NCBI RefSeq assembly: GCF_017743995.1
Contig: NZ_JAGHRB010000005.1
Span: 1-64,000, forward strand
Source of the DNA: Ruegeria sp. R13_0
GTDB taxonomy: Bacteria; Pseudomonadota; Alphaproteobacteria; Rhodobacterales; Rhodobacteraceae
Direction of reading: 5' to 3'
DNA length: 64,000 nucleotides
Both the position numbers and the translations under genes were made by a program. The notes below the pieces were generated by a model, which saw only the letters and a list, made by a program, of their open reading frames with translations, had not been told where the DNA came from and made no database searches. This document shows, piece after piece, positions 1 through 64,000 of the stretch. Every line of letters begins with the position of its first letter. Position 1 is the stretch's first letter.

Positions 1-50
1 CAACAATCGGTCTCAAGTAGCCGAATAGGCGGTAGACCAAACCAAAGTGT

Positions 51-127
<77 letters not shown>

Positions 128-162
128 GTGCTAGAAAATCCAAACAGCCCGCTCAGACTTCA

Positions 163-181
163 ATTGATCCACTGGATCAAT
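163..181. other. perfect 8-bp inverted repeat between the tRNA and its partial copy
   Basis: ATTGATCC (163-170) and GGATCAAT (174-181) are perfect inverted repeats around a 3-base loop. No T-run follows, so it is not a typical intrinsic terminator. It lies between the intact tRNA-fMet and the tRNA fragment. It could be a processing hairpin or a relic of the event that duplicated the tRNA end; the sequence does not decide. Confidence 0.45.
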
Positions 182-197
182 CGCTAAACATTGCCAC

Positions 198-251
198 CTC
201 GTCAGGCTCACAACCTCAAGGTCGGACGTTCAATTCCTAACCCCGAAACCA
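198..251 (+). pseudogene. degenerate 3' fragment of tRNA-fMet
   Basis: These 54 bases align without gaps to positions 74-127 of the upstream tRNA-fMet with 46 identities and 8 substitutions. They run from the end of the D-arm region through the anticodon arm and T-arm to the CCA end. The anticodon would read CAC instead of CAT. The T-stem and acceptor 3' strand carry changes, and no matching 5' half lies upstream, so it cannot fold as a tRNA. It resembles the duplicated tRNA end left by site-specific integration, or a decayed tandem copy. Confidence 0.75.
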
Positions 252-272
252 AACACAATACCAAATAGCTTA

Positions 273-294
273 AACGCCGCCTCCGGGCGGTGTT
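273..294 (+). terminator. hairpin downstream of the tRNA-fMet region
   Basis: AACGCCGCC (273-281) pairs with GGCGGTGTT (286-294) across a TCCG loop, giving nine pairs including one G-T wobble. The following bases CCTATTT are moderately T-rich. It is a plausible intrinsic terminator for the tRNA-fMet transcript. Confidence 0.55.
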
Positions 295-631
295 CCTATT
301 TGCGCCATCCCCTCTGAAAGCACCGTGGAAGCAATCGGAGTCCAATTGGGCCAGTGGCAACGCTTAAGATAGCTTCGCTATTCTGGCTGCATGCTACCAC
401 CGCCGCGTGACCCATAGTCTTAGAGCTGTGCTACATGCAACCGTTTCGCCCAAAAGCTTCAATCCTATTGTTGTTTCGTCATGATCGTGAACAGTACTGC
501 GCAGGTTGAATGTGTCCGTGCTCGTAGCCAAACAACGCTTTTTCAATGGTTTCACGTGGGCCTGCAAAAAATTTCAATCCCTGAAGAAATGGCCTTGTAC
601 TTCCATCGCTTGCACGGATATACCCGTCGGC
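295..631. other. intergenic stretch without a recognisable gene
   Basis: About 340 bases lie between the hairpin and tRNA-Ser. A 65-codon open frame starts at 481, but it runs into the tRNA-Ser gene, has no convincing ribosome-binding site and encodes nothing I recognise. The stretch presumably carries the tRNA-Ser promoter; I could not pick out clear -35 and -10 boxes. Confidence 0.5.
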
Positions 632-721
632 GGAGACGTGGCCGAGTGGTCGAAGGCGCTCCCCTGCTAAGGGAGTAGGCGGGAAACCGTCTCGAGGGTT
701 CGAATCCCTTCGTCTCCGCCA
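632..721 (+). tRNA. tRNA-Ser (GCT)
   Basis: This 90-nt tRNA has a seven-pair acceptor stem (GGAGACG with CGTCTCC), discriminator G and encoded CCA. The anticodon loop CTGCTAA gives GCT, reading serine AGC/AGT codons. The long variable arm (TAGGCGGGAAACCGTC region) is the class II feature expected of tRNA-Ser. The convergent cyclase-ATPase gene ends 35 bases downstream. Confidence 0.97.
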
Positions 722-755
722 TTACCTCAAATTCTGGCGCTTTTCGACCAGATTG

Positions 756-3700
756 CTAGGCCAGCTCAGCCAGTGCCGTGTCGATCCGCGATAGCATCGG
801 GGATTGGCCCGCGGTTTCAACGATGACGCGGGCTTTGCTCAGGTGTTGCACGGCCAATTGCTTCTTCTTGCGCGCTTTGTAGAGCAACCCAAGGATCATG
901 TCGCAGCGGGCGATATAGTGCCCTTTCTCGTCGAATTGGGGGTTGCTGCGGACCTCGTCCAGCATCGCAACCAGTTTCCTTTCGCCAAAGAACAGCACCC
1001 AAAGGATCGAGCGGAAGTTCCGAAGAAAGACGCCAGCCGACGCTCCGCCCTCACCGGTCAGGATGGCAAGATACATTTCGCATAGGAACAGACGCGCCCA
1101 ATCGGCTGACACTTTGGTGCCTTCGTCCGTGCGCTTTTGAACGGCGCGCTCGATCTGCCGCAGCCCGTCTGCGATGCGTCCCTTGAGGGCATAGGCAACC
1201 CCCAGCATCGTTGCCGGGCCCATGGTGAACAGGGTCCAGCCGTGTTCGTTGCAATTGTCGATATGGGCCTCGATGATCTCGATCGCGCCTGGTGTTTCCG
1301 TGGGCACCATGGCTGATACGCGGGCGGCCTCGGCGATGGCGCGCTCGAACTCGACTTTTGAAGCCTTGTGCGCCTCTTCCGCGATGGCCAGCGCCTTTTC
1401 GTGGTCATCGGCGACCATGGCGATCAGGGCTTTCATCGCCGTGCCATAGCCCAAAGCCCTTGGGTCGTTGGTCTTTTTGCCCAGTGCTATCATCTTGTCT
1501 GCGGTGGCGTGCGCGCGAGCGACGCGGCCGCGAGTCAGTTCGTTCCAACCGATGGTGGCGAGGTAGAAGTTCTGGATATAGGCGTCGTCGATCTTTTCCA
1601 GTTCGGCCTCGATCACGCGCGCTTTGGCTTCGAATTCGGCGTTTGAAATCGGCGAGAAATAGATCGACACCGAAAGCTCATTCACCATGGCATAGGCGCG
1701 AGAGGCCGGGTCGCCCAGACGTTCGGCCATGGCTGTCAGATCCTGTTGCACCCAGTGGGCCTCACGGTATTTGCCATTACAGACAAGGCAGGACACGTAG
1801 TGGTGCAGGAACAGAGCGTGATGAGAGCTGTCGCCCACCTGCTCCAGAATGGGACGCACGGACCCGGCAAGGTCAATGATCGTTTTGACTCTGAGTGATA
1901 TGTTCGAACACAGCGCAAAGCTGGCCAGAAACGCGGCGAACTCGGTCTTTGAAGCGCAGTCCGGGTCGCTTTCGTATAGAGCATAGGCCGCCGTGTAGTA
2001 ATTGTTGGCCTCATCCAGCGAATAGACACCCAGAGACTTGTCCCCGGCCATCGCCGTATACCGGAACGCTTTGTCGGTCTGGTCCGTTTGGCCGTAGTGA
2101 TACGCCAACATTTCGGCCACTTCCTGCAGGCGGTTCGCGTTGCGCTGGACCAGACACTCGGCGACTTCTAGATGCAGACCCGCGCGGCGGGTGGCCACAA
2201 GACTCTGATACACCGCATCGCGCAATAGAACGTGCTTGAACACGTAGTCCGAGGAGTTTTCGTCGCGATACAACACGTCCTGAGCCTGAAGTCGCTGTAG
2301 GGCGTCACCGGTTTCAGCAGGGTCTTTGGCCAGTTGTGAGAGCAGACCCGGATCAAACCGCCGCCCAATGACGGCGGCGGCTTGCAGCAGGTCCCGATCC
2401 TCGGTCGACAGGCGATCAACGCGGGCGGTCAGCAGGTTCAGCATGCTGGCCGGCAGATCGGCCTGCGCCATGTCGATATCCAGATGCGCTTCGGCCGCGT
2501 CGACCCGAAGGCTGCCTTGTTCCAACAAGTAGGTCAGGATTTCTTCGCCAAACAGCGGATTGCCACCGGCACGTTCGGCCAGTTGCCTGTCCAGCCCCAC
2601 AGGCAGAGTGGTTACGCCCAGCCGGTTGCGCGCCAGGTTGGCGAAATCCTCGGTCACCAGTGGTTTCAGTGCGATGGTCCGAACCTTGTCGTCGTCGCGC
2701 CACGCAGGTGTGTATTCCGGGCGGTGCGTCTGGATCAGCAGCAGGTTGGTCAGGTCCGACCGGTTGACGATGCCCTGCAGCAGCTCTTCCGAGGCGCTAT
2801 CGATCCAGTGGCTGTCTTCGATGAACAGGATCACAGGCTGCTTGGCGCATCGCGCTTTCAGCAATTCCGGCAGCAATTCACGGGTGCGCAGGCCGATCAG
2901 AACACCGTCAAGCCCGTCCAATGCGTCCGGAGGGGGCGTCAGGCCAAGCAGGTTCATCAGCAGGCCCAGATTCTGCTGAGAAAAGCACTCCCAAGCCTTC
3001 AGGCCGGTCTCGATCTTGTAGGCGATGCGGGTCGGGTTGTCCTGATCCTTGATGCGGAACGCGGTTCGAACAATCTCGAGGATCGGCAGGAAAGGAACCT
3101 GCTGCCGATCCGCAAAACAATAGCCGGTCAGGACGTCAATCTGATCGCGCGGCAGGCGGTTGAGGAATTCGAACACAAGCCGGGTTTTGCCCAAGCCCGG
3201 CTCGGCCACCAGATCCACCACGGCAACACCGTTGCGCGCCTGCGCCAGCGCATCTGCCAATTGGGTCAGTTCGCTATCACGTCCGACATAAGTGCTGAGG
3301 CCGCGCGCGACCGAGGCATCGAACCGAGACGCTCCGGCGCGTACGGATTGCAGTTGCCACAGTTTCTGAGGGGCGGCGAGACCTTTGAGCTGATGCTCTC
3401 CGGCAAAGCGCAGCTCACTCACCCATTCGACCAGGCTGCGGGTCTTGTCGCAGATCAGCGTCCCCCCCGAGGGGGCCAGATTTTCGATCCGTGAAGCCAT
3501 GTTGACCGTGCTGCCCACCGCCGTGGCAGGCCCGTCCGCGCCCTGCACGGCGGCCATCAGAACGGTGCCGGAACTGATGCCGACCCGCATCTGAGGGCGC
3601 ACGCCAAAGCGGGCCTCGATCTTTTGGGCGGAGGCGTGGAACGCGTGATGGATAGCGTCGGCGGCGCGGCAGGCGCGCTCGGCCGGATCTTCAAGCGCGT

Positions 3701-3941
3701 CGGGGATGCCGAACAGCGCCATGATGCTGTCCCCGGCAAAATCGCGGACCGTGCCGCCATGCTGTGATACCGCACCCGAGAGGGTGTCGTAGACCAGACG
3801 CACAAACTCCAGCGCTTGTTCTTCGTCCAGTTTCGAGACGATCGACGTATAGCCCACCATATCCGCAAACAGGACCGAGACCTGACGCCGCTGCCCCAGA
3901 TCGCCTTGTTCTTGTGTAGATATGACCCCGCCGTCCTGCAT
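756..3941 (-). CDS. class III adenylate/guanylate cyclase fused to an ATPase and TPR region
   Basis: The protein is about 1,061 residues. Residues about 20-195 form a class III nucleotide cyclase domain: FADMVGYT carries the first metal-binding Asp (27) and AGDSIMALFG the second (71), with the usual 44-residue spacing. A STAND/AAA-like ATPase follows, with Walker A EPGLGKTR near residue 245 and Walker B ILFIEDSHW near 380. The remaining 550 residues are helical and TPR-like. The family links ligand or partner sensing to cyclic nucleotide synthesis. An in-frame TTG lies 75 bases upstream, but ATG 3941 begins just before the conserved domain. It lies downstream of the MoxR cluster on the same strand. 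Whether it makes cAMP or is only regulatory is untested. Confidence 0.88.
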   Translation of the reverse strand: MQDGGVISTQEQGDLGQRRQVSVLFADMVGYTSIVSKLDEEQALEFVRLVYDTLSGAVSQHGGTVRDFAGDSIMALFGIPDALEDPAERACRAADAIHHAFHASAQKIEARFGVRPQMRVGISSGTVLMAAVQGADGPATAVGSTVNMASRIENLAPSGGTLICDKTRSLVEWVSELRFAGEHQLKGLAAPQKLWQLQSVRAGASRFDASVARGLSTYVGRDSELTQLADALAQARNGVAVVDLVAEPGLGKTRLVFEFLNRLPRDQIDVLTGYCFADRQQVPFLPILEIVRTAFRIKDQDNPTRIAYKIETGLKAWECFSQQNLGLLMNLLGLTPPPDALDGLDGVLIGLRTRELLPELLKARCAKQPVILFIEDSHWIDSASEELLQGIVNRSDLTNLLLIQTHRPEYTPAWRDDDKVRTIALKPLVTEDFANLARNRLGVTTLPVGLDRQLAERAGGNPLFGEEILTYLLEQGSLRVDAAEAHLDIDMAQADLPASMLNLLTARVDRLSTEDRDLLQAAAVIGRRFDPGLLSQLAKDPAETGDALQRLQAQDVLYRDENSSDYVFKHVLLRDAVYQSLVATRRAGLHLEVAECLVQRNANRLQEVAEMLAYHYGQTDQTDKAFRYTAMAGDKSLGVYSLDEANNYYTAAYALYESDPDCASKTEFAAFLASFALCSNISLRVKTIIDLAGSVRPILEQVGDSSHHALFLHHYVSCLVCNGKYREAHWVQQDLTAMAERLGDPASRAYAMVNELSVSIYFSPISNAEFEAKARVIEAELEKIDDAYIQNFYLATIGWNELTRGRVARAHATADKMIALGKKTNDPRALGYGTAMKALIAMVADDHEKALAIAEEAHKASKVEFERAIAEAARVSAMVPTETPGAIEIIEAHIDNCNEHGWTLFTMGPATMLGVAYALKGRIADGLRQIERAVQKRTDEGTKVSADWARLFLCEMYLAILTGEGGASAGVFLRNFRSILWVLFFGERKLVAMLDEVRSNPQFDEKGHYIARCDMILGLLYKARKKKQLAVQHLSKARVIVETAGQSPMLSRIDTALAELA

Positions 3942-4087
3942 TACCACCGGAGTGATACAGCAGCAAAGCGTGCGCCGCCAGCCGTTGCGGACATGTTGGC
4001 GCGATTGGCCTGTCAAATGTACGCGAAAATGTCACGCAGAGACGTGCGGATGCCCGCAGCCCCGTAGTTGGGCTGCGGGTCGTGGGC

Positions 4088-4891
4088 TTACTTGAACACG
4101 TCCACCAAATCCGAAACGCTGACGCCTTCTTTGATCTCTTTCAAGCGGGCAAAGATCAGCGCGATGGTGATGCTGAGCCAACCATAGGCAATCGCGTTGA
4201 GTGCGGCCTCGAAGAAGGCCCATGGACCCAAAGATGCCGTTGGATCAGCAATTCCGGAGAACCCGAACGCAGCCGCGAAAACAAATGTGACTACCATGAC
4301 GACCAGCACAATACATAGACCCATCAGGATCAGCGCGCCGATGATGGGCCAACGGTAGTTCTTGGTCAGAGTCGCGCTGCGTCCCATCGCGCCGAACCCG
4401 GCCCTGTCGATCACAATGGCCGGTACGATGACGGAAAACACGGCGTAGATCCAGATACCCGGCACGACCAGAAATACAAGGCCGATAAAATACAAGATCG
4501 TAGTCACGATCGACAAAACTGCAATGGCGGGCAGGTTGACGACAGCCGCCGAGAAATAGCTTCCAATGCGCGCAGCGCGCGCCAATTTTGCGTCATAGGC
4601 GAACTGTATTATCACGGCCGTGGTGACGGCATATGCGAGCAATGTGATCAGAGCCGACACGATCACGCCAGAATAGAAGGCGGTATTGTCAAAACCGGCG
4701 GTGCCAATGTCATCGAAAGATTGCCCCACCGTATAGTTGTTCACAATGACCTCGATCAGCGCCGGAATGAATCCCAGCAGAAGCACAAGGTGGATCTTTT
4801 TGAAAAAGATCGAAAACGTCTCGCCGACAATGGCGCCGACGCCAAGAGGCATGTGAGCCTCGGGGTATTCGGGGTTGCCTGTATCTGTCAT
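4088..4891 (-). CDS. polytopic membrane protein of unknown function
   Basis: The protein is 267 residues with about six hydrophobic segments separated by short loops, and a charged C-terminal tail ending in VSDLVDVFK. I chose ATG 4891; a TTG twelve bases upstream is also open. It resembles the broad class of six-helix membrane proteins often annotated as glycerophosphodiesterase membrane-domain or YciC-like, but no diagnostic motif is visible. It follows the MoxR-DUF58-SpoIIM-RDD genes on the same strand after a gap of about 115 bases, so a role in the same envelope module is possible but inferred. Confidence 0.8.
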   Translation of the reverse strand: MTDTGNPEYPEAHMPLGVGAIVGETFSIFFKKIHLVLLLGFIPALIEVIVNNYTVGQSFDDIGTAGFDNTAFYSGVIVSALITLLAYAVTTAVIIQFAYDAKLARAARIGSYFSAAVVNLPAIAVLSIVTTILYFIGLVFLVVPGIWIYAVFSVIVPAIVIDRAGFGAMGRSATLTKNYRWPIIGALILMGLCIVLVVMVVTFVFAAAFGFSGIADPTASLGPWAFFEAALNAIAYGWLSITIALIFARLKEIKEGVSVSDLVDVFK

Positions 4892-5008
4892 CTTTTTATC
4901 CAAACCATTCTAATGTTCTGTCTCTGATAGAGCCTTGAGAACGGGTTCATCCTCAAGACGAGTTTCAGTTTTCTGCTTCTCGCTTGGGTAAATCTGCAAC
5001 AGGCGTGG

Positions 5009-5902
5009 TTAGCCTTGCTTGTCTGCCTCGGCGTGGAATTTATCGGCGCGTTTGTCGCCGAACAACTGGCGCTGTTCCAGAAAAGCGCGTTGTGCTTTGT
5101 AGAAGGCCTTGAGAAAGGCAAGCTGGTCTTCGGGGCGGACCGCATCGGCATAGTCGATCTTGCGCCGGACCTGCTCGACAATTGCGGCCATGGTTTCCTT
5201 TTTCCGCTTGTGTGCCTCGGGCCCGGTCGAACGCGCTGCGCCGCGCAGAAACCCTTCGAGGGTCTGCAATTCGAACGCGCCGTAGTGTTCTAGTTGATGG
5301 GTCAGAAACTGGAACCGGGGCTGGGTGGCGGTGGCGGGTTTGATCGCTTTGGACATATCCGGGAGCAGGATCGGTTTGGGAAGGTGGATCACATAGGTGC
5401 CAGCGATAATGTCCCCCAGCCGTTGGCTGCGCTTGTTGAACACCGGCACCGCAATCACGCCCAGTATCCAGGCCAGCGAGATCAGAGACGGGATCAGAGC
5501 ATCGGCAGTCAGGGTCAGAACCAGCGTACCGGGCAGAAAAATCTCGGCCTCTTTCATCAGGTTGCGCACGACGAGGGATTGCGTTGTCAGCGCTTGACCA
5601 TCGGCTGAGACCACCTTGATCTTCATCATGCGCTTGCCGATGGTCTGGCCGTTCCACACCAACTCGGACGCAGCGTAGTAGGGGATGCGGATGATGAAGA
5701 ACAACATCGCAGCAACGGCCACAAGCGCCTCGGGCGGGACAACGTCGATGGCCAGCAAAAGCAGGAAGAGCGCAATGGCACCCACCCCGGTGATCAGGAT
5801 GTCGGCGAATTGGGCGGCCATGCGCACGCCCACACCCGCAACCCGGAAATAGAGTGGCACACCCTCGGGTGGCAGCAGACGGTCGAGCTTGGGTTGCGTC
5901 AT
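5009..5902 (-). CDS. RDD family membrane protein
   Basis: The protein is 297 residues. An N-terminal RDD domain (about residues 15-155) has the conserved Arg in the first helix (GVRMAAQFAD), several membrane helices, and the signature NGQTIGKRMMKIKVVS after the second. A soluble, charged, helical tail of about 140 residues follows. Its ATG overlaps the stop of the SpoIIM-like gene in an ATGA junction, so the two are probably translationally coupled. RDD proteins commonly occur beside MoxR/DUF58 genes; some have ion-transport links, but the substrate here is unknown. Confidence 0.88.
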   Translation of the reverse strand: MTQPKLDRLLPPEGVPLYFRVAGVGVRMAAQFADILITGVGAIALFLLLLAIDVVPPEALVAVAAMLFFIIRIPYYAASELVWNGQTIGKRMMKIKVVSADGQALTTQSLVVRNLMKEAEIFLPGTLVLTLTADALIPSLISLAWILGVIAVPVFNKRSQRLGDIIAGTYVIHLPKPILLPDMSKAIKPATATQPRFQFLTHQLEHYGAFELQTLEGFLRGAARSTGPEAHKRKKETMAAIVEQVRRKIDYADAVRPEDQLAFLKAFYKAQRAFLEQRQLFGDKRADKFHAEADKQG

Positions 5903-6894
5903 GACCGTTTCCTTCCGCCCATGCAGAACCACAGCAACCACAGCGCGCCGATCCCCCAGCCGATGGCGATGCGCGTGGTGCGGTCCTGTACCAACTGCCG
6001 GCCGAAGCCTTCCAGCAGCGCGGCAACCACCAGCATCATCGCGGCGATCAGTGCAAGTTTGACGGCATCATGCCCGGCGTCCCGCAATGCCGCGCGGCGT
6101 GTGAGCTGGCCGGGGAACAGTACGGCAAGGCCCAGTTTCAACCCGCCCGCGCCTGCGATGCAGATCGCGGACAGCTCGGTCACGCCGTGGATCGACAGCC
6201 AGCCGAACAGGTCCCAGCCCAAGCCCCGATCAATGTGCAGCGCGTAAAACACGCCCAAAATGAGGCCGTTATAGAACAGCAAAAGAACCGTTGGCGCGCA
6301 GAGGAACGCCCCTAATCCGAACACAAAGATCGCGATGCGTGTGTTGTGCGAGAACAGGTAGGTGGCAAAAGCCCCCAGCCCGGACCCGTCCTCCTCTCCG
6401 TAGATGACCGAGCGCAGATAGTCCGTACTGGCGTCCGGCCCGCGCCCTCCGGCCAGTTCGGTGGGCATGAAGACAAAGAACCATTCGGGATTGTCGAAGT
6501 AGAAGAAATACCCGGCGATAGCGCCAGCCGCCATGCACAGAAACCCCAGAAGGGTGACGCGCCAGGAGGACCGCATCGCTTGCGGCCCACCGCTGGTCAG
6601 GAACTTACGGATGATCCCGCCCAGCCGTTGTTGCGGAGCATAGACACTCAGATAGGCGCGGCTTGTCAGCGCTTCGAGATATTCCAGCAACCCGCGGTCC
6701 AATGAGATTTCGCGCGCGATGGACAGGGACGTTGTGGCCTGCCGGTAGAGGTCGGCCAGATCGCGCGCCTCTTGAAAGCTCATGCGGTGCAGGCCCTGAC
6801 CTTCGGCCTTGTCGACCAGATCGGACAAGCGTCTCCAGTCGCTTTCGCGTTCCTGCCGGAACCGGGCCGAGCGGATCAGATCAGCGTCAGACAT
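5899..6894 (-). CDS. stage II sporulation protein M-like membrane protein
   Basis: The protein is 331 residues. It begins with a soluble helical region of about 100 residues (ADLYRQATTSLS type) and continues with a SpoIIM-like membrane domain of about five helices, including FGLGAFLCAPTVLLLFYNG and a WLSIHGVTELSAI segment typical of this family. This organism class does not sporulate, so the name reflects homology only. The family is a regular partner of MoxR and DUF58. Both ends overlap neighbours by ATGA junctions, indicating tight operon structure. Confidence 0.87.
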   Translation of the reverse strand: MSDADLIRSARFRQERESDWRRLSDLVDKAEGQGLHRMSFQEARDLADLYRQATTSLSIAREISLDRGLLEYLEALTSRAYLSVYAPQQRLGGIIRKFLTSGGPQAMRSSWRVTLLGFLCMAAGAIAGYFFYFDNPEWFFVFMPTELAGGRGPDASTDYLRSVIYGEEDGSGLGAFATYLFSHNTRIAIFVFGLGAFLCAPTVLLLFYNGLILGVFYALHIDRGLGWDLFGWLSIHGVTELSAICIAGAGGLKLGLAVLFPGQLTRRAALRDAGHDAVKLALIAAMMLVVAALLEGFGRQLVQDRTTRIAIGWGIGALWLLWFCMGGRKRS

Positions 6895-8156
6895 CAGATC
6901 ATCTCTCGCGCTTTGATTTCCAAATAGGTCGAGATCAGCCGCGCCGTGATCTCGCCCGGTTCGGCGTCAATCACGGTCACGCCGATCTGTTGCAGCCGTT
7001 CCAGCACGAGGTGACGTTCGCGCAGAAGCTGCCCGGTCGAGACGGTCTCGGCCACCTCATTCATGTCCTGCGGGGCCGTGTTGACCTGTGCTTCGAGGAT
7101 CGGATCACGCAGGGTGACGAAAACGATAAGGTGCCGCTTGGCCAGCGCGTTGATGTTCTCGACCATCAACTCGGCCGAGGTGGTATCGACGAAATCCGAG
7201 AACACGATGATCAGGCTGCGTTTCGGGGTGCGCCCGTTCAGCTCGGTCATGGCGAGGGTGTGGTTGGTCTCGACGCTTTCATATTGCAGCTCGGCGGTGC
7301 GACTGCGTAGACGTGTGAACGCCGCGCGGCCCGGTTCGGGGGGCAGAAACATGCGTGGCTTGGCATCATAGGCGTAGAGCCCGACCAGATCGCCACCGAT
7401 GGCGGCGGCCCAGGCGGTAGCCAGCGCGGCGGTAATCGCGTGGTCGATCTTGGGCAGGCCCGCAATCTCCTCGCGCATTTGGTAGCCATTGTCCAAGGCG
7501 ATGATGACATGGTGATTGCGCTCGGCCCGGACCTCTTTGGCGACCAAAGACCGATGCCGCGCTGACCGCTTCCAGTCGATCGAGTTCGCATCCATGCCGG
7601 GGACGAAATCCCGCAATTGGTGAAACTCGGTACCCTCGCCAATGGCGCGGTTTTCCTTTACGCCGAAAAGGCGAGATTGAACCGTTGTCGAAATCTCACC
7701 TGATTGCACGCGGCGGATGTTGGGTACGACCGCTATCTCAAGACCAAAAGCGATTTTCGGGACGAATTCGAATAGTTTGAACCGGGACGACCAGCTGAGC
7801 CATAGATGCGAGAGACTCCATGTCCCCCGGCGAATGGCGCGAAACGGAACGCGCACCTGACCGCTGGACAGGTCGAATTTCGCTGGCCCTTCTATCCCTT
7901 CGGGCCAGTGTACCTGCCCGGTCATGCCCGAGGTCGCAGGAGTGACGGTCAAGGCGACCTCATCCTGTTCGCCAACGAAGATATCACCCAGCGGCTCTAC
8001 CGAGACAGAACGGCGGCGCGGCCAGGACAGCAGCAGGTCACCTATGGCAAGCACGCACAGAACCACCCATGGCACTCCGGCCACGGTGCGGGTTGCATCG
8101 CCCATGACAACGGCGACCAGTGACAGTCCAAGCGCCACGCAGGCCGCCACCAGCAA
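6894..8156 (-). CDS. DUF58 domain protein (MoxR-associated, vWA-like)
   Basis: The protein is about 420 residues. Two N-terminal hydrophobic segments are followed by a beta-rich region and the DUF58 core [17 protein letters not shown] near residue 190. The vWA-like part begins VIIALDNG, so the usual metal site DxSxS is replaced by DNGYQ and metal binding may be lost. The annotated start is TTG 8156; no ATG lies near. An in-frame ATC at 8174-8172, overlapping the moxR stop and preceded by GAGG, would give an N-terminus [11 protein letters not shown] and may be the true start. The family acts with MoxR ATPases in envelope-related complex assembly. Confidence 0.87.
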
Positions 8157-8173
8157 TATGCGCGAGGGACGGA

Positions 8174-9130
8174 TCAGCGGGGGGCCTCGATCTGGTTGAG
8201 GATGTTCTCCAACACCTGCTGTGGCCCGCGCCCTTCGATTTCGGCGGCGGGAGACAGAACGATGCGATGTTGCAGTGCGTGGATGATCAGGGTTTTGACG
8301 TCATCAGGAATGGCAAAATCGCGCCCGTTCAAGGCTGCCGTTGCGCGGGTCGCCCCGGCGATGGCATCCGCAGCGCGGGTCGAGGCGCCAAAGGCGATAT
8401 CCGCGCTTTCCCGTGTGGCGCGCACCAGACGCAGGATATAGGCCAGAATATCGTCATCCAGCACGATCTCATCAATCAACTTCCGGGCCGCTGCCATCGT
8501 TGGGGCATCCAGCAGAGGGCGCACAGTTTGCGTCGCACTCAAGGGGTCCAGAGGCGCATTGGCGTGCTGGCGCAGGATCGACAGTTCAACATCCTCGGGC
8601 GGGAAAGTCAGGTTCACCTTGAACAGGAAACGGTCCAGCTGCGCCTCGGGCAGCGGGTAGGTGCCTTGTTGTTCAATCGGGTTTTGGGTGGCGACAACGA
8701 TGAACTCGGACCCTAGCGAATGGTCGGTGCCGTCGATGGTCACCATGCGTTCGTTCATCGCCTGCAGCAAGGCGGCTTGGGTCTTGGGCGGCGCGCGGTT
8801 GATCTCATCGGCCAGCAGGATCTGGCTGAAGACGGGGCCTTTGGTCAGAACAAACTCGCTGGTTTGGAAATTGTAGATCGAGGTGCCCAGAACGTCGCCG
8901 GGCATAAGGTCAGGCGTGAACTGAATGCGCCCGAACTCAAGGTTCAGTGCCCCTGCAAAGCTGCGCGCCAGCAGCGTCTTGGCGGTACCCGGAGGCCCTT
9001 CAAGCAGCACGTGACCGCGCGCAAACAGCGCCGTCAGCAGCAGATCAACCGCCTCTTCCTGGCCTTGCACAACTTTGCCGATCTCAGCCCTGAGGCTTTC
9101 GGCATGGGAAAACAATTCATCAAGCGTCAT
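8174..9130 (-). CDS. MoxR family AAA+ ATPase
   Basis: The protein is 318 residues. Walker A is [11 protein letters not shown] near residue 42 and Walker B is [19 protein letters not shown] near 105, followed by the sensor region [20 protein letters not shown] and a C-terminal lid. These are hallmark MoxR sequences. MoxR ATPases are chaperone-like and work with vWA/DUF58 partners, here encoded immediately downstream. ATG 9130 is preferred over TTG 9136. The start overlaps the end of the DUF4350 gene by 11 bases. Confidence 0.95.
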
Positions 9131-10430
9131 CGGCAAGTTGCTCCAGTATCAACTCAAATTGGTCCACATAGGGAATGGCATGTTCCGGCCCCAGATACGG
9201 GGGGAGGGCGCGGATGGATGCGATCAGATCTTCCAGTTTTGCGGTCAGGTCCGGTTTTCGGGCGCGAATATAGGTGAGGTACGCCTCCCCCGGTGTGCCG
9301 CGCAGGGCGTGCGAGGTGCCAAAGACCGATGCCGCGCGGGCGCGCAGGCGGGTGTCGATGAAGTCCGAAAGCAGCGCGCCGTCCTGGTCGGTCATCCGCA
9401 TCAGCCGCGCACGGACCCGATTGGCGGTTCGTTTGCCTGACCCGAGACCCAACGACAGATCCGCAACCGGCCCGCTGCGCACCCCGCCGCGCCAGATCGC
9501 GAGGGCCAGCAGAAGCCCCGCGCCGATCCAGAGCGTCAGGAAGGGCGGTTCGAACAGGCGTTTCAGATCGTCCCAGGTGCGTTCGCGCGCGACATGCTGT
9601 TGCGGGTCGGTCAGCCAGTTGCGATCGCTATAGTCGATGATGATCCGCTTCTCGCCTGCGATCTCGGGCAGCACCTGCGCCGCGATCCGGGCGTTGTCGC
9701 CCAGAACCAGCCCATGGTTGTTCATCAAATCCGGGTCGGACAGAACATGGACCTTCTGCTGCTCACCATCGCCGGGCAGCGGGCAAAGACCGAGAACCAT
9801 AGCGCCCTGACGGCCCACCAGCGGCTCGCAGCCTTGCCCGTCAAAGACCTGCGCCGCGTAGAGGCGGGCGGTCAGCGCATCGTCAGAGGCCACGTCAAAA
9901 TCGGTGAACGGAACGCGGGCCGAGCGGATTTTGCCGACATCCGAGCCAACGATCCCATGCAACACGCCCTCGATCCCCTCTTCGGGGGACAACAGGATGG
10001 GATGCCCCAACCCGGTCAACCTCAGGCCCGAGCGCCATTTGGGCAAGATCACAAGGCTGGGGGTCGAGAGCGCCTTTTCGCGGATCACATCCAGAGTCTG
10101 ATCGAACTCATCCGGTTGCAGTAGCAGTTCGTCTTTGGTCTGCGCGCGCGCCCGATCTTTGCCCGGCTGAGTGTCATAGATGGGCTGGATCAAAAGGCCG
10201 ATGGTGCTGCGGTCCAGCGGCCAGCCTCCGGTAAAGGTTTGCGCGGTGTGGCCTTGATCGCGCAGCCACAGCTCTAGCCCGTCGAACCCAGTCGAGGAGT
10301 CGCGCAGCGCATATTGTCGACCGGCCATCACATAAAGGAATATGCCGATGCACAGTGCGCCGATGATGCCAAAGATGATCCAGTCGACCCGGACCCGCTC
10401 GGTTGCTGCAATATTGGCCGTATCGCTCAT
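9120..10430 (-). CDS. DUF4350 domain protein
   Basis: The protein is 436 residues. It has an N-terminal membrane segment (IIFGIIGALCIGIFLYVMAG), an extracytoplasmic alpha/beta region resembling DUF4350 (SSTGFDGLELWLRDQGH), a second membrane helix near residue 305 and a cytosolic tail. This arrangement between DUF4129 and MoxR is typical for the cluster. Its ATG overlaps the stop of the DUF4129 gene (ATGA). Function is unknown; a scaffold or sensor role in the MoxR membrane complex is inference. Confidence 0.82.
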   Translation of the reverse strand: MSDTANIAATERVRVDWIIFGIIGALCIGIFLYVMAGRQYALRDSSTGFDGLELWLRDQGHTAQTFTGGWPLDRSTIGLLIQPIYDTQPGKDRARAQTKDELLLQPDEFDQTLDVIREKALSTPSLVILPKWRSGLRLTGLGHPILLSPEEGIEGVLHGIVGSDVGKIRSARVPFTDFDVASDDALTARLYAAQVFDGQGCEPLVGRQGAMVLGLCPLPGDGEQQKVHVLSDPDLMNNHGLVLGDNARIAAQVLPEIAGEKRIIIDYSDRNWLTDPQQHVARERTWDDLKRLFEPPFLTLWIGAGLLLALAIWRGGVRSGPVADLSLGLGSGKRTANRVRARLMRMTDQDGALLSDFIDTRLRARAASVFGTSHALRGTPGEAYLTYIRARKPDLTAKLEDLIASIRALPPYLGPEHAIPYVDQFELILEQLADDA

Positions 10431-11125
10431 GCGCGAACCTCGCGCAGGATGGGGCGGATGCGCGCCAGCAGCGCGTTGAAGTCGGGGTCGCTGATGGAGC
10501 GATGGCCGAAATGCACCCGTTCACTTTCCAGCACCAGCGCGCGCAAGTCGGCGATGTACCAGAGGCTCTGCGGCAGGCTGCGCAGCGCCTCGCGATGGGT
10601 CCAGCTTCGCTTGAACAGAACCTCATTGGCCGTCAGGCAGCGGGTCAGGACCAGTTGCGCCAGCCCGACGACGGCCTGGTTGCGATCCTCCTGCCTCAGG
10701 ATGGCGTCCAGATCGGGCAATTCCTCATACGTCTCGGGTGTGTCCACTGACGGCTTTCCGGCGCGCTTTGCGTTGCCTGCCCCCGACCCGAAAGAAACCG
10801 ACGTGCGGCCAACGCTGAGGTACAGGATCCAGGCCAACAGGGCCAGAACCAGCGCCGAGACAATCCCCATCGTCCAGTTGGTATCAAGCGAGACGGTCTG
10901 AGACTCTTCGTCAGGTGTGGGTGAGAATTTGGTGTCCAGCGGAGGGGCCGGTTGGGTGGGATCGAAATACACCACATCCGTGTCGATCCCGCGATAGCGA
11001 ACGGCCTTTAGATAGTCCTGTCCCGAAGGGCTAAGTTCAGTCGGCGAAAGCGCTTTTTCTTGCGCTGTCACCATTATGGGAGCGCAGAAAAGAAACGATA
11101 GAAATAAGGCCGTCAAAAAACGCAT
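10427..11125 (-). CDS. DUF4129-like exported membrane protein, first gene of the MoxR cluster
   Basis: The protein is 232 residues. An N-terminal signal peptide (FLTALFLSFLFCAPIMVTAQ) precedes a short periplasmic stretch, a membrane helix near 85-105, and a cytosolic helical domain with the DUF4129-like pattern RSWTHREALRSLP near 190. It is the promoter-proximal gene of the cluster that runs down to the SpoIIM/RDD genes. The 146 bases upstream should hold the promoter and include a 6-bp hairpin (ATGCGC/GCGCAT, 11170-11184). Confidence 0.8.
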   Translation of the reverse strand: MRFLTALFLSFLFCAPIMVTAQEKALSPTELSPSGQDYLKAVRYRGIDTDVVYFDPTQPAPPLDTKFSPTPDEESQTVSLDTNWTMGIVSALVLALLAWILYLSVGRTSVSFGSGAGNAKRAGKPSVDTPETYEELPDLDAILRQEDRNQAVVGLAQLVLTRCLTANEVLFKRSWTHREALRSLPQSLWYIADLRALVLESERVHFGHRSISDPDFNALLARIRPILREVRA

Positions 11126-11271
11126 TGGGCTATCGTTAGTTCACTCTCGTCATGCATGCAATCGGCAGAATGCGCTTCGCGCATGGATTGACCATGGCGG
11201 GCACGCGACCCGTGTTTGTCGCGCCCATGTGGCGATTTCATGACAGGTTTTTAGAGCGGGGTCGGGTGTGA

Positions 11272-12159
11272 CTATTCGGGCTCTTCCGCATAGAGGCCAA
11301 GCTCATGCCTGCGCTGGTGGAACCGCGCGACGCGATCGACAATCTCATCGCTGGAAACAGCGATCACGAAGGACAAAAGCGTCTCAAGCAATGCAATGGT
11401 CGATACTGACGAAGGGAAGAACTGCGGCGTGTCCGCAGACAGAACAAACCCGTGCTGCGCGTTCAGGATCACCGGACTGGCCGGGCTGTCCGAGATGCCA
11501 ACGACCGTCATACCTTGCTGGCGCGCCAGCTTGATCGCCTCGATCACTTCGGTCCGATAGGGATGGCAGGTGATTGCGATCAGGACGTCCTGTTCGTCCG
11601 CCCAGGCCAGATCGTCCACAGGGGTCGAGCCGGACCGGGGGATGGCGTGAAACTGCTTCATGCCGGTCGAGGCGAGATAGGTGAAGTTGCGGGCGTTCGA
11701 ATTGTTCACCCCGACACCAAGAGTAAAGATCTGGCGGCAGTTCCAGATATCCTCGGCGGCGGCCTGCAGTTGTTTGGCGTCGATCCTGGCAAAGGTCTCT
11801 TCGATATTGCGGATCGCCGCGCCGATCATATCGGCATAAAGCCCGCCCAGCTCACCGGACTTGCCGATATCCTGAAGCCACCGGGCGCGGTCAGGAAATG
11901 AGACCGATCCCTGTCGGATCGCCTGTCGGAACGGGGCGCGAAAATCCTCGTAGCCTTCAAAGCCGACTTGTCGGGCCATGCGGACAAAGGTGTTTGGTTT
12001 GACATTGGCAGCTTCGGCAATTTCACGCACGGTCGAAACGCCGACATCAGTGGGGTTCTCCAACACATAGCGCGCGGCCTTTTGGGCCTCGGGCGTCAGA
12101 GCCTCCCACTCCTCGGCCAGACGGTCGAGAACGATTGATGATACATTTGTGTCATTCAT
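11272..12159 (-). CDS. MurR/RpiR family transcriptional regulator
   Basis: The protein is 295 residues. Residues 1-80 form an RpiR-type HTH (YVLENPTDVGVSTVREIAEA, then NVKPNTFVRMARQVGFEGY). Residues about 120-260 form a SIS domain that normally binds a phosphosugar-like effector (FTLGVGVNNSNARNF and VLIAITCHPYRTEVIEA). ATG 12159 is chosen; longer in-frame extensions upstream run into the intergenic region and lack family features. It is divergent from the catabolic operon starting at 12297, so control of that operon is the simplest inference. Two similar 15-bp motifs (12140-12154 and 12170-12184) are candidate operators. Confidence 0.93.
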   Translation of the reverse strand: MNDTNVSSIVLDRLAEEWEALTPEAQKAARYVLENPTDVGVSTVREIAEAANVKPNTFVRMARQVGFEGYEDFRAPFRQAIRQGSVSFPDRARWLQDIGKSGELGGLYADMIGAAIRNIEETFARIDAKQLQAAAEDIWNCRQIFTLGVGVNNSNARNFTYLASTGMKQFHAIPRSGSTPVDDLAWADEQDVLIAITCHPYRTEVIEAIKLARQQGMTVVGISDSPASPVILNAQHGFVLSADTPQFFPSSVSTIALLETLLSFVIAVSSDEIVDRVARFHQRRHELGLYAEEPE

Positions 12160-12184
12160 TGTTGACCGTGGTACACTTGTGAAA
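12140..12184. promoter_or_regulatory. putative RpiR operator pair in the divergent promoter region
   Basis: GATACATTTGTGTCA (12140-12154) and GGTACACTTGTGAAA (12170-12184) match at 11 of 15 positions, in the same orientation, exactly 30 bases apart (about three helical turns). The first covers the 5' codons of the rpiR-type gene and the second lies in the intergenic region, just downstream of a TTGACC that could be a -35 box for the operon. The arrangement fits autoregulation plus repression. It is sequence inference only. Confidence 0.45.
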
Positions 12185-12296
12185 TTAGCCTGTCGAGCAG
12201 ATTCGCACACTGGGAGCAGCAAGCTGATCGAAAACGCCGGTATGTGGCCCCCGAAACACCTCTGCCGACCTGCGGCGCATTTGAGGAGACTACTGG

Positions 12297-13379
12297 ATGA
12301 GTTTGCCTGACACAATGAAGGCGATGGTGACCATGGGTCACGGCGGGTTGGAGCAAATGGTGCTGCATGAAAACTGGCCCCGCCCCGAGCCTGCTGCGGG
12401 TGAAGTGTTGATCAAGGTTGCCGCTTGCGGGTTGAACAACACGGACGTGAACACGCGCTCGGGCTGGTACTCCAAGACCGTCACAGATGCGACCACGGGC
12501 GGTGCGTTTGAAGAGGTGGGTGAGGATGACCCGACCTGGGGCGGCGCGCCGATTACCTTTCCTCGCATTCAGGGTGCCGATATCTGCGGTGAAATCGTTG
12601 CCGTCGGTGCAGGCGTGGATGCAGCGCGGATTGGCCAAAGGGTGATCACCGATGGCTGGCTGCGCGACCCGGACGATCCCGAAAACATGGACAAAACGGG
12701 TTACTACGGGTCCGAACGGGATGGCGGTTTTGCTGAATACGCAACGACGCTGGCCGTCAACGCGGTGCCGATCACATCGAACCTGTCGGATGCCGAACTG
12801 GCGACCTTCTCGTGCTCCTATTCCACGGCCGAAGGCATGCTGACCCGCGCAAATGTCACGGACAAAGACACGGTTCTGGTGCCGGGGGCCTCGGGTGGTG
12901 TTGGTGGCGCGCTTGTGCAGTTGGCCAAGCGGCGTGGTGCGCGGGTGATCGCTTTGGCGTCCGAGGCCAAACACGCCGATGTTGCCGCTCTGGGTCCAGA
13001 CATGATCCTGCCGCGCGCGCCAGAAAACTTGCGTGCTGCGCTGGGCGATGAGAAGATCACTGTGGTGGCCGACGTGGTCGGTGGGCCCTACTGGGCGAAG
13101 CTGATCGACATTCTGGAACGGGGCGGGCGTTATACCTGTTCAGGTGCCATCGCTGGCCCCATGGTCGAGTTTGACCTGCGAACCTTCTACCTGCGCGATC
13201 TGACCTTCACAGGCTCGACTGTGATTGACCCGCAGGTCATGCAGAACCTCGTGAAGTACATTGAAGCGGGTGAGATCAAACCCGCACTTGCAGCCACCTA
13301 TCCGCTTGAGGAGCTTCGGGAAGCGCAAGCTGCGTTCATTGCCAAACAACACACCGGCAATATCGTGGTGATCCCATGA
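12297..13379 (+). CDS. MDR-superfamily zinc-type alcohol dehydrogenase/quinone reductase-like oxidoreductase
   Basis: The protein is 360 residues. The N-terminal GroES-like domain has [20 protein letters not shown], and the Rossmann domain has the NAD(P)-binding loop [15 protein letters not shown] near residue 200. The region [11 protein letters not shown] precedes it as in MDR enzymes. The usual catalytic-zinc Cys and structural-zinc Cys cluster are not evident, so it is probably a zinc-independent reductase of the quinone or enoyl reductase type. It is the first gene of the operon, with GAGGAG eight bases before the ATG, and its stop overlaps the next start (ATGA). AcuI, an acryloyl-CoA reductase of DMSP breakdown, belongs to this superfamily, but I do not claim this is AcuI. 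Confidence 0.88.
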
Positions 13380-13954
13380 CCTTGGATGATGTGCTGCGGG
13401 CCGCACAGTTGGTGCATCAAACGCACCACGATCTGTCCGCCTTTGGCGAATGGCCGTCGGACCTGTCGGCGGTAGAACTGGAACCGAACCATATCCCTGC
13501 TGCGGATCAGGTGCGCGAGTTGACCCTCTCAGGAAGTGCCGGGACGCAGGCCTTGGTCGAGGCGATCAAGGCGACCACGCATTTGGCCCAGTGGAAACAC
13601 ACCTACACGGAAGAGGAGGTCGGTGCCGAGTTCCTCAGCCGCTATGGCTATTACGAACTATTCGTCCCGACCGGTCATTTTCATTCGACCCAGCTGCGTG
13701 GTTATGTCGGCTATTGGGGGCCGGGTCTGGCCTATGACTGGCACAGCCATCAGGCGGAGGAGCTTTACCTGACGCTGGCCGGGGGGGCTCTGTTCAAGGT
13801 CGACGGAGAGGAGGCGTTTGTCGGTCAAGGCCAGACACGCAGTCATGAAAGTTGGCAAAGTCATGCGATGACGACAACGGATCAGCCGATCCTGACATTT
13901 GTGCTTTGGCGTGGCGAAGGGATGGGCGATCTGCCCAGAATGGACGCGGCATGA
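13376..13954 (+). CDS. dddQ: DddQ-type cupin (DMSP lyase / DMSP lyase-like family)
   Basis: The protein is 192 residues, the length of DddQ. The C-terminal cupin holds YWGPGL near 113, then [10 protein letters not shown] with His123, His125, Glu129 and Tyr131, and His163 in SHAMTT. From memory, His125, Glu129, Tyr131 and His163 are the metal and catalytic residues reported for DddQ, and both identity and numbering match. DddQ cleaves dimethylsulfoniopropionate to acrylate and dimethyl sulfide. The wider cupin family includes weak or inactive members, so activity needs assay. It sits between an MDR reductase and an enolase-superfamily gene with 4-base overlaps on both sides. Confidence 0.82.
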
Positions 13955-15057
13955 AGATCACTCGGATCCGTGTATATCAGACCGGGCTGCCCTATGTTGG
14001 TGGCGCCTATGTCTGGGGCGCGGGGAACGCCATCGAAACGGCCACAGCCTCGGTCGTGGTCCTAGACACGGATGCAGGCTTACAAGGTTGTGGCGAGTTC
14101 ACACCCTGTGGCGAGAACTACATGGTCGCACATTCCGAAGGCGTCGTCGCGCTGGCGCGGCTGGTCGCGCCACACTTGCTGGGAGAAGACCCGCGTCAGG
14201 TTAGCCGGATCGAGCAGTTGATGGACCATTTGGTGCAGGGTCACGGCTACGCGAAGGCTCCGTTTGATGCGGCCTGCTGGGATATCTTGGGGCAGGCCTG
14301 TGATCAGCCAGTCTGGATGCTGCTGGGTGGAAAGCTGACCGATGGCGCGCCCATGTACCGGGTCGCGCCGCAAAAGGCGGTAGATGAGACCGTGGCCGAG
14401 ATGAACGCCTATCGCGATCAAGGCTACCGGCAGTTTCAGATCAAGGTTGGTGGTGACTGGGCCACCGATATTGACCGTATCCGCAGCACGGTTCCCTTGC
14501 TGCAGCCGGGCGAAAAGGCGATGGCGGATGCCAATCAGGGTTGGCGGGTCGACAATGCGATCCGGGTGGCGAGGGCCACGCGAGATCTGGATTTCATCCT
14601 CGAACAGCCCTGCCGCACCTATGAGGAATGCCAGCAAGTTCGCCGTGTAGCAGAACAGCCGATGAAGCTGGACGAGTGCGTGACGGGCATCCACATGGCG
14701 CAACGCATTGTCGCGGATCGTGGGGCCGAGATCTGCTGTCTGAAAATCTCGAACCTCGGTGGGCTCAGCAAGGCGCGGCGCGTGCGGGACTATCTGGTGG
14801 AAAACCGCATTCCCGTGGTCAGTGAAGACACCTGGGGAGGTGAAATCACTAGTTCGGTCGTGGCGCATTTTGCAGCCTCGACTCCGCCCGAGTATCTTCA
14901 GAACACAACCGATCTGATGAACTACAACACCCGGTCGACCGGAATCGGCGGCCCGGTGTCGCGGAATGGCAAGCTTTATGCCTCGGATGCGCCCGGGTTG
15001 GGGGTCGTGCCAGATTTCGAAAGCCTCGGGGCGCCGGTAGAGGAGTTCCGCCTGTGA
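13951..15057 (+). CDS. enolase-superfamily (mandelate racemase/muconate lactonizing subgroup) enzyme 1
   Basis: The protein is 368 residues. The metal ligands are Asp193 (MADANQGW), Glu218 (ILEQP) and Asp241 (MKLDECV). The likely acid/base lysines are Lys165 (QIKVGG) and Lys265 (CLKISNLGG). The two-lysine pattern and the DTWGG motif near the C-terminus resemble 4-hydroxyproline-betaine epimerases and cis-3-hydroxyproline dehydratase, which are the best guesses; the substrate cannot be read from sequence. ATG 13951 overlaps the cupin stop; a longer in-frame start would overlap dddQ by 100 bases. It forms a paralogous pair with the gene at 15335. Confidence 0.88.
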
Positions 15058-15338
15058 GAGACCAAGCCAAAGCAACCCAGATGATTGACGACGCGCGCGT
15101 ACGAGTGACGCGGTTTAACTTTGCCCCGGGTGCCGAAACCGGCTGGCACCGCCACGCGATGGACTATGTGATCACCGCCGTCACCGATTGCCACATGCGT
15201 TTGGAATTGCCTGATGGAACCGTCAATGAGGTGACAGTGCCTGCCGGAACATCATATCGCCGGGACCAAGGGGTCGAGCACAATGTGATCAATGCAGGGG
15301 ACCACCCCATGTCTTTCGTGGAAGTGGAACTGAAATGA
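15054..15338 (+). CDS. small single-domain cupin
   Basis: The protein is 94 residues and forms one cupin barrel: FAPGAETGWHRHAMDYV gives the first motif (HxH with a following Asp in place of the usual Glu) and QGVEHNVINAGD the second. It starts with GTG overlapping the preceding stop as GTGA, and its own stop overlaps the next ATG. It sits between the two enolase-superfamily genes. It could be an isomerase, an epimerase or a small dioxygenase-like protein. The substrate is unknown. Confidence 0.85.
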   Translation: MRDQAKATQMIDDARVRVTRFNFAPGAETGWHRHAMDYVITAVTDCHMRLELPDGTVNEVTVPAGTSYRRDQGVEHNVINAGDHPMSFVEVELK

Positions 15339-16444
15339 AGATCACTCGACTAACGGTCTTTCAGGTCGATCTGCCGCTGGAGCATCCCTACTGGCTGTCT
15401 GGTGGGCGGCTGAAGTTCGAAAACCTCGACGCAACGATTGTGAAGGTTGAAACGGATGCGGGCGTTACGGGATGGGGCGAAGGTACCCCTTGGGGCCATA
15501 CTTATGTGCCGGCACATGGGCCGGGTATCCGGGCCGGGATCGAAACCATGGCTCCGTTCATTCTGGGTCTTGACCCCCGCAAGGTGCTGGAGGTTGAGCG
15601 CGCGATGGACCTCGCGCTGCCCGGTCACCTATATGCCAAAAGCCCGATCGATATGGCTTGCTGGGATATCGCCGGTCAGGCGGCGGGCCTGCCCATCGCC
15701 GATCTGATGGGCGGAGGCTCCCGAACGCCGCGCCCGATTGCCTCGTCCGTCGGGGCGAAGACCGTTGAAGAAACCCGCGAAGTCATCGAACGCTATCGTA
15801 GCCGGGGTTACATCGCGCATTCGGTTAAGATCGGCGGCGATGTGGAGAGAGACATCGCTCGTGTTCGGGATGTGGAAAGCCTCCGCCGACCAGGTGAGAT
15901 TGTCCTCTATGACGTTAACCGGGGCTGGACCCGGCAACAGGCCCTGCGGGTGATGAGCGCATGTGAGGACCTGAACGTCATGTTCGAGCAGCCGGGAGAG
16001 ACGCTGGACGACATCGCAGCGATATCGGCGAAACATGCCTCGCCCGTCTCGGTGGATGAATCGCTTGTCACATTGCAGGACGCGGCCCGGATCGCGCGGG
16101 ATGGTTTGGCCGAAATATTCGGGATCAAGCTGAACCGGGTCGGTGGGCTGACCAAGGCTGCGCGGATGCGGGACATTGCGTTGGCTCATGGGATCGACAT
16201 GTTTGTCATGGCGACAGGAGGGTCCGTGCTGGCCGATACCGAAGCGCTGCATCTGGCCGCCACCATACCCGATGACAATTGCCACGCCGTCTGGGCCTGT
16301 CAGGACATGATCACCGTCGACATCGCAGGCGGGCGCGGCCCGCGCAACGTGGACGGCCATCTGCATCTGCCCGACACGCCCGGCCTTGGTGTGCATCCCG
16401 ACGAAGACGCTCTGGGCGCCCCGGCGGCCGTTTACAGACTCTGA
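15335..16444 (+). CDS. enolase-superfamily (mandelate racemase/muconate lactonizing subgroup) enzyme 2
   Basis: The protein is 369 residues. Without gaps up to residue 270 it has the same key positions as the gene at 13951: Lys165 (SVKIGG), Asp193 (LYDVNRGW), Glu218 (MFEQP), Asp241 (SVDESL) and Lys265 (GIKLNRVGG). Both lysines being present suggests a racemase/epimerase or dehydratase. The C-terminal loop differs: MATGGS replaces the DTWGG of its paralogue, so substrate choice probably differs. It lies 27 bases upstream of the aminotransferase gene. Two diverged paralogues in one operon suggest two sequential or stereochemically distinct steps. Confidence 0.88.
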   Translation: MKITRLTVFQVDLPLEHPYWLSGGRLKFENLDATIVKVETDAGVTGWGEGTPWGHTYVPAHGPGIRAGIETMAPFILGLDPRKVLEVERAMDLALPGHLYAKSPIDMACWDIAGQAAGLPIADLMGGGSRTPRPIASSVGAKTVEETREVIERYRSRGYIAHSVKIGGDVERDIARVRDVESLRRPGEIVLYDVNRGWTRQQALRVMSACEDLNVMFEQPGETLDDIAAISAKHASPVSVDESLVTLQDAARIARDGLAEIFGIKLNRVGGLTKAARMRDIALAHGIDMFVMATGGSVLADTEALHLAATIPDDNCHAVWACQDMITVDIAGGRGPRNVDGHLHLPDTPGLGVHPDEDALGAPAAVYRL

Positions 16445-16471
16445 TTTTCTTGACGATGGAGATCGCGTGAT

Positions 16472-17743
16472 ATGCTCAAGATCAACACTCAATCCGAATG
16501 GATCGACCGCGCCAAGGCGGCTCTGCCTGCGGGTGGCTTCGGCAATTTCGACCCCGGCATCATGATCTCACGCGGCGAAGGCAGCCGCGTCTGGGATGAG
16601 GATGGCAACGAATACATCGACTACCTGATCGGCTCCGGCCCGATGCTTTTGGGTCATGGCCACCCCGAAGTGCTTGAGGCCGTTCTGGAGCAACTGCCCA
16701 AGGGCATGACCTTCTTTGCCAATAACAGCAAAGGTGTCGAACTGGCCGAGGCGATCATCGACGCCGTGCCCTGCTGTGAACAGGTGCGCTTTGTCGCCTC
16801 GGGTGGCGAAGCGGATATGTACGCGATCCGTCTGGCGCGCGCCTATACCGGTCGGGATAAGATCCTGAAATTTGAAGGCGGCTATCACGGCATGAGCGCC
16901 GAGGCGCAGATGAGTCTCGCTCCAAGCCGTGAGGTGAATTTCCCGCAAGCCGTGCCGGACAGTGCGGGCATCCCCTCAGGCGTCGCCGACCAGATGCTGA
17001 TCGCGCCTTTCAATGACCTTGAGGCCGTTGAGACGCTGCTGAACGAACATGACGAAATCGCGGCTATCATGGCCGAGCCGTTGCAGCGCATCATCCCTCC
17101 GCTGCCGGGATATCTGCAGGGCCTGCGCGCGCTGTGTGACAAATACAATGTGCTGCTAATCTTTGATGAGATCGTCACAGGGTTCCGTCTGGCCTATGGC
17201 GGAGCACAGGAACGGTACGGCGTGACGCCCGATATCTGCACGTTGGGCAAAATCACCGGTGGGGGCTTCCCTCTGGCCGCGCTGGGCGCAAGCGCTGAGA
17301 TCATGAAACATTTCGACAAATCGCAGGTGGGTGAGGCCGGATGGCTGATGCAACTGGGCACTCTGTCAGGTAACCCAGTGGCCTCGGTCGCCGGGTTGAA
17401 AACGATGGAGATTCTGCGACGCGAGGGGACATATGACCAGCTGCGCGCGACCGGCGCGGCCTTGCAGCAGATGCAGGTGGATGAGCTGACCAAGGCGGGC
17501 ATTCCCCATCAGATCTGCGGCGATGAAACGCTGTTTGATGTCTATTTCACGGCAAACCCCTGCCGCGATTACCGCAGCGCGCGGCATGACGACCCCAAAC
17601 GGAATGCACTTTACAATGATGTCCTGCGGGCGAACGGGATTTTCAAATCTCCGGGCAAACTCTACCCGTCTCTGGCGGTGACTGAGGCCGATCTGGAGCA
17701 AACGCGAGACGCCGTGAAACAAGCGGTCGCGGCACTGGGCTGA
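16472..17743 (+). CDS. class III PLP-dependent aminotransferase (glutamate-1-semialdehyde aminomutase-like)
   Basis: The protein is 423 residues. It has the class III pattern: GSGPMLLGHGHPEV near 52, a phosphate-binding ASGGEADMYAIR near 109, FEGGYHG near 134, LLIFDEIVTGFR with the cofactor Asp near 230, and LGKITGGGFPLAA with the Schiff-base Lys near 259. It resembles glutamate-1-semialdehyde 2,1-aminomutase, but its catabolic context argues for an omega- or amino-acid transaminase. It is the last gene of the operon, preceded by a GGAG site and a 27-base gap. Confidence 0.9.
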   Translation: MLKINTQSEWIDRAKAALPAGGFGNFDPGIMISRGEGSRVWDEDGNEYIDYLIGSGPMLLGHGHPEVLEAVLEQLPKGMTFFANNSKGVELAEAIIDAVPCCEQVRFVASGGEADMYAIRLARAYTGRDKILKFEGGYHGMSAEAQMSLAPSREVNFPQAVPDSAGIPSGVADQMLIAPFNDLEAVETLLNEHDEIAAIMAEPLQRIIPPLPGYLQGLRALCDKYNVLLIFDEIVTGFRLAYGGAQERYGVTPDICTLGKITGGGFPLAALGASAEIMKHFDKSQVGEAGWLMQLGTLSGNPVASVAGLKTMEILRREGTYDQLRATGAALQQMQVDELTKAGIPHQICGDETLFDVYFTANPCRDYRSARHDDPKRNALYNDVLRANGIFKSPGKLYPSLAVTEADLEQTRDAVKQAVAALG

Positions 17744-17768
17744 TCAAAACAGTGTTGCACAAAAGAAA

Positions 17769-17800
17769 ACGGGCCGCTGTCATTTCTAACAGCGACCCGT
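17769..17800 (-). terminator. bidirectional hairpin between the aminotransferase and hemC
   Basis: ACGGGCCGCTGT pairs with ACAGCGACCCGT around an 8-base loop: five pairs, one C-A mismatch, then six pairs. On the minus strand it is followed by TTTCTTTTG, so it best fits termination of the hemC transcript. It could also stop the converging catabolic operon. Confidence 0.65.
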
Positions 17801-17971
17801 TCACCTATTGCAGTCCGGGCGTAGCCTCGCCCCCTCGAATACTGATTAAAACACCAACAATCTGAAAACTTTCGATACTTTCGAGGCTGTCCAGTCTTGC
17901 AACCGGTATGGCCTATTACTGCCACATCTTTGCAAAGGCCACAGTGAAGAAGTTCACTTAAGGTAAATTTA

Positions 17972-18934
17972 TCATATTTTTTTCCAATCGAAGAAACCGG
18001 GGCCTGCCTGGCGCAGCAGAGTGTCGGCCATTGCCCGGCCCATCTCGGTGGCGTCTTCGATTGCGCCTGTGGTGTTTTCCGCGATGGACTCGGACCCGTC
18101 GGGGCGCAGAACCTCACCCCGCAGCCGCATTTGGCCGTTCTCGATTTCGCAAAGCCCGGCGATAGGGGTCTCGCAAGACCCGTCCAGACCGGCCAGCAGC
18201 GCACGTTCCGCCGCCAGACGTTGGCCTGTTTCCGAATGGTGAATCGCCTCAAGCAGTTCGGCGGCCCGGCTGTCTGTTTCGCGGCGCTCAATGCCGATCG
18301 CGCCTTGTGCGATGGCGGGCAGCATATCGTCGGTTGAAATCGCGGTGGCAGGGACGTCCTCCATCCCCAGTCTGCGGATGCCGGCCATGGCGAGAAAGGT
18401 GCAATCGGCCACACCGTCCGCCAGTTTCTTCAGGCGGGTCTGAACGTTGCCGCGAAATTCGACCACATTCAGGTCAGGACGGCGGTTCAGCAATTGCGCC
18501 CGACGGCGCAGGGAAGAGGTGCCGACGACGGCGCCTTCAGGCAGGTCGTGGATCGAGGTGAAGTGCGGGGAAATGAACGCATCGCGCACATCCTCGCGCG
18601 GCAGGAACGTATCCAGCACCAGCCCAGCGGGTTGTTCGACCGGCATATCCTTGGTCGAATGGACGGCGATGTCGATATCGCTGCGCAGCATTGCCTCTTC
18701 GATTTCCTTGGTGAAGAGGCCTTTGTTGCCGATCTCTTTCAACGGGCGATCCGCGTCGATCATGGCGCGGTTGTCGCCGGTGGTTTTGATCACCACGATC
18801 TCAAACGCCTCATCGCTCAGCCCGAACGCATCGCGCAGCCTTTGGCGGGTCTCATAGGCTTGTGCCAAAGCCAGCGGAGAGCCTCGGGTGCCAATTTTCA
18901 GCGGCGATGCGGGGGTGGGCAGAGTCAGTGTCAT
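17972..18934 (-). CDS. hemC: porphobilinogen deaminase (hydroxymethylbilane synthase)
   Basis: The protein is 320 residues. It polymerises four porphobilinogen units to hydroxymethylbilane in haem/siroheme synthesis. Family motifs are clear: IGTRGSPLALAQ near 14, AVHSTKDMP near 88, GTSSLRRRAQL near 135, and LDGSCETPIAG with the Cys that carries the dipyrromethane cofactor. ATG 18934 fits the family start; the frame stays open far upstream only because it runs antisense through hemE. It is divergent from hemE with about 105 bases between starts, which suggests shared regulation of two nearly consecutive pathway steps. Confidence 0.97.
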   Translation of the reverse strand: MTLTLPTPASPLKIGTRGSPLALAQAYETRQRLRDAFGLSDEAFEIVVIKTTGDNRAMIDADRPLKEIGNKGLFTKEIEEAMLRSDIDIAVHSTKDMPVEQPAGLVLDTFLPREDVRDAFISPHFTSIHDLPEGAVVGTSSLRRRAQLLNRRPDLNVVEFRGNVQTRLKKLADGVADCTFLAMAGIRRLGMEDVPATAISTDDMLPAIAQGAIGIERRETDSRAAELLEAIHHSETGQRLAAERALLAGLDGSCETPIAGLCEIENGQMRLRGEVLRPDGSESIAENTTGAIEDATEMGRAMADTLLRQAGPGFFDWKKI

Positions 18935-19039
18935 GGGCACAGCTTTAGTCGCGTCACATTGCCCTGACAATGGGGGCAGTGCTTGACAAATTGCCACTGA
19001 GCGCCGACCCGTGGGCGAAACGCAAGATTGAGGGCGATG

Positions 19040-20074
19040 ATGGCTGAGACGAAGAAATTGCTGCGGGAACTGGCCGGAGAGGTTCAGGAGATTCCGCCGA
19101 TCTGGATGATGCGTCAGGCCGGGCGGTATCTGCCGGAATACCGCGCAACCCGCGCGCAGGCCGGGGATTTCCTGTCGCTGTGCTACAATCCCGAACTGGC
19201 GGCCGAGGTCACGTTGCAGCCCATTCGCCGCTATGGGTTTGACGCCGCGATCCTGTTTGCTGACATCCTTCTGGTTCCCCAAGCGCTCGGGGCGGATTTG
19301 TGGTTTGTCACAGGCGAAGGCCCGCGCCTTTCGACGATCACGCAGCAATCCGATTTTGACGTGTTGAAGCCGGTTGAGGACATTCATGAGACCCTGTCCC
19401 CGGTCTATGAAACTGTGCGTATCCTGTCGAAGGAATTGCCCGCCGAGACGACGTTGATCGGATTCGCAGGCGCGCCGTGGACTGTCGCGACCTATATGAT
19501 CGCAGGGCGCGGCACGCCTGATCAGGGTCCTGCGCATGCGCTGCGCGAGGAGAATAACGTTCTGTTCGAGGCTCTGTTGGAGCGGATTACATTGGCGACG
19601 ATCGAGTATCTTTCGGCTCAGATCGAAGCCGGGGCTGAGGTGGTCAAGATATTTGACAGCTGGGCCGGGTCGCTGAAAGGCGACGCGTTCCAGAAATACG
19701 CGGTTGAGCCATGTCGCGTGATCACGCAGGCCATTAAGGCGCGTCATCCCGGTATTCCAGTCATTGGTTTCCCGCGCGAGGCGGGCGAGGGCTATGTCGG
19801 GTTTGCCAAGGCAACCGGTGTGGATTGTGTGGCGCTGGACAACTCGGTCGCGCCTGACTGGGCGGCGGCGCATGTGCAGGTGGATGGCTGTGTGCAGGGG
19901 AATTTGGCCTCGTCCCATATGGTGACGGGCGGTCAGGCGCTGGTGGATGAGACGCGGCGGATTGTTGAGGCGTTCTCGAAAGGGCCGCATATCTTCAACC
20001 TCGGCCACGGCATTACGCCGGATGCGGATCCTGAGAACGTGCAGTTGATGATCGACACGGTGCGCGGGCGGTAA
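19040..20074 (+). CDS. hemE: uroporphyrinogen decarboxylase
   Basis: The protein is 344 residues. It decarboxylates uroporphyrinogen III to coproporphyrinogen III. Signature sequences are [17 protein letters not shown] near 24 and [14 protein letters not shown] near 138, with the catalytic Asp in [14 protein letters not shown]. Tandem ATGs occur at 19037 and 19040; TTGAGGG upstream has better spacing for 19040. It is divergent from hemC. A G/C-rich hairpin follows the stop codon. Confidence 0.97.
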
Positions 20075-20077
20075 AGG

Positions 20078-20095
20078 AAGGGGGCCAGCCCCCTT
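20078..20095. terminator. hairpin after hemE
   Basis: AAGGGGG (20078-20084) and CCCCCTT (20089-20095) are perfect inverted repeats separated by four bases, immediately after the hemE stop. Only a weak T-run follows. It lies between convergent genes and could serve both. Confidence 0.5.
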
Positions 20096-20120
20096 CTTGG
20101 CCTTTGGCCAATTCATCCCC

Positions 20121-20150
20121 CGGGATATTTTTAGCCAGATGAAGGGGCGG
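20121..20150. repeat. dispersed intergenic repeat, copy A
   Basis: This 30-base segment (CGGGATATTTTT, then GATGAAGGGGCGG) is nearly the same as 59797-59827, differing by a one-base indel and a few central substitutions. It overlaps the last codons of the minus-strand CoA racemase gene, so the repeat encodes that protein's C-terminus. Similar sequences appear after genes in Rhodobacteraceae from my memory, so it is probably a terminator-linked repeat family. Confidence 0.55.
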
Positions 20151-21240
20151 ATCGGTCTTGGCCGGAGAGTTCGTCCAGAATGTCTTGGGTGTGTTCGCCT
20201 CGGGCCGGGCTGGGTTTGGCGCTCCAGTGCGTGGTCGAGAAACGGGGCGCTGCGGCGGCTTGCAAGGTGCCATCCACGGTTTGCCAGGTTTGGCGGGCGG
20301 TGTTCATGGGGTGGTTTTGTGCCTCGACCGGATCAAGGACTGGGGCGACGCAGGCATTGGTTTCGTGAAACAGCGCGGCCCAGTGGTCTCGAGGTTTGCT
20401 CAGAAATAGGTCTGTCAGTTTCTTCGTTTGGTCCGGCCAGAGCTTGGGGTTGAATTGCTCCTGCAAGTCGGGGTTTTGTGACAGGCCCAGAATGTTCAGG
20501 AGTTCGGCGTAGAATTTTGGCTCAAGGCATTGGACTGTGACAAAGCCATCATCGGCGCAGCGGTAGGTGCGGCTCCAATGTGGGCCGTCGAGCAGGCTTT
20601 GGCCGCGGGTCTCGGACAGGTTGCCGGTTTGGCGCATGCTCATCAGCAGGTTCATCATATGCGCCGAACCATCGTAGATGGCCGCGTCGACGACGGTGCC
20701 CTGACCGGTGCGCTGGGCGTTGAGCAAACCGGCGAGGAGGCCGGTGACCAGATACATCGCGCCTCCGCCAATGTCTCCGACGAGGGTTGCTGGGGTTTGC
20801 GGAGGTGTTTCAGGTTGTGCCGCGTACCAGAGCGCGCCCGAAAGGGCGATGTAGTTCAGGTCATGCCCGGCGGTTTTGGACAAAGGGCTCTCCTGTCCCC
20901 AGCCGGTCATGCGGCCGTAGACCAGTTTGGGGTTCATTGCGTGGCAGATGTCAGGCCCTAGTCCCAGTTTCTCCATCACGCCGGGGCGGAAGCCTTCGAT
21001 CAGTGCGTCGGCGGTGGTGATGAGGTCCTTGGCGGTGTTCAAGTCGGTTGCATCCTTGAGATCAAGCGCAATTGACCGTTTGCCGCGGTCCAGCACCGAG
21101 CGTTCCGGCATGCCGGGTGTCACACTGCCGCCCTTGCGGTGGATGGTGATCACATCCGCGCCGAGATCAGCCAGCAGCATGGCCGCGAAAGGGCCGGGGC
21201 CCAAGCCTTCGATCTCGATAATGCGTATTCCGTTCAGCAT
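20131..21240 (-). CDS. CaiB/BaiF-type alpha-methylacyl-CoA racemase
   Basis: The protein is 369 residues. It begins LNGIRIIEIEGLGPGPFAA, typical of the CaiB/BaiF CoA-transferase family. GHDLNY gives His126 and VGDIGGG gives Asp156, the catalytic pair and numbering I recall for mycobacterial alpha-methylacyl-CoA racemase, so racemisation of 2-methylacyl-CoA rather than CoA transfer is the likely reaction. It probably serves branched-chain or sterol side-chain oxidation. The gene stands alone. Its stop and last codons lie in dispersed repeat copy A, so the extreme C-terminus is probably not conserved. Confidence 0.9.
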   Translation of the reverse strand: MLNGIRIIEIEGLGPGPFAAMLLADLGADVITIHRKGGSVTPGMPERSVLDRGKRSIALDLKDATDLNTAKDLITTADALIEGFRPGVMEKLGLGPDICHAMNPKLVYGRMTGWGQESPLSKTAGHDLNYIALSGALWYAAQPETPPQTPATLVGDIGGGAMYLVTGLLAGLLNAQRTGQGTVVDAAIYDGSAHMMNLLMSMRQTGNLSETRGQSLLDGPHWSRTYRCADDGFVTVQCLEPKFYAELLNILGLSQNPDLQEQFNPKLWPDQTKKLTDLFLSKPRDHWAALFHETNACVAPVLDPVEAQNHPMNTARQTWQTVDGTLQAAAAPRFSTTHWSAKPSPARGEHTQDILDELSGQDRSAPSSG

Positions 21241-21366
21241 GGATATCTCCGGTAAGTGCAGCGTTCCCCGGACCCTACAGCAATTCCGCGCAGAGCTCTG
21301 TGCGAAATTGGCCTGTTCCACCGGGAGGCGAAACGATAGGGTCTCTGCCAGAACGGGGAAACAGGC

Positions 21367-22296
21367 ATGGCTACCATTTTGTCGATCAAGGACTTGCGCA
21401 AATCCTATGCTGACGGGTTCGAGGCGCTGAAAGGCGTGTCGCTGGACATCGAGGAAGGCGAAATCCTTGCTCTGCTCGGGCCGAACGGGGCGGGGAAGAC
21501 GACGCTGATCTCGACCATTTGCGGGATCACCACGCCGACCTCGGGCAGTGTTTCGGTCGGTGGGCACGATATCCAGGCCGAGTTCCGCGCCGCCCGCAAA
21601 ATGATCGGGCTGGTGCCGCAGGAGATTGCGCTGGAGCCGTTCGAGAAGGTCTATAACACGGTCCGTTTTTCCCGAGGGTTGTTTGGCTATGGCAATGACA
21701 GCGCGCGGATCGAAGAGATCCTGCGCAAACTGTCGTTGTGGGATAAACGCAAGAACGCGATCAAGGAACTGTCCGGGGGCATGAAGCGTCGCGTTCTGAT
21801 CGCCAAAGCCTTGGCTCATGAACCGCGCATTCTGTTTCTGGATGAGCCCACCGCCGGTGTCGATGTCGAGCTGCGCAAGGATATGTGGGAGATCGTCGCC
21901 GAGCTGAAGCAGGCGGGCGTCACCATCATTTTGACCACGCATTACATCGAAGAAGCCGAAGCCATCGCTGACCGTGTGGGCGTCATCGACAAGGGTGAGC
22001 TGCTGCTGGTTCAGGACAAGGATACCCTGATGGCGCAGATGGGTAAGAAACAGATCGAGGTCATGCTGACCGAGCCAATCTCGGCCATCCCGGACGGTTT
22101 GGCCGCGCATAATCTGGTGCTGAACGGAAATGGCGATGCGCTGATCTATACCTATGACACCAATGCGGATCGGACCGGGATCACAACGCTGCTGAATGAC
22201 GTGGCCCAATCGGGGTTGGTCCTGCGGGATGTGCAGACGAAGCAATCCAGTCTGGAAGAGATCTTCGTCAATCTGGTATCGGGAGAGGCTGCATGA
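21367..22296 (+). CDS. ABC-2 type transporter ATP-binding protein (YadG-like)
   Basis: The protein is 309 residues. It has Walker [12 protein letters not shown] near 38, the signature LSGGMKRR near 138, Walker [13 protein letters not shown] near 158 and the switch His in [11 protein letters not shown]. The order and wording, including [15 protein letters not shown] and TAGVDVELR, are close to E. coli YadG. Its stop overlaps the permease ATG. YadG/YadH-type exporters have no settled substrate. A domain of about 85 residues follows the ATPase core. Confidence 0.92.
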
Positions 22297-23054
22297 ACTG
22301 GACCGCCATTGCCGCCATCTACCGGTTTGAGATGGCCCGGTTCTTCCGCACCTTGGCGCAGAGCTTTCTGTCGCCGGTCCTGTCGACCTCGCTGTATTTC
22401 GTGGTCTTTGGCACGGCCATCGGCAGCCGTATTCAAGAGGTTGAGGGCGTCTCATACGGGGCGTTCATCGTACCAGGGCTGATCATGTTGTCGGTAGTCA
22501 CGCTGGCGATCTCGAACGCCTCGTTCGGGATCTATTTTCCCAAGTTTCTGGGCACGATCTATGAGTTGCTCTCCGCCCCAGTCAATTTCATCGAGATTGT
22601 CATAGGTTACGTAGGCGCGGCCGCCACCAAGGCGCTGTTCGTCGGTCTGGTGATCCTTGCGACCGCGACATTCTTCGTCGACATCCGGATCGAGCATCCG
22701 CTGGCGATGGCCGCGTTTCTGGTGCTGTCCTGCCTAAGCTTCTCGCTGTTGGGGTTCATAATCGGGATATGGGCCAGTAACTTTGAGCAGATGTCGTTGG
22801 TGCCGCAGTTGGTTGTCACACCGCTGATCTTTCTAGGGGGCACGTTCTATTCGATCTCGATGCTGCCGCCGCTATGGCAGACGATCACCTTGTTCAACCC
22901 GGTGGTTTACCTGATTTCGGGCTTCCGCTGGTCGTTTTATGGGCTGGCAGATGTACCGATCGTGTTCAGCCTTTTGGCCATCGTGGCCTTCACCGCACTG
23001 TGCCTTGCGATCATCTGGTGGATCTTCAAAACAGGCTGGCGCATCCGCAGCTAG
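22293..23054 (+). CDS. ABC-2 type transporter permease (YadH-like)
   Basis: The protein is 253 residues with six hydrophobic segments in an ABC-2 membrane domain. The sequence [12 protein letters not shown] near 62, [20 protein letters not shown] near 180 and [12 protein letters not shown] near 210 are the conserved ABC-2 export signature, close to E. coli YadH. The start overlaps the ATPase gene by four bases (ATGA). Together they form a complete half-transporter pair that would assemble as a 2+2 exporter. Confidence 0.92.
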
Positions 23055-23158
23055 TGCGTTGCATTTTTGCCCATCGGTGTGAGGAAATTGTCTAACGCCG
23101 CGTTTTGCATTCGGCGAGTCCCTTGTTTAGCCGATGGGGGCACTCTACATCGGCACCC

Positions 23159-23956
23159 ATGAAACTCAGCCTGCCTTTTATCAAAAAACCGCCCGTTGTG
23201 GCCGTCGTTCGCCTGTCCGGTGCCATCGGTATGGCCGGGCGTGGCGCGTTGAATGATACTTCGCTGGCACCTGTGCTGGAAAAGGCCTTTCGCAAAGGCA
23301 AGCCTGCGGCCGTCGCGCTCGAGGTCAACTCGCCCGGCGGGTCGCCTGTGCAAAGCTCTCTGATCGGCGCGCGTATCCGGCGGCTGTCGGAAGAGCTTGA
23401 GATACCGGTCGTGGCCTTTGTCGAAGACGTTGCGGCCTCGGGCGGGTATTGGCTGGCGGCGGCAGCGGATGAGATCTGGGCTGATGACAGCTCGGTCCTT
23501 GGGTCGATCGGGGTGATCTCGGCCGGGTTCGGCGCACATGAGTTTCTGGTGAAACAGGGTTTTGAGCGGCGCGTTCATACGGCCGGGAAATCTAAATCCA
23601 TGCTCGACCCGTTCCGTCCGGAAAAGGAAGAGGATGTCGCGCGGCTGGAACGCCTGCTCGAAGACATCCACGAGAATTTCATCACCCATGTCAAAACCCG
23701 TCGTGGGGACAAGCTGGACGCAGATGCTGATCTGTTCACTGGTGAAATCTGGCTGGCGCGACGCGCGCAGGAGCTGGGCTTGATCGAAGGCATCGCCCAT
23801 CTGAAACCCAAGATGCAGGAGCGTTTCGGCGACAAGGTGAAGTTCCGCCGTTACGGCGTGCGTAAACCACTTTGGTCACGTTTCGGGGCCGCGCTGGCGC
23901 AGGACGCCGTAGCGGGGCTAGAGGAGCGGGCGGCCTTCGCGCGTTTCGGTCTGTAG
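23159..23956 (+). CDS. S49 family serine peptidase (SohB/SppA-like)
   Basis: The protein is 265 residues and is a single S49 domain. The nucleophile is Ser94 in VAASGGYWLAAAADEI. Lys146 (GKSKSMLDPF) lies exactly 52 residues later, the spacing of the Ser-Lys dyad I recall from Bacillus SppA. There is no clear signal peptide; a short hydrophobic stretch lies near residues 12-20. S49 enzymes degrade signal peptides or cleave membrane proteins. ATG 23159 is chosen because upstream in-frame codons have no family features. The next small gene starts just after the stop. Confidence 0.9.
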   Translation: MKLSLPFIKKPPVVAVVRLSGAIGMAGRGALNDTSLAPVLEKAFRKGKPAAVALEVNSPGGSPVQSSLIGARIRRLSEELEIPVVAFVEDVAASGGYWLAAAADEIWADDSSVLGSIGVISAGFGAHEFLVKQGFERRVHTAGKSKSMLDPFRPEKEEDVARLERLLEDIHENFITHVKTRRGDKLDADADLFTGEIWLARRAQELGLIEGIAHLKPKMQERFGDKVKFRRYGVRKPLWSRFGAALAQDAVAGLEERAAFARFGL

Positions 23957-23957
23957 C

Positions 23958-24128
23958 GTGATCATCAAGATCGTCACTCTGTTTCTGGTCGCCATGGGTG
24001 TTTTGGCGATGTTCGGCAAGCTGCGCTTTCCGGGGCAAAACCGGCTGAGTTCTGCCAAATGTCCGCGTTGCGGGCGGTTCAGGATCGGCAAAGGCCCCTG
24101 CGCCTGTGAAAAAGGAGGCCGGACATGA
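23958..24128 (+). CDS. 56-residue membrane-anchored zinc-ribbon-like protein
   Basis: A GTG at 23958 opens a 56-codon frame. It gives an N-terminal helix (IVTLFLVAMGVLAMFGKL) and a C-terminal knuckle with four cysteines in CPRCGRF and CACEK. The stop overlaps the exchanger start as ATGA, and the GTG comes one base after the peptidase stop, so it is inserted exactly into the operon. Four Cys in a short ribbon suggest zinc binding. I do not recognise a named family. The codon use and exact fit argue for a real gene although it is very short. Confidence 0.7.
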   Translation: MIIKIVTLFLVAMGVLAMFGKLRFPGQNRLSSAKCPRCGRFRIGKGPCACEKGGRT

Positions 24129-25096
24129 CGGCATGGCTGCTCTCCGGCCTTGGATTGCTGATCTTGCTGCTGGCAGGTGATGCGCTGGTGCGCGGCGCGG
24201 TGAACCTGAGCCTGCGGCTGGGTGTGCCCGCCCTGATCGTCAGCCTGACCATTGTGGCGTTTGGCACATCGGCACCCGAGCTGCTGATTGCGATCAGCGC
24301 GCTGCAGGAAAACGCGCCGGGCATTGCGCTGGGCAACGTTGTCGGATCGAACACGGCGAATATCCTTCTGGTTCTTGGCCTGCCTGCCTTGTTGGCGACC
24401 CTGCACACCAGCGAATGTGATAGTCGCAAGAACTATGTCTTCATGCTGCTGGCAACGGTTCTTTTCATCGGATTGGCCTTCTGCGGGGTGTTCAATCTGA
24501 TCAGCGGCGCCATTTTGCTGGCCGCCCTTGGGCTGGTGTTGTGGAACGCGTTTCGCGAAGCCAAGGCGCATCGCAAAGCCTGCGCTGATGCAGCCGGGGC
24601 ATGTGCCGACGACGAAGAGCTGGACGGTCTGGAAGAGGCCGATCCGAACATGCCCTATTGGAAGATCTCGATCTACGTGATCCTTGGCCTGATTGGCCTG
24701 CCCATGGGCGCGCATCTGCTGGTCGAAAACGCCACTGAAATCGCCCTGATGTACGGGATCACCGAGACGGTGATCGGTTTGACACTTGTGGCGGTCGGGA
24801 CCTCTCTGCCCGAATTGGCAACGACCGTTATGGCGGCGCTACGGCGTCAGGCGGATGTGGCGCTTGGCAATGTGATCGGATCGAACATGTTCAATCTGCT
24901 GGCCATCGTCGGTATTGCCACGTGGTTCGGCAACATCCCGGTCGATCCGGAATTCCTTGAATTCGACCTGTGGGTCATGCTGGGCGCATCGCTTCTGCTG
25001 ATCCCGTTTGTGTTCTTCAAACAGGATATTTCGCGGATCTGGGGTCTGGTGTTGACTTTCCTTTATGCGCTTTATGTCACCACATTGCTGATGTGA
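24125..25096 (+). CDS. calcium/sodium antiporter (CaCA family, YrbG-like)
   Basis: The protein is 323 residues with about ten membrane helices in two inverted repeats. The alpha-repeats are explicit: TIVAFGTSAPELLIAISA then GIALGNVVGSNTANILLV in the first half, and TLVAVGTSLPELATTVMA then DVALGNVIGSNMFNLLAI in the second. These carry the Glu and Asn/Ser ligands of Na+/Ca2+ exchange. The middle cytosolic loop is Cys- and acid-rich (ADAAGACADDEELDGLEEAD). It is last in the peptidase/zinc-ribbon/exchanger run. Confidence 0.95.
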   Translation: MTAWLLSGLGLLILLLAGDALVRGAVNLSLRLGVPALIVSLTIVAFGTSAPELLIAISALQENAPGIALGNVVGSNTANILLVLGLPALLATLHTSECDSRKNYVFMLLATVLFIGLAFCGVFNLISGAILLAALGLVLWNAFREAKAHRKACADAAGACADDEELDGLEEADPNMPYWKISIYVILGLIGLPMGAHLLVENATEIALMYGITETVIGLTLVAVGTSLPELATTVMAALRRQADVALGNVIGSNMFNLLAIVGIATWFGNIPVDPEFLEFDLWVMLGASLLLIPFVFFKQDISRIWGLVLTFLYALYVTTLLM

Positions 25097-25116
25097 TCTG
25101 ACGGAAAGAGGTATCC

Positions 25117-25896
25117 ATGTCCCGAGCGCTAGTAACCGGAGCCGGCATCCGCTTGGGCCGAGCCATGGCCCTTTATCTGGCAGGGCGCGGGTATGATGTA
25201 GCCGTACATTATGCGACCTCGGAACAACCTGCGGCTGAGACGGTTGCAGAAGTTCGGGCGCTGGGCCGCAAAGCTGTGGCGCTACAGGCCGACCTGCTGG
25301 ATGAGGAACAGGTGACCGCCCTGCTGCCTCGCGCGGCTGAGGCTCTGGGTGGGCCGATCACTTGTCTGGTCAACAATGCGTCGGTTTTTGAGTATGACAA
25401 TATCCACACGGCCACGCGCAAAAGTTGGGACCGGCATCTCGACAGCAACCTGCGCGCGCCTTTCGTTCTGACACAGGCCATGGCCGAGCAGGGTTTACAG
25501 CCCGAGACGGATGCGCAGGGAGAGCCGCAGGCCTCTGGCTTGATCGTCAACATGGTCGATATGCGAGTGCGGAAACTGACGCCTGAATTCATGAGCTACA
25601 CCATCGCCAAGATGGGCCTGTGGGCGCTGACGCGCACGGCTGCTCAGGCGCTGACACCCGCTATCCGCGTCAACGCCATCGGCCCCGGACCGACCATGCA
25701 GGGCCATCGTCAGAGCGAACAGCACTTCAAAGCGCAACGCGCTAATACAGTGCTGGAGCGGGGCTCGAACCCTTCAGATATCACCGCAGCTTTGGGTTAT
25801 TTTCTGGACGCGCATGCCGTCACGGGGCAGCTTTTGTGTGTGGATGGCGGGCAGCATCTGGGGTGGCAAACGCCTGACGTGCTGGGCGTAGAATAA
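25117..25896 (+). CDS. SDR oxidoreductase of the pteridine reductase/FolM type
   Basis: The protein is 259 residues. The cofactor motif is TGAGIRLGRAMA, with the TGxxxRLG pattern of pteridine reductases instead of the usual TGxxxGIG. NNASVFE follows, and the catalytic pair is Tyr and Lys in SYTIAKMGLW, close to the pteridine reductase YTMAK. The C-terminus CVDGGQHLGWQ is typical of SDR enzymes. A role in reducing dihydropteridines or dihydromonapterin is likely but not proven. A 20-base gap separates it from the exchanger gene. Confidence 0.88.
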   Translation: MSRALVTGAGIRLGRAMALYLAGRGYDVAVHYATSEQPAAETVAEVRALGRKAVALQADLLDEEQVTALLPRAAEALGGPITCLVNNASVFEYDNIHTATRKSWDRHLDSNLRAPFVLTQAMAEQGLQPETDAQGEPQASGLIVNMVDMRVRKLTPEFMSYTIAKMGLWALTRTAAQALTPAIRVNAIGPGPTMQGHRQSEQHFKAQRANTVLERGSNPSDITAALGYFLDAHAVTGQLLCVDGGQHLGWQTPDVLGVE

Positions 25897-26186
25897 GTAA
25901 ATCTGCTGCAAGTTTTGCACCGCTCTCATTTGCGTTACTTAGTCGTTACAAAAACGTCTTATTTTTCATACACTTGCTAAGTGCATAAAAAAATAAATAT
26001 AAAAAACAAACACTTAAACATGTGCCTGTTTTTTGTGCAAATTAACGAACAAGCAAGGAAACAAGGAAGAATCCGCGCTCACGGAAACTTATCTTCATAC
26101 TTATCCACAGAAACCGTGGATTTGTTTTCTCTTGAACTGAAGCGCCCAAGATTGCAGCCATAGACAGAGAATCATATCTCAGGCCC
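25897..26186. promoter_or_regulatory. AT-rich intergenic region with a consensus DnaA box, upstream of uvrC
   Basis: This 290-base stretch is far more AT-rich than its surroundings, with an A-run segment near 25987-26022. TTATCCACA at 26101-26109 is a perfect DnaA box. ATCCAC (26103-26108) forms an inverted repeat with GTGGAT about seven bases later. A 60-codon open frame starts at 25981 but has lysine-rich AT-driven composition and no family resemblance. The region should hold the uvrC promoter. Confidence 0.6.
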
Positions 26187-28061
26187 ATGACAACCCAGGA
26201 CGAATCGACACCCGAGCTTCAGCCCACCGGCTATGCCTGCATTCAGCGCTATGTGAAAACGCTGGACAGCTCGCCCGGTGTGTATCGGATGTTGGATGCG
26301 GACAGTCGGGTTCTGTACGTTGGCAAGGCGCGGAACCTTAAGGCGCGGGTGTCGAACTATACGCGGCCTGGGCACTCGGGACGGATCGAGAAGATGATCG
26401 CCTCGACCGCCTCAATGATGTTCCTGACCACGCGGACTGAGACCGAGGCGCTGCTGCTGGAGCAGAACCTGATCAAGCAGCTCAAGCCCAAGTACAACGT
26501 GCTTCTGCGCGACGATAAGAGTTTCCCGAACATTCTGGTCGCCAAGGATCATGCTTATCCTCAGATCAAAAAGCATCGTGGCGCCAAGAAAGAGAAGGGC
26601 GCATATTTCGGCCCGTTTGCCAGCGCGGGTGCAGTGAACCGGACGTTGAACCAACTGCAGAAGGCATTCCTTCTGCGCAACTGCTCGGACTCTATGTTCG
26701 ACAGCCGCACGCGCCCCTGCTTGCTCTATCAGATCAAGCGGTGTTCGGGGCCATGCGTCGGGCTGATCTCGGAAGCCGACTACCGCGAAAGCGTCAAGGA
26801 TGCCGAACGCTTCCTTTCGGGCCGGTCCACTAAGGTGCAAGAGGAGTTGGCCGAACAGATGATGGCCGCCTCCGAGGCAATGGAGTTCGAACGCGCCGCC
26901 GGTCTGCGGGATCGTATTCGTGCGCTGACGCAGGTGCAGACCAGCCAAGGCATTAACCCGCGCGGCGTGACTGAGGCGGATGTGATTGGCCTCTATATGG
27001 ATAGCGGGCAGGCCTGTGTGCAGGTGTTCTTCATCCGCGCGAACCAGAACTGGGGGAACAAGGATTTCTACCCTCGTGTCGGCGCGGATGTGTCCCCGGC
27101 TGAGGTGATGGAGGCGTTCCTCGGCCAGTTCTACGACAACAAGGAACCACCGCGTCAGCTGATCCTGTCGGACGGAATCGAAAACGCCGACCTGATGGAA
27201 CAAGCGCTGACTGAAAAAGCCGGACGCAAGGTGGAAATCCTCATCCCGCAGCGCGGTGAGAAACAGGAACTGGTCGCTGGAGCCCTACGCAACGCGCGCG
27301 AGTCGCTTGCCCGCCGCATGTCGGAAAGTGCCACACAGGCCAAACTGCTGCGCGGTGTGGCTGAGGCATTTGATCTGGATAACCCGCCGGGTCGAATTGA
27401 GGTCTACGACAACTCGCATATTCAGGGCACCAATGCGGTTGGCGGCATGATTGTCGCTGGCCCCGAGGGGTTCATGAAAAACGCCTATCGCAAGTTCAAT
27501 ATTCGCGGCGATGACCTCACGCCCGGCGATGACTTCGGGATGATGAAAGAGGTGCTGACCCGCCGCTTCACCCGTCTGCAAAAGGAAGATCCGGATCGCG
27601 AAAAGGGCATGTGGCCCGATCTCCTGCTGATCGACGGCGGGGCCGGGCAGGTGAGTGCCGTGCATGAGATCATGGTCGAGCATGGCGTTGAAGACATCCC
27701 AATGGTCGGCGTCGCCAAGGGCGTTGATCGGGATCACGGCAAAGAGGAATTCCACCGGATCGGTCAGCGTGCTTTTGCCCTGAAGCGCAACGACCCCGTG
27801 CTGTATTTCATCCAGCGCTTGAGGGATGAGGCGCACCGATTTGCCATCGGAACCCACCGTGCAAAACGGGCTAAGGCCGTGGGCGCGACACCACTGGATG
27901 AAATCCCCGGTGTAGGGGCCGCTCGCAAACGTGCGCTGCTCACTCATTTCGGCAGTGCCAAGGCGGTCAGCCGGGCCAATCTGGCGGATCTGAAAGCGGT
28001 CGAGGGGATCTCGGCCGGGTTGGCGCAGAAGGTCTATGATTTCTTCCACGACAAGGGCTAG
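26187..28061 (+). CDS. uvrC: excinuclease ABC subunit C
   Basis: The protein is 624 residues. It makes both incisions in UvrABC nucleotide excision repair. The N-terminal GIY-YIG nuclease is clear ([22 protein letters not shown]). Then come a Cys-containing region ([20 protein letters not shown]), the UvrB-binding UVR motif near 230 ([14 protein letters not shown]), the RNase H-like C-terminal nuclease ([16 protein letters not shown] and [12 protein letters not shown]), and tandem helix-hairpin-helix motifs at the end. Its stop shares a CTAG with the convergent exporter gene, so no terminator separates them. Confidence 0.97.
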
Positions 28062-28942
28062 GCCTTTCGGCCGCGCCACAGGATATACAGCCCCGAGGCC
28101 ACGATCAGTGCGCTGCCGATCCACATGGTCTGATCCAGTGTTTCGCCAAACATCACTACGCCCAGCCCGACGCCAAACAGCAGGCGAGAATAGCGGAACG
28201 GTGTAACGGCCGAGACCTCACCCGTTCGCATGGCTTTCATGAGCGAGGCATAGGCGGCAGTGCCCATCAGGATCGCTCCGCCTACGTGCAGGCTCGTGTT
28301 CAGGTCCAGCGGAGCCATCGGCACCCCTTCCCAGAACTGATAGGCCAGACCAGCCACGATGATGCAGAGGAAGCCGTAAAAGCCCAAGACCTCGGTCCCC
28401 AGTGTCGCGGGTGCGGCGCGGCTGGCCAGATCACGCCCGGCGAAGCCAAGCATACCCAGAACAGCCAGGATCGACAGGGCCGAGAAGCTGTCTCCGGTCG
28501 GTTGAATGATGACCACCACGCCGATCAGACCGACCAGAATGGCGCTCCACCGTCGCCAACCGACGGTTTCGCCGAAGAACAGCGCGGCACCTGCCACCAC
28601 GACCAGAGGGGTCGCCTGCAGGATCACGGTTGCCGCTGACAAAGGCGTCAGCGTGATCGCCAGCACATAGAACATCCGTCCCAGAATCTCGAACAGAACA
28701 CGCACTTTCATGGGCCGTGACAGCACATCCCGATGCAACAAGCTGGCGCCACGCAGCAGGGCGACGGCGGCAAAGATGATCGCGCCACCGGAACCGAACA
28801 GGATCAGGATCTGCCAGATCGGCAAATGCGCCGAGGCGCCTTTCAACAGCGCATCCTCGAGCGCGAACAGTGCCATGCCCGCGATCATCCACGCGCTTCC
28901 GATCAGGTTCGATCGGGGGTCGGTTCGAATATGTGCGGTCAT
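28058..28942 (-). CDS. DMT superfamily EamA-type transporter
   Basis: The protein is 294 residues with about ten hydrophobic helices in two EamA repeats. [10 protein letters not shown] near the first helix and [20 protein letters not shown] in the first half fit drug/metabolite exporters of the RhaT/EamA type. ATG 28942 has GGAAG in good position; a longer in-frame start lacks a site. The substrate is unknown. It converges with uvrC, and the two stop codons overlap in CTAG. Confidence 0.9.
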
Positions 28943-29125
28943 GGTCTTCCGTCGCTGCTGAGCCGTGCGCCAATCTGACCGCAAAGCCGCCGCGGGCCAA
29001 GCTGTAACTGGCCGAGAGTTCCTGGTTGCGACCCTTTGACTTTTTGCCCCACAACCCTCTGTGAACCGGTCAGTTTTTCATTTGTCTGTCTTTTCTGTCC
29101 TTGGGTGGCGATGTAGGGTCGTTTC

Positions 29126-29794
29126 ATGAAGTGGAACTTGCCCAATATTCTGACCTTGCTCCGCCTGCTGGCCGCGCCCGGTCTGGCTGTGATGTTTTTG
29201 TATTTCACCCGCCCTTATGCCGACTGGTTTGCCCTCATCCTGTTCATGTCCGCCGCGATCACTGACTGGTTCGATGGCTATCTGGCGCGGGCGTGGAAGC
29301 AGGAAACCAAGATGGGCGCGATGCTGGATCCGATTGCCGACAAAGCCATGGTGGTGATCGCGCTGATGATCCTTGTTGGCTATTCGACCGAGCATTGGAC
29401 CCCGTGGCTAGTGCTGCCGGCCACCGTGATCCTGTTTCGCGAAGTGTTCGTCTCGGGCCTGCGTGAATATCTGGGTGATGTCGCCGGAACGCTCAAAGTG
29501 ACCAAACTGGCCAAGTGGAAGACGACGGCCCAGATGTTTGCCATCGCCATCCTGTTCTCGCAGGGGATTTTTGAGCATAACTTCGTCATGGCCACCTTCG
29601 GCATGGACCCTACGATCATAGATCAGGTCCTGACCGGAGAGGCTGAAGATATCAACAACATCCGCTGGCACCTTGAAGGGATGTTCTGGTCAGGGCGCAT
29701 TGGCCTGTGGCTGCTGTGGATTGCCGCCACGCTGACATTGATCAGCGGCTATGACTACCTACGTAAAGCCATGCCGCATCTGAAGGAGAGCTAA
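29126..29794 (+). CDS. pgsA: CDP-diacylglycerol-glycerol-3-phosphate 3-phosphatidyltransferase
   Basis: The protein is 222 residues. It makes phosphatidylglycerol phosphate at the inner membrane. The CDP-alcohol phosphotransferase signature DGYLARAWKQETKMGAMLD, continuing into PIAD, gives the DGxxAR(x8)GxxxDxxxD pattern with all acidic residues. NLPNILTLLRLLAAP is the usual N-terminal helix. It starts the run pgsA-moaD-moaE on the plus strand; moaD begins three bases after its stop. Confidence 0.96.
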   Translation: MKWNLPNILTLLRLLAAPGLAVMFLYFTRPYADWFALILFMSAAITDWFDGYLARAWKQETKMGAMLDPIADKAMVVIALMILVGYSTEHWTPWLVLPATVILFREVFVSGLREYLGDVAGTLKVTKLAKWKTTAQMFAIAILFSQGIFEHNFVMATFGMDPTIIDQVLTGEAEDINNIRWHLEGMFWSGRIGLWLLWIAATLTLISGYDYLRKAMPHLKES

Positions 29795-29797
29795 CCG

Positions 29798-30043
29798 ATG
29801 GACGTGCTGTATTTCGCCTGGGTCCGCGAACGCATCGGCCTGCCGAAAGAAAAGGTCGAAACACAAGCTGCGACCGTGTCTGATCTGGTGGCCGAACTCA
29901 GCGCGCGTGAGGACCGCTATGCTGCGGCCTTTGCCGATCTCTCTGCGCTTCGAGTGGCCTTGGATCAGGAGCTGTCGGATTTTGATGCCCCCTTGGCCGG
30001 AGTGCGTGAGGTTGCGTTCTTTCCACCGATGACGGGCGGCTGA
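29798..30043 (+). CDS. moaD: molybdopterin synthase sulfur carrier subunit
   Basis: The protein is 81 residues. It has the MoaD/ThiS ubiquitin-like fold with the C-terminal Gly-Gly (FFPPMTGG) that is thiocarboxylated as sulfur donor. It begins VLYFAWVRERIG, the typical MoaD strand. The genes moaD and moaE are one base apart, so the two MPT synthase subunits are made together. Confidence 0.95.
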   Translation: MDVLYFAWVRERIGLPKEKVETQAATVSDLVAELSAREDRYAAAFADLSALRVALDQELSDFDAPLAGVREVAFFPPMTGG

Positions 30044-30044
30044 G

Positions 30045-30506
30045 ATGCGGATCGCGGTTCAGGAAGAGGCGTTTGATCTGGGGGCCGAGGCCAACGCCTT
30101 TGCAGCGGGCGACGACGCCAACGGGGCGATCGTGACCTTCACGGGTGTCGTGCGCGATCTGGCCTCCGGCGATCTGGATGTGATGGAGATCGAGCACTAT
30201 CCCGGCATGACCGAACGCGCGCTGACCAAGATCGCGCAGGAGGCGCAGGAGCGTTGGTCGTTGGGTGATGTTCTGGTGATCCACCGCCACGGCAGGCTGG
30301 CTCCGGGCGATCGGATCATGATGGTCGCGACAGCCGCACCGCATCGCAAGGACGCGTTCGAGGCGGCAGAATATCTGATGGACTACCTGAAATCCCGCGC
30401 TCCGTTCTGGAAGAAAGAGATCACCAAATCGGGTGCCGAATGGGTGGCCGCGAAGGACGAAGACGAAGACGCCCTGACGCGGTGGGATGGAAAATCGCAA
30501 TTCTAG
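30045..30506 (+). CDS. moaE: molybdopterin synthase catalytic subunit
   Basis: The protein is 153 residues. It dimerises and receives sulfur from MoaD to convert precursor Z to molybdopterin. VTFTGVVRDLA near 28, the HRHGRLAPGD motif near 85 and the catalytic lysine region LKSRAPFWKKE near 117 match the family. It ends the pgsA-moaD-moaE transcript; after about 165 bases a low-GC minus-strand gene converges on it. Confidence 0.96.
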   Translation: MRIAVQEEAFDLGAEANAFAAGDDANGAIVTFTGVVRDLASGDLDVMEIEHYPGMTERALTKIAQEAQERWSLGDVLVIHRHGRLAPGDRIMMVATAAPHRKDAFEAAEYLMDYLKSRAPFWKKEITKSGAEWVAAKDEDEDALTRWDGKSQF

Positions 30507-30673
30507 GCTTCTTGATGCGGTTTTTCTGAACAAAAGCATCTTACCCCAACACGCACCATCGACCCAAGCGTCAAGTATTTCTAGCCCAATACCGGCTGTG
30601 CGGGACAAAGCTACTTTAGAAGAATTGACCTAAGCCCCGGAGTAGTTGGCATCTCAAGGATGCAAACGGCATA

Positions 30674-31555
30674 CTAAGATTTTTCCGGACAACTGCTACC
30701 TATAAGCTCTTCGACGCTACTCTTAGTTTCCTCAATCAAAGTGCCAACGCCAAATTCATCCCGATATAGAATTTTTAGTAGTAGTAAGTCAAAATCCGAC
30801 AATTCAACATCTCCCTGACTATGCGAAAACTCGTAGTCAAAGATGCTGCCGACCTCCACACCTTCAGAAATCCCAAAAGTATTGTAGAATTCCTCAGATA
30901 TGCACCGCCTCATTGTCACTTCGTCAATGTCTGTCCGGATCCATATTTGAGCTCTTTCAATGCGACCGTGCGTCGTAAGATGATTTATTGCGACGCAACT
31001 TTGATCTGTTTTGAGAAACTCCCTAAAAAGTGCCTCTAGCTGACCTTTTTCTTCCGAGTTTGCCGCCACACTCGGTGGAGCTATCCACGCATTTAGATGT
31101 TCTTGAAACCGACGGGATGCAAAATCTTTGTCAACAAAGACCAAGAAGATAAAGTTATCAGCGTTCTTCGGCTTTTCAAAAATGGCACGGACACCGGTCA
31201 CGGAACTTATTTCTTCCAGCGTCTTCAACAAAGCGTCTTCCGCGACAAAGGCTATTTCCGTTGACGGAAATCGCTTCTCACCCCTTACGACCAAAAAATA
31301 GTCTTCCGTTCTTTTGTGCAACTTAGCACTGCACACTCCCCCTTCCGAAAAACAAAATTCGCGCTGATGCACCATCATTGAGAATCTATCGGCGAACGTC
31401 ATGTCTTCGCTTTTCTGATAGTTATCAATTATTTCACATTCACGCGGACTCAGTAGTTCAACCGCATTCGCGTTGTTTGCCAGCAACGCAAAACACAGAG
31501 TGAATATCTGGCTAGCCCCCAAACACGGCAACAGGCGACGTTTGACTCTCTTCAA
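30674..31555 (-). CDS. secreted DUF2927-like protein
   Basis: The protein is 293 residues if it starts at TTG 31555, which has a textbook GGAGG (31561-31565) five bases upstream. That start gives a clean signal peptide (KRVKRRLLPCLG, then hydrophobic to ALLANNANA). The C-terminal half has RRCISEEFYNTFGISEG and LSDFDLLLLKILYRDEF, which match the DUF2927 pattern as I know it. The gene is visibly AT-richer than its neighbours and its codon use differs, suggesting transfer. A frame extending to 31618 is open, but that TTG has no site. No partner gene is evident. Confidence 0.68.
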   Translation of the reverse strand: MKRVKRRLLPCLGASQIFTLCFALLANNANAVELLSPRECEIIDNYQKSEDMTFADRFSMMVHQREFCFSEGGVCSAKLHKRTEDYFLVVRGEKRFPSTEIAFVAEDALLKTLEEISSVTGVRAIFEKPKNADNFIFLVFVDKDFASRRFQEHLNAWIAPPSVAANSEEKGQLEALFREFLKTDQSCVAINHLTTHGRIERAQIWIRTDIDEVTMRRCISEEFYNTFGISEGVEVGSIFDYEFSHSQGDVELSDFDLLLLKILYRDEFGVGTLIEETKSSVEELIGSSCPEKS

Positions 31556-31922
31556 AGCTGCCTCCAGCGTCAAAAAAATACCCCATTCTGGATGTACAAA
31601 ATAACGAGACGAAAGCAACCTGAGACGATGCAGGCGGGCGAACTGACATCGGAATAGTCTTTAAAGGCAGTCTGACGCCGCGAGCAGGGACATGCAGTTT
31701 TGCCCTTGCGGAATTGCCGGCAAGCGGCCTTAGTCGACATTCTCTAAAGTGCTTCGGACTGATCGGCACCTCTGCGTCTAGTTCGTGCTCCAAAGGTGTT
31801 TGACTGGCGCGCGTTGCGATGTCGAGAGATCACCTAGTTGCTGATCCATCTATGAAGGTTGGGTGAGATTCGTATGACATTCAACAACCGGTCAGCGCGA
31901 AGATCTCAACCGAGTGGAATTT
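31556..31922. other. intergenic stretch without a recognisable gene
   Basis: About 370 bases lie between the DUF2927 gene and the coiled-coil gene. A 93-codon minus-strand frame overlaps it, but it has no ribosome-binding site or known domain and runs into the DUF2927 gene in another frame. Composition changes from AT-rich to GC-rich across it, so a boundary of transferred DNA may lie here. Confidence 0.45.
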
Positions 31923-32243
31923 CTAGTCCGCGTTGTTGATGCGTCCGCGTAGTTCTTCGGCTTCTTGCCGGGCGGCGCGGAGGCCGTCCATGGCGGCGGC
32001 CAGTTCTGCCTCGGTCTGGGTCAGCTGGTTGGTCAGCTCAGCCTCGCGCTGCTGCAGATAGGTGATGGCCTGGTCGCGGGTTTCCTCGGCCTCGTGCAGT
32101 TCCTGGCTCATACGGTCCAGATCGGCCACGTCGCTTTGGCGCACGCGGGACAGGCGATGGGCCAGCCAATTGGCAAACCATCCCATACAGAAAGCCGCGA
32201 ACAGGATGACGGCGGTGGCGATGATGAATTCTACTCTGTTCAA
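31923..32243 (-). CDS. small membrane-anchored coiled-coil protein
   Basis: The protein is about 106 residues. It has one N-terminal membrane helix (FIIATAVILFAAFCMGWFAN) followed by a long heptad-type helix (LTNQLTQTEAELAAAMDG, LRAARQEAEELRG). TTG 32243 follows the OmpA-family stop by one base and has GAGG nine bases upstream. An ATG at 32267 inside the upstream gene is the alternative and would add a basic N-terminus. It is transcribed after the OmpA/BON-like gene and could be a partner or stabiliser of it. No named family was recognised. Confidence 0.75.
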   Translation of the reverse strand: MNRVEFIIATAVILFAAFCMGWFANWLAHRLSRVRQSDVADLDRMSQELHEAEETRDQAITYLQQREAELTNQLTQTEAELAAAMDGLRAARQEAEELRGRINNAD

Positions 32244-32244
32244 C

Positions 32245-34152
32245 TTACTGGTCCTCTGCTTCCGCATCCGGCGCGGTCGTCTCGGTCTGGTCTTCCGCCC
32301 CGGCCTCAAGCGCCTCGAGGCCGGTTTCCGAGGCCTCGGTGGGTTCCGGCCGGATCAGGCGGAACTCAATCCTCCGGTTTTCTTCGCGGCCCTCTTCGGT
32401 GTCATTGTCGGCGATGGGCTGTGTTTCGCCATAACCGACGGCCGTATAGCTTGAGGTCGGAATGCGCCGTCCGCGCAGCTCGTTCAGGATTGACTGCGCC
32501 CGCGCCTGGCTGAGTTGCTGGTTCATCTCTTCCCGGCCCTGACTGTCGGTATGCCCCTGAATCTCCATCCGGATCGGGCCGCAATCACGCAAGATATCGG
32601 CGATCTGATTGACCGTATCGCGCGATTCCGCAGCGATGGTGGCCGAGCCCGGCTCGAATGCGATTTTGCTGGCGGCCTGAATTTCGGCGATACCTTCTTC
32701 ACAGAGTTCAGGATCGGGCAGCGCGTCTTCGGGTTCGGGCGGGGCGACATAGGTGATCGACAGGGTGAAGTTCTGCGCATCACCCAGCTTGTCTGACAAC
32801 AGACCCGCGATCCGGGCCTTGGTCTCTTCATCATGGCTGATGCCGTTCAGGTCTACCAGCTCAGGCGTTACGGTCAGTGCGCCGTTATGCAGTTGTGACA
32901 GGGCCTCAAGCCCGGCCAGAACGCGCACGGGCCAATCCATAGGAAGGTCCGACGTGATGCGGGTCGCGGTATAAACATTGTCGGACCCAAACGCCGCGCG
33001 GGCGTAGCTGTCGACCATGTCGCGCAGGACGTCGTCACCAACGCGGCCGCGTAATTGGATCAGGCCCTCGGGGCTGCGGGTGGCAGAGAACTCGATGGGT
33101 CCGGTCTCATCCGCTACTTCGGGTTCGGGCAGAACGGCATGCAGGGCGAACACCTCGGGTAGGGCGTTTTCCAGCTCACCCACGACGCGGTCGAACAGCG
33201 CCGGGTTCGTGCCTTGAGCTGCGACCAGAGTGATATCCGCATCCGACATCGTCACCGATCCTTGCCCGATTTCGGCAAGCGCGTTGATGCTCTGTTCTGC
33301 GGCTTCCGCCCAGCGGGGTGAGGGCACACCCAGACCAATGGTGCAGAAGGAGGGTCCGGCAAGACCGGCCTCCTCCGCCGCTGCGATGATCTGATCGCGG
33401 GCGTCTTCATCCTGGGCAGAACAGGCGTCGAACTGCCCTCCGGCCTCGTCAATCAGGTAGCGTAGGGTAAAGGGCGTGATCACCGGACGCGGGGCTGATA
33501 TGGATAGACCAATCCGCACGCTTGGCGGCGCGGCGCGCGTCAGATCTTGCTCCAGCCGCTCTTTTTCCTGCTGGCTGTTGGCAATCGCGGTGATCCGGAC
33601 AAGGCCGGGGCTGGCCGAGATCTTGGCGCGCGGCAGGTCGGACAGGGCCAGCACGGCATAGGCCAGCGCATCATCCCAGCCGTCGGGTTTCGGATAGTCG
33701 GCGGTCTCGACCAGATCCGAGACGGAATGGCGGCTGTCCAGCGCCTGCAACCCGTCCATAAGGGACTCGCGGTCCTCGCTGGCCGGGATCAGGCCGATCA
33801 CCGAGACACCGCTGTCATTGCGCAGGATTTCCACGGAAAACCTGGGGGCGGCCAGCGCCGATGTGGCGGCCACATCCATTTCATCAATGACCCTGGAGGT
33901 GTCGACCTCGGTTCCGGCGGCGGTCAGGGCATTGAAGCGGATCGCCTCATCCGGCGCTGTGCCAGTGAGGATAACGCGCAGGCCGTCGGATTCGACCTCG
34001 GCCCAGTTGTGACCTTTCAGGTCCAGCGCGCGCCGGACGGCGAATTCCGAGGCGTCCTCGACCTTTGTCACGGCAAAGCCCGCAGCCAAAAGGGACAGAC
34101 CGGCAGAGACGAGAAAGATCAGGCAAACAGCTACAAAATAGGGCAGACGCAT
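32245..34152 (-). CDS. OmpA family protein with BON-like repeats
   Basis: The protein is 635 residues. An N-terminal signal or membrane helix (FVAVCLIFLVSAGLSLLAAG) is followed by repeated BON-like beta/alpha segments (SDGLRVILTGTAPDEA near 55, SVEILRNDSGVSVIGL near 105, SPEGLIQLRGRVGDD near 370). The C-terminus is a peptidoglycan-binding OmpA domain: MEIQGHTDSQGREEMNQQLS then QARAQSIL, with the Asp and Arg that contact diaminopimelate. It probably anchors envelope structures to the wall. It is followed at one base by a coiled-coil protein gene. Confidence 0.9.
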   Translation of the reverse strand: MRLPYFVAVCLIFLVSAGLSLLAAGFAVTKVEDASEFAVRRALDLKGHNWAEVESDGLRVILTGTAPDEAIRFNALTAAGTEVDTSRVIDEMDVAATSALAAPRFSVEILRNDSGVSVIGLIPASEDRESLMDGLQALDSRHSVSDLVETADYPKPDGWDDALAYAVLALSDLPRAKISASPGLVRITAIANSQQEKERLEQDLTRAAPPSVRIGLSISAPRPVITPFTLRYLIDEAGGQFDACSAQDEDARDQIIAAAEEAGLAGPSFCTIGLGVPSPRWAEAAEQSINALAEIGQGSVTMSDADITLVAAQGTNPALFDRVVGELENALPEVFALHAVLPEPEVADETGPIEFSATRSPEGLIQLRGRVGDDVLRDMVDSYARAAFGSDNVYTATRITSDLPMDWPVRVLAGLEALSQLHNGALTVTPELVDLNGISHDEETKARIAGLLSDKLGDAQNFTLSITYVAPPEPEDALPDPELCEEGIAEIQAASKIAFEPGSATIAAESRDTVNQIADILRDCGPIRMEIQGHTDSQGREEMNQQLSQARAQSILNELRGRRIPTSSYTAVGYGETQPIADNDTEEGREENRRIEFRLIRPEPTEASETGLEALEAGAEDQTETTAPDAEAEDQ

Positions 34153-34216
34153 ATGCGGGCTTCAGACTCCTCGGGCGTTTGGGCGGGGTTGTACAGGCCC
34201 CGGCGCGCAGGTGCAA

Positions 34217-35179
34217 TCAGAGCAGCAGCGCGACGCAGAGGAAGATCAGCGGAATTAGGCCGGTATCCCGGTTCGACCGGAAAAGCATCAGCAATTTGGC
34301 ATTGTCCTCGATGTTCAGATTGCGCAGCTGCCATAGCATATGCCAGCCCATGGCCCATGGTCCGCCCAACGCAATCGTGACAATCCAGAACGGCGACTCC
34401 GGCACGCCTGCGTCAATGATCGCCAGCCCCATCAGAGAGATTGTGGCGATCAGAAAGTACTTTAGCCATCTGGCCGTATCCGCCCCGAACAACCGCGCGG
34501 TGGATTTGACACCGATCAGCGCGTCGTCCTCGGTATCCTGATGCGCATAGATCGTGTCGTAGAACAGCGTCCACGCGATGCCCGCCAGATACAGCGTCAC
34601 CGCAGGCCAGCCCAGCGATCCGGTATGGGCCACCCAGGCCAGCAACGCCCCCCAGTTGAAGGCCAGCCCCAGAAACACCTGCGGCCACCACGTAAAGCGT
34701 TTGGCAAAGGGATAGAGGGCAACTGGCACCAGCGACAGAACGCCCATGAGGATAGCTGCAGTATTGAAGCTGAGCAGAATGCCCAGCGATATAAGAGCCT
34801 GCAGACCCATCCAGATCACGGCTTGCCGCACGCTGACCTGACCCGAGGGGAGCGGACGGGATTTTGTGCGTTCGACCTGCGCGTCGAAATGGCGGTCGGT
34901 GATGTCATTCCACGTGCATCCCGCGCCGCGCATCAAAAATGCTCCAATAGCACAGCCGATCGCAATCCATGCATCCTCCAGCCGTGGCGTGCCATCGCTG
35001 AGGATTGCCAGCGCCAGCCCCCACCAGCAGGGGATCAGCAACAGCCACGTTCCGATTGGCCGGTCCGCCCGGCTCAGCCGCAGGTAGGGGCGGGTGAAGG
35101 CGGGCGCGCGGGTGTCCACCCAATTGCCGGTGACAGCATCAGCGACCTGACCGTCTGGTGTTGGAGCATTGCCTTGCAT
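34217..35179 (-). CDS. ubiA: 4-hydroxybenzoate octaprenyltransferase
   Basis: The protein is 320 residues. It prenylates 4-hydroxybenzoate in ubiquinone synthesis. Membrane helices surround the two Asp-rich motifs NDITDRHFD near 115 and YAHQDTEDD near 230. RADRPIGTWLLLIPCWWGL is the conserved family start. ATG 35179 is 12 bases from the divergent rsmE start. Codons upstream of 35179 in this frame are antisense to rsmE and were not used. Confidence 0.95.
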   Translation of the reverse strand: MQGNAPTPDGQVADAVTGNWVDTRAPAFTRPYLRLSRADRPIGTWLLLIPCWWGLALAILSDGTPRLEDAWIAIGCAIGAFLMRGAGCTWNDITDRHFDAQVERTKSRPLPSGQVSVRQAVIWMGLQALISLGILLSFNTAAILMGVLSLVPVALYPFAKRFTWWPQVFLGLAFNWGALLAWVAHTGSLGWPAVTLYLAGIAWTLFYDTIYAHQDTEDDALIGVKSTARLFGADTARWLKYFLIATISLMGLAIIDAGVPESPFWIVTIALGGPWAMGWHMLWQLRNLNIEDNAKLLMLFRSNRDTGLIPLIFLCVALLL

Positions 35180-35191
35180 ATGTAGGGTCTC

Positions 35192-35917
35192 ATGAGTGCG
35201 AAGATCAGACTGTATGTAGAGCAGCCCTTGGGTCAGGGGCAATCGGTTCCTTTGACGCGTGAGCAGGCGCATTACCTGTTTGGAGTGATGCGGCAATCCG
35301 TCGGCGCGCAGATTGCCCTGTTCAATGGTCGGGATGGCGAATGGCTGGCCGAAGTCTCTGAGGCGGGCAAGCGCGGCGGCGTTCTGTCCTGCTTGCAGCA
35401 GACCAAGCCTTTGCAACTTCCGCCGGATTTGTGGTTCCTGTTTGCCCCGATCAAGAAAGCGCGGACGGATTTTATTGTCGAGAAAGCCGCAGAAATGGGG
35501 GCCGCGCGCATTTTGCCTATGCAGACGGAGTACACAAACTCCGAGCGTATCCGGCAGGACCGGCTTCAGGCGCATGCGGTCGAGGCCGCGGAACAATGCG
35601 GCGGTACTTTTGTGCCCGAGGTCGCGGAGCTGCAAAAGCTGGACCGCGTGCTGGATAGTTGGCCTCAGGATCGGCAATTGATGTTCTGCAATGAGGCTGA
35701 GGTCGGTTCAGCCCTACGATTGGCCGCGCAGGAAAAAGGCCAGCCCTGGGCCATTCTGATTGGCCCCGAAGGCGGGTTCTCGGACCAAGAGCGCGCCCGT
35801 TTGACCGCACTGCCTTTTTCGCACGTGGTCAGCCTCGGCCCGCGAATTCTGCGTGCGGATACGGCGGCGGTAGCCGCGCTGACCATGTGGCAGCAGGCCT
35901 TGGGGGATTGGTTTTAG
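35192..35917 (+). CDS. rsmE: 16S rRNA (uracil(1498)-N3)-methyltransferase
   Basis: The protein is 241 residues. It methylates U1498 of 16S rRNA in the 30S subunit. The SPOUT-type knot is seen in LIGPEGGFSDQERARL near 190 and VSLGPRILRADTAAVAAL at the C-terminus, with the N-terminal PUA-like part before it. It is head to head with ubiA with only 12 bases between start codons. Confidence 0.95.
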   Translation: MSAKIRLYVEQPLGQGQSVPLTREQAHYLFGVMRQSVGAQIALFNGRDGEWLAEVSEAGKRGGVLSCLQQTKPLQLPPDLWFLFAPIKKARTDFIVEKAAEMGAARILPMQTEYTNSERIRQDRLQAHAVEAAEQCGGTFVPEVAELQKLDRVLDSWPQDRQLMFCNEAEVGSALRLAAQEKGQPWAILIGPEGGFSDQERARLTALPFSHVVSLGPRILRADTAAVAALTMWQQALGDWF

Positions 35918-36242
35918 TGTGAGTTCAATTTAGGCAGGCCCTGGCTGCTCGCGGACAGTGAGGGTAATTTGACGAGTCTGTATCGCAAGCAAATACAGTC
36001 CGAGAAAAACATCGACCACGTGATCAAAATTATTTGTCGTGGCATATTTCGAGAAATTGGCAGCTTCTCTCAAAACGATACAAATTATATGAATGTTTGC
36101 AAGCCTGCATTTCTGGTCAAGTCTTTGAAAATAAACTGCCTCTTCCCGATCTGAAAAGCACCAAAATGTTGACTAAATTTTAATTTCTCTATTTGTTGAT
36201 CAAACGTGAATTTAACAAGTGAAGTGGACGCCGCTGGCCGTC
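35918..36242. promoter_or_regulatory. AT-rich region upstream of the LuxR-type gene
   Basis: About 325 bases with markedly low GC. CTGTAT (35978-35983) and ATACAG (35993-35998) form a perfect inverted repeat with nine bases between. A TTGACT at 36169-36174 could be a -35 box, but no strong -10 box follows. A 61-codon frame at 35969 is probably chance. The region should hold the regulator's promoter. Confidence 0.5.
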
Positions 36243-36977
36243 ATGAAAAACGCGCTGATTGACTTTGTTGATGCTTTGGCCGGACTTACCTCCGCAGAAG
36301 ACCGATGGAATGAAGCAGTCGCGCAATCTCAAAAGCAGGGTATTGAGGCGATCCTGGTTGGTGAGGCTGACGGGATCAAAAAGCAGATCTTCTGGATGAA
36401 CACCAACATGCCGGATGACTGGATCACCGAGTATCTCGAAGAAGACTACATGTCGGTGGATGCCATGCTCGAGACATTGGCCTGGCAAAACGAATACCAC
36501 ATTGTCGAATCCGGCCAGATGAAACGCGTGGATGCGCGATCCGACAAGGAATATGCGCTGGATCACGGGTTGAAATCCGCCGGGCTGGCCTCATTGATCG
36601 GGTCTCGATTTGGCGAGCCCGGGCGGCGTGGGGTCTATGTGACGCTGTGTTCCGGCGACACAATGCAGGCCGCACACAACAACAGCGACGTCGATTTGAC
36701 GATGCTGGCGGCCTTGTTGGCCACGTCTATTACCGACCCCATTCATTCCCAAGCAAATCTGAAGTTGAAAGCAATGACCCAGGTCCTTTCACAACGTCAG
36801 CAAGAAGTATTGGAGTTGCTGGCCAACGGGTGTCAGACGGCCCGCATCGCCGAACGTCTCAACATCAGCGAAGCGGCGGTGAACAAGCATTTCTCACTGG
36901 CGCGCAAGGCGTTGGGCGCGTCGACCCGGGAGCAGGCGCTCGCCATCGCCTTGAAAGACAACTTAATTAACCTGTGA
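36243..36977 (+). CDS. LuxR-type regulator with an autoinducer-binding-like domain
   Basis: The protein is about 244 residues. Residues about 15-150 resemble an autoinducer-binding domain: WITEY and SVDAML keep the Trp, Tyr and Asp that contact acyl-homoserine lactones in TraR, but the next Pro is Ala. Residues about 180-235 are a LuxR/GerE HTH: LSQRQQEVLELLANGCQTAR, then LNISEAAVNKHFSLARKALG. ATG 36243 is used; GTG 36219 is also open and neither has a good site. No luxI-type synthase lies in the window, so it is a solo. Its position before the adhesin suggests control of surface attachment, which is inference. Confidence 0.88.
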   Translation: MKNALIDFVDALAGLTSAEDRWNEAVAQSQKQGIEAILVGEADGIKKQIFWMNTNMPDDWITEYLEEDYMSVDAMLETLAWQNEYHIVESGQMKRVDARSDKEYALDHGLKSAGLASLIGSRFGEPGRRGVYVTLCSGDTMQAAHNNSDVDLTMLAALLATSITDPIHSQANLKLKAMTQVLSQRQQEVLELLANGCQTARIAERLNISEAAVNKHFSLARKALGASTREQALAIALKDNLINL

Positions 36978-37109
36978 AGGTATAAATATCTCTACCTTGG
37001 GCGAAGCCCGCCTGTTTCCTAAGGTGCAGTAGCAAATTTTCGCCGACGAATAGTCGGGGTCCGTTTTTGGCCCCGCTTTACCAGTATTTTCGATGGAGCC
37101 ACCTCTCAC
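36978..37109 (+). promoter_or_regulatory. structured leader upstream of the adhesin gene
   Basis: The 132 bases between regulator and adhesin hold several stem candidates. ACCTT (36994-36998) pairs with AAGGT (37021-37025), enclosing GGGC-GAA-GCCC (36999-37009). CCGAC (37043-37047) pairs with GTCGG (37053-37057). CGGGG (37055-37059) pairs with CCCCG (37071-37075) and shares bases with the previous stem, so those two exclude each other. A TATAAA at 36981 could be a -10 box. It does not match a riboswitch consensus I can recall. Confidence 0.45.
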
Positions 37110-40100
37110 ATGAATATGCAGTCGCAACTGAAAGGCCGCCTGGCCCGCACGCCTTCGTTCTCCCTATCTACCGTTGAGCTGCGCGGTGTCTCCGCCGAAT
37201 TCGATCAGTCCATCAAAGCACTGCCTCCGTCGCTGGCGCAACCCGTGCGCGTTCCCACCGATACCAAGGGGCGGGGGGATTTCCTCAAGCAATTGGCGGC
37301 GAAATCTGCGGCCAAGCTGGCCGCAGGTGGTACCGCGCTGATCCTTGTACTGCTAAGCGCCGAGACCGCTCAGGCTCAGTCATCAGACGTGTCCTTGCGC
37401 ACATTGGACGGGGTGAAGTCCATTGAGGTTCTGCCCGATGGTACCGCCGAGGTCACGCTGGAGAACGGAGCCGTCATGCGCCTGCCTGCGGGCAGCTTCA
37501 CCGTGTCAGGCAGCGAGGTTCTGGTCTCGGAGGCGGTCGCGCTGCAGATGACAGAGGCCGCAGCCGCGGGCGGAGGTGTGTCCGGGGGAACGCTGGCCGC
37601 CGTGGGTGGCGGGCTTGCCTTGGCCGGAGCCGCCGGTGGCGGCGGAGGTGGCGGCAGCGACGGAGGTGGCTCGGGATCGACGACCGCCCCTACCACGGGG
37701 ACGGTTGTAGATGGCTATCTGGTCAACGCCACCGTATTTCAGGATTTGAACGGCAACGCGATTTTTGACGCGGGGGAGCCGAATACGACCACCGACGCGC
37801 AGGGCAACTATTCGATCGCTCTGGACCCGTCCAACCCGACAGCCAAGATCGTGTCGATTGGCGGCACGGACTCTTCGACGGGTCAGGCGTTTACCGGCAC
37901 CCTGACCGCTCCGGCAGGGTCGACCGTCATCACTCCTCTGACCACACTTGTTCAGAGCCTTGTCGAAGCCAGCGCCGATAGCGACACGCCGCTGACCGCA
38001 GCCGAAGCAAATGAACAACTGGCCGCCGCGCTGGGTCTGGGCAGCGGTACCAACCTGTTGGAGCTTGACCCGGTCGAGGCCATCACAAGTGCAAGTGATC
38101 CTGCGGCTTTTGCAGCCGCCGCGCAGGTTGCGTCCGTTATTTCTGCAGCAGCCGCGGCGCAGGATACTGCCGAAGCCGGATCAGAAGCGTCCGAAGCCGC
38201 GGCGGCGTCGCTTGCGCAACAATTGCTGGACGCGAGCTCTCCATCGGATGTGCTGAGCGATCCGGATGCGATTGCCGAAGCGCTGGAAAGCGCGAATGTA
38301 GACGCGGCCGAAGCAAGCGCTATTGCATCGGATGTTCAGGAAACAAACACGCTTATCGCGGACGCAGATGGCTCGGCCGAAGAAATTCAGCGGGATATCG
38401 AAGCTGCGCAAGAAGTGTTTCAGGGCAGCGTTGTAGAGTCGATTCAGGACGATGAGGCTGGCACCGTTGACGTCGCGGGAGAAGCCAGCACTATTGTTTC
38501 GCTCAGACCAGTCGTTCTGTCTGAAAACTTTGCGGACACTTACGGTCCGTCAAACCTGGATAGCGCTCCGGTCATGTCGGGCACCGGTCGTCCGGGTAGT
38601 ATCGTCCGCGTGACTTTCAGCGATGCCGACGACGCGACGACCGATACCAGCCAGACCACCATCGTTGATGGCAGTGGTAATTGGCGAATCACCTTTGACG
38701 CCGCCGATTTCCCCACAGCAAGCGGGGCTTATACGGTTGAGGTCGCAGCCGCGCCCTCGGGTTCGTCTGTGTTCACCGTTCCGGCCGTCTCGGGCGGCAG
38801 CTTTGATGTTGACCTGACGCCACCGGCGGCACCTGTTCTGGATTCCGTGTCCAGCGACGGCACCTTGACGTTGGAAGAGCGAGAGTCGGAGTTGACGGTA
38901 TCCGGCACCGCCGAGGCGGGCGCCACTGTCGCTGTCACAATCGGTAGTGTGACTCTGACGGATACTGCTGCCGCAGATGGCGCGTTCAGTGTCACGTTCG
39001 ATGAGGCTGACATTCCGACCTCGGGTTTCTCCATCAGCGCTGTTGCGTCGGATGATCTGGGCAATGCTAGCGGCTCGGCGACACAGGCGATCTCGGTCGA
39101 GCCGGAATCGGCTCTGACTCCGACTGTTGATCCGGTCTCGGGCACGCTGGGGTCCGCGGAATTGGCAGCGGGCCTGACCGTCACTGGCACGGGTCGCGCG
39201 GGCAGCACCATCACCGTCTCCATCGATGGCGCGGATCAGAATGCGGTCGTCGGAGGCGACGGCACGTGGAGCGTGACCTTTGCCGAAGATGATCTGCCTG
39301 ACGCGAGCGGTGACTATTCGGTTTCTGCGGTAGCGACCTTGCCAAGCACCGCTTTCACCAGCGGTTCGGTTGATGGCGGCGGGTTCTCGGTTGACCTGAC
39401 CGCTCCCGATGCACCGTCGCTCGACACCATCGCAGGCAACAACGCGCTGGAGCTTGAGGAGCAGGGCGCTGACCTGACCATCACCGGCACCGCCGAGGCG
39501 GGCGCGACGGTTGAGGTCACCCTCAACGGCGTGGTTGAAACGGTTGTTGCGGATGCGGGTGGCGCGTTCTCGGTCACTTTTGATGCGGCGGATGTGCCCG
39601 GAGATGACTTCTCGGTTAGCGCCACGGCCACGGACGCGCTGGGCAATGAAAGCAGCGCGGCCACACAGCCTGTCACGGTCGAGCCGGTCTCGGCCCTGAC
39701 GCCCACAATCACGCCGGTTTCGGGTACGTTTGGCCCAAGCGAACTGGCCGCAGGGCTGGTGGTGTCCGGTACGGGCCGCGCGGGCAGCACCGTGACCGTG
39801 GATATTGACGGCGTCACGCAGGACGCAACCGTCGATGGCGACGGCAACTGGATAGCCACCTTTGCAGAGGCCGATTTGCCGGACGCGACGGGGGACTACA
39901 CGGTCTCTGCCTCGGCGACATTGGCGGGCACGTCCGTCTCCAGCGGTTCAGTCTCGGGCGGAGGGTTCTCGGTCGATCTGGACGCCGCAGCCGCGCCTGT
40001 TCTGGATGCGGTCGCAGGCAATAACGCCATTGAACTGGAGGAAAGCGGCTCGGACCTGACCGTGACTGGCACCACCGATGAAGGCGCGACGGTTGAGGTC

Positions 40101-43100
40101 ACAATCGGCAGCGTCACCCTGACAGACGTGGCCGGTGTTGGAGGCGTGTTCAGCGTCACATTCGATGCCGCTGACGTTCCGACCTCGGACTTCTCCATCA
40201 GCGCTGTGGCGTCGGATGATCTGGGCAATACCAGCGCTTCGGCAACGCAGGCGATCTCGGTCGAGCCGGTCTCAGCCTTGACCCCGACCGTTGATCCGGT
40301 CTCGGGCGTCCTGGGTGCGGACGATTTGGCGGCTGGCCTGACGGTCACTGGCACCGGCCGCACCGGCAGCACGGTTACCGTGACGATTGATGGCGAGGAT
40401 CAACAGGCCGTCGTGGACGGCGACGGCAACTGGAGCGTGACCTTCGCTGAGGCAGACCTGCCTGCGACGACCGGCGACTACGCGGTGTCTGCCGTGGCAA
40501 CCTTGCCTCCAACCGCGTTCACCAGCGGTTCGGTTGATGGCGGTGGGTTCTCGGTCGATGTGACCGCGCCCGATGCGCCGGTGATTGACAGCGTCGCGGG
40601 CGACAACGCTCTGGACCTGGAAGAGCAGGGCGCAGACCTGACCATCACCGGTTCCGCCGAGGCCTTCGCCTCCGTTGAAGTGGAGATCAATGGGGTCGTG
40701 GAAACCACCGTCGCCGATGATGGTGGCGTGTTCTCGGTAACCTTTGCAGCGGCGGATGTACCGGACGCGGATTTCTCAGTCAGCGCAACGGCCACGGACG
40801 CGGCAGGCAATACCGGTGACGAGGCCACTCAGGCCGTGACGGTTGAGCCGATTTCGACCCTGACGCCCACAATCACCCCGGTCTCGGGCACGTTTGGCCC
40901 GACCGAACTGGCCGCCGGGCTGGTGGTATCCGGCATGGGCCGTTTGGGCAGCACGGTTACTGTGACGATTGATGGTCAGGAACAGGAGGCCGTCGTTGCC
41001 CCCGATGGCAGCTGGAGCGTCACCTTCGCTGAGGCAGACCTGCCGGACGCCAGCGGTGACTATTCGGTGTCTGCCGTGGCGACCCTGCCGCCGACCTCTC
41101 TGTCCAGCGGATCGGTTGATGGTGGAGGATTCTCTGTCGATGTAACTGCGCCTGACGCGCCGCTTCTGGATGCGGTCGCCGGTGACAACTTCATAGACCC
41201 GTCCGAGCAAGCCGATGATCTTGTCATCTCGGGCACGGCCGAGGCGTTCAGCACCGTCACCGTCACGATCGGCGTAGAATCCCAGCAAGCAACGGCTGAC
41301 GTGAATGGTGATTTCTCGGTCACTTTCGCGGCAGCAGATGTGCCGACCGAAAACTTCCAGGTGACTGCGGTCGCCGTAGATGCGCTGGGAAATACCAGCG
41401 CGACGACAGATCGCTCGGTTCTGGTGGGTGCGGTCGGCCAGGTCATCACCGGCACCAGCGGCGATGATGAGCTGTCGGGCACGCCCGGTGACGACACGAT
41501 CAACCCCGAAGGCAATGATGATGGCCTCGACATCATCAACGGCTCTCAGGGGGATGACGAGATCGACCTGAGCACATCCGGTGGCACCAGCTTTGTGGAA
41601 CTGAACTACGCCGCGCTGGATGGCCCGATCGATGTGACACTGGACTATGCCAGCAACACGGGTTCGGTAGATAAGGGTGCCGATGGTACCGACACGCTGA
41701 CCAGCCCTGAAACCACGGGCGAGGCGTTCGGGATCGGCCTTGTCGGTACGCAGGGCGATGACACGTTTACCGTCGTTCAGGACGGTGTCGAGACATGGGC
41801 GGGCATCTTCTACGAAGGCGGCGATGACACGGTCAACGTGACGCTGAACACCGGCATCGTGCGTGTGAATGCAGTGACCCCCGGCGCCGTGGATGAAGAT
41901 GTCACAGCGGATCTGACCACGGGCGACATCACCTTCGCCAGCGGCTCGATTGACCTGAACGTATCCGGCTCTGGTGGTCAGATCGAGCTGGAAACCGGCG
42001 ACGGTGATGATAGTGTGACCGGCTCTGACGCGGATGAGCGCTTCATTCTGGGCGCCGGCACCGATACGCTGAATGCGGGCGGCGGCTTTGACACCGTGCG
42101 CTATGACCGAGGCGATGTGACGACCGGCGTGACGGTGAACCTTCAGACCGGGATTGCGACCGGTACATGGGACGGTCAGGCCTTCTTGCACAACTTGTCC
42201 AACGTCGAACGCGTGCGCGGATCACGCACCGGAGACGACACGCTGACAGCGGCCAACTCTGGCTCGCGGCTGGAGGGTCGAGGCGGCGACGATACGCTGA
42301 TCGGTGGTGCCGGAGACGACCTTCTGATCGGTGGCGATGGTGCGGATACGTTCTTTGTCGGACGTGGCAACGACACCATTCAGGACTATCAGGGCGACTC
42401 CATCGACACGATCGAACTGGACCCTGCCTATACCGAGGCTGAAATCGACCAAGCGGTTGCAGATGCGGTTCAGGACGGCGACGCAGTGGTGGTCACCTTC
42501 GTGTCAACCGGCGCGACGCTCCGGCTGGAGGGCTGGACGGTTGCCGAGCTACAGGCCGAAAACGCCGGTGGGGATATCGTGGGGACATCTGGCAATGACT
42601 TGCTTGTTGGCACGGACGGCGACGACACAATTGATCCGCAAGGCAACGACGGGAATGACCCGGATCGGGTTATTGGGTCTCTGGGCGACGATACGATCGA
42701 CCTGACCAATACTGGTGCCGATAGCTTTGTTACGTTGGAATATGGTGGTTTGGGGGGTCCAATCGATGTGACGCTGGACTACGCGCTCAATGAGGGGCGG
42801 GTAGTCAAAGGCGTCGGCGGAGTTGATGGAACGGATACGTTGATCAGCCCGAACACAACTGGCGAGGCCAACGGGATTGATATCTTTGGCACTGCTGAAG
42901 ATGATACCTTCACCATCACTCAAAACGATGCGGGAACCTTTACGGCGATCGTATATGCCGGTGGTGATGACACCGTCAATCTGGAACTCGACACGGGTGT
43001 TGTACGTGTCACGTCTTCGGATTCTGAAGATGTCACAGCGGATCTTACCACAGGCGACATTACATTCCTTGGCGGTTCGATTGACCTCAATGTCACCGGT

Positions 43101-46100
43101 TCTGGTGGCCGGGTTGAGCTGGTGACCGGCAATGGTGATGACACTGTAACTGGCTCGGCCTTAGATGAGCGGTTCATCCTTGGGGCCGGAACCGACACGC
43201 TTAATGCAGGCGACGGAATTGACCTCGTGCGTTATGACCGTTCCGCCGTCTCGGATGGCGTGACCGTCAACCTCGAGGCTGGCACTGCAACCGGGACATG
43301 GGGCGGTCAGGCCTTCTCGCACAGCTTGTCGGGTGTCGAGCAGGTACGCGGCTCGCGGACTGGCGGTGACAATCTGACTGCAGCGGATAGTGGATCGTTC
43401 CTTGACGGTCGCGGTGGCGACGACACGCTGACCGGCGGTGCCGGAGATGACGTGCTGGTCGGTGGCAGCGGCGCTGATACGTTCGTTGTCGGACGTGGCA
43501 ACGACACTATTCAGGACTATCAGGGCGAAGACATCGACACGATCGAGCTGGACCCTGCTTATACCGAAGCCGAGATCGACCAGGCGGTTGCAGATGCGGT
43601 GCAGGACGGAGACGCGGTGGTGGTCACATTCGTGTCCACGGGTGCGACGCTCCGGCTGGAGGGTTGGACGGTTGCCGAGCTGCAGGCTGAAAACGCCAGC
43701 AGCGGTTCCGACATCATCGGCACGTTTGGTGATGATGTTCTGAACGGCACCGATGGGGACGACTTCATCGACCCACAGGGCAATGACGATGGGTTTGACC
43801 TCATCAACGGCTCGACCGGAGATGATGAGATCGATTTCTCGAACTCCGGTGGCGAAAGCTTTGTCGAGCTGAACTATTCGGGTCTGGGAGGGCCGATCAC
43901 GGCCTCGATCGACTATGCCAACAATACGGGCTTTGTCGACAAGGGGGCGGACGGGTTCGACTCGCTCACCGACCCCAACACGACCGGGGAATCGCTGGGT
44001 ATCGGGCTTGTCGGCACCGCTGGCAATGACACCTATAACATCACGCAGGGCACTGGCTTCTCGTGGGCCGGGATTGTCTATGCCGGTGGCAATGATGTGA
44101 TCAATGCCAGCCTGAACGAGGGTATCGTCCGGGTTGATACAAGCGGTGAGGCGACCACGGCCGATCTTTCGAGCGGCCTGATCAGCTTTGCCAGCGGAAG
44201 CATCCAGGTGAATGCGACAGGCTCTGGCGGTCGGATCGAGCTTCGGACATTTGACGAAGACGACTCAATTGTCGGTTCAGACGCGGATGAGCGCTTCATT
44301 TTGGGTGCAGGGACCGACACCCTGAATGCGGGCGGTGGCTTTGATACCGTGCGTTATGACCGTGGCGACGTGACGACCGGCGTGACGGTGAACCTACAGG
44401 ATGGGACCGCAACCGGTACGTGGGATGGTCAGGCCTTCTTGCACAACCTGTCCAATGTCGAAGAGGTGCGCGGTTCCCGGAACGGAGACGACAGCCTGAC
44501 GGCGGCGGATACGGGCTCTGTCCTGAATGGCCGCGGTGGCAATGACACGCTTATTGGTGGTGCCGGCAACGACACCCTGATCGGTGAGGCTGGCGATGAC
44601 ACGCTGCAGGGCAACGCTGGCGAAGACTTGTTTATCGTCGGACGCGGCAATGACATCATTCGCGACTTTGAGGCCGGGATCGACGACATCGAACTGGACA
44701 ACGGTGCCACGGATGAAGAGATCGCTCTGGCGGTGCAAAATGCGGAGCAGATCGGCGATGATGTCCGGATTACCCTGCCAGATGGCGCGACGATCCTGTT
44801 CGAAGACTGGACGGTTGCGAACTTCCAGCAGGAATACGAAGATCGCTATGCAGTCAACGATATCATCGGAACAGACGGCCCGGATGTGATTGACGGGACA
44901 GATGGCAACGACTTTATCGACCCGCTGTCCAGCGGCGATGGCGATGACGTCATCAACGGCTCGCTTGGCGACGATGAGTTCGATCTGTCAAACGCAGATA
45001 GTGAGAGCTTTGTCGAGCTGCGTTATAGCAACCTGACCGGCCCGATCGAGGCCTTTGTTGACTATGCCAGCAATCAGGGTTCCGTAAACAAATTCGGCGA
45101 TGGGTTCGATAACATCATCAGCCCGCTGACACCCGGCGAAGCCTTTGGTCTGGGGATCACAGGGACCTCTGGGGATGACACGATCAACATCACCCAGGGC
45201 AGCGGCTTCTCGTGGTTCGGCGCGTTTTATGCGGGCGGTGATGACACGATCAACGCCAACCTGAACTCGGGCATCATCCGCATCGACGCGGGCAGCGGTG
45301 CAACGACTGCCAACCTCGATACCGGCAGCATCGCCTTTGCAGGTGGGTCGATTGACCTGAACGTGACCGGCTCGGGTGGTCGGATTGAGCTGCGGACCTT
45401 TGACGAGGATGACAACGTAACCGGCTCGGACCGGGATGAGCGTTTCATTTTGGGCGCAGGTACCGATGTTCTGAATGCGGGCGGCGGGTATGACGTTGTG
45501 CGCTATGATCGCAGCGACGTGACAGATGGCGTCACGGTCAACCTTGCAACAGGCGTCGCAACGGGTACGTGGGACGGCCAAGCCTTTACCCACACCCTGT
45601 CGAATGTCGAAGAGGTTCGTGGCTCGCGCACCGGCAATGACACGCTGACGGCGGCGGATACCGGTTCGGTCCTTGAGGGGCGCGGCGGTGTCGACACCTA
45701 TACGGGTGGTGCGTCCGAGGACATCTTCATCGTGGGTGAAGGTCATGACGTCGTCTATGACTTCGACATCGACGTGGATCAGCTGCAAACCCGTGACGGA
45801 GCCTTTGACTTCGGGCTTCCGGCTTACGAGGATGTCACCTTTGACGGTCAGCCGTCGCTGCGTTTCAACTTCAGCCCTGATGACTCGGTCACTTTGGTCG
45901 GTTGGAGCGGTCGGGACCTTGAGAATTCCATCGCAGAGGAGCTTCTGTCGCTGACACCGGGGCGGATGAACAATCCGGCCACGCTGACGATCACCGGCGC
46001 GGGGAACCTTGCCCTGATCGCGTCGGACATCACCGAGTTCCTGCAGACGCAATCGTCGACCGAGTTCACCTTCTTCGAAGATGGAGCTGCGGAAAACTAT

Positions 46101-46916
46101 GCCTTTTCAATCACCGGCACTGGTTTGTCCCTTTCGGTTGGCCCAACGGGCGAGGAGTTGAATGGCACGGTCGAAGCGGCCACGCTGACCTTGGATGGCA
46201 ACCCGGTCTGGTCACTGACGGATCTTGGAATTCCGTTTGCCGACTTTGCTGCGATGCTGGACAGCGCCACGAATGAAGGGGCGATCGACTATTCGCTCGG
46301 CCTTGCGGACCGCGATCTGATCGTTGTAGCTGATGATGCCGCGCAGGATATCCGTATCGAGGGCGTCGACCACTGGATCGAAGCGGGTGGCGGCGATGAT
46401 GCCGTGACCTTCAACGGCGGCGGCAATGCGGCCATCATCGTCGGGGGCGGAGCCGATACGGTTGATATCGCAGAAAGTACCCCGGCAGAGGATCGTGCGT
46501 TCATCTATATCGACCCAGCCGACTCGGGCACCAATGTGATCAACGGCTTCCGCTTCACTGATAGCGAAGATTCCGGTGACCGCATTGTGGTCGAAGAAGA
46601 TCTGGCGGTGTTCTCGATCGCTTGGGAGGTCACCGATGCGACCAATCAGGGGGATCTGGACTCGATCGCGGCAACCTTTGATCCGATTGGACCGGGCGAA
46701 TACGCACTGTTCTTCGATCAAAGCGGCAACGCCGTGCTGCAGGATCTGATCGAAAGTGGCGCACCGGGGGTCAACTATACCCTGGGCGGCACAATCGCGA
46801 GCTTCACGAATGCGGATGTCAGCGGGCTTTCGGGTAGCAACCTTGGCGGGTACAATATCGACGGCTTCCTGCAATATTCCGAGATCGACCTGCCGCCCGC
46901 GTCCGAGTTGGTTTAA
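37110..46916 (+). CDS. giant adhesin: hydrophobic N-terminal module, ten Ig-like domains, four RTX modules
   Basis: The protein is 3,268 residues. Residues 1-90 hold a helix and a hydrophobic segment (LAAGGTALILVLLSAETAQA). About 95-145 are beta-rich, followed by a Gly-rich hydrophobic stretch (155-190). A SdrD-B-like segment (VFQDLNGNAIFDAGEP) and an Ala-rich helical region run to about 460. Ig-like domains of two alternating types fill about 465-1440. Four RTX modules begin near 1445, 1822, 2201 and 2584, with GGDDTLIGGAGDDLLIGG-type calcium motifs. The end (about 2950-3268) has no Cys and is the presumed type I secretion signal. The protein is acidic and poor in Lys and Cys. Secretion genes follow directly. 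Role: calcium-stabilised attachment or biofilm formation. Confidence 0.93.
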   Translation: MNMQSQLKGRLARTPSFSLSTVELRGVSAEFDQSIKALPPSLAQPVRVPTDTKGRGDFLKQLAAKSAAKLAAGGTALILVLLSAETAQAQSSDVSLRTLDGVKSIEVLPDGTAEVTLENGAVMRLPAGSFTVSGSEVLVSEAVALQMTEAAAAGGGVSGGTLAAVGGGLALAGAAGGGGGGGSDGGGSGSTTAPTTGTVVDGYLVNATVFQDLNGNAIFDAGEPNTTTDAQGNYSIALDPSNPTAKIVSIGGTDSSTGQAFTGTLTAPAGSTVITPLTTLVQSLVEASADSDTPLTAAEANEQLAAALGLGSGTNLLELDPVEAITSASDPAAFAAAAQVASVISAAAAAQDTAEAGSEASEAAAASLAQQLLDASSPSDVLSDPDAIAEALESANVDAAEASAIASDVQETNTLIADADGSAEEIQRDIEAAQEVFQGSVVESIQDDEAGTVDVAGEASTIVSLRPVVLSENFADTYGPSNLDSAPVMSGTGRPGSIVRVTFSDADDATTDTSQTTIVDGSGNWRITFDAADFPTASGAYTVEVAAAPSGSSVFTVPAVSGGSFDVDLTPPAAPVLDSVSSDGTLTLEERESELTVSGTAEAGATVAVTIGSVTLTDTAAADGAFSVTFDEADIPTSGFSISAVASDDLGNASGSATQAISVEPESALTPTVDPVSGTLGSAELAAGLTVTGTGRAGSTITVSIDGADQNAVVGGDGTWSVTFAEDDLPDASGDYSVSAVATLPSTAFTSGSVDGGGFSVDLTAPDAPSLDTIAGNNALELEEQGADLTITGTAEAGATVEVTLNGVVETVVADAGGAFSVTFDAADVPGDDFSVSATATDALGNESSAATQPVTVEPVSALTPTITPVSGTFGPSELAAGLVVSGTGRAGSTVTVDIDGVTQDATVDGDGNWIATFAEADLPDATGDYTVSASATLAGTSVSSGSVSGGGFSVDLDAAAAPVLDAVAGNNAIELEESGSDLTVTGTTDEGATVEVTIGSVTLTDVAGVGGVFSVTFDAADVPTSDFSISAVASDDLGNTSASATQAISVEPVSALTPTVDPVSGVLGADDLAAGLTVTGTGRTGSTVTVTIDGEDQQAVVDGDGNWSVTFAEADLPATTGDYAVSAVATLPPTAFTSGSVDGGGFSVDVTAPDAPVIDSVAGDNALDLEEQGADLTITGSAEAFASVEVEINGVVETTVADDGGVFSVTFAAADVPDADFSVSATATDAAGNTGDEATQAVTVEPISTLTPTITPVSGTFGPTELAAGLVVSGMGRLGSTVTVTIDGQEQEAVVAPDGSWSVTFAEADLPDASGDYSVSAVATLPPTSLSSGSVDGGGFSVDVTAPDAPLLDAVAGDNFIDPSEQADDLVISGTAEAFSTVTVTIGVESQQATADVNGDFSVTFAAADVPTENFQVTAVAVDALGNTSATTDRSVLVGAVGQVITGTSGDDELSGTPGDDTINPEGNDDGLDIINGSQGDDEIDLSTSGGTSFVELNYAALDGPIDVTLDYASNTGSVDKGADGTDTLTSPETTGEAFGIGLVGTQGDDTFTVVQDGVETWAGIFYEGGDDTVNVTLNTGIVRVNAVTPGAVDEDVTADLTTGDITFASGSIDLNVSGSGGQIELETGDGDDSVTGSDADERFILGAGTDTLNAGGGFDTVRYDRGDVTTGVTVNLQTGIATGTWDGQAFLHNLSNVERVRGSRTGDDTLTAANSGSRLEGRGGDDTLIGGAGDDLLIGGDGADTFFVGRGNDTIQDYQGDSIDTIELDPAYTEAEIDQAVADAVQDGDAVVVTFVSTGATLRLEGWTVAELQAENAGGDIVGTSGNDLLVGTDGDDTIDPQGNDGNDPDRVIGSLGDDTIDLTNTGADSFVTLEYGGLGGPIDVTLDYALNEGRVVKGVGGVDGTDTLISPNTTGEANGIDIFGTAEDDTFTITQNDAGTFTAIVYAGGDDTVNLELDTGVVRVTSSDSEDVTADLTTGDITFLGGSIDLNVTGSGGRVELVTGNGDDTVTGSALDERFILGAGTDTLNAGDGIDLVRYDRSAVSDGVTVNLEAGTATGTWGGQAFSHSLSGVEQVRGSRTGGDNLTAADSGSFLDGRGGDDTLTGGAGDDVLVGGSGADTFVVGRGNDTIQDYQGEDIDTIELDPAYTEAEIDQAVADAVQDGDAVVVTFVSTGATLRLEGWTVAELQAENASSGSDIIGTFGDDVLNGTDGDDFIDPQGNDDGFDLINGSTGDDEIDFSNSGGESFVELNYSGLGGPITASIDYANNTGFVDKGADGFDSLTDPNTTGESLGIGLVGTAGNDTYNITQGTGFSWAGIVYAGGNDVINASLNEGIVRVDTSGEATTADLSSGLISFASGSIQVNATGSGGRIELRTFDEDDSIVGSDADERFILGAGTDTLNAGGGFDTVRYDRGDVTTGVTVNLQDGTATGTWDGQAFLHNLSNVEEVRGSRNGDDSLTAADTGSVLNGRGGNDTLIGGAGNDTLIGEAGDDTLQGNAGEDLFIVGRGNDIIRDFEAGIDDIELDNGATDEEIALAVQNAEQIGDDVRITLPDGATILFEDWTVANFQQEYEDRYAVNDIIGTDGPDVIDGTDGNDFIDPLSSGDGDDVINGSLGDDEFDLSNADSESFVELRYSNLTGPIEAFVDYASNQGSVNKFGDGFDNIISPLTPGEAFGLGITGTSGDDTINITQGSGFSWFGAFYAGGDDTINANLNSGIIRIDAGSGATTANLDTGSIAFAGGSIDLNVTGSGGRIELRTFDEDDNVTGSDRDERFILGAGTDVLNAGGGYDVVRYDRSDVTDGVTVNLATGVATGTWDGQAFTHTLSNVEEVRGSRTGNDTLTAADTGSVLEGRGGVDTYTGGASEDIFIVGEGHDVVYDFDIDVDQLQTRDGAFDFGLPAYEDVTFDGQPSLRFNFSPDDSVTLVGWSGRDLENSIAEELLSLTPGRMNNPATLTITGAGNLALIASDITEFLQTQSSTEFTFFEDGAAENYAFSITGTGLSLSVGPTGEELNGTVEAATLTLDGNPVWSLTDLGIPFADFAAMLDSATNEGAIDYSLGLADRDLIVVADDAAQDIRIEGVDHWIEAGGGDDAVTFNGGGNAAIIVGGGADTVDIAESTPAEDRAFIYIDPADSGTNVINGFRFTDSEDSGDRIVVEEDLAVFSIAWEVTDATNQGDLDSIAATFDPIGPGEYALFFDQSGNAVLQDLIESGAPGVNYTLGGTIASFTNADVSGLSGSNLGGYNIDGFLQYSEIDLPPASELV
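38820..41147 (+). repeat. tandem 1,164-bp higher-order repeat in the adhesin Ig region
   Basis: Units 38820-39983 and 39984-41147 align without shift: three landmarks checked (39126/40290, 39702/40866, 38937/40101) all differ by exactly 1,164 bases, or 388 codons. Each unit encodes four Ig-like domains in the order B, A, B, A. A further B-type domain continues the pattern after 41147. This points to duplication of a four-domain block. Confidence 0.85.
41442..45955 (+). repeat. four RTX modules of about 1.13-1.15 kb
   Basis: Module starts at 41442, 42573, 43710 and 44859 are spaced 1,131, 1,137 and 1,149 bases. Each begins with an (I/V)xGTxGxD motif and holds a beta-rich SFVELNY domain, a single Lys at an equivalent place (such as SVDKGADG), an ERFILGAGTDTLNAG block and RTX nonapeptides. 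The tails of modules 1 and 2 (about 42361-42550 and 43493-43681) are nearly identical in DNA; module 4 has a different tail. Confidence 0.85.
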
Positions 46917-46933
46917 CGCTCCGGAGGGTGCCC

Positions 46934-47692
46934 ATGATTTCACCCGTCGCGATCACGCCGCGACCTCTGACACACAAGGACTGCGCCGGTTTACACTGGC
47001 GCAGTCCTTCCGATTTCGGTTTTACCGATCATGTGCCCTCGGTTCTGGTCGGGGCGTCGGAACTGTCATCGGTAACGCTTGAGATGCCCTGGTATTTTGC
47101 GCAGGCCAACGGCAAGTGGCACGCGCTTGCGCCCTTGCGTTCGGACGCCGGACTGAAATTCAACCATGTGCCGTTCTTGCTACGCATGTATCCGTTCACC
47201 CTTCTGCCGGACGCGGGCAGTTTTGTGCTTGGCATCTGGCAAGACCCTGACTGTATTGGCGAAACCGGGCATCCGATCTATGACGGCGCGCAATTGCACC
47301 CGAGGTTGGAGCCGGTTGCCAACGCGTTCTCTCGTTTTGTCAAAGGCTTGGACGCGCTGCATAAAATCGGTTCGGCTTTGCATGAGGCGGGTATTCTGCA
47401 ACCGACTCCGCGGCAAGCCCGTGACACGGGCCAGCTGTTCCAAACGGATGAGGACGCACTACGCGCTCTGCCAGCAGATACCCTGTCTGAGCTTGCGAAA
47501 TCAGGTGCGCTGGGGGCGGCATATGCGCAGTTATTGTCACGCAATCATTTAAAAAGAACGGCAAGGCCCAAGGTTGCTTCCCAACCGCAAAATACTCCTG
47601 TAACGCGAGAGGAAGACCGCGCCTTTCTGGATGCATTGACCGATGATCTTCTGGACGGCGCAGAACTAAAACCAGGAGCGTTGGCACCATGA
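46934..47692 (+). CDS. SapC family protein
   Basis: The protein is 252 residues. It has no signal peptide. The pattern TLEMPWYFAQANGKWHALAP and FLLRMYPFTLLPDAGSFVLG (with the RxYPF core) is typical of SapC. In Campylobacter fetus, SapC is encoded with the SapDEF type I exporter of surface-layer proteins; its biochemical role is not settled. ATG 46934 has GGAGG six bases upstream, better than GTG 46928. It lies 17 bases after the adhesin and overlaps the TolC-like gene by four bases. A chaperone or targeting role for the adhesin is inferred. Confidence 0.87.
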   Translation: MISPVAITPRPLTHKDCAGLHWRSPSDFGFTDHVPSVLVGASELSSVTLEMPWYFAQANGKWHALAPLRSDAGLKFNHVPFLLRMYPFTLLPDAGSFVLGIWQDPDCIGETGHPIYDGAQLHPRLEPVANAFSRFVKGLDALHKIGSALHEAGILQPTPRQARDTGQLFQTDEDALRALPADTLSELAKSGALGAAYAQLLSRNHLKRTARPKVASQPQNTPVTREEDRAFLDALTDDLLDGAELKPGALAP

Positions 47693-49005
47693 AGACTTGG
47701 TTGTCGGTTGTGATGACCTCAATCGTTTTGGCGGGGTGCAGTGAGGATTTGCAGGGCACGCAGTCGTTCGATCCTGCGGCAGAACCCGCCGCGCAGCCTG
47801 CGGCGGCGCAAAGCAACCTGAAGGGTAGTGTTGCGCGCACGGAATTCGCCGAGCTGGTGCGCAGATCGGTTGCCACGTCGCCGACGACTGCGGCGGGAAC
47901 CGCCAATGTTCTGGCCTCGCAATCCCGGATCGAGGCTGAAAGGGGCGCGTTCCGACCCCAGTTGAACGCCGAAACCTCACTGACGTCTGACGGGGATACG
48001 GTTCCGATCCTGCGGCTGAGTCAGATCATCTATGATGGTGGTAAGGTCTCTGGCCGTGTCGGGCTGCGTCAGATCGAGGCGCGTCAGACCTGGCTAAGCG
48101 AGCTGTCCGAGTTGAGCGCCCAAAGCTTCGAGGCGATTGAGGCCATCATCGACCTTGACCGCAATCGTCGTCTTGAAGATCAGGCCCGGCAGAACCTTGA
48201 ACGCACCGAGGCGCTGGTCAACGATCTGCAATCCCGGTTCGATGCCGGTGCCGGATCGGTGGCGGATTTGCTCGCCGGTCAGGGCCGCCAGTCCAATGCC
48301 GAGACCGAGTTGGCGCAGGCCGAAACGGATGTCGAACTGGCGACAGCCACCTGGATCGAAGTGTTCGGCAGCCGCCCAGGTGCCATTCCAACCATCCCTC
48401 CGGCTCCGGTTCTGGCGGGTACAACCTCGCAGGCTATGGTCGAACGCAGCCCGCGTTTGCGCACACAGGTTGCTGTCAGTCAGGTACGACAGCAAGAGGT
48501 TGTCGTGGCCCAGCGTGCGACGCGCCCAACCCTGTCCGCGATCCTTGAGACCGATTTCAACGAAGGCAGTATCGACAATGGGGCGCAGGCGCGTCTGGGC
48601 GTGAATGTTCCGATCTATCAGGGTGGCTCGGCCCGCGCCAACGTGGAAACGGCAAGGGCCAACCTCCAGCAAAGTGAGGCTGATGCAGAAGAGCTGCGCC
48701 GCGAGTTGCAGCGCAGCCTGTCTCAGGCTCTGGAGGAAACGAACTCGATCCAGCGGCGCCTTGCGACGGCCCGGCGGGCGGTTGAGATTAACGAACAGGC
48801 GCTCGATGCGGCGCGGGGGCAGTTCGACATCGGACGGTCGACCATCGTGCAGATTCTGGACGCTCTGCGAGAGCTGAATCTGGCGCAGGTCCGGGTCATC
48901 CAGTTGGAGGCGCAGGCGCGCCGGGCTGAATATGCGGTGCTTGCGGTGACAGGCGATATTCTGGATGCGCTGGGCGTCGCGCAGCCGACTGACCCAACCT
49001 TGTGA
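47689..49005 (+). CDS. TolC-family outer-membrane lipoprotein of a type I secretion system
   Basis: The protein is 438 residues. A lipoprotein signal (SIVLAGC, Cys17) is followed by long helices and beta strands typical of TolC/LapE-type channels (LRLSQIIYDGGKVSGRVG near 110, LGVNVPIYQGGSARANVE near 305, and FDIGRSTIVQILDALRELN near 385). It forms the outer-membrane exit of the exporter together with the ABC ATPase and HlyD adaptor encoded downstream. The lipid anchor is less common in classical TolC but occurs in related channels. Confidence 0.9.
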   Translation: MKTWLSVVMTSIVLAGCSEDLQGTQSFDPAAEPAAQPAAAQSNLKGSVARTEFAELVRRSVATSPTTAAGTANVLASQSRIEAERGAFRPQLNAETSLTSDGDTVPILRLSQIIYDGGKVSGRVGLRQIEARQTWLSELSELSAQSFEAIEAIIDLDRNRRLEDQARQNLERTEALVNDLQSRFDAGAGSVADLLAGQGRQSNAETELAQAETDVELATATWIEVFGSRPGAIPTIPPAPVLAGTTSQAMVERSPRLRTQVAVSQVRQQEVVVAQRATRPTLSAILETDFNEGSIDNGAQARLGVNVPIYQGGSARANVETARANLQQSEADAEELRRELQRSLSQALEETNSIQRRLATARRAVEINEQALDAARGQFDIGRSTIVQILDALRELNLAQVRVIQLEAQARRAEYAVLAVTGDILDALGVAQPTDPTL

Positions 49006-49012
49006 TATCCCC

Positions 49013-51133
49013 ATGACCCCAACCGCCACAGACCCGCTGATCACACATCTTCAGCTTTTGACAGAGCGGTTGGGCCACGGGCTGTCCGAGGCGGATTTGT
49101 TTCGCGTTTTCAAAGGCAGCAGTGAGGCTTACGCGGTCAAGGACGCGGTCAGCGCGCTTGAGGCCGCAGGGTACAAGGCCGATTTCGGCAAGGCGCGGTT
49201 GACCAAGCTGGACCCGATCCTGTTCCCGGTTCTGGCCTTCGACGCGGATGGGGTGCCGTTTGTGGTTCTCGACCGTGAAGACAAGGGCCGTTTTCTGGTC
49301 GTTGACGCCAGTAGCGGATCGTCGGAGCCTCAGATCTGGCGACGCAAGGACCAGCGTATTGCGAAAGCGCGCTGGATCCTGCGCGCCTCACGCGCCCGCC
49401 GCTCGGTCGAGGATCGCACCACACCGCAAGGCCATTGGTTCTGGTCGGCGTTCAGCGATCTGCGTGGCGTGTATGTTCAGATCATCCTCGCGGCGATGGT
49501 GACCAGTATTCTGGGGCTGGCGACGTCGTTGTTCACCATGGTGGTCTATGACCGCATCCTGCCGAATGAGGCCGTGGACAGCCTGTTGGCGCTGGTCGCC
49601 GGGGTCGGGTTCGCGCTGCTGTTCGACTTTCTGATAAAGAACCTGCGGTCGCGTTTTATCGACACGGCGGGCAAGCGCGCGGATATGAAGATTGCCGAGC
49701 GTCTGTTCAACCAACTCATGGCGCTGAAGATGAAGGCGCGGGGCGGGCAGAACGGGCGGATGGCTTCGATCCTGCGGGATTTTGAGGTGGTGCGGGATTT
49801 CTTCACCTCGGCCTCGTTGGTGGCGCTGGTCGATCTGCCGTTCCTGCTGGTGTTCATCGGGGTGATCTGGGCCATCGGTGGCCCGCTGGCGCTGGTCCCG
49901 GCGATTGCAGTGCCGATTACTCTGCTGTCCGGCCTGCTGGCGCAGCCGTTCCTCAGCCGCTATGCGCGCGAATCCAGTGTTGATGGGCAGACCAAACAAT
50001 CGGTTCTGATGGAAACCCTGACGGGGATGGAGACGCTCAAGACCACCGGGGCGGAACCGGTCATGCGCGCGCGCTGGGACGATACGGTGCGGGCGCAGGC
50101 GGATAGTTCCGGCAAGACGCGGCTGGTGTCTCAGGGCACGGTGAACCTGACGCTTCTGGTGCAGCAGATCGCGCAGGTTGCCATTGTATTCTACGGCGTA
50201 TTCCTGATCCGGGACGGCGTGATCTCGATGGGCGCGCTGATCGCCTGCGTGATCCTGACGGGCAAGACGCTGGCCCCTCTGTCGCAATTGGCGCAGGTGC
50301 TGACGCGGCTGAATCAGGCGCGGGTCGCCTATGGCCAGATCGACGCGCTGATGCAGCAGGAGGTCGAGCGTGAGGCCGGTCGCCGCTATCTTTCGCGCCG
50401 CACGATTGCGGGACAGATCGAGTTCAAAGGCGTCAGCTTTGCCTATGATGAGGCGTTGGGCTCGATCCTCAAGGATATCGACCTGTCGATCAAACCCGGT
50501 GAGAAGGTCGCTATTCTCGGCCCTGTCGGATCGGGTAAAAGCACTCTGGCGCGCCTCATTCTGGGCCTCTACGAACCAGACGACGGAGCGGTTTTGCTGG
50601 ACGGTCTGGATGCGCGCGCCGTGGATCCCGCGGACAAGACGCGCAATATCGGGGCGGTGTTGCAGGATTGCTGGCTGTTCTCGGGAACGCTGCGCGAAAA
50701 CATCATCGCAGGACGCTTTGGCGTGACGGATGATGAGGTTCACAGCAAGGCCGCCATCTCTCTGGCCGACAGGATCGCGGCGGCGCATCCGCATGGCTAT
50801 GACATGCAGGTGCATGAGGGCGGCGCAGGTGTATCTGGCGGGCAGCGTCAGGCGGTGGCCATTGCACGGGCGCTGATTGGTGATCCGCCGACGCTTGTGA
50901 TGGACGAGCCGACCTCGGGCATGGATGTGCAGACGGAATCGCAGGTGATCGAGAACCTGAAAGGTTGGCTGTCGGAGGATCGGACGCTGGTGCTGGTGAC
51001 GCACAGAACCAGCCTGTTGCAATTGGTGGATCGGGTGATTGTCCTGAATGGCGGCAAAGTCACTTATGACGGCAGCAAGGACGATATGCTGGTCCGCAAC
51101 CGCCCGGCGGCACGCGCCGTGAAGGAGGCGTAA
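49013..51133 (+). CDS. type I secretion system ABC transporter/ATPase (LapB-like)
   Basis: The protein is 706 residues. Residues 1-125 form a C39-peptidase-like domain without the catalytic Cys, as in LapB/HlyB-type exporters, so it binds but should not cleave substrate. About six membrane helices follow (140-430). The ATPase has Walker A GPVGSGKSTLA near 504, Walker B TLVMDEPTSGMD near 630 and the signature VSGGQRQAVAIARAL near 605. ATG 49013 is seven bases after the TolC-like stop. It powers one-step export of the adhesin. Confidence 0.94.
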   Translation: MTPTATDPLITHLQLLTERLGHGLSEADLFRVFKGSSEAYAVKDAVSALEAAGYKADFGKARLTKLDPILFPVLAFDADGVPFVVLDREDKGRFLVVDASSGSSEPQIWRRKDQRIAKARWILRASRARRSVEDRTTPQGHWFWSAFSDLRGVYVQIILAAMVTSILGLATSLFTMVVYDRILPNEAVDSLLALVAGVGFALLFDFLIKNLRSRFIDTAGKRADMKIAERLFNQLMALKMKARGGQNGRMASILRDFEVVRDFFTSASLVALVDLPFLLVFIGVIWAIGGPLALVPAIAVPITLLSGLLAQPFLSRYARESSVDGQTKQSVLMETLTGMETLKTTGAEPVMRARWDDTVRAQADSSGKTRLVSQGTVNLTLLVQQIAQVAIVFYGVFLIRDGVISMGALIACVILTGKTLAPLSQLAQVLTRLNQARVAYGQIDALMQQEVEREAGRRYLSRRTIAGQIEFKGVSFAYDEALGSILKDIDLSIKPGEKVAILGPVGSGKSTLARLILGLYEPDDGAVLLDGLDARAVDPADKTRNIGAVLQDCWLFSGTLRENIIAGRFGVTDDEVHSKAAISLADRIAAAHPHGYDMQVHEGGAGVSGGQRQAVAIARALIGDPPTLVMDEPTSGMDVQTESQVIENLKGWLSEDRTLVLVTHRTSLLQLVDRVIVLNGGKVTYDGSKDDMLVRNRPAARAVKEA

Positions 51134-51135
51134 GG

Positions 51136-52437
51136 ATGGCCGGGGCAGATTTCACCGCAACAGCACGCGAGCTGCGCGGCAGGCGTGGTGCCGCCGGTGG
51201 CCTGATCCTGCTGTCGGTCGTGACTTTGCTGGCCGTCGTGCTGACATGGGCCTATTTCACCGAGATCGACGACGTGACGCGAGCCGAGGCGCGTGTGGTG
51301 CCCTCGCAGCTTGTGCAGGTGGTTCAGGCGGCAGAAACCGGCACCATAACCGAGATCAACATCCGCGTTGGCGACACGGTTGAGGCCGGGGACGTCCTGA
51401 TGCGCTTTGACCCCGCGCTGCTGCGGGCCGAGCTGGACACCGCCGTGTCCGAGGCCACCGCCCTGCGCCTGCGCCGCGCACGGCTTGAGGCGCAAATTGC
51501 CGGAGAGCCATTCGACATGCCTGATCGTGAGGGCGTCGAGGGGAAACTGCTCGACGCGGAACGGGATCTGTTCCTGGCCATGGCAGCCCATCTGACCGCC
51601 GATCTTGAGGTTCTGGACGCCCGGCGCGAGATCAAGCTGGCCGAGATCGAGGCCGCCCGGATCAGCAAGGATGTGAACAATGAGACCATCGGCCTGTTGG
51701 AGGAAGAGATCGGCGTGATCCAGCCTCTGGTCGAGCGTCGGATCGAAAGCCCCATCGCAATGATTGACCTGCGCCGGGAACTCAGCCGTCAGAACGGGCA
51801 GTTGAGTGACGCCGGAAACCGCATCCTGATGGCGCAGGCTGCCCTGACCGAGATCGACAGCCAGATCGTTGCCCGCAAGCGGGAGTTTCGCTCCATCGCG
51901 AATAGGGAATTGACCGAAACACAGGCCGGGCTCGCCGCGCTTGAAACGCGTATTCCCGCCCTTCAGGCCAGATTGGCGCGGGCGGAAATCCGTGCCCCGG
52001 CGCGCGGGGTGGTCAATCAGGTGCTGATCTCGACGCTGGGCGGCGTGGCGCAGCAGGGCCAGACAGTGGCCGAGATCGTGCCTTTCGGTGACACCGTCAC
52101 GGTCGAGGCCTATGTGGCTCCCGATGACATTGCCTTCATCCGGCCCGATCAGGACGTGAAAGTGCGCATCACCGCCTATGATGCCTCGCGCTATGGTGCG
52201 CTGGATGGGCGGGTGACGCGGATCGGGGCGGATACGATTCTGGCCCCGGATGGGGAAACCTCGGTCTATGTGGTCGAGATTCAGCTGGACGGCTCGCTGA
52301 CCGATGCGGATGGGCAGAAACTGGACGTGATCCCCGGCATGGTTGCGCAGGTCGATATGCTCTCCGAGCCGAAGACCGTGCTTGAGTATCTGACCAAACC
52401 GGTGATCCGCGTCAAAGAACGCGCTTTCCGGGACTAG
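51136..52437 (+). CDS. HlyD family membrane fusion protein of the type I secretion system
   Basis: The protein is 433 residues. It has one N-terminal membrane helix (LILLSVVTLLAVVLTWAYF), a lipoyl-like half motif VVQAAETGTITEINIRVGDT, long coiled coils (about 100-280), the second lipoyl half IRAPARGVVNQV near 290 and a C-terminal beta barrel. It bridges the ABC exporter and the outer-membrane channel (LapC/HlyD role). It starts two bases after the ATPase stop and ends the secretion operon. Confidence 0.94.
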   Translation: MAGADFTATARELRGRRGAAGGLILLSVVTLLAVVLTWAYFTEIDDVTRAEARVVPSQLVQVVQAAETGTITEINIRVGDTVEAGDVLMRFDPALLRAELDTAVSEATALRLRRARLEAQIAGEPFDMPDREGVEGKLLDAERDLFLAMAAHLTADLEVLDARREIKLAEIEAARISKDVNNETIGLLEEEIGVIQPLVERRIESPIAMIDLRRELSRQNGQLSDAGNRILMAQAALTEIDSQIVARKREFRSIANRELTETQAGLAALETRIPALQARLARAEIRAPARGVVNQVLISTLGGVAQQGQTVAEIVPFGDTVTVEAYVAPDDIAFIRPDQDVKVRITAYDASRYGALDGRVTRIGADTILAPDGETSVYVVEIQLDGSLTDADGQKLDVIPGMVAQVDMLSEPKTVLEYLTKPVIRVKERAFRD

Positions 52438-52449
52438 TCCGAGATACGA

Positions 52450-52496
52450 AACCCCCTCTTGAACTCTGCGCCTCTCGGCCCGATTTTGAGGGGGTT
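52450..52496 (+). terminator. long hairpin after the secretion operon
   Basis: AACCCCCTC (52450-52458) and GAGGGGGTT (52488-52496) are perfect nine-base inverted repeats separated by 29 bases. No clear T-run follows, so intrinsic termination is uncertain, but the place (13 bases after the operon's last stop) fits a transcript end. Confidence 0.45.
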
Positions 52497-52540
52497 GGGG
52501 ATCGCCTATCACGTCCAAGCGCTGAGACAGGAACACTGAT

Positions 52541-53068
52541 ATGAGTTTCATTCGACCCGAAGCCAAAATGGTCCTGTGGCGCTGGCGCGAGGTCGTCGCG
52601 GCCGGTTTTGTGCTGGTTCTGGGCCTCAGCTGGGTCAGTGGACCCGGCGGTCTGCTGGGCGTTCTTGGTTGGGTGCTGGTGGCAGTCGCGGTCGCTCTGA
52701 CAGTGATCGGCGTGCAGCGTGCCCGGTTTCGCACTGGCGCAGGCGGGCAGGGCGTCGTCAGCGTCGATGAGGGGCAGATCACCTATCTCGGCCCGCTGGA
52801 TGGCGGCATGGTGGCAACGCGCGAGATCGAGCGACTCGCGCTTGATCCGACCTCAAGCCCGGCGCATTGGGTGTTGGACCAACCGGGTCAACCGACGCTT
52901 CACATTCCTGTGAATGCCGAAGGTGCCGAGGCGCTGTTCGATGTGTTCTCGGCGTTGCCGGGATTGAAAACGCAACAGATGCTGGCCGAACTCCACGGCG
53001 GGTCGCGCCATCCGGTGGTGATCTGGGAAAAAACCTCCTCGCGCCCGGCCCACCTTCGGCTGCATTGA
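52541..53068 (+). CDS. two-helix membrane protein, function unknown
   Basis: The protein is 175 residues. Two adjacent hydrophobic helices (about 15-65) are followed by a soluble beta-rich domain (QGVVSVDEGQITYLGPLDGG near 80). The arrangement resembles short PH-like membrane proteins found in Rhodobacterales, but I cannot assign a family. It stands alone between the secretion operon and gshA, ending about 65 bases before gshA. Confidence 0.78.
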   Translation: MSFIRPEAKMVLWRWREVVAAGFVLVLGLSWVSGPGGLLGVLGWVLVAVAVALTVIGVQRARFRTGAGGQGVVSVDEGQITYLGPLDGGMVATREIERLALDPTSSPAHWVLDQPGQPTLHIPVNAEGAEALFDVFSALPGLKTQQMLAELHGGSRHPVVIWEKTSSRPAHLRLH

Positions 53069-53133
53069 CACTGGCGCGGTTTGCGCTCAGGACTGACCGA
53101 TAAGACAGACACATCAGGATCGGAGATCGGTTC

Positions 53134-54504
53134 ATGTCCATCCCTCAGTCCGGCGGCGGTCCGATCGAGCGCCACGAGCAATTGGCCGAATATCTGGAAT
53201 CGGGCTGCAAGCCCAAGGCCGATTGGCGTATCGGGACCGAGCATGAGAAGTTCGGCTATTGCAAAGACACCCTCAAACCGCTGCCTTTTGAAGGCAAACG
53301 GTCCATCGTTGCGGTGCTTGAAGGGCTGCGCGACCGCCATGGCTGGGCAGAAGTGCGCGAAGCGGGCCACCTTATCGGTCTTGAAAAAGACGGCGCAAAT
53401 GTCAGCCTGGAACCCGGCGGTGCGCTGGAATTGTCGGGTGCCCCTCTCGAGACGATCCACGAGACCTGCGATGAGGTGAACACGCACCTGCGCGAAGTGA
53501 AGGATATCGCCGATGAGATCGGCGTAGGCTTCATCGGTCTGGGCGCGGCTCCGATCTGGACCCACGAAGAGATGCCGCTGATGCCCAAGGGGCGCTATCG
53601 GCTGATGAACGACTACATGGAAGAGGTTGGCACCATGGGCCGTGCCATGATGCGCCGGACCTGCACCGTTCAGGTTAATATCGACTTTGGGTCTGAGGCC
53701 GACATGGTGCAGAAACTGCGCGTGGCGCTGGCGCTGCAACCGGTGGCAACGGCGCTGTTCGCGAACTCTCCGTTCTTTGAGGGCAAGGTGAACGGCCAGA
53801 AAAGCTGGCGCAGCCATATCTGGCGGCATCTGGACGATGCGCGCACCGGCATGCTGCCTTTCGTCTTCGAAGAGGGCTTCGGGTTCGAGCGTTACGTGCA
53901 ATACGCGCTCGATGTGCCGATGTATTTCGTCTATCGCGACGGCCAGTATATCAACGCTCTGGGCATGTCCTTCCGAGATTTCCTGAAGGGCGAACTGCCT
54001 GCTCTTCCAGGTGAGACTCCCACACTTTCCGATTGGGCCGACCATCTGACCACGGCCTTCCCCGAAGCACGGATCAAGAAATTCATGGAGATGCGCGGTG
54101 CCGATGGTGGTCCGTGGCGTCGCCTGTGCGCGCTGCCGGCCTTCTGGGTCGGCCTGACCTATGACCAAACCGCGCTGGATGAGGCGTGGGATCTGGTCAA
54201 AACCTGGGATGCTGAAACCCGCGAGGAACTGCGTGTTCAGGCCGCAGTCAAGGGCTTGCAGGCCCAGGTCGGGGACATCAACATGCATGATCTGGCGCGT
54301 GAGGTCGTGGCGATCTCTGAGGCTGGTCTGAAAGCCCGTGCTTTCCCCGGTGCTGGCGGTCTGGTCCCGGATGAGACGCATTTCCTGAACGCGCTGAAGG
54401 AAAGCATCGACACCGGCAAGGTGCCCGCCGATGAGTTGCTGGAACACTACAATGGCGACTGGAACGGCGACCTGACCCGGATTTTCCCCGAATACAGCTA
54501 TTGA
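53134..54504 (+). CDS. gshA: glutamate-cysteine ligase (plant/proteobacterial type)
   Basis: The protein is 456 residues, typical of the plant-type family. It couples Glu and Cys, the first step of glutathione synthesis. Family motifs: [11 protein letters not shown] near 31, [18 protein letters not shown] near 92, and [16 protein letters not shown] near 172. The [13 protein letters not shown] region near 343 and the C-terminal [15 protein letters not shown] also fit. It is a single gene with a GGAG site before the ATG. A glutathione transferase gene lies 6 kb away in the window. Confidence 0.95.
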
Positions 54505-54574
54505 TCCGCCCGGTCCCGCTTGCATTCGCGGGGCTGGCCCGATAGCAGGTTGGCGACCAAATTCAGAGGGCGTC

Positions 54575-55648
54575 ATGGACGATCTTAAGGCAAAATATCT
54601 GGGCCAAATCGCCGAAGCAGGCGACGAGAACGCGCTTGAAGCGATCCGCGTCGCTGCCGTGGGCAAAAAAGGCGAGGTCGCGCTGAAGATGCGCGAGCTG
54701 GGCAAGATGACGCCCGAGGAACGTCAGGTCGCAGGCCCGGCGCTGAACGCCCTGAAGGACGAGATCAACTCGGCGCTCTCCGCGAAGAAGGCCGCTCTGG
54801 CCGATGCCGCGCTGGATGAGCGTCTGCGCACAGAATGGCTGGACGTCACCCTGCCGACCCGCGCGCGCCGTGAGGGCTCGATCCACCCGATCAGCCAGGC
54901 GACCGAGGAACTGACCGCGATTTTTGCCGAACTGGGCTTTGCCGTGGCTGAAGGTCCTCGGATCGAGGACGACTGGTATAATTTTGACGCGCTGAACATC
55001 CCCGGTCACCACCCCGCGCGGGCCGAGATGGACACGTTCTACATGCATCGCGGCGAGGGCGATGATCGCCCGCCCCATGTGCTGCGGACCCATACGTCTC
55101 CGGTGCAAATCCGCTCGATGGAGAAGCAAGGCGCGCCGATCCGCGTGATCTGTCCGGGTGGTGTGTACCGTGCCGATTATGACCAGACCCACACGCCGAT
55201 GTTCCATCAGGTCGAGGGTCTGGCCATCGACAAGGACATCTCGATGGCGAACCTGAAATGGGTTCTGGAAGAGTTCGTGAAGGCGTTCTTCGAGGTCGAC
55301 GACGTCGAACTGCGCTTTCGCGCCTCGCACTTCCCCTTCACCGAGCCGTCGGCCGAGGTCGATATCCGCTGTTCCTGGGACAATGGCCAGCTGAAGATCG
55401 GCGAGGGCGACGACTGGATGGAGATTCTGGGCTCGGGCATGGTCCACCCCAAGGTGATCGCCGCCGGTGGCATCGACCCCGAGGTCTATCAGGGCTTTGC
55501 CTTCGGCATCGGCATCGACCGTCTGGCGATGTTGAAATACGGCATTCCGGATTTGCGGGCGTTCTTTGACAGCGATCTGCGCTGGCTGCGGCATTATGGG
55601 TTTGCCGCGCTGGATATGCCGAACCTGCATGGTGGTTTATCGCGGTGA
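54575..55648 (+). CDS. pheS: phenylalanyl-tRNA synthetase alpha subunit
   Basis: The protein is 357 residues. It has an N-terminal coiled coil (about 1-90), then the class II core: [19 protein letters not shown] (motif 1 region near 104), [12 protein letters not shown] near 170 and [19 protein letters not shown] near 195 (motif 2), and [19 protein letters not shown] (motif 3). It works as an alpha2beta2 enzyme with PheT. Its stop overlaps the GTG of a low-GC gene, and pheT lies 1.7 kb downstream rather than adjacent. Confidence 0.97.
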
Positions 55649-56169
55649 GTTCAGAACATCTAGAAATTCTGAAATCGCTGCTGCCAGTATTGGTTGCACT
55701 GCTGACGCTGACTGGCGGCGGGATAGTATACAATTGGCAAAAATCAATAGATCGTAAAAACCAGATTCTGCAAGAACGGAGAACTCTGTATCGGAACTTT
55801 ATGGGCAAAGTTCAGCAACTGCTTTTGGATAAACAAATGGACAAGGCTGATAAAGCAGTTGAGCATTTTTTAGAGTTTAAGCTTCTGATAGCTGAGCTAT
55901 TAGTCACTGCACCTGACAAGGTTATTGCGCCGTTGAAATCAACTGATGCAGCGATGAAAAACCTAATGAGGGTAACGTTCACAAGTAATAGTGGCACTCC
56001 TTTTGATGATGACGATACCGCCAGCGCCGAGCGTGATTTTTTTGACGCTTATGAAAAAACTCTGATCGAAATGAGACGTGATAGCTTTGGCGATACTGAA
56101 GTAACTGACAAGTTTGCGAAAGCATTGGTTGATGCAATGTCTGCATCATTGATAATTGGAAAACGCTAA
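55645..56169 (+). CDS. low-GC membrane-anchored helical protein between pheS and pheT
   Basis: The protein is 174 residues. It has one N-terminal membrane helix ([18 protein letters not shown]), then a soluble, charged helical region ([20 protein letters not shown], then [11 protein letters not shown]) and an acidic stretch ([14 protein letters not shown]). It starts with GTG overlapping the pheS stop. Its base composition is far more AT-rich than pheS or pheT, suggesting recent acquisition. I recognise no family. Candidate roles include a membrane sensor or defence-associated effector, but that is a guess. Confidence 0.72.
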
Positions 56170-56509
56170 CCGATTTTCGTCACTGAGCTTTTGATTTTGT
56201 CAAAGAATAATCGGTGTATGGGTTATTTTTAGTTTTCAATTTTAGGCGCAGAGCAAAGGCCGATAGGCTGCCGCGCCATCTCCAGACCGCCCGGACGGGC
56301 TGGCGATTTGTCTCCACCCGCGCAACGCTCGAACAGGGCTCGGATTTGGCTGGCATAAAGTGCCGAATACAGACCAAGGATCGCCATCCCGCAGTCTGGC
56401 GACAGCGCGGCTCGTGATCTGATATGACCAATGGCGATAGCGCGGCTTGTTACAGGTTCCCACAGGTTTGTGACGTGACTTGGCGCTCAGGCTGGCTAGG
56501 CTCCGGCCT
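56170..56509. other. intergenic region between the low-GC ORF and the esterase gene
   Basis: About 340 bases. The first 80 are AT-rich like the preceding gene, with TTATTTTTAG and TTTTCAATTTTAG runs; then composition returns to GC-rich. No gene, RNA or repeat was recognised. The composition break near 56245 looks like one edge of the inserted segment. Confidence 0.5.
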
Positions 56510-57304
56510 ATGATCTATCGACTACTTTGTCCGCTTCTGCTCCTCGCCACCCAAGCCGCTGCTGTGGACACCTGCCACGGCGATTCCGCCTGCGAACTCG
56601 GCGATCGCTCGTATCACGTACTTGAACCAGATGGCTGGGATGGTGAATCGCCTCTGCCGGTGTTGCTGCATTTCCACGGCTGGGCGCGGCAGGGCACTGT
56701 GGTGGTGAACCATGAACGCATTGCCGGGGCGACCAAGCTGCGGGGCGTGTTGCTGGTGGCCCCGAACGGGCTGGGCAAAAGCTGGGATTTCTGGACCTCG
56801 GGCACGGGCGATGTGCCCTTTGCCGACCGCGTGTTGGAGGATGTCGCCAAGCGCTATCCGGTTGATCCGGAGCGTATATATGTTTCGGGCTATTCCTTCG
56901 GCGGCGCGATGGCGTGGCGCTATGTGTGCCAGTCGGGCAATGATATTGCCGCCTTGCTGGCCGTTGCAGGCAGTATTCGCCAGACCGAGGATTGCCCCGA
57001 AGCCCCGCTTGAGGCGCGCCATGTCCACGGCCTCAGCGATACGGTGATGGATTTTCCCTATGGCGCGAATGGTGACACGACCTATCCGGTGGCCCTGTGG
57101 CGCGCGAAATACGACTGCCACGACGCGACCCCGCGTGGCGATTGGAGCGTGGTGCCGATCCTGACCCTCAGCCGGGTGGAATGGACCGATTGCGCGCAGG
57201 GGCAGGTGGTGCTGGATACCCATCCAGGTGGCCATTTCATCCCCCATGGCTGGATCGGGCGGCAATTGGACGAGCTTTTGGGCCGCACCCCTACCTATCC
57301 GTAG
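56510..57304 (+). CDS. secreted alpha/beta-hydrolase (poly(3-hydroxybutyrate) depolymerase/feruloyl esterase-like)
   Basis: The protein is 264 residues. A signal peptide (YRLLCPLLLLATQAAAVDT) is followed by LPVLLHFHGWARQG near 45, APNGLGKSWDFW near 83, and the nucleophile motif GYSFGGAMAWR near 125. HVHGLSDTVMDFP is the region of the acidic residue and GGHFIPHGW gives the catalytic His. Several Cys suggest disulfides. It belongs to the LpqC-type esterase/PHB depolymerase group. Substrate unknown. It sits between pheS and pheT without overlap. Confidence 0.87.
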   Translation: MIYRLLCPLLLLATQAAAVDTCHGDSACELGDRSYHVLEPDGWDGESPLPVLLHFHGWARQGTVVVNHERIAGATKLRGVLLVAPNGLGKSWDFWTSGTGDVPFADRVLEDVAKRYPVDPERIYVSGYSFGGAMAWRYVCQSGNDIAALLAVAGSIRQTEDCPEAPLEARHVHGLSDTVMDFPYGANGDTTYPVALWRAKYDCHDATPRGDWSVVPILTLSRVEWTDCAQGQVVLDTHPGGHFIPHGWIGRQLDELLGRTPTYP

Positions 57305-57382
57305 CCCGCAGCGCTTGCACCTTGGCGCAATCTTTGCCATTGCCTGTGCCGACTGGATATCTGCCAAAAAAGGCCCCGAGCA

Positions 57383-59779
57383 ATGAAATTCACTCTGTCC
57401 TGGCTGAAAGACCACCTCGACACCGATGCGTCGGTTGAAGAGATCACTGAGGCGCTGACCGATCTTGGCCTTGAGGTCGAAGAGGTCGTGAACCCGGCGG
57501 ACCGTCTGGCGGGCTTTACCTTGGGCCATGTGAAACATGCCGAGAAACACCCCGACGCCGACAAGCTGCGTGTCTGCACTGTGGCGACGGATGAGGGCGA
57601 TCTGCAAATCATCTGCGGCGCCCCAAACGCGCGCGAAGGCATCACCGTCGTTGTCTGCAAGCCAGGCATGTATATCCCCGGTCTGGATATCACCATCAGT
57701 GTCGGAAAGATCCGGGGCGTTGAGAGCTTTGGCATGATGGCCTCGGAGCGTGAGCTGGAGCTGTCGGATGAGCATGACGGTATCATTGAACTGCCGTCAG
57801 GCGAGGTCGGCGACACATTTGTCGATTGGCTGGCCGAGAATGACCCCTCCAAGATCGACCCGATGATCGAGATTGCGATCACCCCCAACCGCCCGGACGC
57901 GTTGGGCGTTGCAGGTATTGCACGCGATCTGGCTGCGCGCGGCGTTGGCACGCTGAAAGAGCGCGCCTATGCGCCGGTGCCGGGTGATTTCGACAGCCCG
58001 ATCAAGGTAACGATCGACGAGGATACGCTGGACGGCGCGCCTCATTTCACCGGCCGTCTGATCCGTGGCGTGAAGAATAGCCCCAGCCCGCAGTGGTTGC
58101 AGGATCAGTTGAAGGCAATCGGTCTGCGTCCGATCTCGGCCCTGGTCGATATCACCAATTACATGACCTACGACCAGAACCGCCCGCTGCACGTCTTTGA
58201 CGCGGACAAGGTGCAGGGCAACCTGCGTGTTCACCGTGCCAAAGGTGGCGAGAAACTGGTGGCGCTGGATGAGAAAGAATACACACTGCAGCCCGGCATG
58301 ATGGTGATCTCAGACGACAATGGGCCTGAGTCCATCGCCGGTATCATGGGTGGTGAGGAAACCGGTTGTACTGATGAAACCGTGAATGTCTTCCTCGAAA
58401 GCGCGTTCTGGGATCACGTGCAAATCGCGCTGACCGGTCGTGCTCTCAAGATCAACTCGGACGCGCGCTATCGGTTCGAGCGTGGGATCGACCCGGAATA
58501 CACGCTGGAAGGGTTGGAGCAGGCGACGCAGATGATCCTGGATATCTGCGGCGGTGAGGTCTCCAAGGTGGTTGAGGCCGGCAGGGCTCCGAACCATGCG
58601 CGCGCCTACAAGTTGGATGCGGCGCGTGTGCAGTCTTTGGTCGGGATGGATATTGCCGAAAGCGAGCAGCGCCAGACTCTGACCCGTCTGGGCTTCCGTC
58701 TGGAAGGCGAGATGGCGCATGTGCCCAGCTGGCGTCCCGATGTGATGGGCGAGGCCGACCTGGTTGAAGAGGTCGCGCGGATTGCGTCTCTGACCAAGTT
58801 GCAGGGCAAGCCCTTGCCGCGCGTGACCGATGGCATTCCAAAACCCGTGATGACCCCGACACAGCGTCGTCAGTCGATGGCGCGACGTACCTGTGCCGCG
58901 TTGGGGTATAACGAATGCGTCTCGTATACCTTCATTGATCAGGCTTCGGCCGCGCTGTTTGGCGGCGGAGATGACGCGACGCGTCTGGAGAACCCGATCT
59001 CGTCCGAGATGAGCCATATGCGCCCCGATCTGCTACCCAGCCTGCTGCAAGCCGCAGCGCGCAATCAGGCGCGCGGCTATGCTGACGTGGCCTTGTTCGA
59101 GGTCGGCCCGGTCTTCCATGACGGCGAGCCGGGCGATCAGAAGACACAGATAGCCGGTCTGCTGGTTGGCCGTAACGGTCCCAAAGACGTCCACGGCGCG
59201 TCCCGCCCGGTTGATCTTTTTGATGCCAAAGCGGATGCCGAGGCGGTTCTGGCCGCAATCGGCGCACCCGCCAAGGTTCAGATCCTGCGCGACGGAGACG
59301 CCTGGTGGCATCCGGGTCGTCACGGCAAGATCTACCTCGGCCCGAAAAAGGTTCTGGGCGTGTTTGGTGAGTTGCATCCGCGCATCCTTCAGGCGATGGA
59401 TATCAAAGGTCCGGCAATGGCCTTCACCATCTGGCCGGATGAGGTGCCGCTGCCGCGCAAATCCGGCGCAACCCGCGCCGCGCTGGAACTGCGCGACCTT
59501 CAAGCGGTTGAGCGTGACTTTGCCTTTGTGGTCGATGATACTGTCGAAGCTCTGACTTTGGTGAATGCTGCGGCGGGGGCCGACAAGGCCTTGATCGAAG
59601 ACGTTCGCGTTTTTGATGAGTTCATCGGCGGGAGCCTCGGTGAGGGCAAGAAATCTCTGGCAATCACCGTGCGGTTGCAGCCGAAAGACGAGACGCTGAA
59701 GGAAAAGGATATCGAGGCCGTGGCTGAGAAGATCATTGCCAAGGTGTCGAAAGCCACAGGCGGCGTTCTGCGCGGCTAG
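57383..59779 (+). CDS. pheT: phenylalanyl-tRNA synthetase beta subunit
   Basis: The protein is 798 residues, the usual length. An N-terminal tRNA-binding OB domain (LGHVKHAEKHPDADKLRVC near 50) is followed by the B3/B4 editing region (VDITNYMTYDQNRPLHVFD near 254), the B5 domain, a catalytic-like core and the C-terminal anticodon-binding domain (AVERDFAFVVDD, then RVFDEFIGGSLGEGKKSLA). It pairs with PheS. Two genes intervene between pheS and pheT. A repeat and an intrinsic terminator follow its stop. Confidence 0.97.
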   Translation: MKFTLSWLKDHLDTDASVEEITEALTDLGLEVEEVVNPADRLAGFTLGHVKHAEKHPDADKLRVCTVATDEGDLQIICGAPNAREGITVVVCKPGMYIPGLDITISVGKIRGVESFGMMASERELELSDEHDGIIELPSGEVGDTFVDWLAENDPSKIDPMIEIAITPNRPDALGVAGIARDLAARGVGTLKERAYAPVPGDFDSPIKVTIDEDTLDGAPHFTGRLIRGVKNSPSPQWLQDQLKAIGLRPISALVDITNYMTYDQNRPLHVFDADKVQGNLRVHRAKGGEKLVALDEKEYTLQPGMMVISDDNGPESIAGIMGGEETGCTDETVNVFLESAFWDHVQIALTGRALKINSDARYRFERGIDPEYTLEGLEQATQMILDICGGEVSKVVEAGRAPNHARAYKLDAARVQSLVGMDIAESEQRQTLTRLGFRLEGEMAHVPSWRPDVMGEADLVEEVARIASLTKLQGKPLPRVTDGIPKPVMTPTQRRQSMARRTCAALGYNECVSYTFIDQASAALFGGGDDATRLENPISSEMSHMRPDLLPSLLQAAARNQARGYADVALFEVGPVFHDGEPGDQKTQIAGLLVGRNGPKDVHGASRPVDLFDAKADAEAVLAAIGAPAKVQILRDGDAWWHPGRHGKIYLGPKKVLGVFGELHPRILQAMDIKGPAMAFTIWPDEVPLPRKSGATRAALELRDLQAVERDFAFVVDDTVEALTLVNAAAGADKALIEDVRVFDEFIGGSLGEGKKSLAITVRLQPKDETLKEKDIEAVAEKIIAKVSKATGGVLRG

Positions 59780-59796
59780 GGTTTGTCCGCCTCCGG

Positions 59797-59827
59797 CGGG
59801 AGTATTTTTGAAAGGATGAAGGGGCGG
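59797..59827. repeat. dispersed intergenic repeat, copy B
   Basis: CGGGAGTATTTTTGAAAGG followed by ATGAAGGGGCGG closely matches 20121-20150. It begins at the end of a CCGCC-TCC-GGCGG hairpin and runs into the next terminator stem at 59821. The common parts are CGGGA, TATTTTT and ATGAAGGGGCGG. Confidence 0.55.
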
Positions 59828-59841
59828 GTGCGCCCCTTTTT
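59821..59841 (+). terminator. intrinsic terminator after pheT
   Basis: GGGGCG (59821-59826) pairs with CGCCCC (59831-59836) around GGTG, followed directly by TTTTT. A second hairpin with CCGCC/GGCGG lies just upstream and is followed by TATTTTT. Together they form a strong transcription end for the pheT message. Confidence 0.8.
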
Positions 59842-59862
59842 CACGGGAGGAGAGGAACGAAG

Positions 59863-60306
59863 TTGAAGGTTTATCTGTCTGGCGAGATTCACACCGATTG
59901 GCGTGAGCAGATTATTTCGGGTGCCGAGGGGTTAGATGTCACGTTCAGCAGCCCGGTGACCGATCACGCGGCCAGTGATGATTGTGGTGTGGCCGTTTTG
60001 GGCGCCGAGCCGAACAAGTATTGGCACGACCACAAGGGCGCGATGGTGAACGCGATCCGGACGCGCAAGGGAATCTCGGATGCGGATGTTGTGGTTGTCC
60101 GGTTCGGTGACAAATATAAGCAGTGGAACGCGGCCTTTGACGCGGGCTATGCGGCTGCGTTGGGAAAGTCGATCATTGTGCTGCACGGCGCCGATCATCA
60201 GCACGCGTTGAAAGAGGTTGATGCTGCCGCGCTGGCAGTTGCGGAGGAACCGCGCCAGGTTGTGGAAATCTTGCGCTATGTTCTGACCGGCGCATTGCCG
60301 GGCTAG
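59863..60306 (+). CDS. YtoQ family protein
   Basis: The protein is 147 residues. It begins KVYLSGEIHTDWREQI and has SSPVTDHAASDDCG near 27 and VVRFGDKYKQWNAAFDAGYA near 80. These match the YtoQ family, related in fold to nucleoside 2-deoxyribosyltransferase-like proteins, with no established function. It starts with TTG 59863, supported by a GGAGAGG site. A hairpin terminator separates it from the convergent glutathione transferase gene. Confidence 0.88.
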   Translation: MKVYLSGEIHTDWREQIISGAEGLDVTFSSPVTDHAASDDCGVAVLGAEPNKYWHDHKGAMVNAIRTRKGISDADVVVVRFGDKYKQWNAAFDAGYAAALGKSIIVLHGADHQHALKEVDAAALAVAEEPRQVVEILRYVLTGALPG

Positions 60307-60316
60307 GCTGCGAAAA

Positions 60317-60346
60317 GGGCTTGCGCGCCGGGATGGTCGCAAGCCC
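60317..60346. terminator. bidirectional terminator between ytoQ-like and GST genes
   Basis: GGGCTTGCG (60317-60325) and CGCAAGCCC (60338-60346) are perfect nine-base inverted repeats. A-rich sequence lies on the left and CTTT on the right, so both converging transcripts end in U-containing tails. Confidence 0.75.
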
Positions 60347-60354
60347 CTTTGAAG

Positions 60355-61053
60355 TCAGTCGCGGGCGGGTGTCACCAGACCTTTTTGTACGGCGGGGCGG
60401 TCAAGGAACCGATCCAGATAGGCGGTGAGATTGGCGTGGTCGTCCCACCCAACGACCTCTCTGGCGCCATAGAAATCCAGCCCGCGCAGCCAGGGCGCGA
60501 TGGCCATATCGGCGATCGAGTAGTCTCCGGCGATCCAGTCCTGACCTTCAAGTTCCTGGTTCAGGACGTTGAGCAGGCGTTTGGCTTCATTGATATAGCG
60601 CTCGCGCGGGCGGGGGTCTTCGATCTCGCTGCCTGCGAATTTGTAGAAAAAGCCCAATTGTCCGAGCATCGGCCCAAGGCCACCCATCTGGAACATCAGC
60701 CATTGCGTGATGCGATGCTTGTCGGTGGCGGATTGGCCAATGAATTGCCCGGTTTTCTCGGCCAGATAGAGCAGGATCGCGCCGCTCTCGAACACGCCGA
60801 TGGGGGTGCCATCCGGGCCATTAGGGTCAATGATCGCAGGGATCTTGTTGTTGGGGTTCAGCGACAGAAACTCGGGGCTTTTGACATCTGCATCGGCTAG
60901 GGTGACCTTGTGTGCCTCATAAGGCAGGCCGGTTTCTTCCAACATGATCGAGGCTTTGACCCCGTTTGGCGTCGGGAAGGAATAAAGCTGAAGGCGATCG
61001 GGGTGTTGCGGCGGCCATTTGGCCATGATCGGGAAAGAGGTGGTGTCCAACAT
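60355..61053 (-). CDS. glutathione S-transferase (YfcG/Nu-class-like)
   Basis: The protein is 232 residues. The thioredoxin-fold N-domain has LYSFPTPNGVKASIMLEETG near 23 and NNKIPAIIDPNGPDGTP near 67. FESGAILLYLAEKTG near 88 follows. The TPNG motif and the following wording are those of YfcG-type Nu-class enzymes, which can act as disulfide reductases. The helical C-domain carries WIAGDYSIADMAIAPWL, the GST N-capping box. An AGGAG site precedes ATG 61053. Confidence 0.92.
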   Translation of the reverse strand: MLDTTSFPIMAKWPPQHPDRLQLYSFPTPNGVKASIMLEETGLPYEAHKVTLADADVKSPEFLSLNPNNKIPAIIDPNGPDGTPIGVFESGAILLYLAEKTGQFIGQSATDKHRITQWLMFQMGGLGPMLGQLGFFYKFAGSEIEDPRPRERYINEAKRLLNVLNQELEGQDWIAGDYSIADMAIAPWLRGLDFYGAREVVGWDDHANLTAYLDRFLDRPAVQKGLVTPARD

Positions 61054-61264
61054 GCGAAAGCTCCTGTTCGGGCGGTTTCGTTCGAGTTAGGCATGGAGTC
61101 GTGTATTTGTCAGCCCCCCAAGCTGTGCAGTGTAGGTCACCCGTTGTTTGCTGGCGAACAATGGGGAAAACGGCAGCAACTCGCACCTAGACCGATTTGC
61201 GTTTTTCACTCACAATTCAGCGAGTCCCGCGCGAAAGCCGCGGGATTGATGTTTGAGAAAGGAA

Positions 61265-62077
61265 ATGCGCGTGGATGAAGTTGCAACACAGGTGGGTGCT
61301 TTTGCGCCTTTGATCATGAGCGCGGTCAAGGCGCTGATCGTACTGATTTTGGGCTGGATCGTTGCTGGAGCAATCGCTGGCATGGTGCGGCGGCGCATCA
61401 ACGCAACGCCGCAGATCGACCCGACACTAGGGAACTTCATGGCCAGCCTTGTCAAATGGGCGATCCTGGCGATGGTTCTGGTTGCCGTTCTCGGGATTTT
61501 CGGGATCCAGGCAACAAGCATCGTGGCCATTCTGGGTGCCGCGTCTCTGGCGATTGGTCTGGCGCTGCAAGGGACACTCAGCGACCTGGCAGCTGGTGTG
61601 ATGCTGGTCGTGTTCCGTCCGTATAAACTGGGCCAGTTTGTCGACATCGGCGGGACAGCGGGGACGGTGAAGGATCTCAATCTGTTCACGACCGAACTGG
61701 TGACGCCGGACAACGTGCAGATCATCGTGCCAAACGGGCAATCCTGGGGGTCGATCATTACCAACTACTCGGCGCATGACACGCGCCGCGTGGATCTTGT
61801 GTTCGGGATCGACTATGGCGACAGTGCGGATGAGGCGATGAAGATCATTCTGGACGTGGCGAACGCGGACGCGCGTATTCACAAAGATCCGGAACCTTGG
61901 GTGCGTGTGACCAATCTGGGCGATAGCTCGGTCGATCTGACCGCACGTCTGTGGTGCGCAGCGGCAGATTATTGGGATGTGAAATTCGAACTTACCAAGG
62001 CTGTGAAAGAAGCCTTCGATGCGAAGGGTGTTTCGATCCCCTATCCGCATTCGGTGGAGATCCACAAAGAGGGCTGA
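61265..62077 (+). CDS. small-conductance mechanosensitive channel (MscS family)
   Basis: The protein is about 270 residues. Three N-terminal helices end in the pore helix IVAILGAASLAIGLALQGTL followed by SDLAAGVMLVVFRPYKLGQF, the MscS hallmark. The beta domain has VPNGQSWGSIITNYS and the C-terminal domain ends HSVEIHKEG. The start is uncertain: ATG 61265 is used; GTG 61271 has better spacing from AAGGA, and TTG 61253 is also open. It relieves hypo-osmotic pressure at the inner membrane. Confidence 0.93.
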   Translation: MRVDEVATQVGAFAPLIMSAVKALIVLILGWIVAGAIAGMVRRRINATPQIDPTLGNFMASLVKWAILAMVLVAVLGIFGIQATSIVAILGAASLAIGLALQGTLSDLAAGVMLVVFRPYKLGQFVDIGGTAGTVKDLNLFTTELVTPDNVQIIVPNGQSWGSIITNYSAHDTRRVDLVFGIDYGDSADEAMKIILDVANADARIHKDPEPWVRVTNLGDSSVDLTARLWCAAADYWDVKFELTKAVKEAFDAKGVSIPYPHSVEIHKEG

Positions 62078-62130
62078 ACGCTCCCGCCCGTCGCGCGGGC
62101 ATTGGAATTGCCCTCCTCCGGTTGGGCCAA

Positions 62131-62161
62131 GCGCCGCACATTCGTGCGGCGCTTTCGTTTT
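62131..62161 (+). terminator. intrinsic terminator after the mscS-like gene
   Basis: GCGCCGCAC (62131-62139) pairs perfectly with GTGCGGCGC (62144-62152) around ATTC, followed by TTTCGTTTT. Confidence 0.9.
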
Positions 62162-62228
62162 GCGGATAGGGTATCATTCAAGACCAACCACGCCTCGCCG
62201 ATAGGCGCGGCGCCATGCCCAACGCTGT

Positions 62229-62256
62229 AAATCGCCTTTTGGCAAAAAGGCGATTT
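62229..62256 (-). terminator. hairpin after ald
   Basis: A perfect 12-base inverted repeat (62229-62240 with 62245-62256; core ATCGCCTTTT/AAAAGGCGAT) with a four-base loop follows the stop of the minus-strand alanine dehydrogenase gene. It is A/T-flanked as in intrinsic terminators. Confidence 0.65.
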
Positions 62257-62271
62257 CAGGTGCGGGAGTGT

Positions 62272-63390
62272 TTACGACTTGATCACCACATTGGGGGAAA
62301 CGACATCAATGCCGAGGGCTTTACCAACCGCATAATAGGTCAGTTGCCCGGCGTGAACGTTCAGACCCGCCAGCAGGTGCGGGTCGTCCTGACACGCCTG
62401 TTTCCAGCCTTTGTCCGCCAGTGCCAGCATGAACGGCATCGTCGCGTTGCCCAAAGCGATGGTCGAGGTCCGGGCCACCGCGCCCGGCATGTTGGCCACG
62501 CAATAGTGCATCACACCATCGACCTCGTAGATCGGGTCGGCATGGGTCGTTGCACGCGAGGTTTCGAAGCAGCCACCCTGGTCAATAGCCACGTCGACAA
62601 GCACCGCACCGGGCTTCATTGTCGACAGCTGCTCGCGGCTGATCAGTTTCGGAGCGGCAGCGCCCGGGATCAGAACGGCTCCGATAACCATATCGGCGTC
62701 TTGGATCAGCTCAGCCGTTGCGCCAGCCGTCGAGTATTGGTTCTTGAACTGCCCGCCGAATACGTCATCCAGATAGCGCAGCCGAGGCAGTGAGCGGTCA
62801 AGAACTGTCACATCTGCGCCCATACCTGCTGCGATCTTGGCCGCGTGGGTACCGACGACCCCCCCGCCAATCACCACGACCTTTGCCGGACCAACGCCGG
62901 GAACGCCGCCCATCAGAACGCCTCGGCCACCATTGGCCTTCTGCAGGGTCCACGACCCGACCTGAGGCGCCAGGCGGCCCGCAACCTCAGACATGGGCGC
63001 CAGCAGAGGAAGACCGCCGCTTGCGTCCGTGACGGTCTCATAGGCGATTGCGGTGCAGCCCGAGGCCAGCAGGTCGTGGGTCTGATCCGGGTCCGGGGCA
63101 AGGTGCAGGTAGGTGAACAGCAACTGGCCTTCGCGCAGCATCTTGCGCTCACCGGCCTGAGGTTCCTTGACCTTCACGATCATGTCGGCCGTGGCAAAAA
63201 CCTCTTCTGCGGTGTCCACGATGCCCGCGCCAGCAGCGACATAGGCGGCATCGTCAAATCCAGCGCCAATCCCGGCGCCAGATTCGATCAGCACGTCGTG
63301 TCCACGCGCAACCGCTTCCTGTGCGGCATTGGGCGTCATGCCGACGCGAAATTCCTGGGGTTTGATTTCCTTGGGGCAACCGATTTTCAT
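62272..63390 (-). CDS. ald: alanine dehydrogenase
   Basis: The protein is 372 residues, the usual length. It interconverts L-alanine and pyruvate with NAD+. [19 protein letters not shown] is the conserved start, with FTYLHLAPD near 90, and the dinucleotide site is [20 protein letters not shown] near 170. [18 protein letters not shown] near 268 and [20 protein letters not shown] near 298 are family signatures. ATG 63390 is nine bases from GGAG, better than GTG 63396. It is divergent from an Lrp/AsnC gene, a frequent pairing. Confidence 0.97.
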
Positions 63391-63475
63391 CTGCACCGTC
63401 TCCGTTCATAAACTGCCTAAATTATGTGCAATTCAAGGCGCAATTTTTGTGAAACAAGACGGGGCTTTGTGTTTT

Positions 63476-63505
63476 TTGTCAGAAGATTTTCGCGTAAACT
63501 ATAGA
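63476..63505 (+). promoter_or_regulatory. putative promoter of the Lrp/AsnC gene
   Basis: TTGTCA (63476-63481) and TATAGA (63500-63505) are spaced by 18 bases, ahead of AAAGGA and the ATG at 63529. The region between ald and this gene is AT-rich and would hold the Lrp-type binding sites for both directions. Confidence 0.5.
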
Positions 63506-63528
63506 AATCTCGCAAAGGATTTGCAGCA

Positions 63529-63987
63529 ATGAGCCTAGACACGACTGATCGGAAGATACTTTCTGCACTGCAGCGCAATGGTCGAATGTCGAATGCCGAG
63601 CTGTCGGAGCAGGCGAACCTGTCCCCCTCGGCCTGCCATCGCCGGGTACAACGGCTTGAGGCTGATGGCTATATCCGCAACTACGTGGCTTTGCTGGATG
63701 CGCGCAAGATGAATGTACCGACGACTGTCTTTGTCGAGATCACATTGCAAGGCCAGGCCGAAGAAGTTCTGGACGCGTTCGAAAAGGCGGTTTCGCGCAT
63801 CCCGGACGTTCTGGAATGCCACCTGATGGCCGGAACCGCAGACTACATCCTGAAAGTGGTGGCCGAAGATACCGAGGATTTCGCCCGGATCCACCGTCAA
63901 TATCTGTCTCGGCTGCCCAAGGTTGCGCAGATGCAAAGTTCGTTCGCTTTGCGCACGGTGTTCAAGACAACCGCCCTACCGGTGTGA
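63529..63987 (+). CDS. Lrp/AsnC family transcriptional regulator
   Basis: The protein is 152 residues. The N-terminal HTH is DRKILSALQRNGRMSNAELS and NLSPSACHRRVQRLEADGYI; the C-terminal ligand-binding/oligomerisation domain has VECHLMAG-type wording (VLECHLMAGTADYILKVVAE). It is divergent from ald, so by analogy with AldR/BkdR-type pairs it probably activates or represses alanine dehydrogenase in response to an amino acid such as alanine. The gene is complete within 13 bases of the window end. Confidence 0.95.
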   Translation: MSLDTTDRKILSALQRNGRMSNAELSEQANLSPSACHRRVQRLEADGYIRNYVALLDARKMNVPTTVFVEITLQGQAEEVLDAFEKAVSRIPDVLECHLMAGTADYILKVVAEDTEDFARIHRQYLSRLPKVAQMQSSFALRTVFKTTALPV

Positions 63988-64000
63988 ACGGCGCCTATTT

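Follow-up and report, generated by a model that had tools for sequence, protein, structure and literature searches.

A DddQ-type cupin of Ruegeria sp. R13_0 lies in an operon that resembles a betaine-degradation gene set

Introduction

DddQ belongs to a cupin family known for the climate gas dimethyl sulfide (DMS). Its discovery was reportedly presented by Todd et al. in 2011, and a 2018 paper is said to argue that certain cupin enzymes resembling DMSP lyases serve different functions; a link between DddQ and the operon described here, or doubt on its role towards DMSP, may already be in print in those two papers. Our literature search, which was limited in scope, returned no link of DddQ to mandelate racemase or enolase, and DddQ and Rieske proteins co-occurred only in a methanesulfonate survey.

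The closest described gene sets are Hpb-type clusters for hydroxyproline or proline betaine, which combine an enolase-superfamily epimerase, a Rieske demethylase and a flavoprotein demethylase. Rieske, dimethylglycine-dehydrogenase-like (DMGDH) and muconate-lactonizing-subgroup enzymes are also found in relatives of the present locus, whereas the operon adds an aminotransferase of the glutamate-1-semialdehyde aminomutase (GSAM) type, a medium-chain reductase/dehydrogenase (MDR), two to three different enolase-superfamily genes (ENO) and DddQ.

According to one paper, dddQ ranks among the most frequent bacterial genes for DMSP lyases in ocean metagenomes and is induced by DMSP, its mutation lowered DMS by 97% in R. 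pomeroyi and by 20% in R. nubinhibens, and the Km of RlDddQ for DMSP is listed as 22 mM, high Km values being common among DMSP lyases (PMC5395565). Another paper puts the DMSP induction of dddQ in R. pomeroyi at only 1-4-fold, and gives Tyr120, His123, His125, Glu129, Tyr131 and His163 as the catalytic residues (PMC4437653).

Here we analysed a window of 64,000 nucleotides from Ruegeria sp. R13_0 (contig NZ_JAGHRB010000005.1, positions 1 to 64,000), in which a DddQ-type gene is embedded in an operon. If the home of DddQ is a betaine operon, dddQ counts could misstate DMS potential, and the neighbouring genes suggest a short list of substrates.

Layout of the operon

A reading of this DNA made from the sequence only had described six genes, four of whose five junctions overlap by 4 bp, and had taken them to be made as a unit. 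The operon was confirmed. Its ORF coordinates (12297-17743) agree, the fifth junction being a 27-bp gap (Table 1), and the overlaps recur in relatives. Among 80 named DddQ loci, the best 80 of 165 and hence close relatives, MDR and DddQ overlap by 4 bp in 37 of the 56 junctions found, as do DddQ and ENO1 in 29 of 31. The regulator encodes 295 aa, the same length as in relatives, correcting an ORF over-extended to 12315.

Table 1. Features of the operon and its upstream region in the window.
Feature	Position	Strand	Details
RpiR/SIS-domain transcriptional regulator	11272-12159	-	PF01418, PF01380; divergent from operon; same divergent place in most relatives mapped
Direct repeat 1, GATACATTTGTG	12140-12151	+	candidate RpiR operator; 30 bp from repeat 2
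Direct repeat 2, GGTACACTTGTG	12170-12181	+	candidate RpiR operator
RpiR-MDR junction	12160-12296		gene of ~817 aa, DMGDH-like, here in most mapped relatives; absent in window, probably lost
MDR	12297-13379	+	quinone-reductase/PIG3-like; PF08240/PF00107
DddQ-type cupin, DMSP-lyase family	13376-13954	+	PF16867 67.4 bits; PDB 4la2/5jso 292.7 bits
ENO1, enolase superfamily, muconate-lactonizing subgroup	13951-15057	+	ATG at 13951; PF13378/PF02746; PDB 2rdx 689.7, 4mgg 328.6 bits
Mini-cupin, 94 aa, single-domain	15054-15338	+	GTG start; PF07883 43.9 bits; PDB 2fqp 92.2, 3lag 68.2 bits
ENO2, enolase superfamily, muconate-lactonizing subgroup	15335-16444	+	PF13378/PF02746; PDB 3eez 756.9 bits
ENO2-aminotransferase junction	16445-16471		ENO3 here in most mapped relatives; absent in window, probably lost
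Class III aminotransferase, GSAM subgroup	16472-17743	+	PF00202 216 bits; hemL TIGR00713 367.6 bits, cut-off 527.3; PDB 2cfb 330.8, 4ao9 163.4 bits

The DddQ-type cupin and its links to DMSP

The window DddQ exceeds the curated PF16867 (DMSP_lyase) cut-off of 27 bits, is the sole match to this model in the genome at E <= 0.001 and is 70% identical to DddQ of R. lacuscaerulensis (locus L163). The sequence-only reading had seen His125, Glu129, Tyr131 and His163 retained; all are present, together with Tyr120 and His123, and these six residues are invariant in 13 aligned DddQs. Over 123 unique DddQ sequences the only change at the six positions affects H125, in one sequence. PDB 4la2 and 4b29, the two crystallised DddQs traceable by identity, are 100% identical over aligned columns to the DddQs of R. 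lacuscaerulensis ITI-1157 and R. nubinhibens ISM, respectively, both located in this operon type, and these enzymes (4la2 and 5jso; 4b29) have the family, the catalytic residues and the slot after MDR in common with the window DddQ. That a DddQ sits, both here and in two crystallised relatives, in a gene set apparently made for degrading nitrogen-containing betaines offers a direct route for seeking the enzyme's real job.

DddQ may be a true DMSP lyase, placed in one operon with enzymes for betaines since algae release DMSP and betaines together; a single RpiR regulon would then serve mixed osmolytes, and the neighbours would leave the products of DddQ alone. We take this as a serious possibility, although we lean against it. 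Its catalytic residues are kept alike in DddQs within and outside the operon, and the published loss of DMS in mutants and induction by DMSP, if slight in R. pomeroyi, fit such a role. The 22 mM Km and the tight coupling by 4-bp overlaps to enolase-superfamily genes speak against it, as does an operon without an acuI-like gene. The operon MDR scores 48.4 bits against the AcuI acrylyl-CoA reductase model NF051456 (cut-off 440) and 139.3 of 296.8 bits against TIGR02824, and one study states that the dddQ-linked MDR gene of R. nubinhibens, ISM_14095, did not restore acrylate tolerance to an E. coli yhdH mutant, and that no dddQ was found near acuI (PMC3338564). On the low score and the failed complementation, the MDR was rejected as an AcuI that would handle acrylate. 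The earlier view that the neighbours are dispensable for DMSP cleavage is supported in that they do not resemble DMSP enzymes. When dmdA and an acuI-like gene were sought in the genome, both lay on another contig, C56 (691.6 bits, and 424.6 bits, just under the 440 cut-off), and neither was linked to the window DddQ, which is not a strict test.

A larger operon in relatives

Many relatives carry a fuller operon of Rieske oxygenase, RpiR, DMGDH-like demethylase, MDR, DddQ, ENO1, ENO2, ENO3 and aminotransferase, with the gene order ENO2-ENO3-AT3. At one representative locus (L071) the solved structures closest to the Rieske protein and the DMGDH protein are those of the carnitine monooxygenase oxygenase subunit (PDB 6y8j) and of dimethylglycine dehydrogenase (PDB 4pab), respectively, whereas neither protein reached the cut-off of any listed NCBIfam model, the best for the Rieske protein being glycine betaine monooxygenase (161.6 of 670 bits). 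The gene content of the larger operon is the predicted anatomy of quaternary-amine (betaine) catabolism.

Rieske and DMGDH-like genes were not found in the window's own operon, which thus differs from a betaine-demethylation operon. The window copy seems to derive from the larger form by deletion and would have lost two genes, DMGDH and ENO3, because the congener L153 retains fragments of DMGDH at the RpiR-MDR junction and of ENO3 (residues 1-43 and 281-367) at the ENO2-aminotransferase junction, and because the window genome, in contrast to the operon of the crystallised DddQs, has Rieske, DMGDH and ENO3 on another contig (Rieske and DMGDH on C22). Between the RpiR and DMGDH genes of L071, the intergenic DNA matches 50 bp of the window (about 12152-12201) at 88% identity. 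The earlier proposal of a pathway for a hydroxylated amino acid or betaine is strengthened in its betaine part because the larger operon of relatives adds a Rieske oxygenase and a DMGDH-like demethylase; proline or hydroxyproline betaine is not established as the substrate, since ENO1 and ENO2 fall under the cis-3-hydroxyproline dehydratase cut-off and a simple route through proline would not be expected to include an aminotransferase.

The Lys-Lys pair ascribed to the enolase-superfamily enzymes is borne out by alignment to 4mgg and 3eez, in which ENO1 and ENO2 hold Lys at both positions, which we take to be catalytic. NF043002, the cis-3-hydroxyproline dehydratase model, is the top-scoring NCBIfam model for all three enzymes, at 403.6 (ENO1), 321.2 (ENO2) and 330.9 bits (ENO3 of L071), and 4mgg, 4e8g and 4h2h are among their closest solved relatives. 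The cis-3-hydroxyproline dehydratase 4mgg, presumably the Labrenzia aggregata enzyme, has the Lys positions kept in the ENO enzymes. These likenesses, and an architecture of Rieske protein, flavoprotein demethylase and enolase-superfamily enzymes resembling the Hpb pathway, would suit an operon that degrades proline or (hydroxy)proline betaines, in which DddQ dehydrates or opens a hydroxyproline derivative. We consider this quite improbable, as all three scores lie under the curated cut-off of 500 and the aminotransferase, ill-suited to a cyclic secondary amine, stands beside DMGDH in three loci from other families (L225-L227) where an enolase-superfamily gene was not found.

A heme role for the aminotransferase was rejected, its HemL score falling under the cut-off, and is unlikely because alphaproteobacteria make ALA via ALA synthase; its solved relatives include the beta-Phe aminotransferase 4ao9. 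A Trp common to ENO1, ENO3 and 4e8g but not ENO2 was dropped as a clue, 4mgg having Trp too. The relatives 2rdx (of ENO1) and 3eez (of ENO2) were deposited under generic names, and the structural matches of the mini-cupin, 2fqp and 3lag, both as uncharacterised. No transporter that might point to a substrate was among the operon genes tested with Pfam, the L071 flanks being read as translations only, and an NMT1-type ABC transporter beside the second cluster on C22 (L121) is too loose to name one.

Distribution of DddQ and of the operon

Frequencies were drawn from a genus census, the 80-locus scan and a sample of 198 genomes of the family, loci L061-L120 having been picked for DddQ or ENO2. 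Within the genus, 49 DddQ matches reach 93 bits, and 46 of them have operon genes no more than 16 kb away, the full quartet of ENO2, DMGDH, Rieske and ENO3 being there in 37 of the 46; Rieske and DMGDH are both within 16 kb of DddQ in 40/49, and DMGDH is near Rieske in 51/51. This census left out five DddQ rows below 93 bits, enolase rows below 690 bits (ENO1 and other enolase-superfamily genes) and three DMGDH rows at 49% identity. At least two kinds of operon gene occur within 9 kb in 58 of the 80 named DddQ loci (best 80 of 165). The earlier remark that dddQ lies near mandelate racemase-like genes in other roseobacters proved sound, enolase-superfamily genes adjoining dddQ there.

The family sample gave 32 genomes with DddQ at 80 bits or more, only 15 of them with it beside the operon; 13 had no operon gene nearby (one, G176, at a contig start), three had MDR only and one was not fetched. 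In this sample DddQ stands outside the operon in about half of the DddQ-bearing genera, and the contexts outside it differ by lineage. Leisingera loci and a MAG that groups with them, eight in all, have a POR-type oxidoreductase, acyltransferase, Asp/Glu racemase and semialdehyde dehydrogenase, and L109 and L213 have a second common setting (Pfam was run on one locus for each of these two settings). L116 and L117 share a third setting. Three of the 22 outside-operon named loci (L188, L206, L215) still have a CMD, ALDH or enolase-superfamily relative nearby, and L188 has a 4-bp overlap between DddQ and an enolase-superfamily gene (38% to ENO2). The 13 genomes without operon genes indicate that DddQ can work alone, as a DMSP lyase would. 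Because of such DddQs in unrelated contexts, and of the published dddQ mutants with lowered DMS, a simple role as DMSP lyase stays in play.

The operon core persists in two genomes that lack a DddQ match, and so is a pathway in its own right. DddQ could even be a passenger, the operon being a hot spot for the insertion of small cupin genes with no common pathway: relatives can do without DddQ, ENO1 or the mini-cupin, and of the 25 genomes in the family sample with ENO2, 9 have no DddQ next to it. We hold this to be very unlikely, since the same position, orientation and 4-bp overlaps are seen in many species and divergent DddQ lineages fill the same slot. On a quick DddQ tree with long branches (147 rows, 123 unique, some genomes twice; SH-aLRT only, 48 of 123 inner branches open) the operon label requires at least eight changes on starred branches; therefore divergent DddQs would occupy the same slot.

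Outside the family, 20 of 35 genomes with an aminotransferase match were fetched. The aminotransferase was alone of the operon set in 13 of the 20 loci and is therefore not tied to the pathway. Rieske, RpiR, DMGDH and aminotransferase occur together in L222-L225, DMGDH and aminotransferase with a TauD-family dioxygenase and a CoA ligase in L226 and L227, and DMGDH, MDR, ENO2 and aminotransferase in L228; a beta-keto-acid cleavage enzyme adjoins the distant copy in L224. These settings single out no substrate.

A proposed role in betaine degradation

The explanation we favour, held with about as much doubt as confidence, is that DddQ serves a betaine pathway as a metal-dependent lyase that works by beta-elimination, with DMSP a second or side substrate, and that the window holds a shortened copy of a roseobacter betaine operon. 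We infer the betaine nature of the operon's substrate, a role of DddQ within the pathway, and the sequence in which the steps follow. In the full form, the Rieske oxygenase and the DMGDH/GcvT-like flavoprotein would remove N-methyl groups from a quaternary-ammonium acid, the Lys-Lys enolase-superfamily enzymes would abstract the alpha proton beside the carboxylate for racemisation or elimination, the aminotransferase would take off the freed amine, and the MDR would reduce or oxidise an intermediate, under regulation by RpiR. DddQ, as an optional lyase, would bind the carboxylate on its metal, with Tyr taking the alpha proton and the beta leaving group expelled, the mechanism put forward for DMSP. 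Most likely, DddQ acts mainly on a nitrogen betaine that carries a beta leaving group, or on a derivative with such a group that the neighbouring enzymes produce. The solved structures near ENO1 (2rdx), ENO2 (3eez) and DddQ (4la2) thereby become members of one testable pathway.

We think it rather doubtful, yet conceivable, that the whole DddQ family originated with a lyase acting on beta-ammonio carboxylates, in which nitrogen takes the place of the sulfur of DMSP (for example beta-alanine betaine, or the 2-hydroxymethyl-beta-alanine betaine head group of algal betaine lipids), and that the DMS credited to DddQ is a by-product of betaine catabolism. A beta-amino acid route would fit the GSAM-type aminotransferase, the alpha-proton-abstracting ENO enzymes and the beta-keto-acid cleavage enzyme of L224.

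The regulator and its candidate operator

Two direct repeats near the start of rpiR form a candidate RpiR operator. The first has at most two mismatches in all 20 aligned loci, and the second in 15 of the 20 (two genomes counted twice). Coding constraint could account for the conservation of the first, because it sits within the rpiR coding start. A scan of the window for the repeat gave three matches at no more than one mismatch, against 0.44 expected, and one of 100 shuffles gave as many.

The window operon and the larger operon of relatives

An ORF check of the window recovered all six operon genes where the sequence-only reading had placed them, together with the 4-base overlaps that it had described at four of the five gene junctions. 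The cupin was rightly assigned to the DddQ type (Pfam score 67.4 bits vs a cut-off of 27) and carries the four residues named for it (His125, Glu129, Tyr131 and His163), with Tyr120 and His123 likewise kept. It shares 70% identity with the R. lacuscaerulensis DddQ and, across the whole 4.68-Mb genome, is the sole PF16867 match at E <= 0.001. Placement of ENO1 and ENO2 in the enolase superfamily also held, specifically in the muconate-lactonizing subgroup; their closest solved structures are 2rdx and 3eez, respectively, with 4mgg, 4h2h and 4e8g among the next best. The aminotransferase is of the glutamate-1-semialdehyde aminomutase kind, yet scores below the HemL cut-off.

Many relatives carry a larger gene set, in which genes for a carboxymuconolactone-decarboxylase family protein (CMD), a Rieske oxygenase and RpiR share one orientation, and those for a dimethylglycine-dehydrogenase-like demethylase (DMGDH), a medium-chain reductase/dehydrogenase (MDR), DddQ, ENO1, the mini-cupin, ENO2, a further enolase-superfamily protein (ENO3) and the aminotransferase have the opposite one; DddQ, ENO1 and the mini-cupin are optional. 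In one representative locus (L071), the best solved relatives of the Rieske protein are carnitine monooxygenase structures and those of the 817-aa flavoprotein are dimethylglycine dehydrogenases. Such a pair is the usual toolkit for quaternary-amine N-demethylation. DMGDH (E <= 1e-250), Rieske and ENO3 (both E <= 1e-100) were each found in 51 of 54 genus genomes, Rieske lying within 16 kb of DMGDH in 51/51 and ENO3 in 50/51.

The genus census yielded 49 DddQ matches of at least 93 bits from 47 genomes. DddQ was accompanied by ENO2, DMGDH, Rieske and ENO3 in 37 cases, by ENO2 alone in six (including the window), by the other three without ENO2 in two, by all but ENO3 in one, where a contig start 2 kb from DddQ cuts ENO3 off, and by none in three. 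Among named loci, at least two kinds of operon gene lay within 9 kb of DddQ in 58 of the best 80 of 165 relatives. Across a family sample of 198 genomes, 32 had DddQ at 80 bits or more (31 of these loci were fetched): 15 adjoin the operon, three adjoin MDR only and 13 adjoin no operon gene at all. Conversely, DddQ sits beside operon genes in 15 of the 25 ENO2-bearing family genomes, one of them (G139) with its operon split between contigs, and does not in nine; a similar split leaves G176 undecided.

The core without DddQ

Two genus genomes without any DddQ match (L132, L133) keep CMD, Rieske, RpiR, DMGDH, ENO3 and the aminotransferase, with MDR, ENO2 and DddQ missing from the cluster. Among 20 loci fetched from other families, Rieske, RpiR, DMGDH and the aminotransferase occur together in L222-L225, DMGDH and the aminotransferase in L226-L228, and the aminotransferase alone in the remaining 13. 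Since this core is found without DddQ both in the genus and outside the family, N-demethylation and transamination seem to be its basic functions, to which MDR, ENO1, ENO2, the mini-cupin and DddQ would be accessories; DddQ would then supply a side branch or one more step.

A TauD-family dioxygenase and a CoA ligase accompany the core pair in L226 and L227, where Rieske was not found in the stretch. The neighbours of the L224 aminotransferase possibly hint at a beta-keto acid product.

A probably shortened operon in the window

DMGDH and ENO3 are absent from the window operon. In Ruegeria sp. R14_0, fragments of DMGDH (residues 1-18, 684-732 and 779-817) and ENO3 (residues 1-43 and 281-367) stand at the corresponding junctions; the window itself retains 50 bp of the RpiR-DMGDH promoter side at 88% identity. 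Both genes thus appear to have been lost in the line of the window; R14_0 is a congener, though not necessarily its sister. This promoter-side stretch also contains a pair of direct repeats, spaced 30 bp apart, as a candidate RpiR operator; the first has at most two mismatches in 20/20 aligned loci and the second likewise in 15/20, the case being weaker because the first lies inside the rpiR coding start.

Positions of gene clusters and gene remnants
Feature	Locus	Position	Strand	Content
DddQ operon	window	12297-17743		MDR, DddQ, ENO1, mini-cupin, ENO2, aminotransferase
MoxR cluster	window	5899-9136	-	consecutive MoxR-type AAA ATPase, DUF58/vWA and SpoIIM-domain genes
hemC cluster	window	17972-22455	-	hemC (porphobilinogen deaminase), family III CoA-transferase
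Second, different ENO3-DMGDH-Rieske-CMD copy	same genome, contig C22 (L121)	150317-155.7k (~150.3-155.7 kb)		ENO3 (66%), DMGDH (81%), Rieske (85%), CMD (85%); NMT1-type ABC transporter adjoins
Paralogous cluster	same genome, contig C52 (L131)	105.4k-113.9k		enolase-MDR-enolase-SDR; Ldh_2-type reductase, DMGDH-like gene
DMGDH and ENO3 fragments	R14_0 (L153)	8550-8930 and 13050-13990		gene junctions that lack DMGDH or ENO3 in the window
BKACE locus	other family (L224)	6918-8864		beta-keto-acid cleavage enzyme (BKACE) and SDR adjoin aminotransferase of operon copy
Non-operon DddQ	Shimia thalassica (L188)	9533-11697		4-bp overlap with enolase-superfamily gene (38% to ENO2); CMD gene upstream

Crystallised DddQs and their lineages

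Two crystallised DddQs come from such operons. The R. lacuscaerulensis ITI-1157 operon encodes a DddQ that matches PDB 4la2 at every one of 192 aligned columns; for PDB 4b29, the identical protein (188 columns) is one of two DddQs in the R. nubinhibens ISM operon. PDB 5cu1, which we take to be the R. pomeroyi DddQ, shares 69% identity with the operon copy in L181. Linkage of an MDR gene to dddQ in R. pomeroyi and R. nubinhibens is already published, and no dddQ was found near acuI, according to that report (PMC3338564). The literature searched, which did not extend to key subscription papers, gave no mention of a link between DddQ and the Rieske/DMGDH/aminotransferase operon. Doubt over the true substrate of DddQ was reportedly already in print in a 2018 paper.

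On the DddQ tree, whose rows contain no stops, the operon label changes 24 times, compared with a mean of 36.7 for shuffled labels (0/500 shuffles as low as 24), near-copies adding to this clustering. At least eight changes are forced by branches with SH-aLRT support, so divergent DddQ lineages occupy one operon slot.

Betaine or DMSP as substrate

In the mechanism described for DddQ, DMSP is held on the metal, a Tyr abstracts a proton and DMS is eliminated (PMC5395565). The same chemistry would suit a nitrogen betaine whose beta carbon carries a leaving group. The alpha proton is also the target of enolase-superfamily enzymes, and because these act on the same proton we infer that DddQ may belong to the betaine pathway.

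It is possible, if somewhat doubtful, that DddQ is simply a DMSP lyase which requires no partner. Catalytic residues are alike in operon and non-operon DddQs, and the latter occupy several unrelated settings, as expected of an enzyme without need of a partner. PMC5395565 gives a Km for DMSP of 22 mM for RlDddQ, high values being common to known lyases, and DMS output down by 97% in the R. pomeroyi dddQ mutant and by 20% in that of R. nubinhibens; cleavage of DMSP by DddQ in vivo is therefore real, whether or not it is the purpose of the enzyme. A diatom co-culture study lists R. pomeroyi dddQ among other DMSP genes, its diel expression value being 19.2, but many uptake genes share that listing (PMC9038784).

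Contigs labelled Candidatus Pelagibacter (L178, L183, L185) also encode DddQ, at 52-55% identity, following polysaccharide/alginate-lyase-like genes in L185. Within the genome of the window, the C52 cluster lies ~90 kb downstream of the operon, and a PALP/ornithine-cyclodeaminase/aminotransferase cluster, which may be ectoine-related, is also beside the C22 copy. The hemC and CoA-transferase ORFs of the window are over-extended at their starts, their domains being confined to the C-terminal halves.
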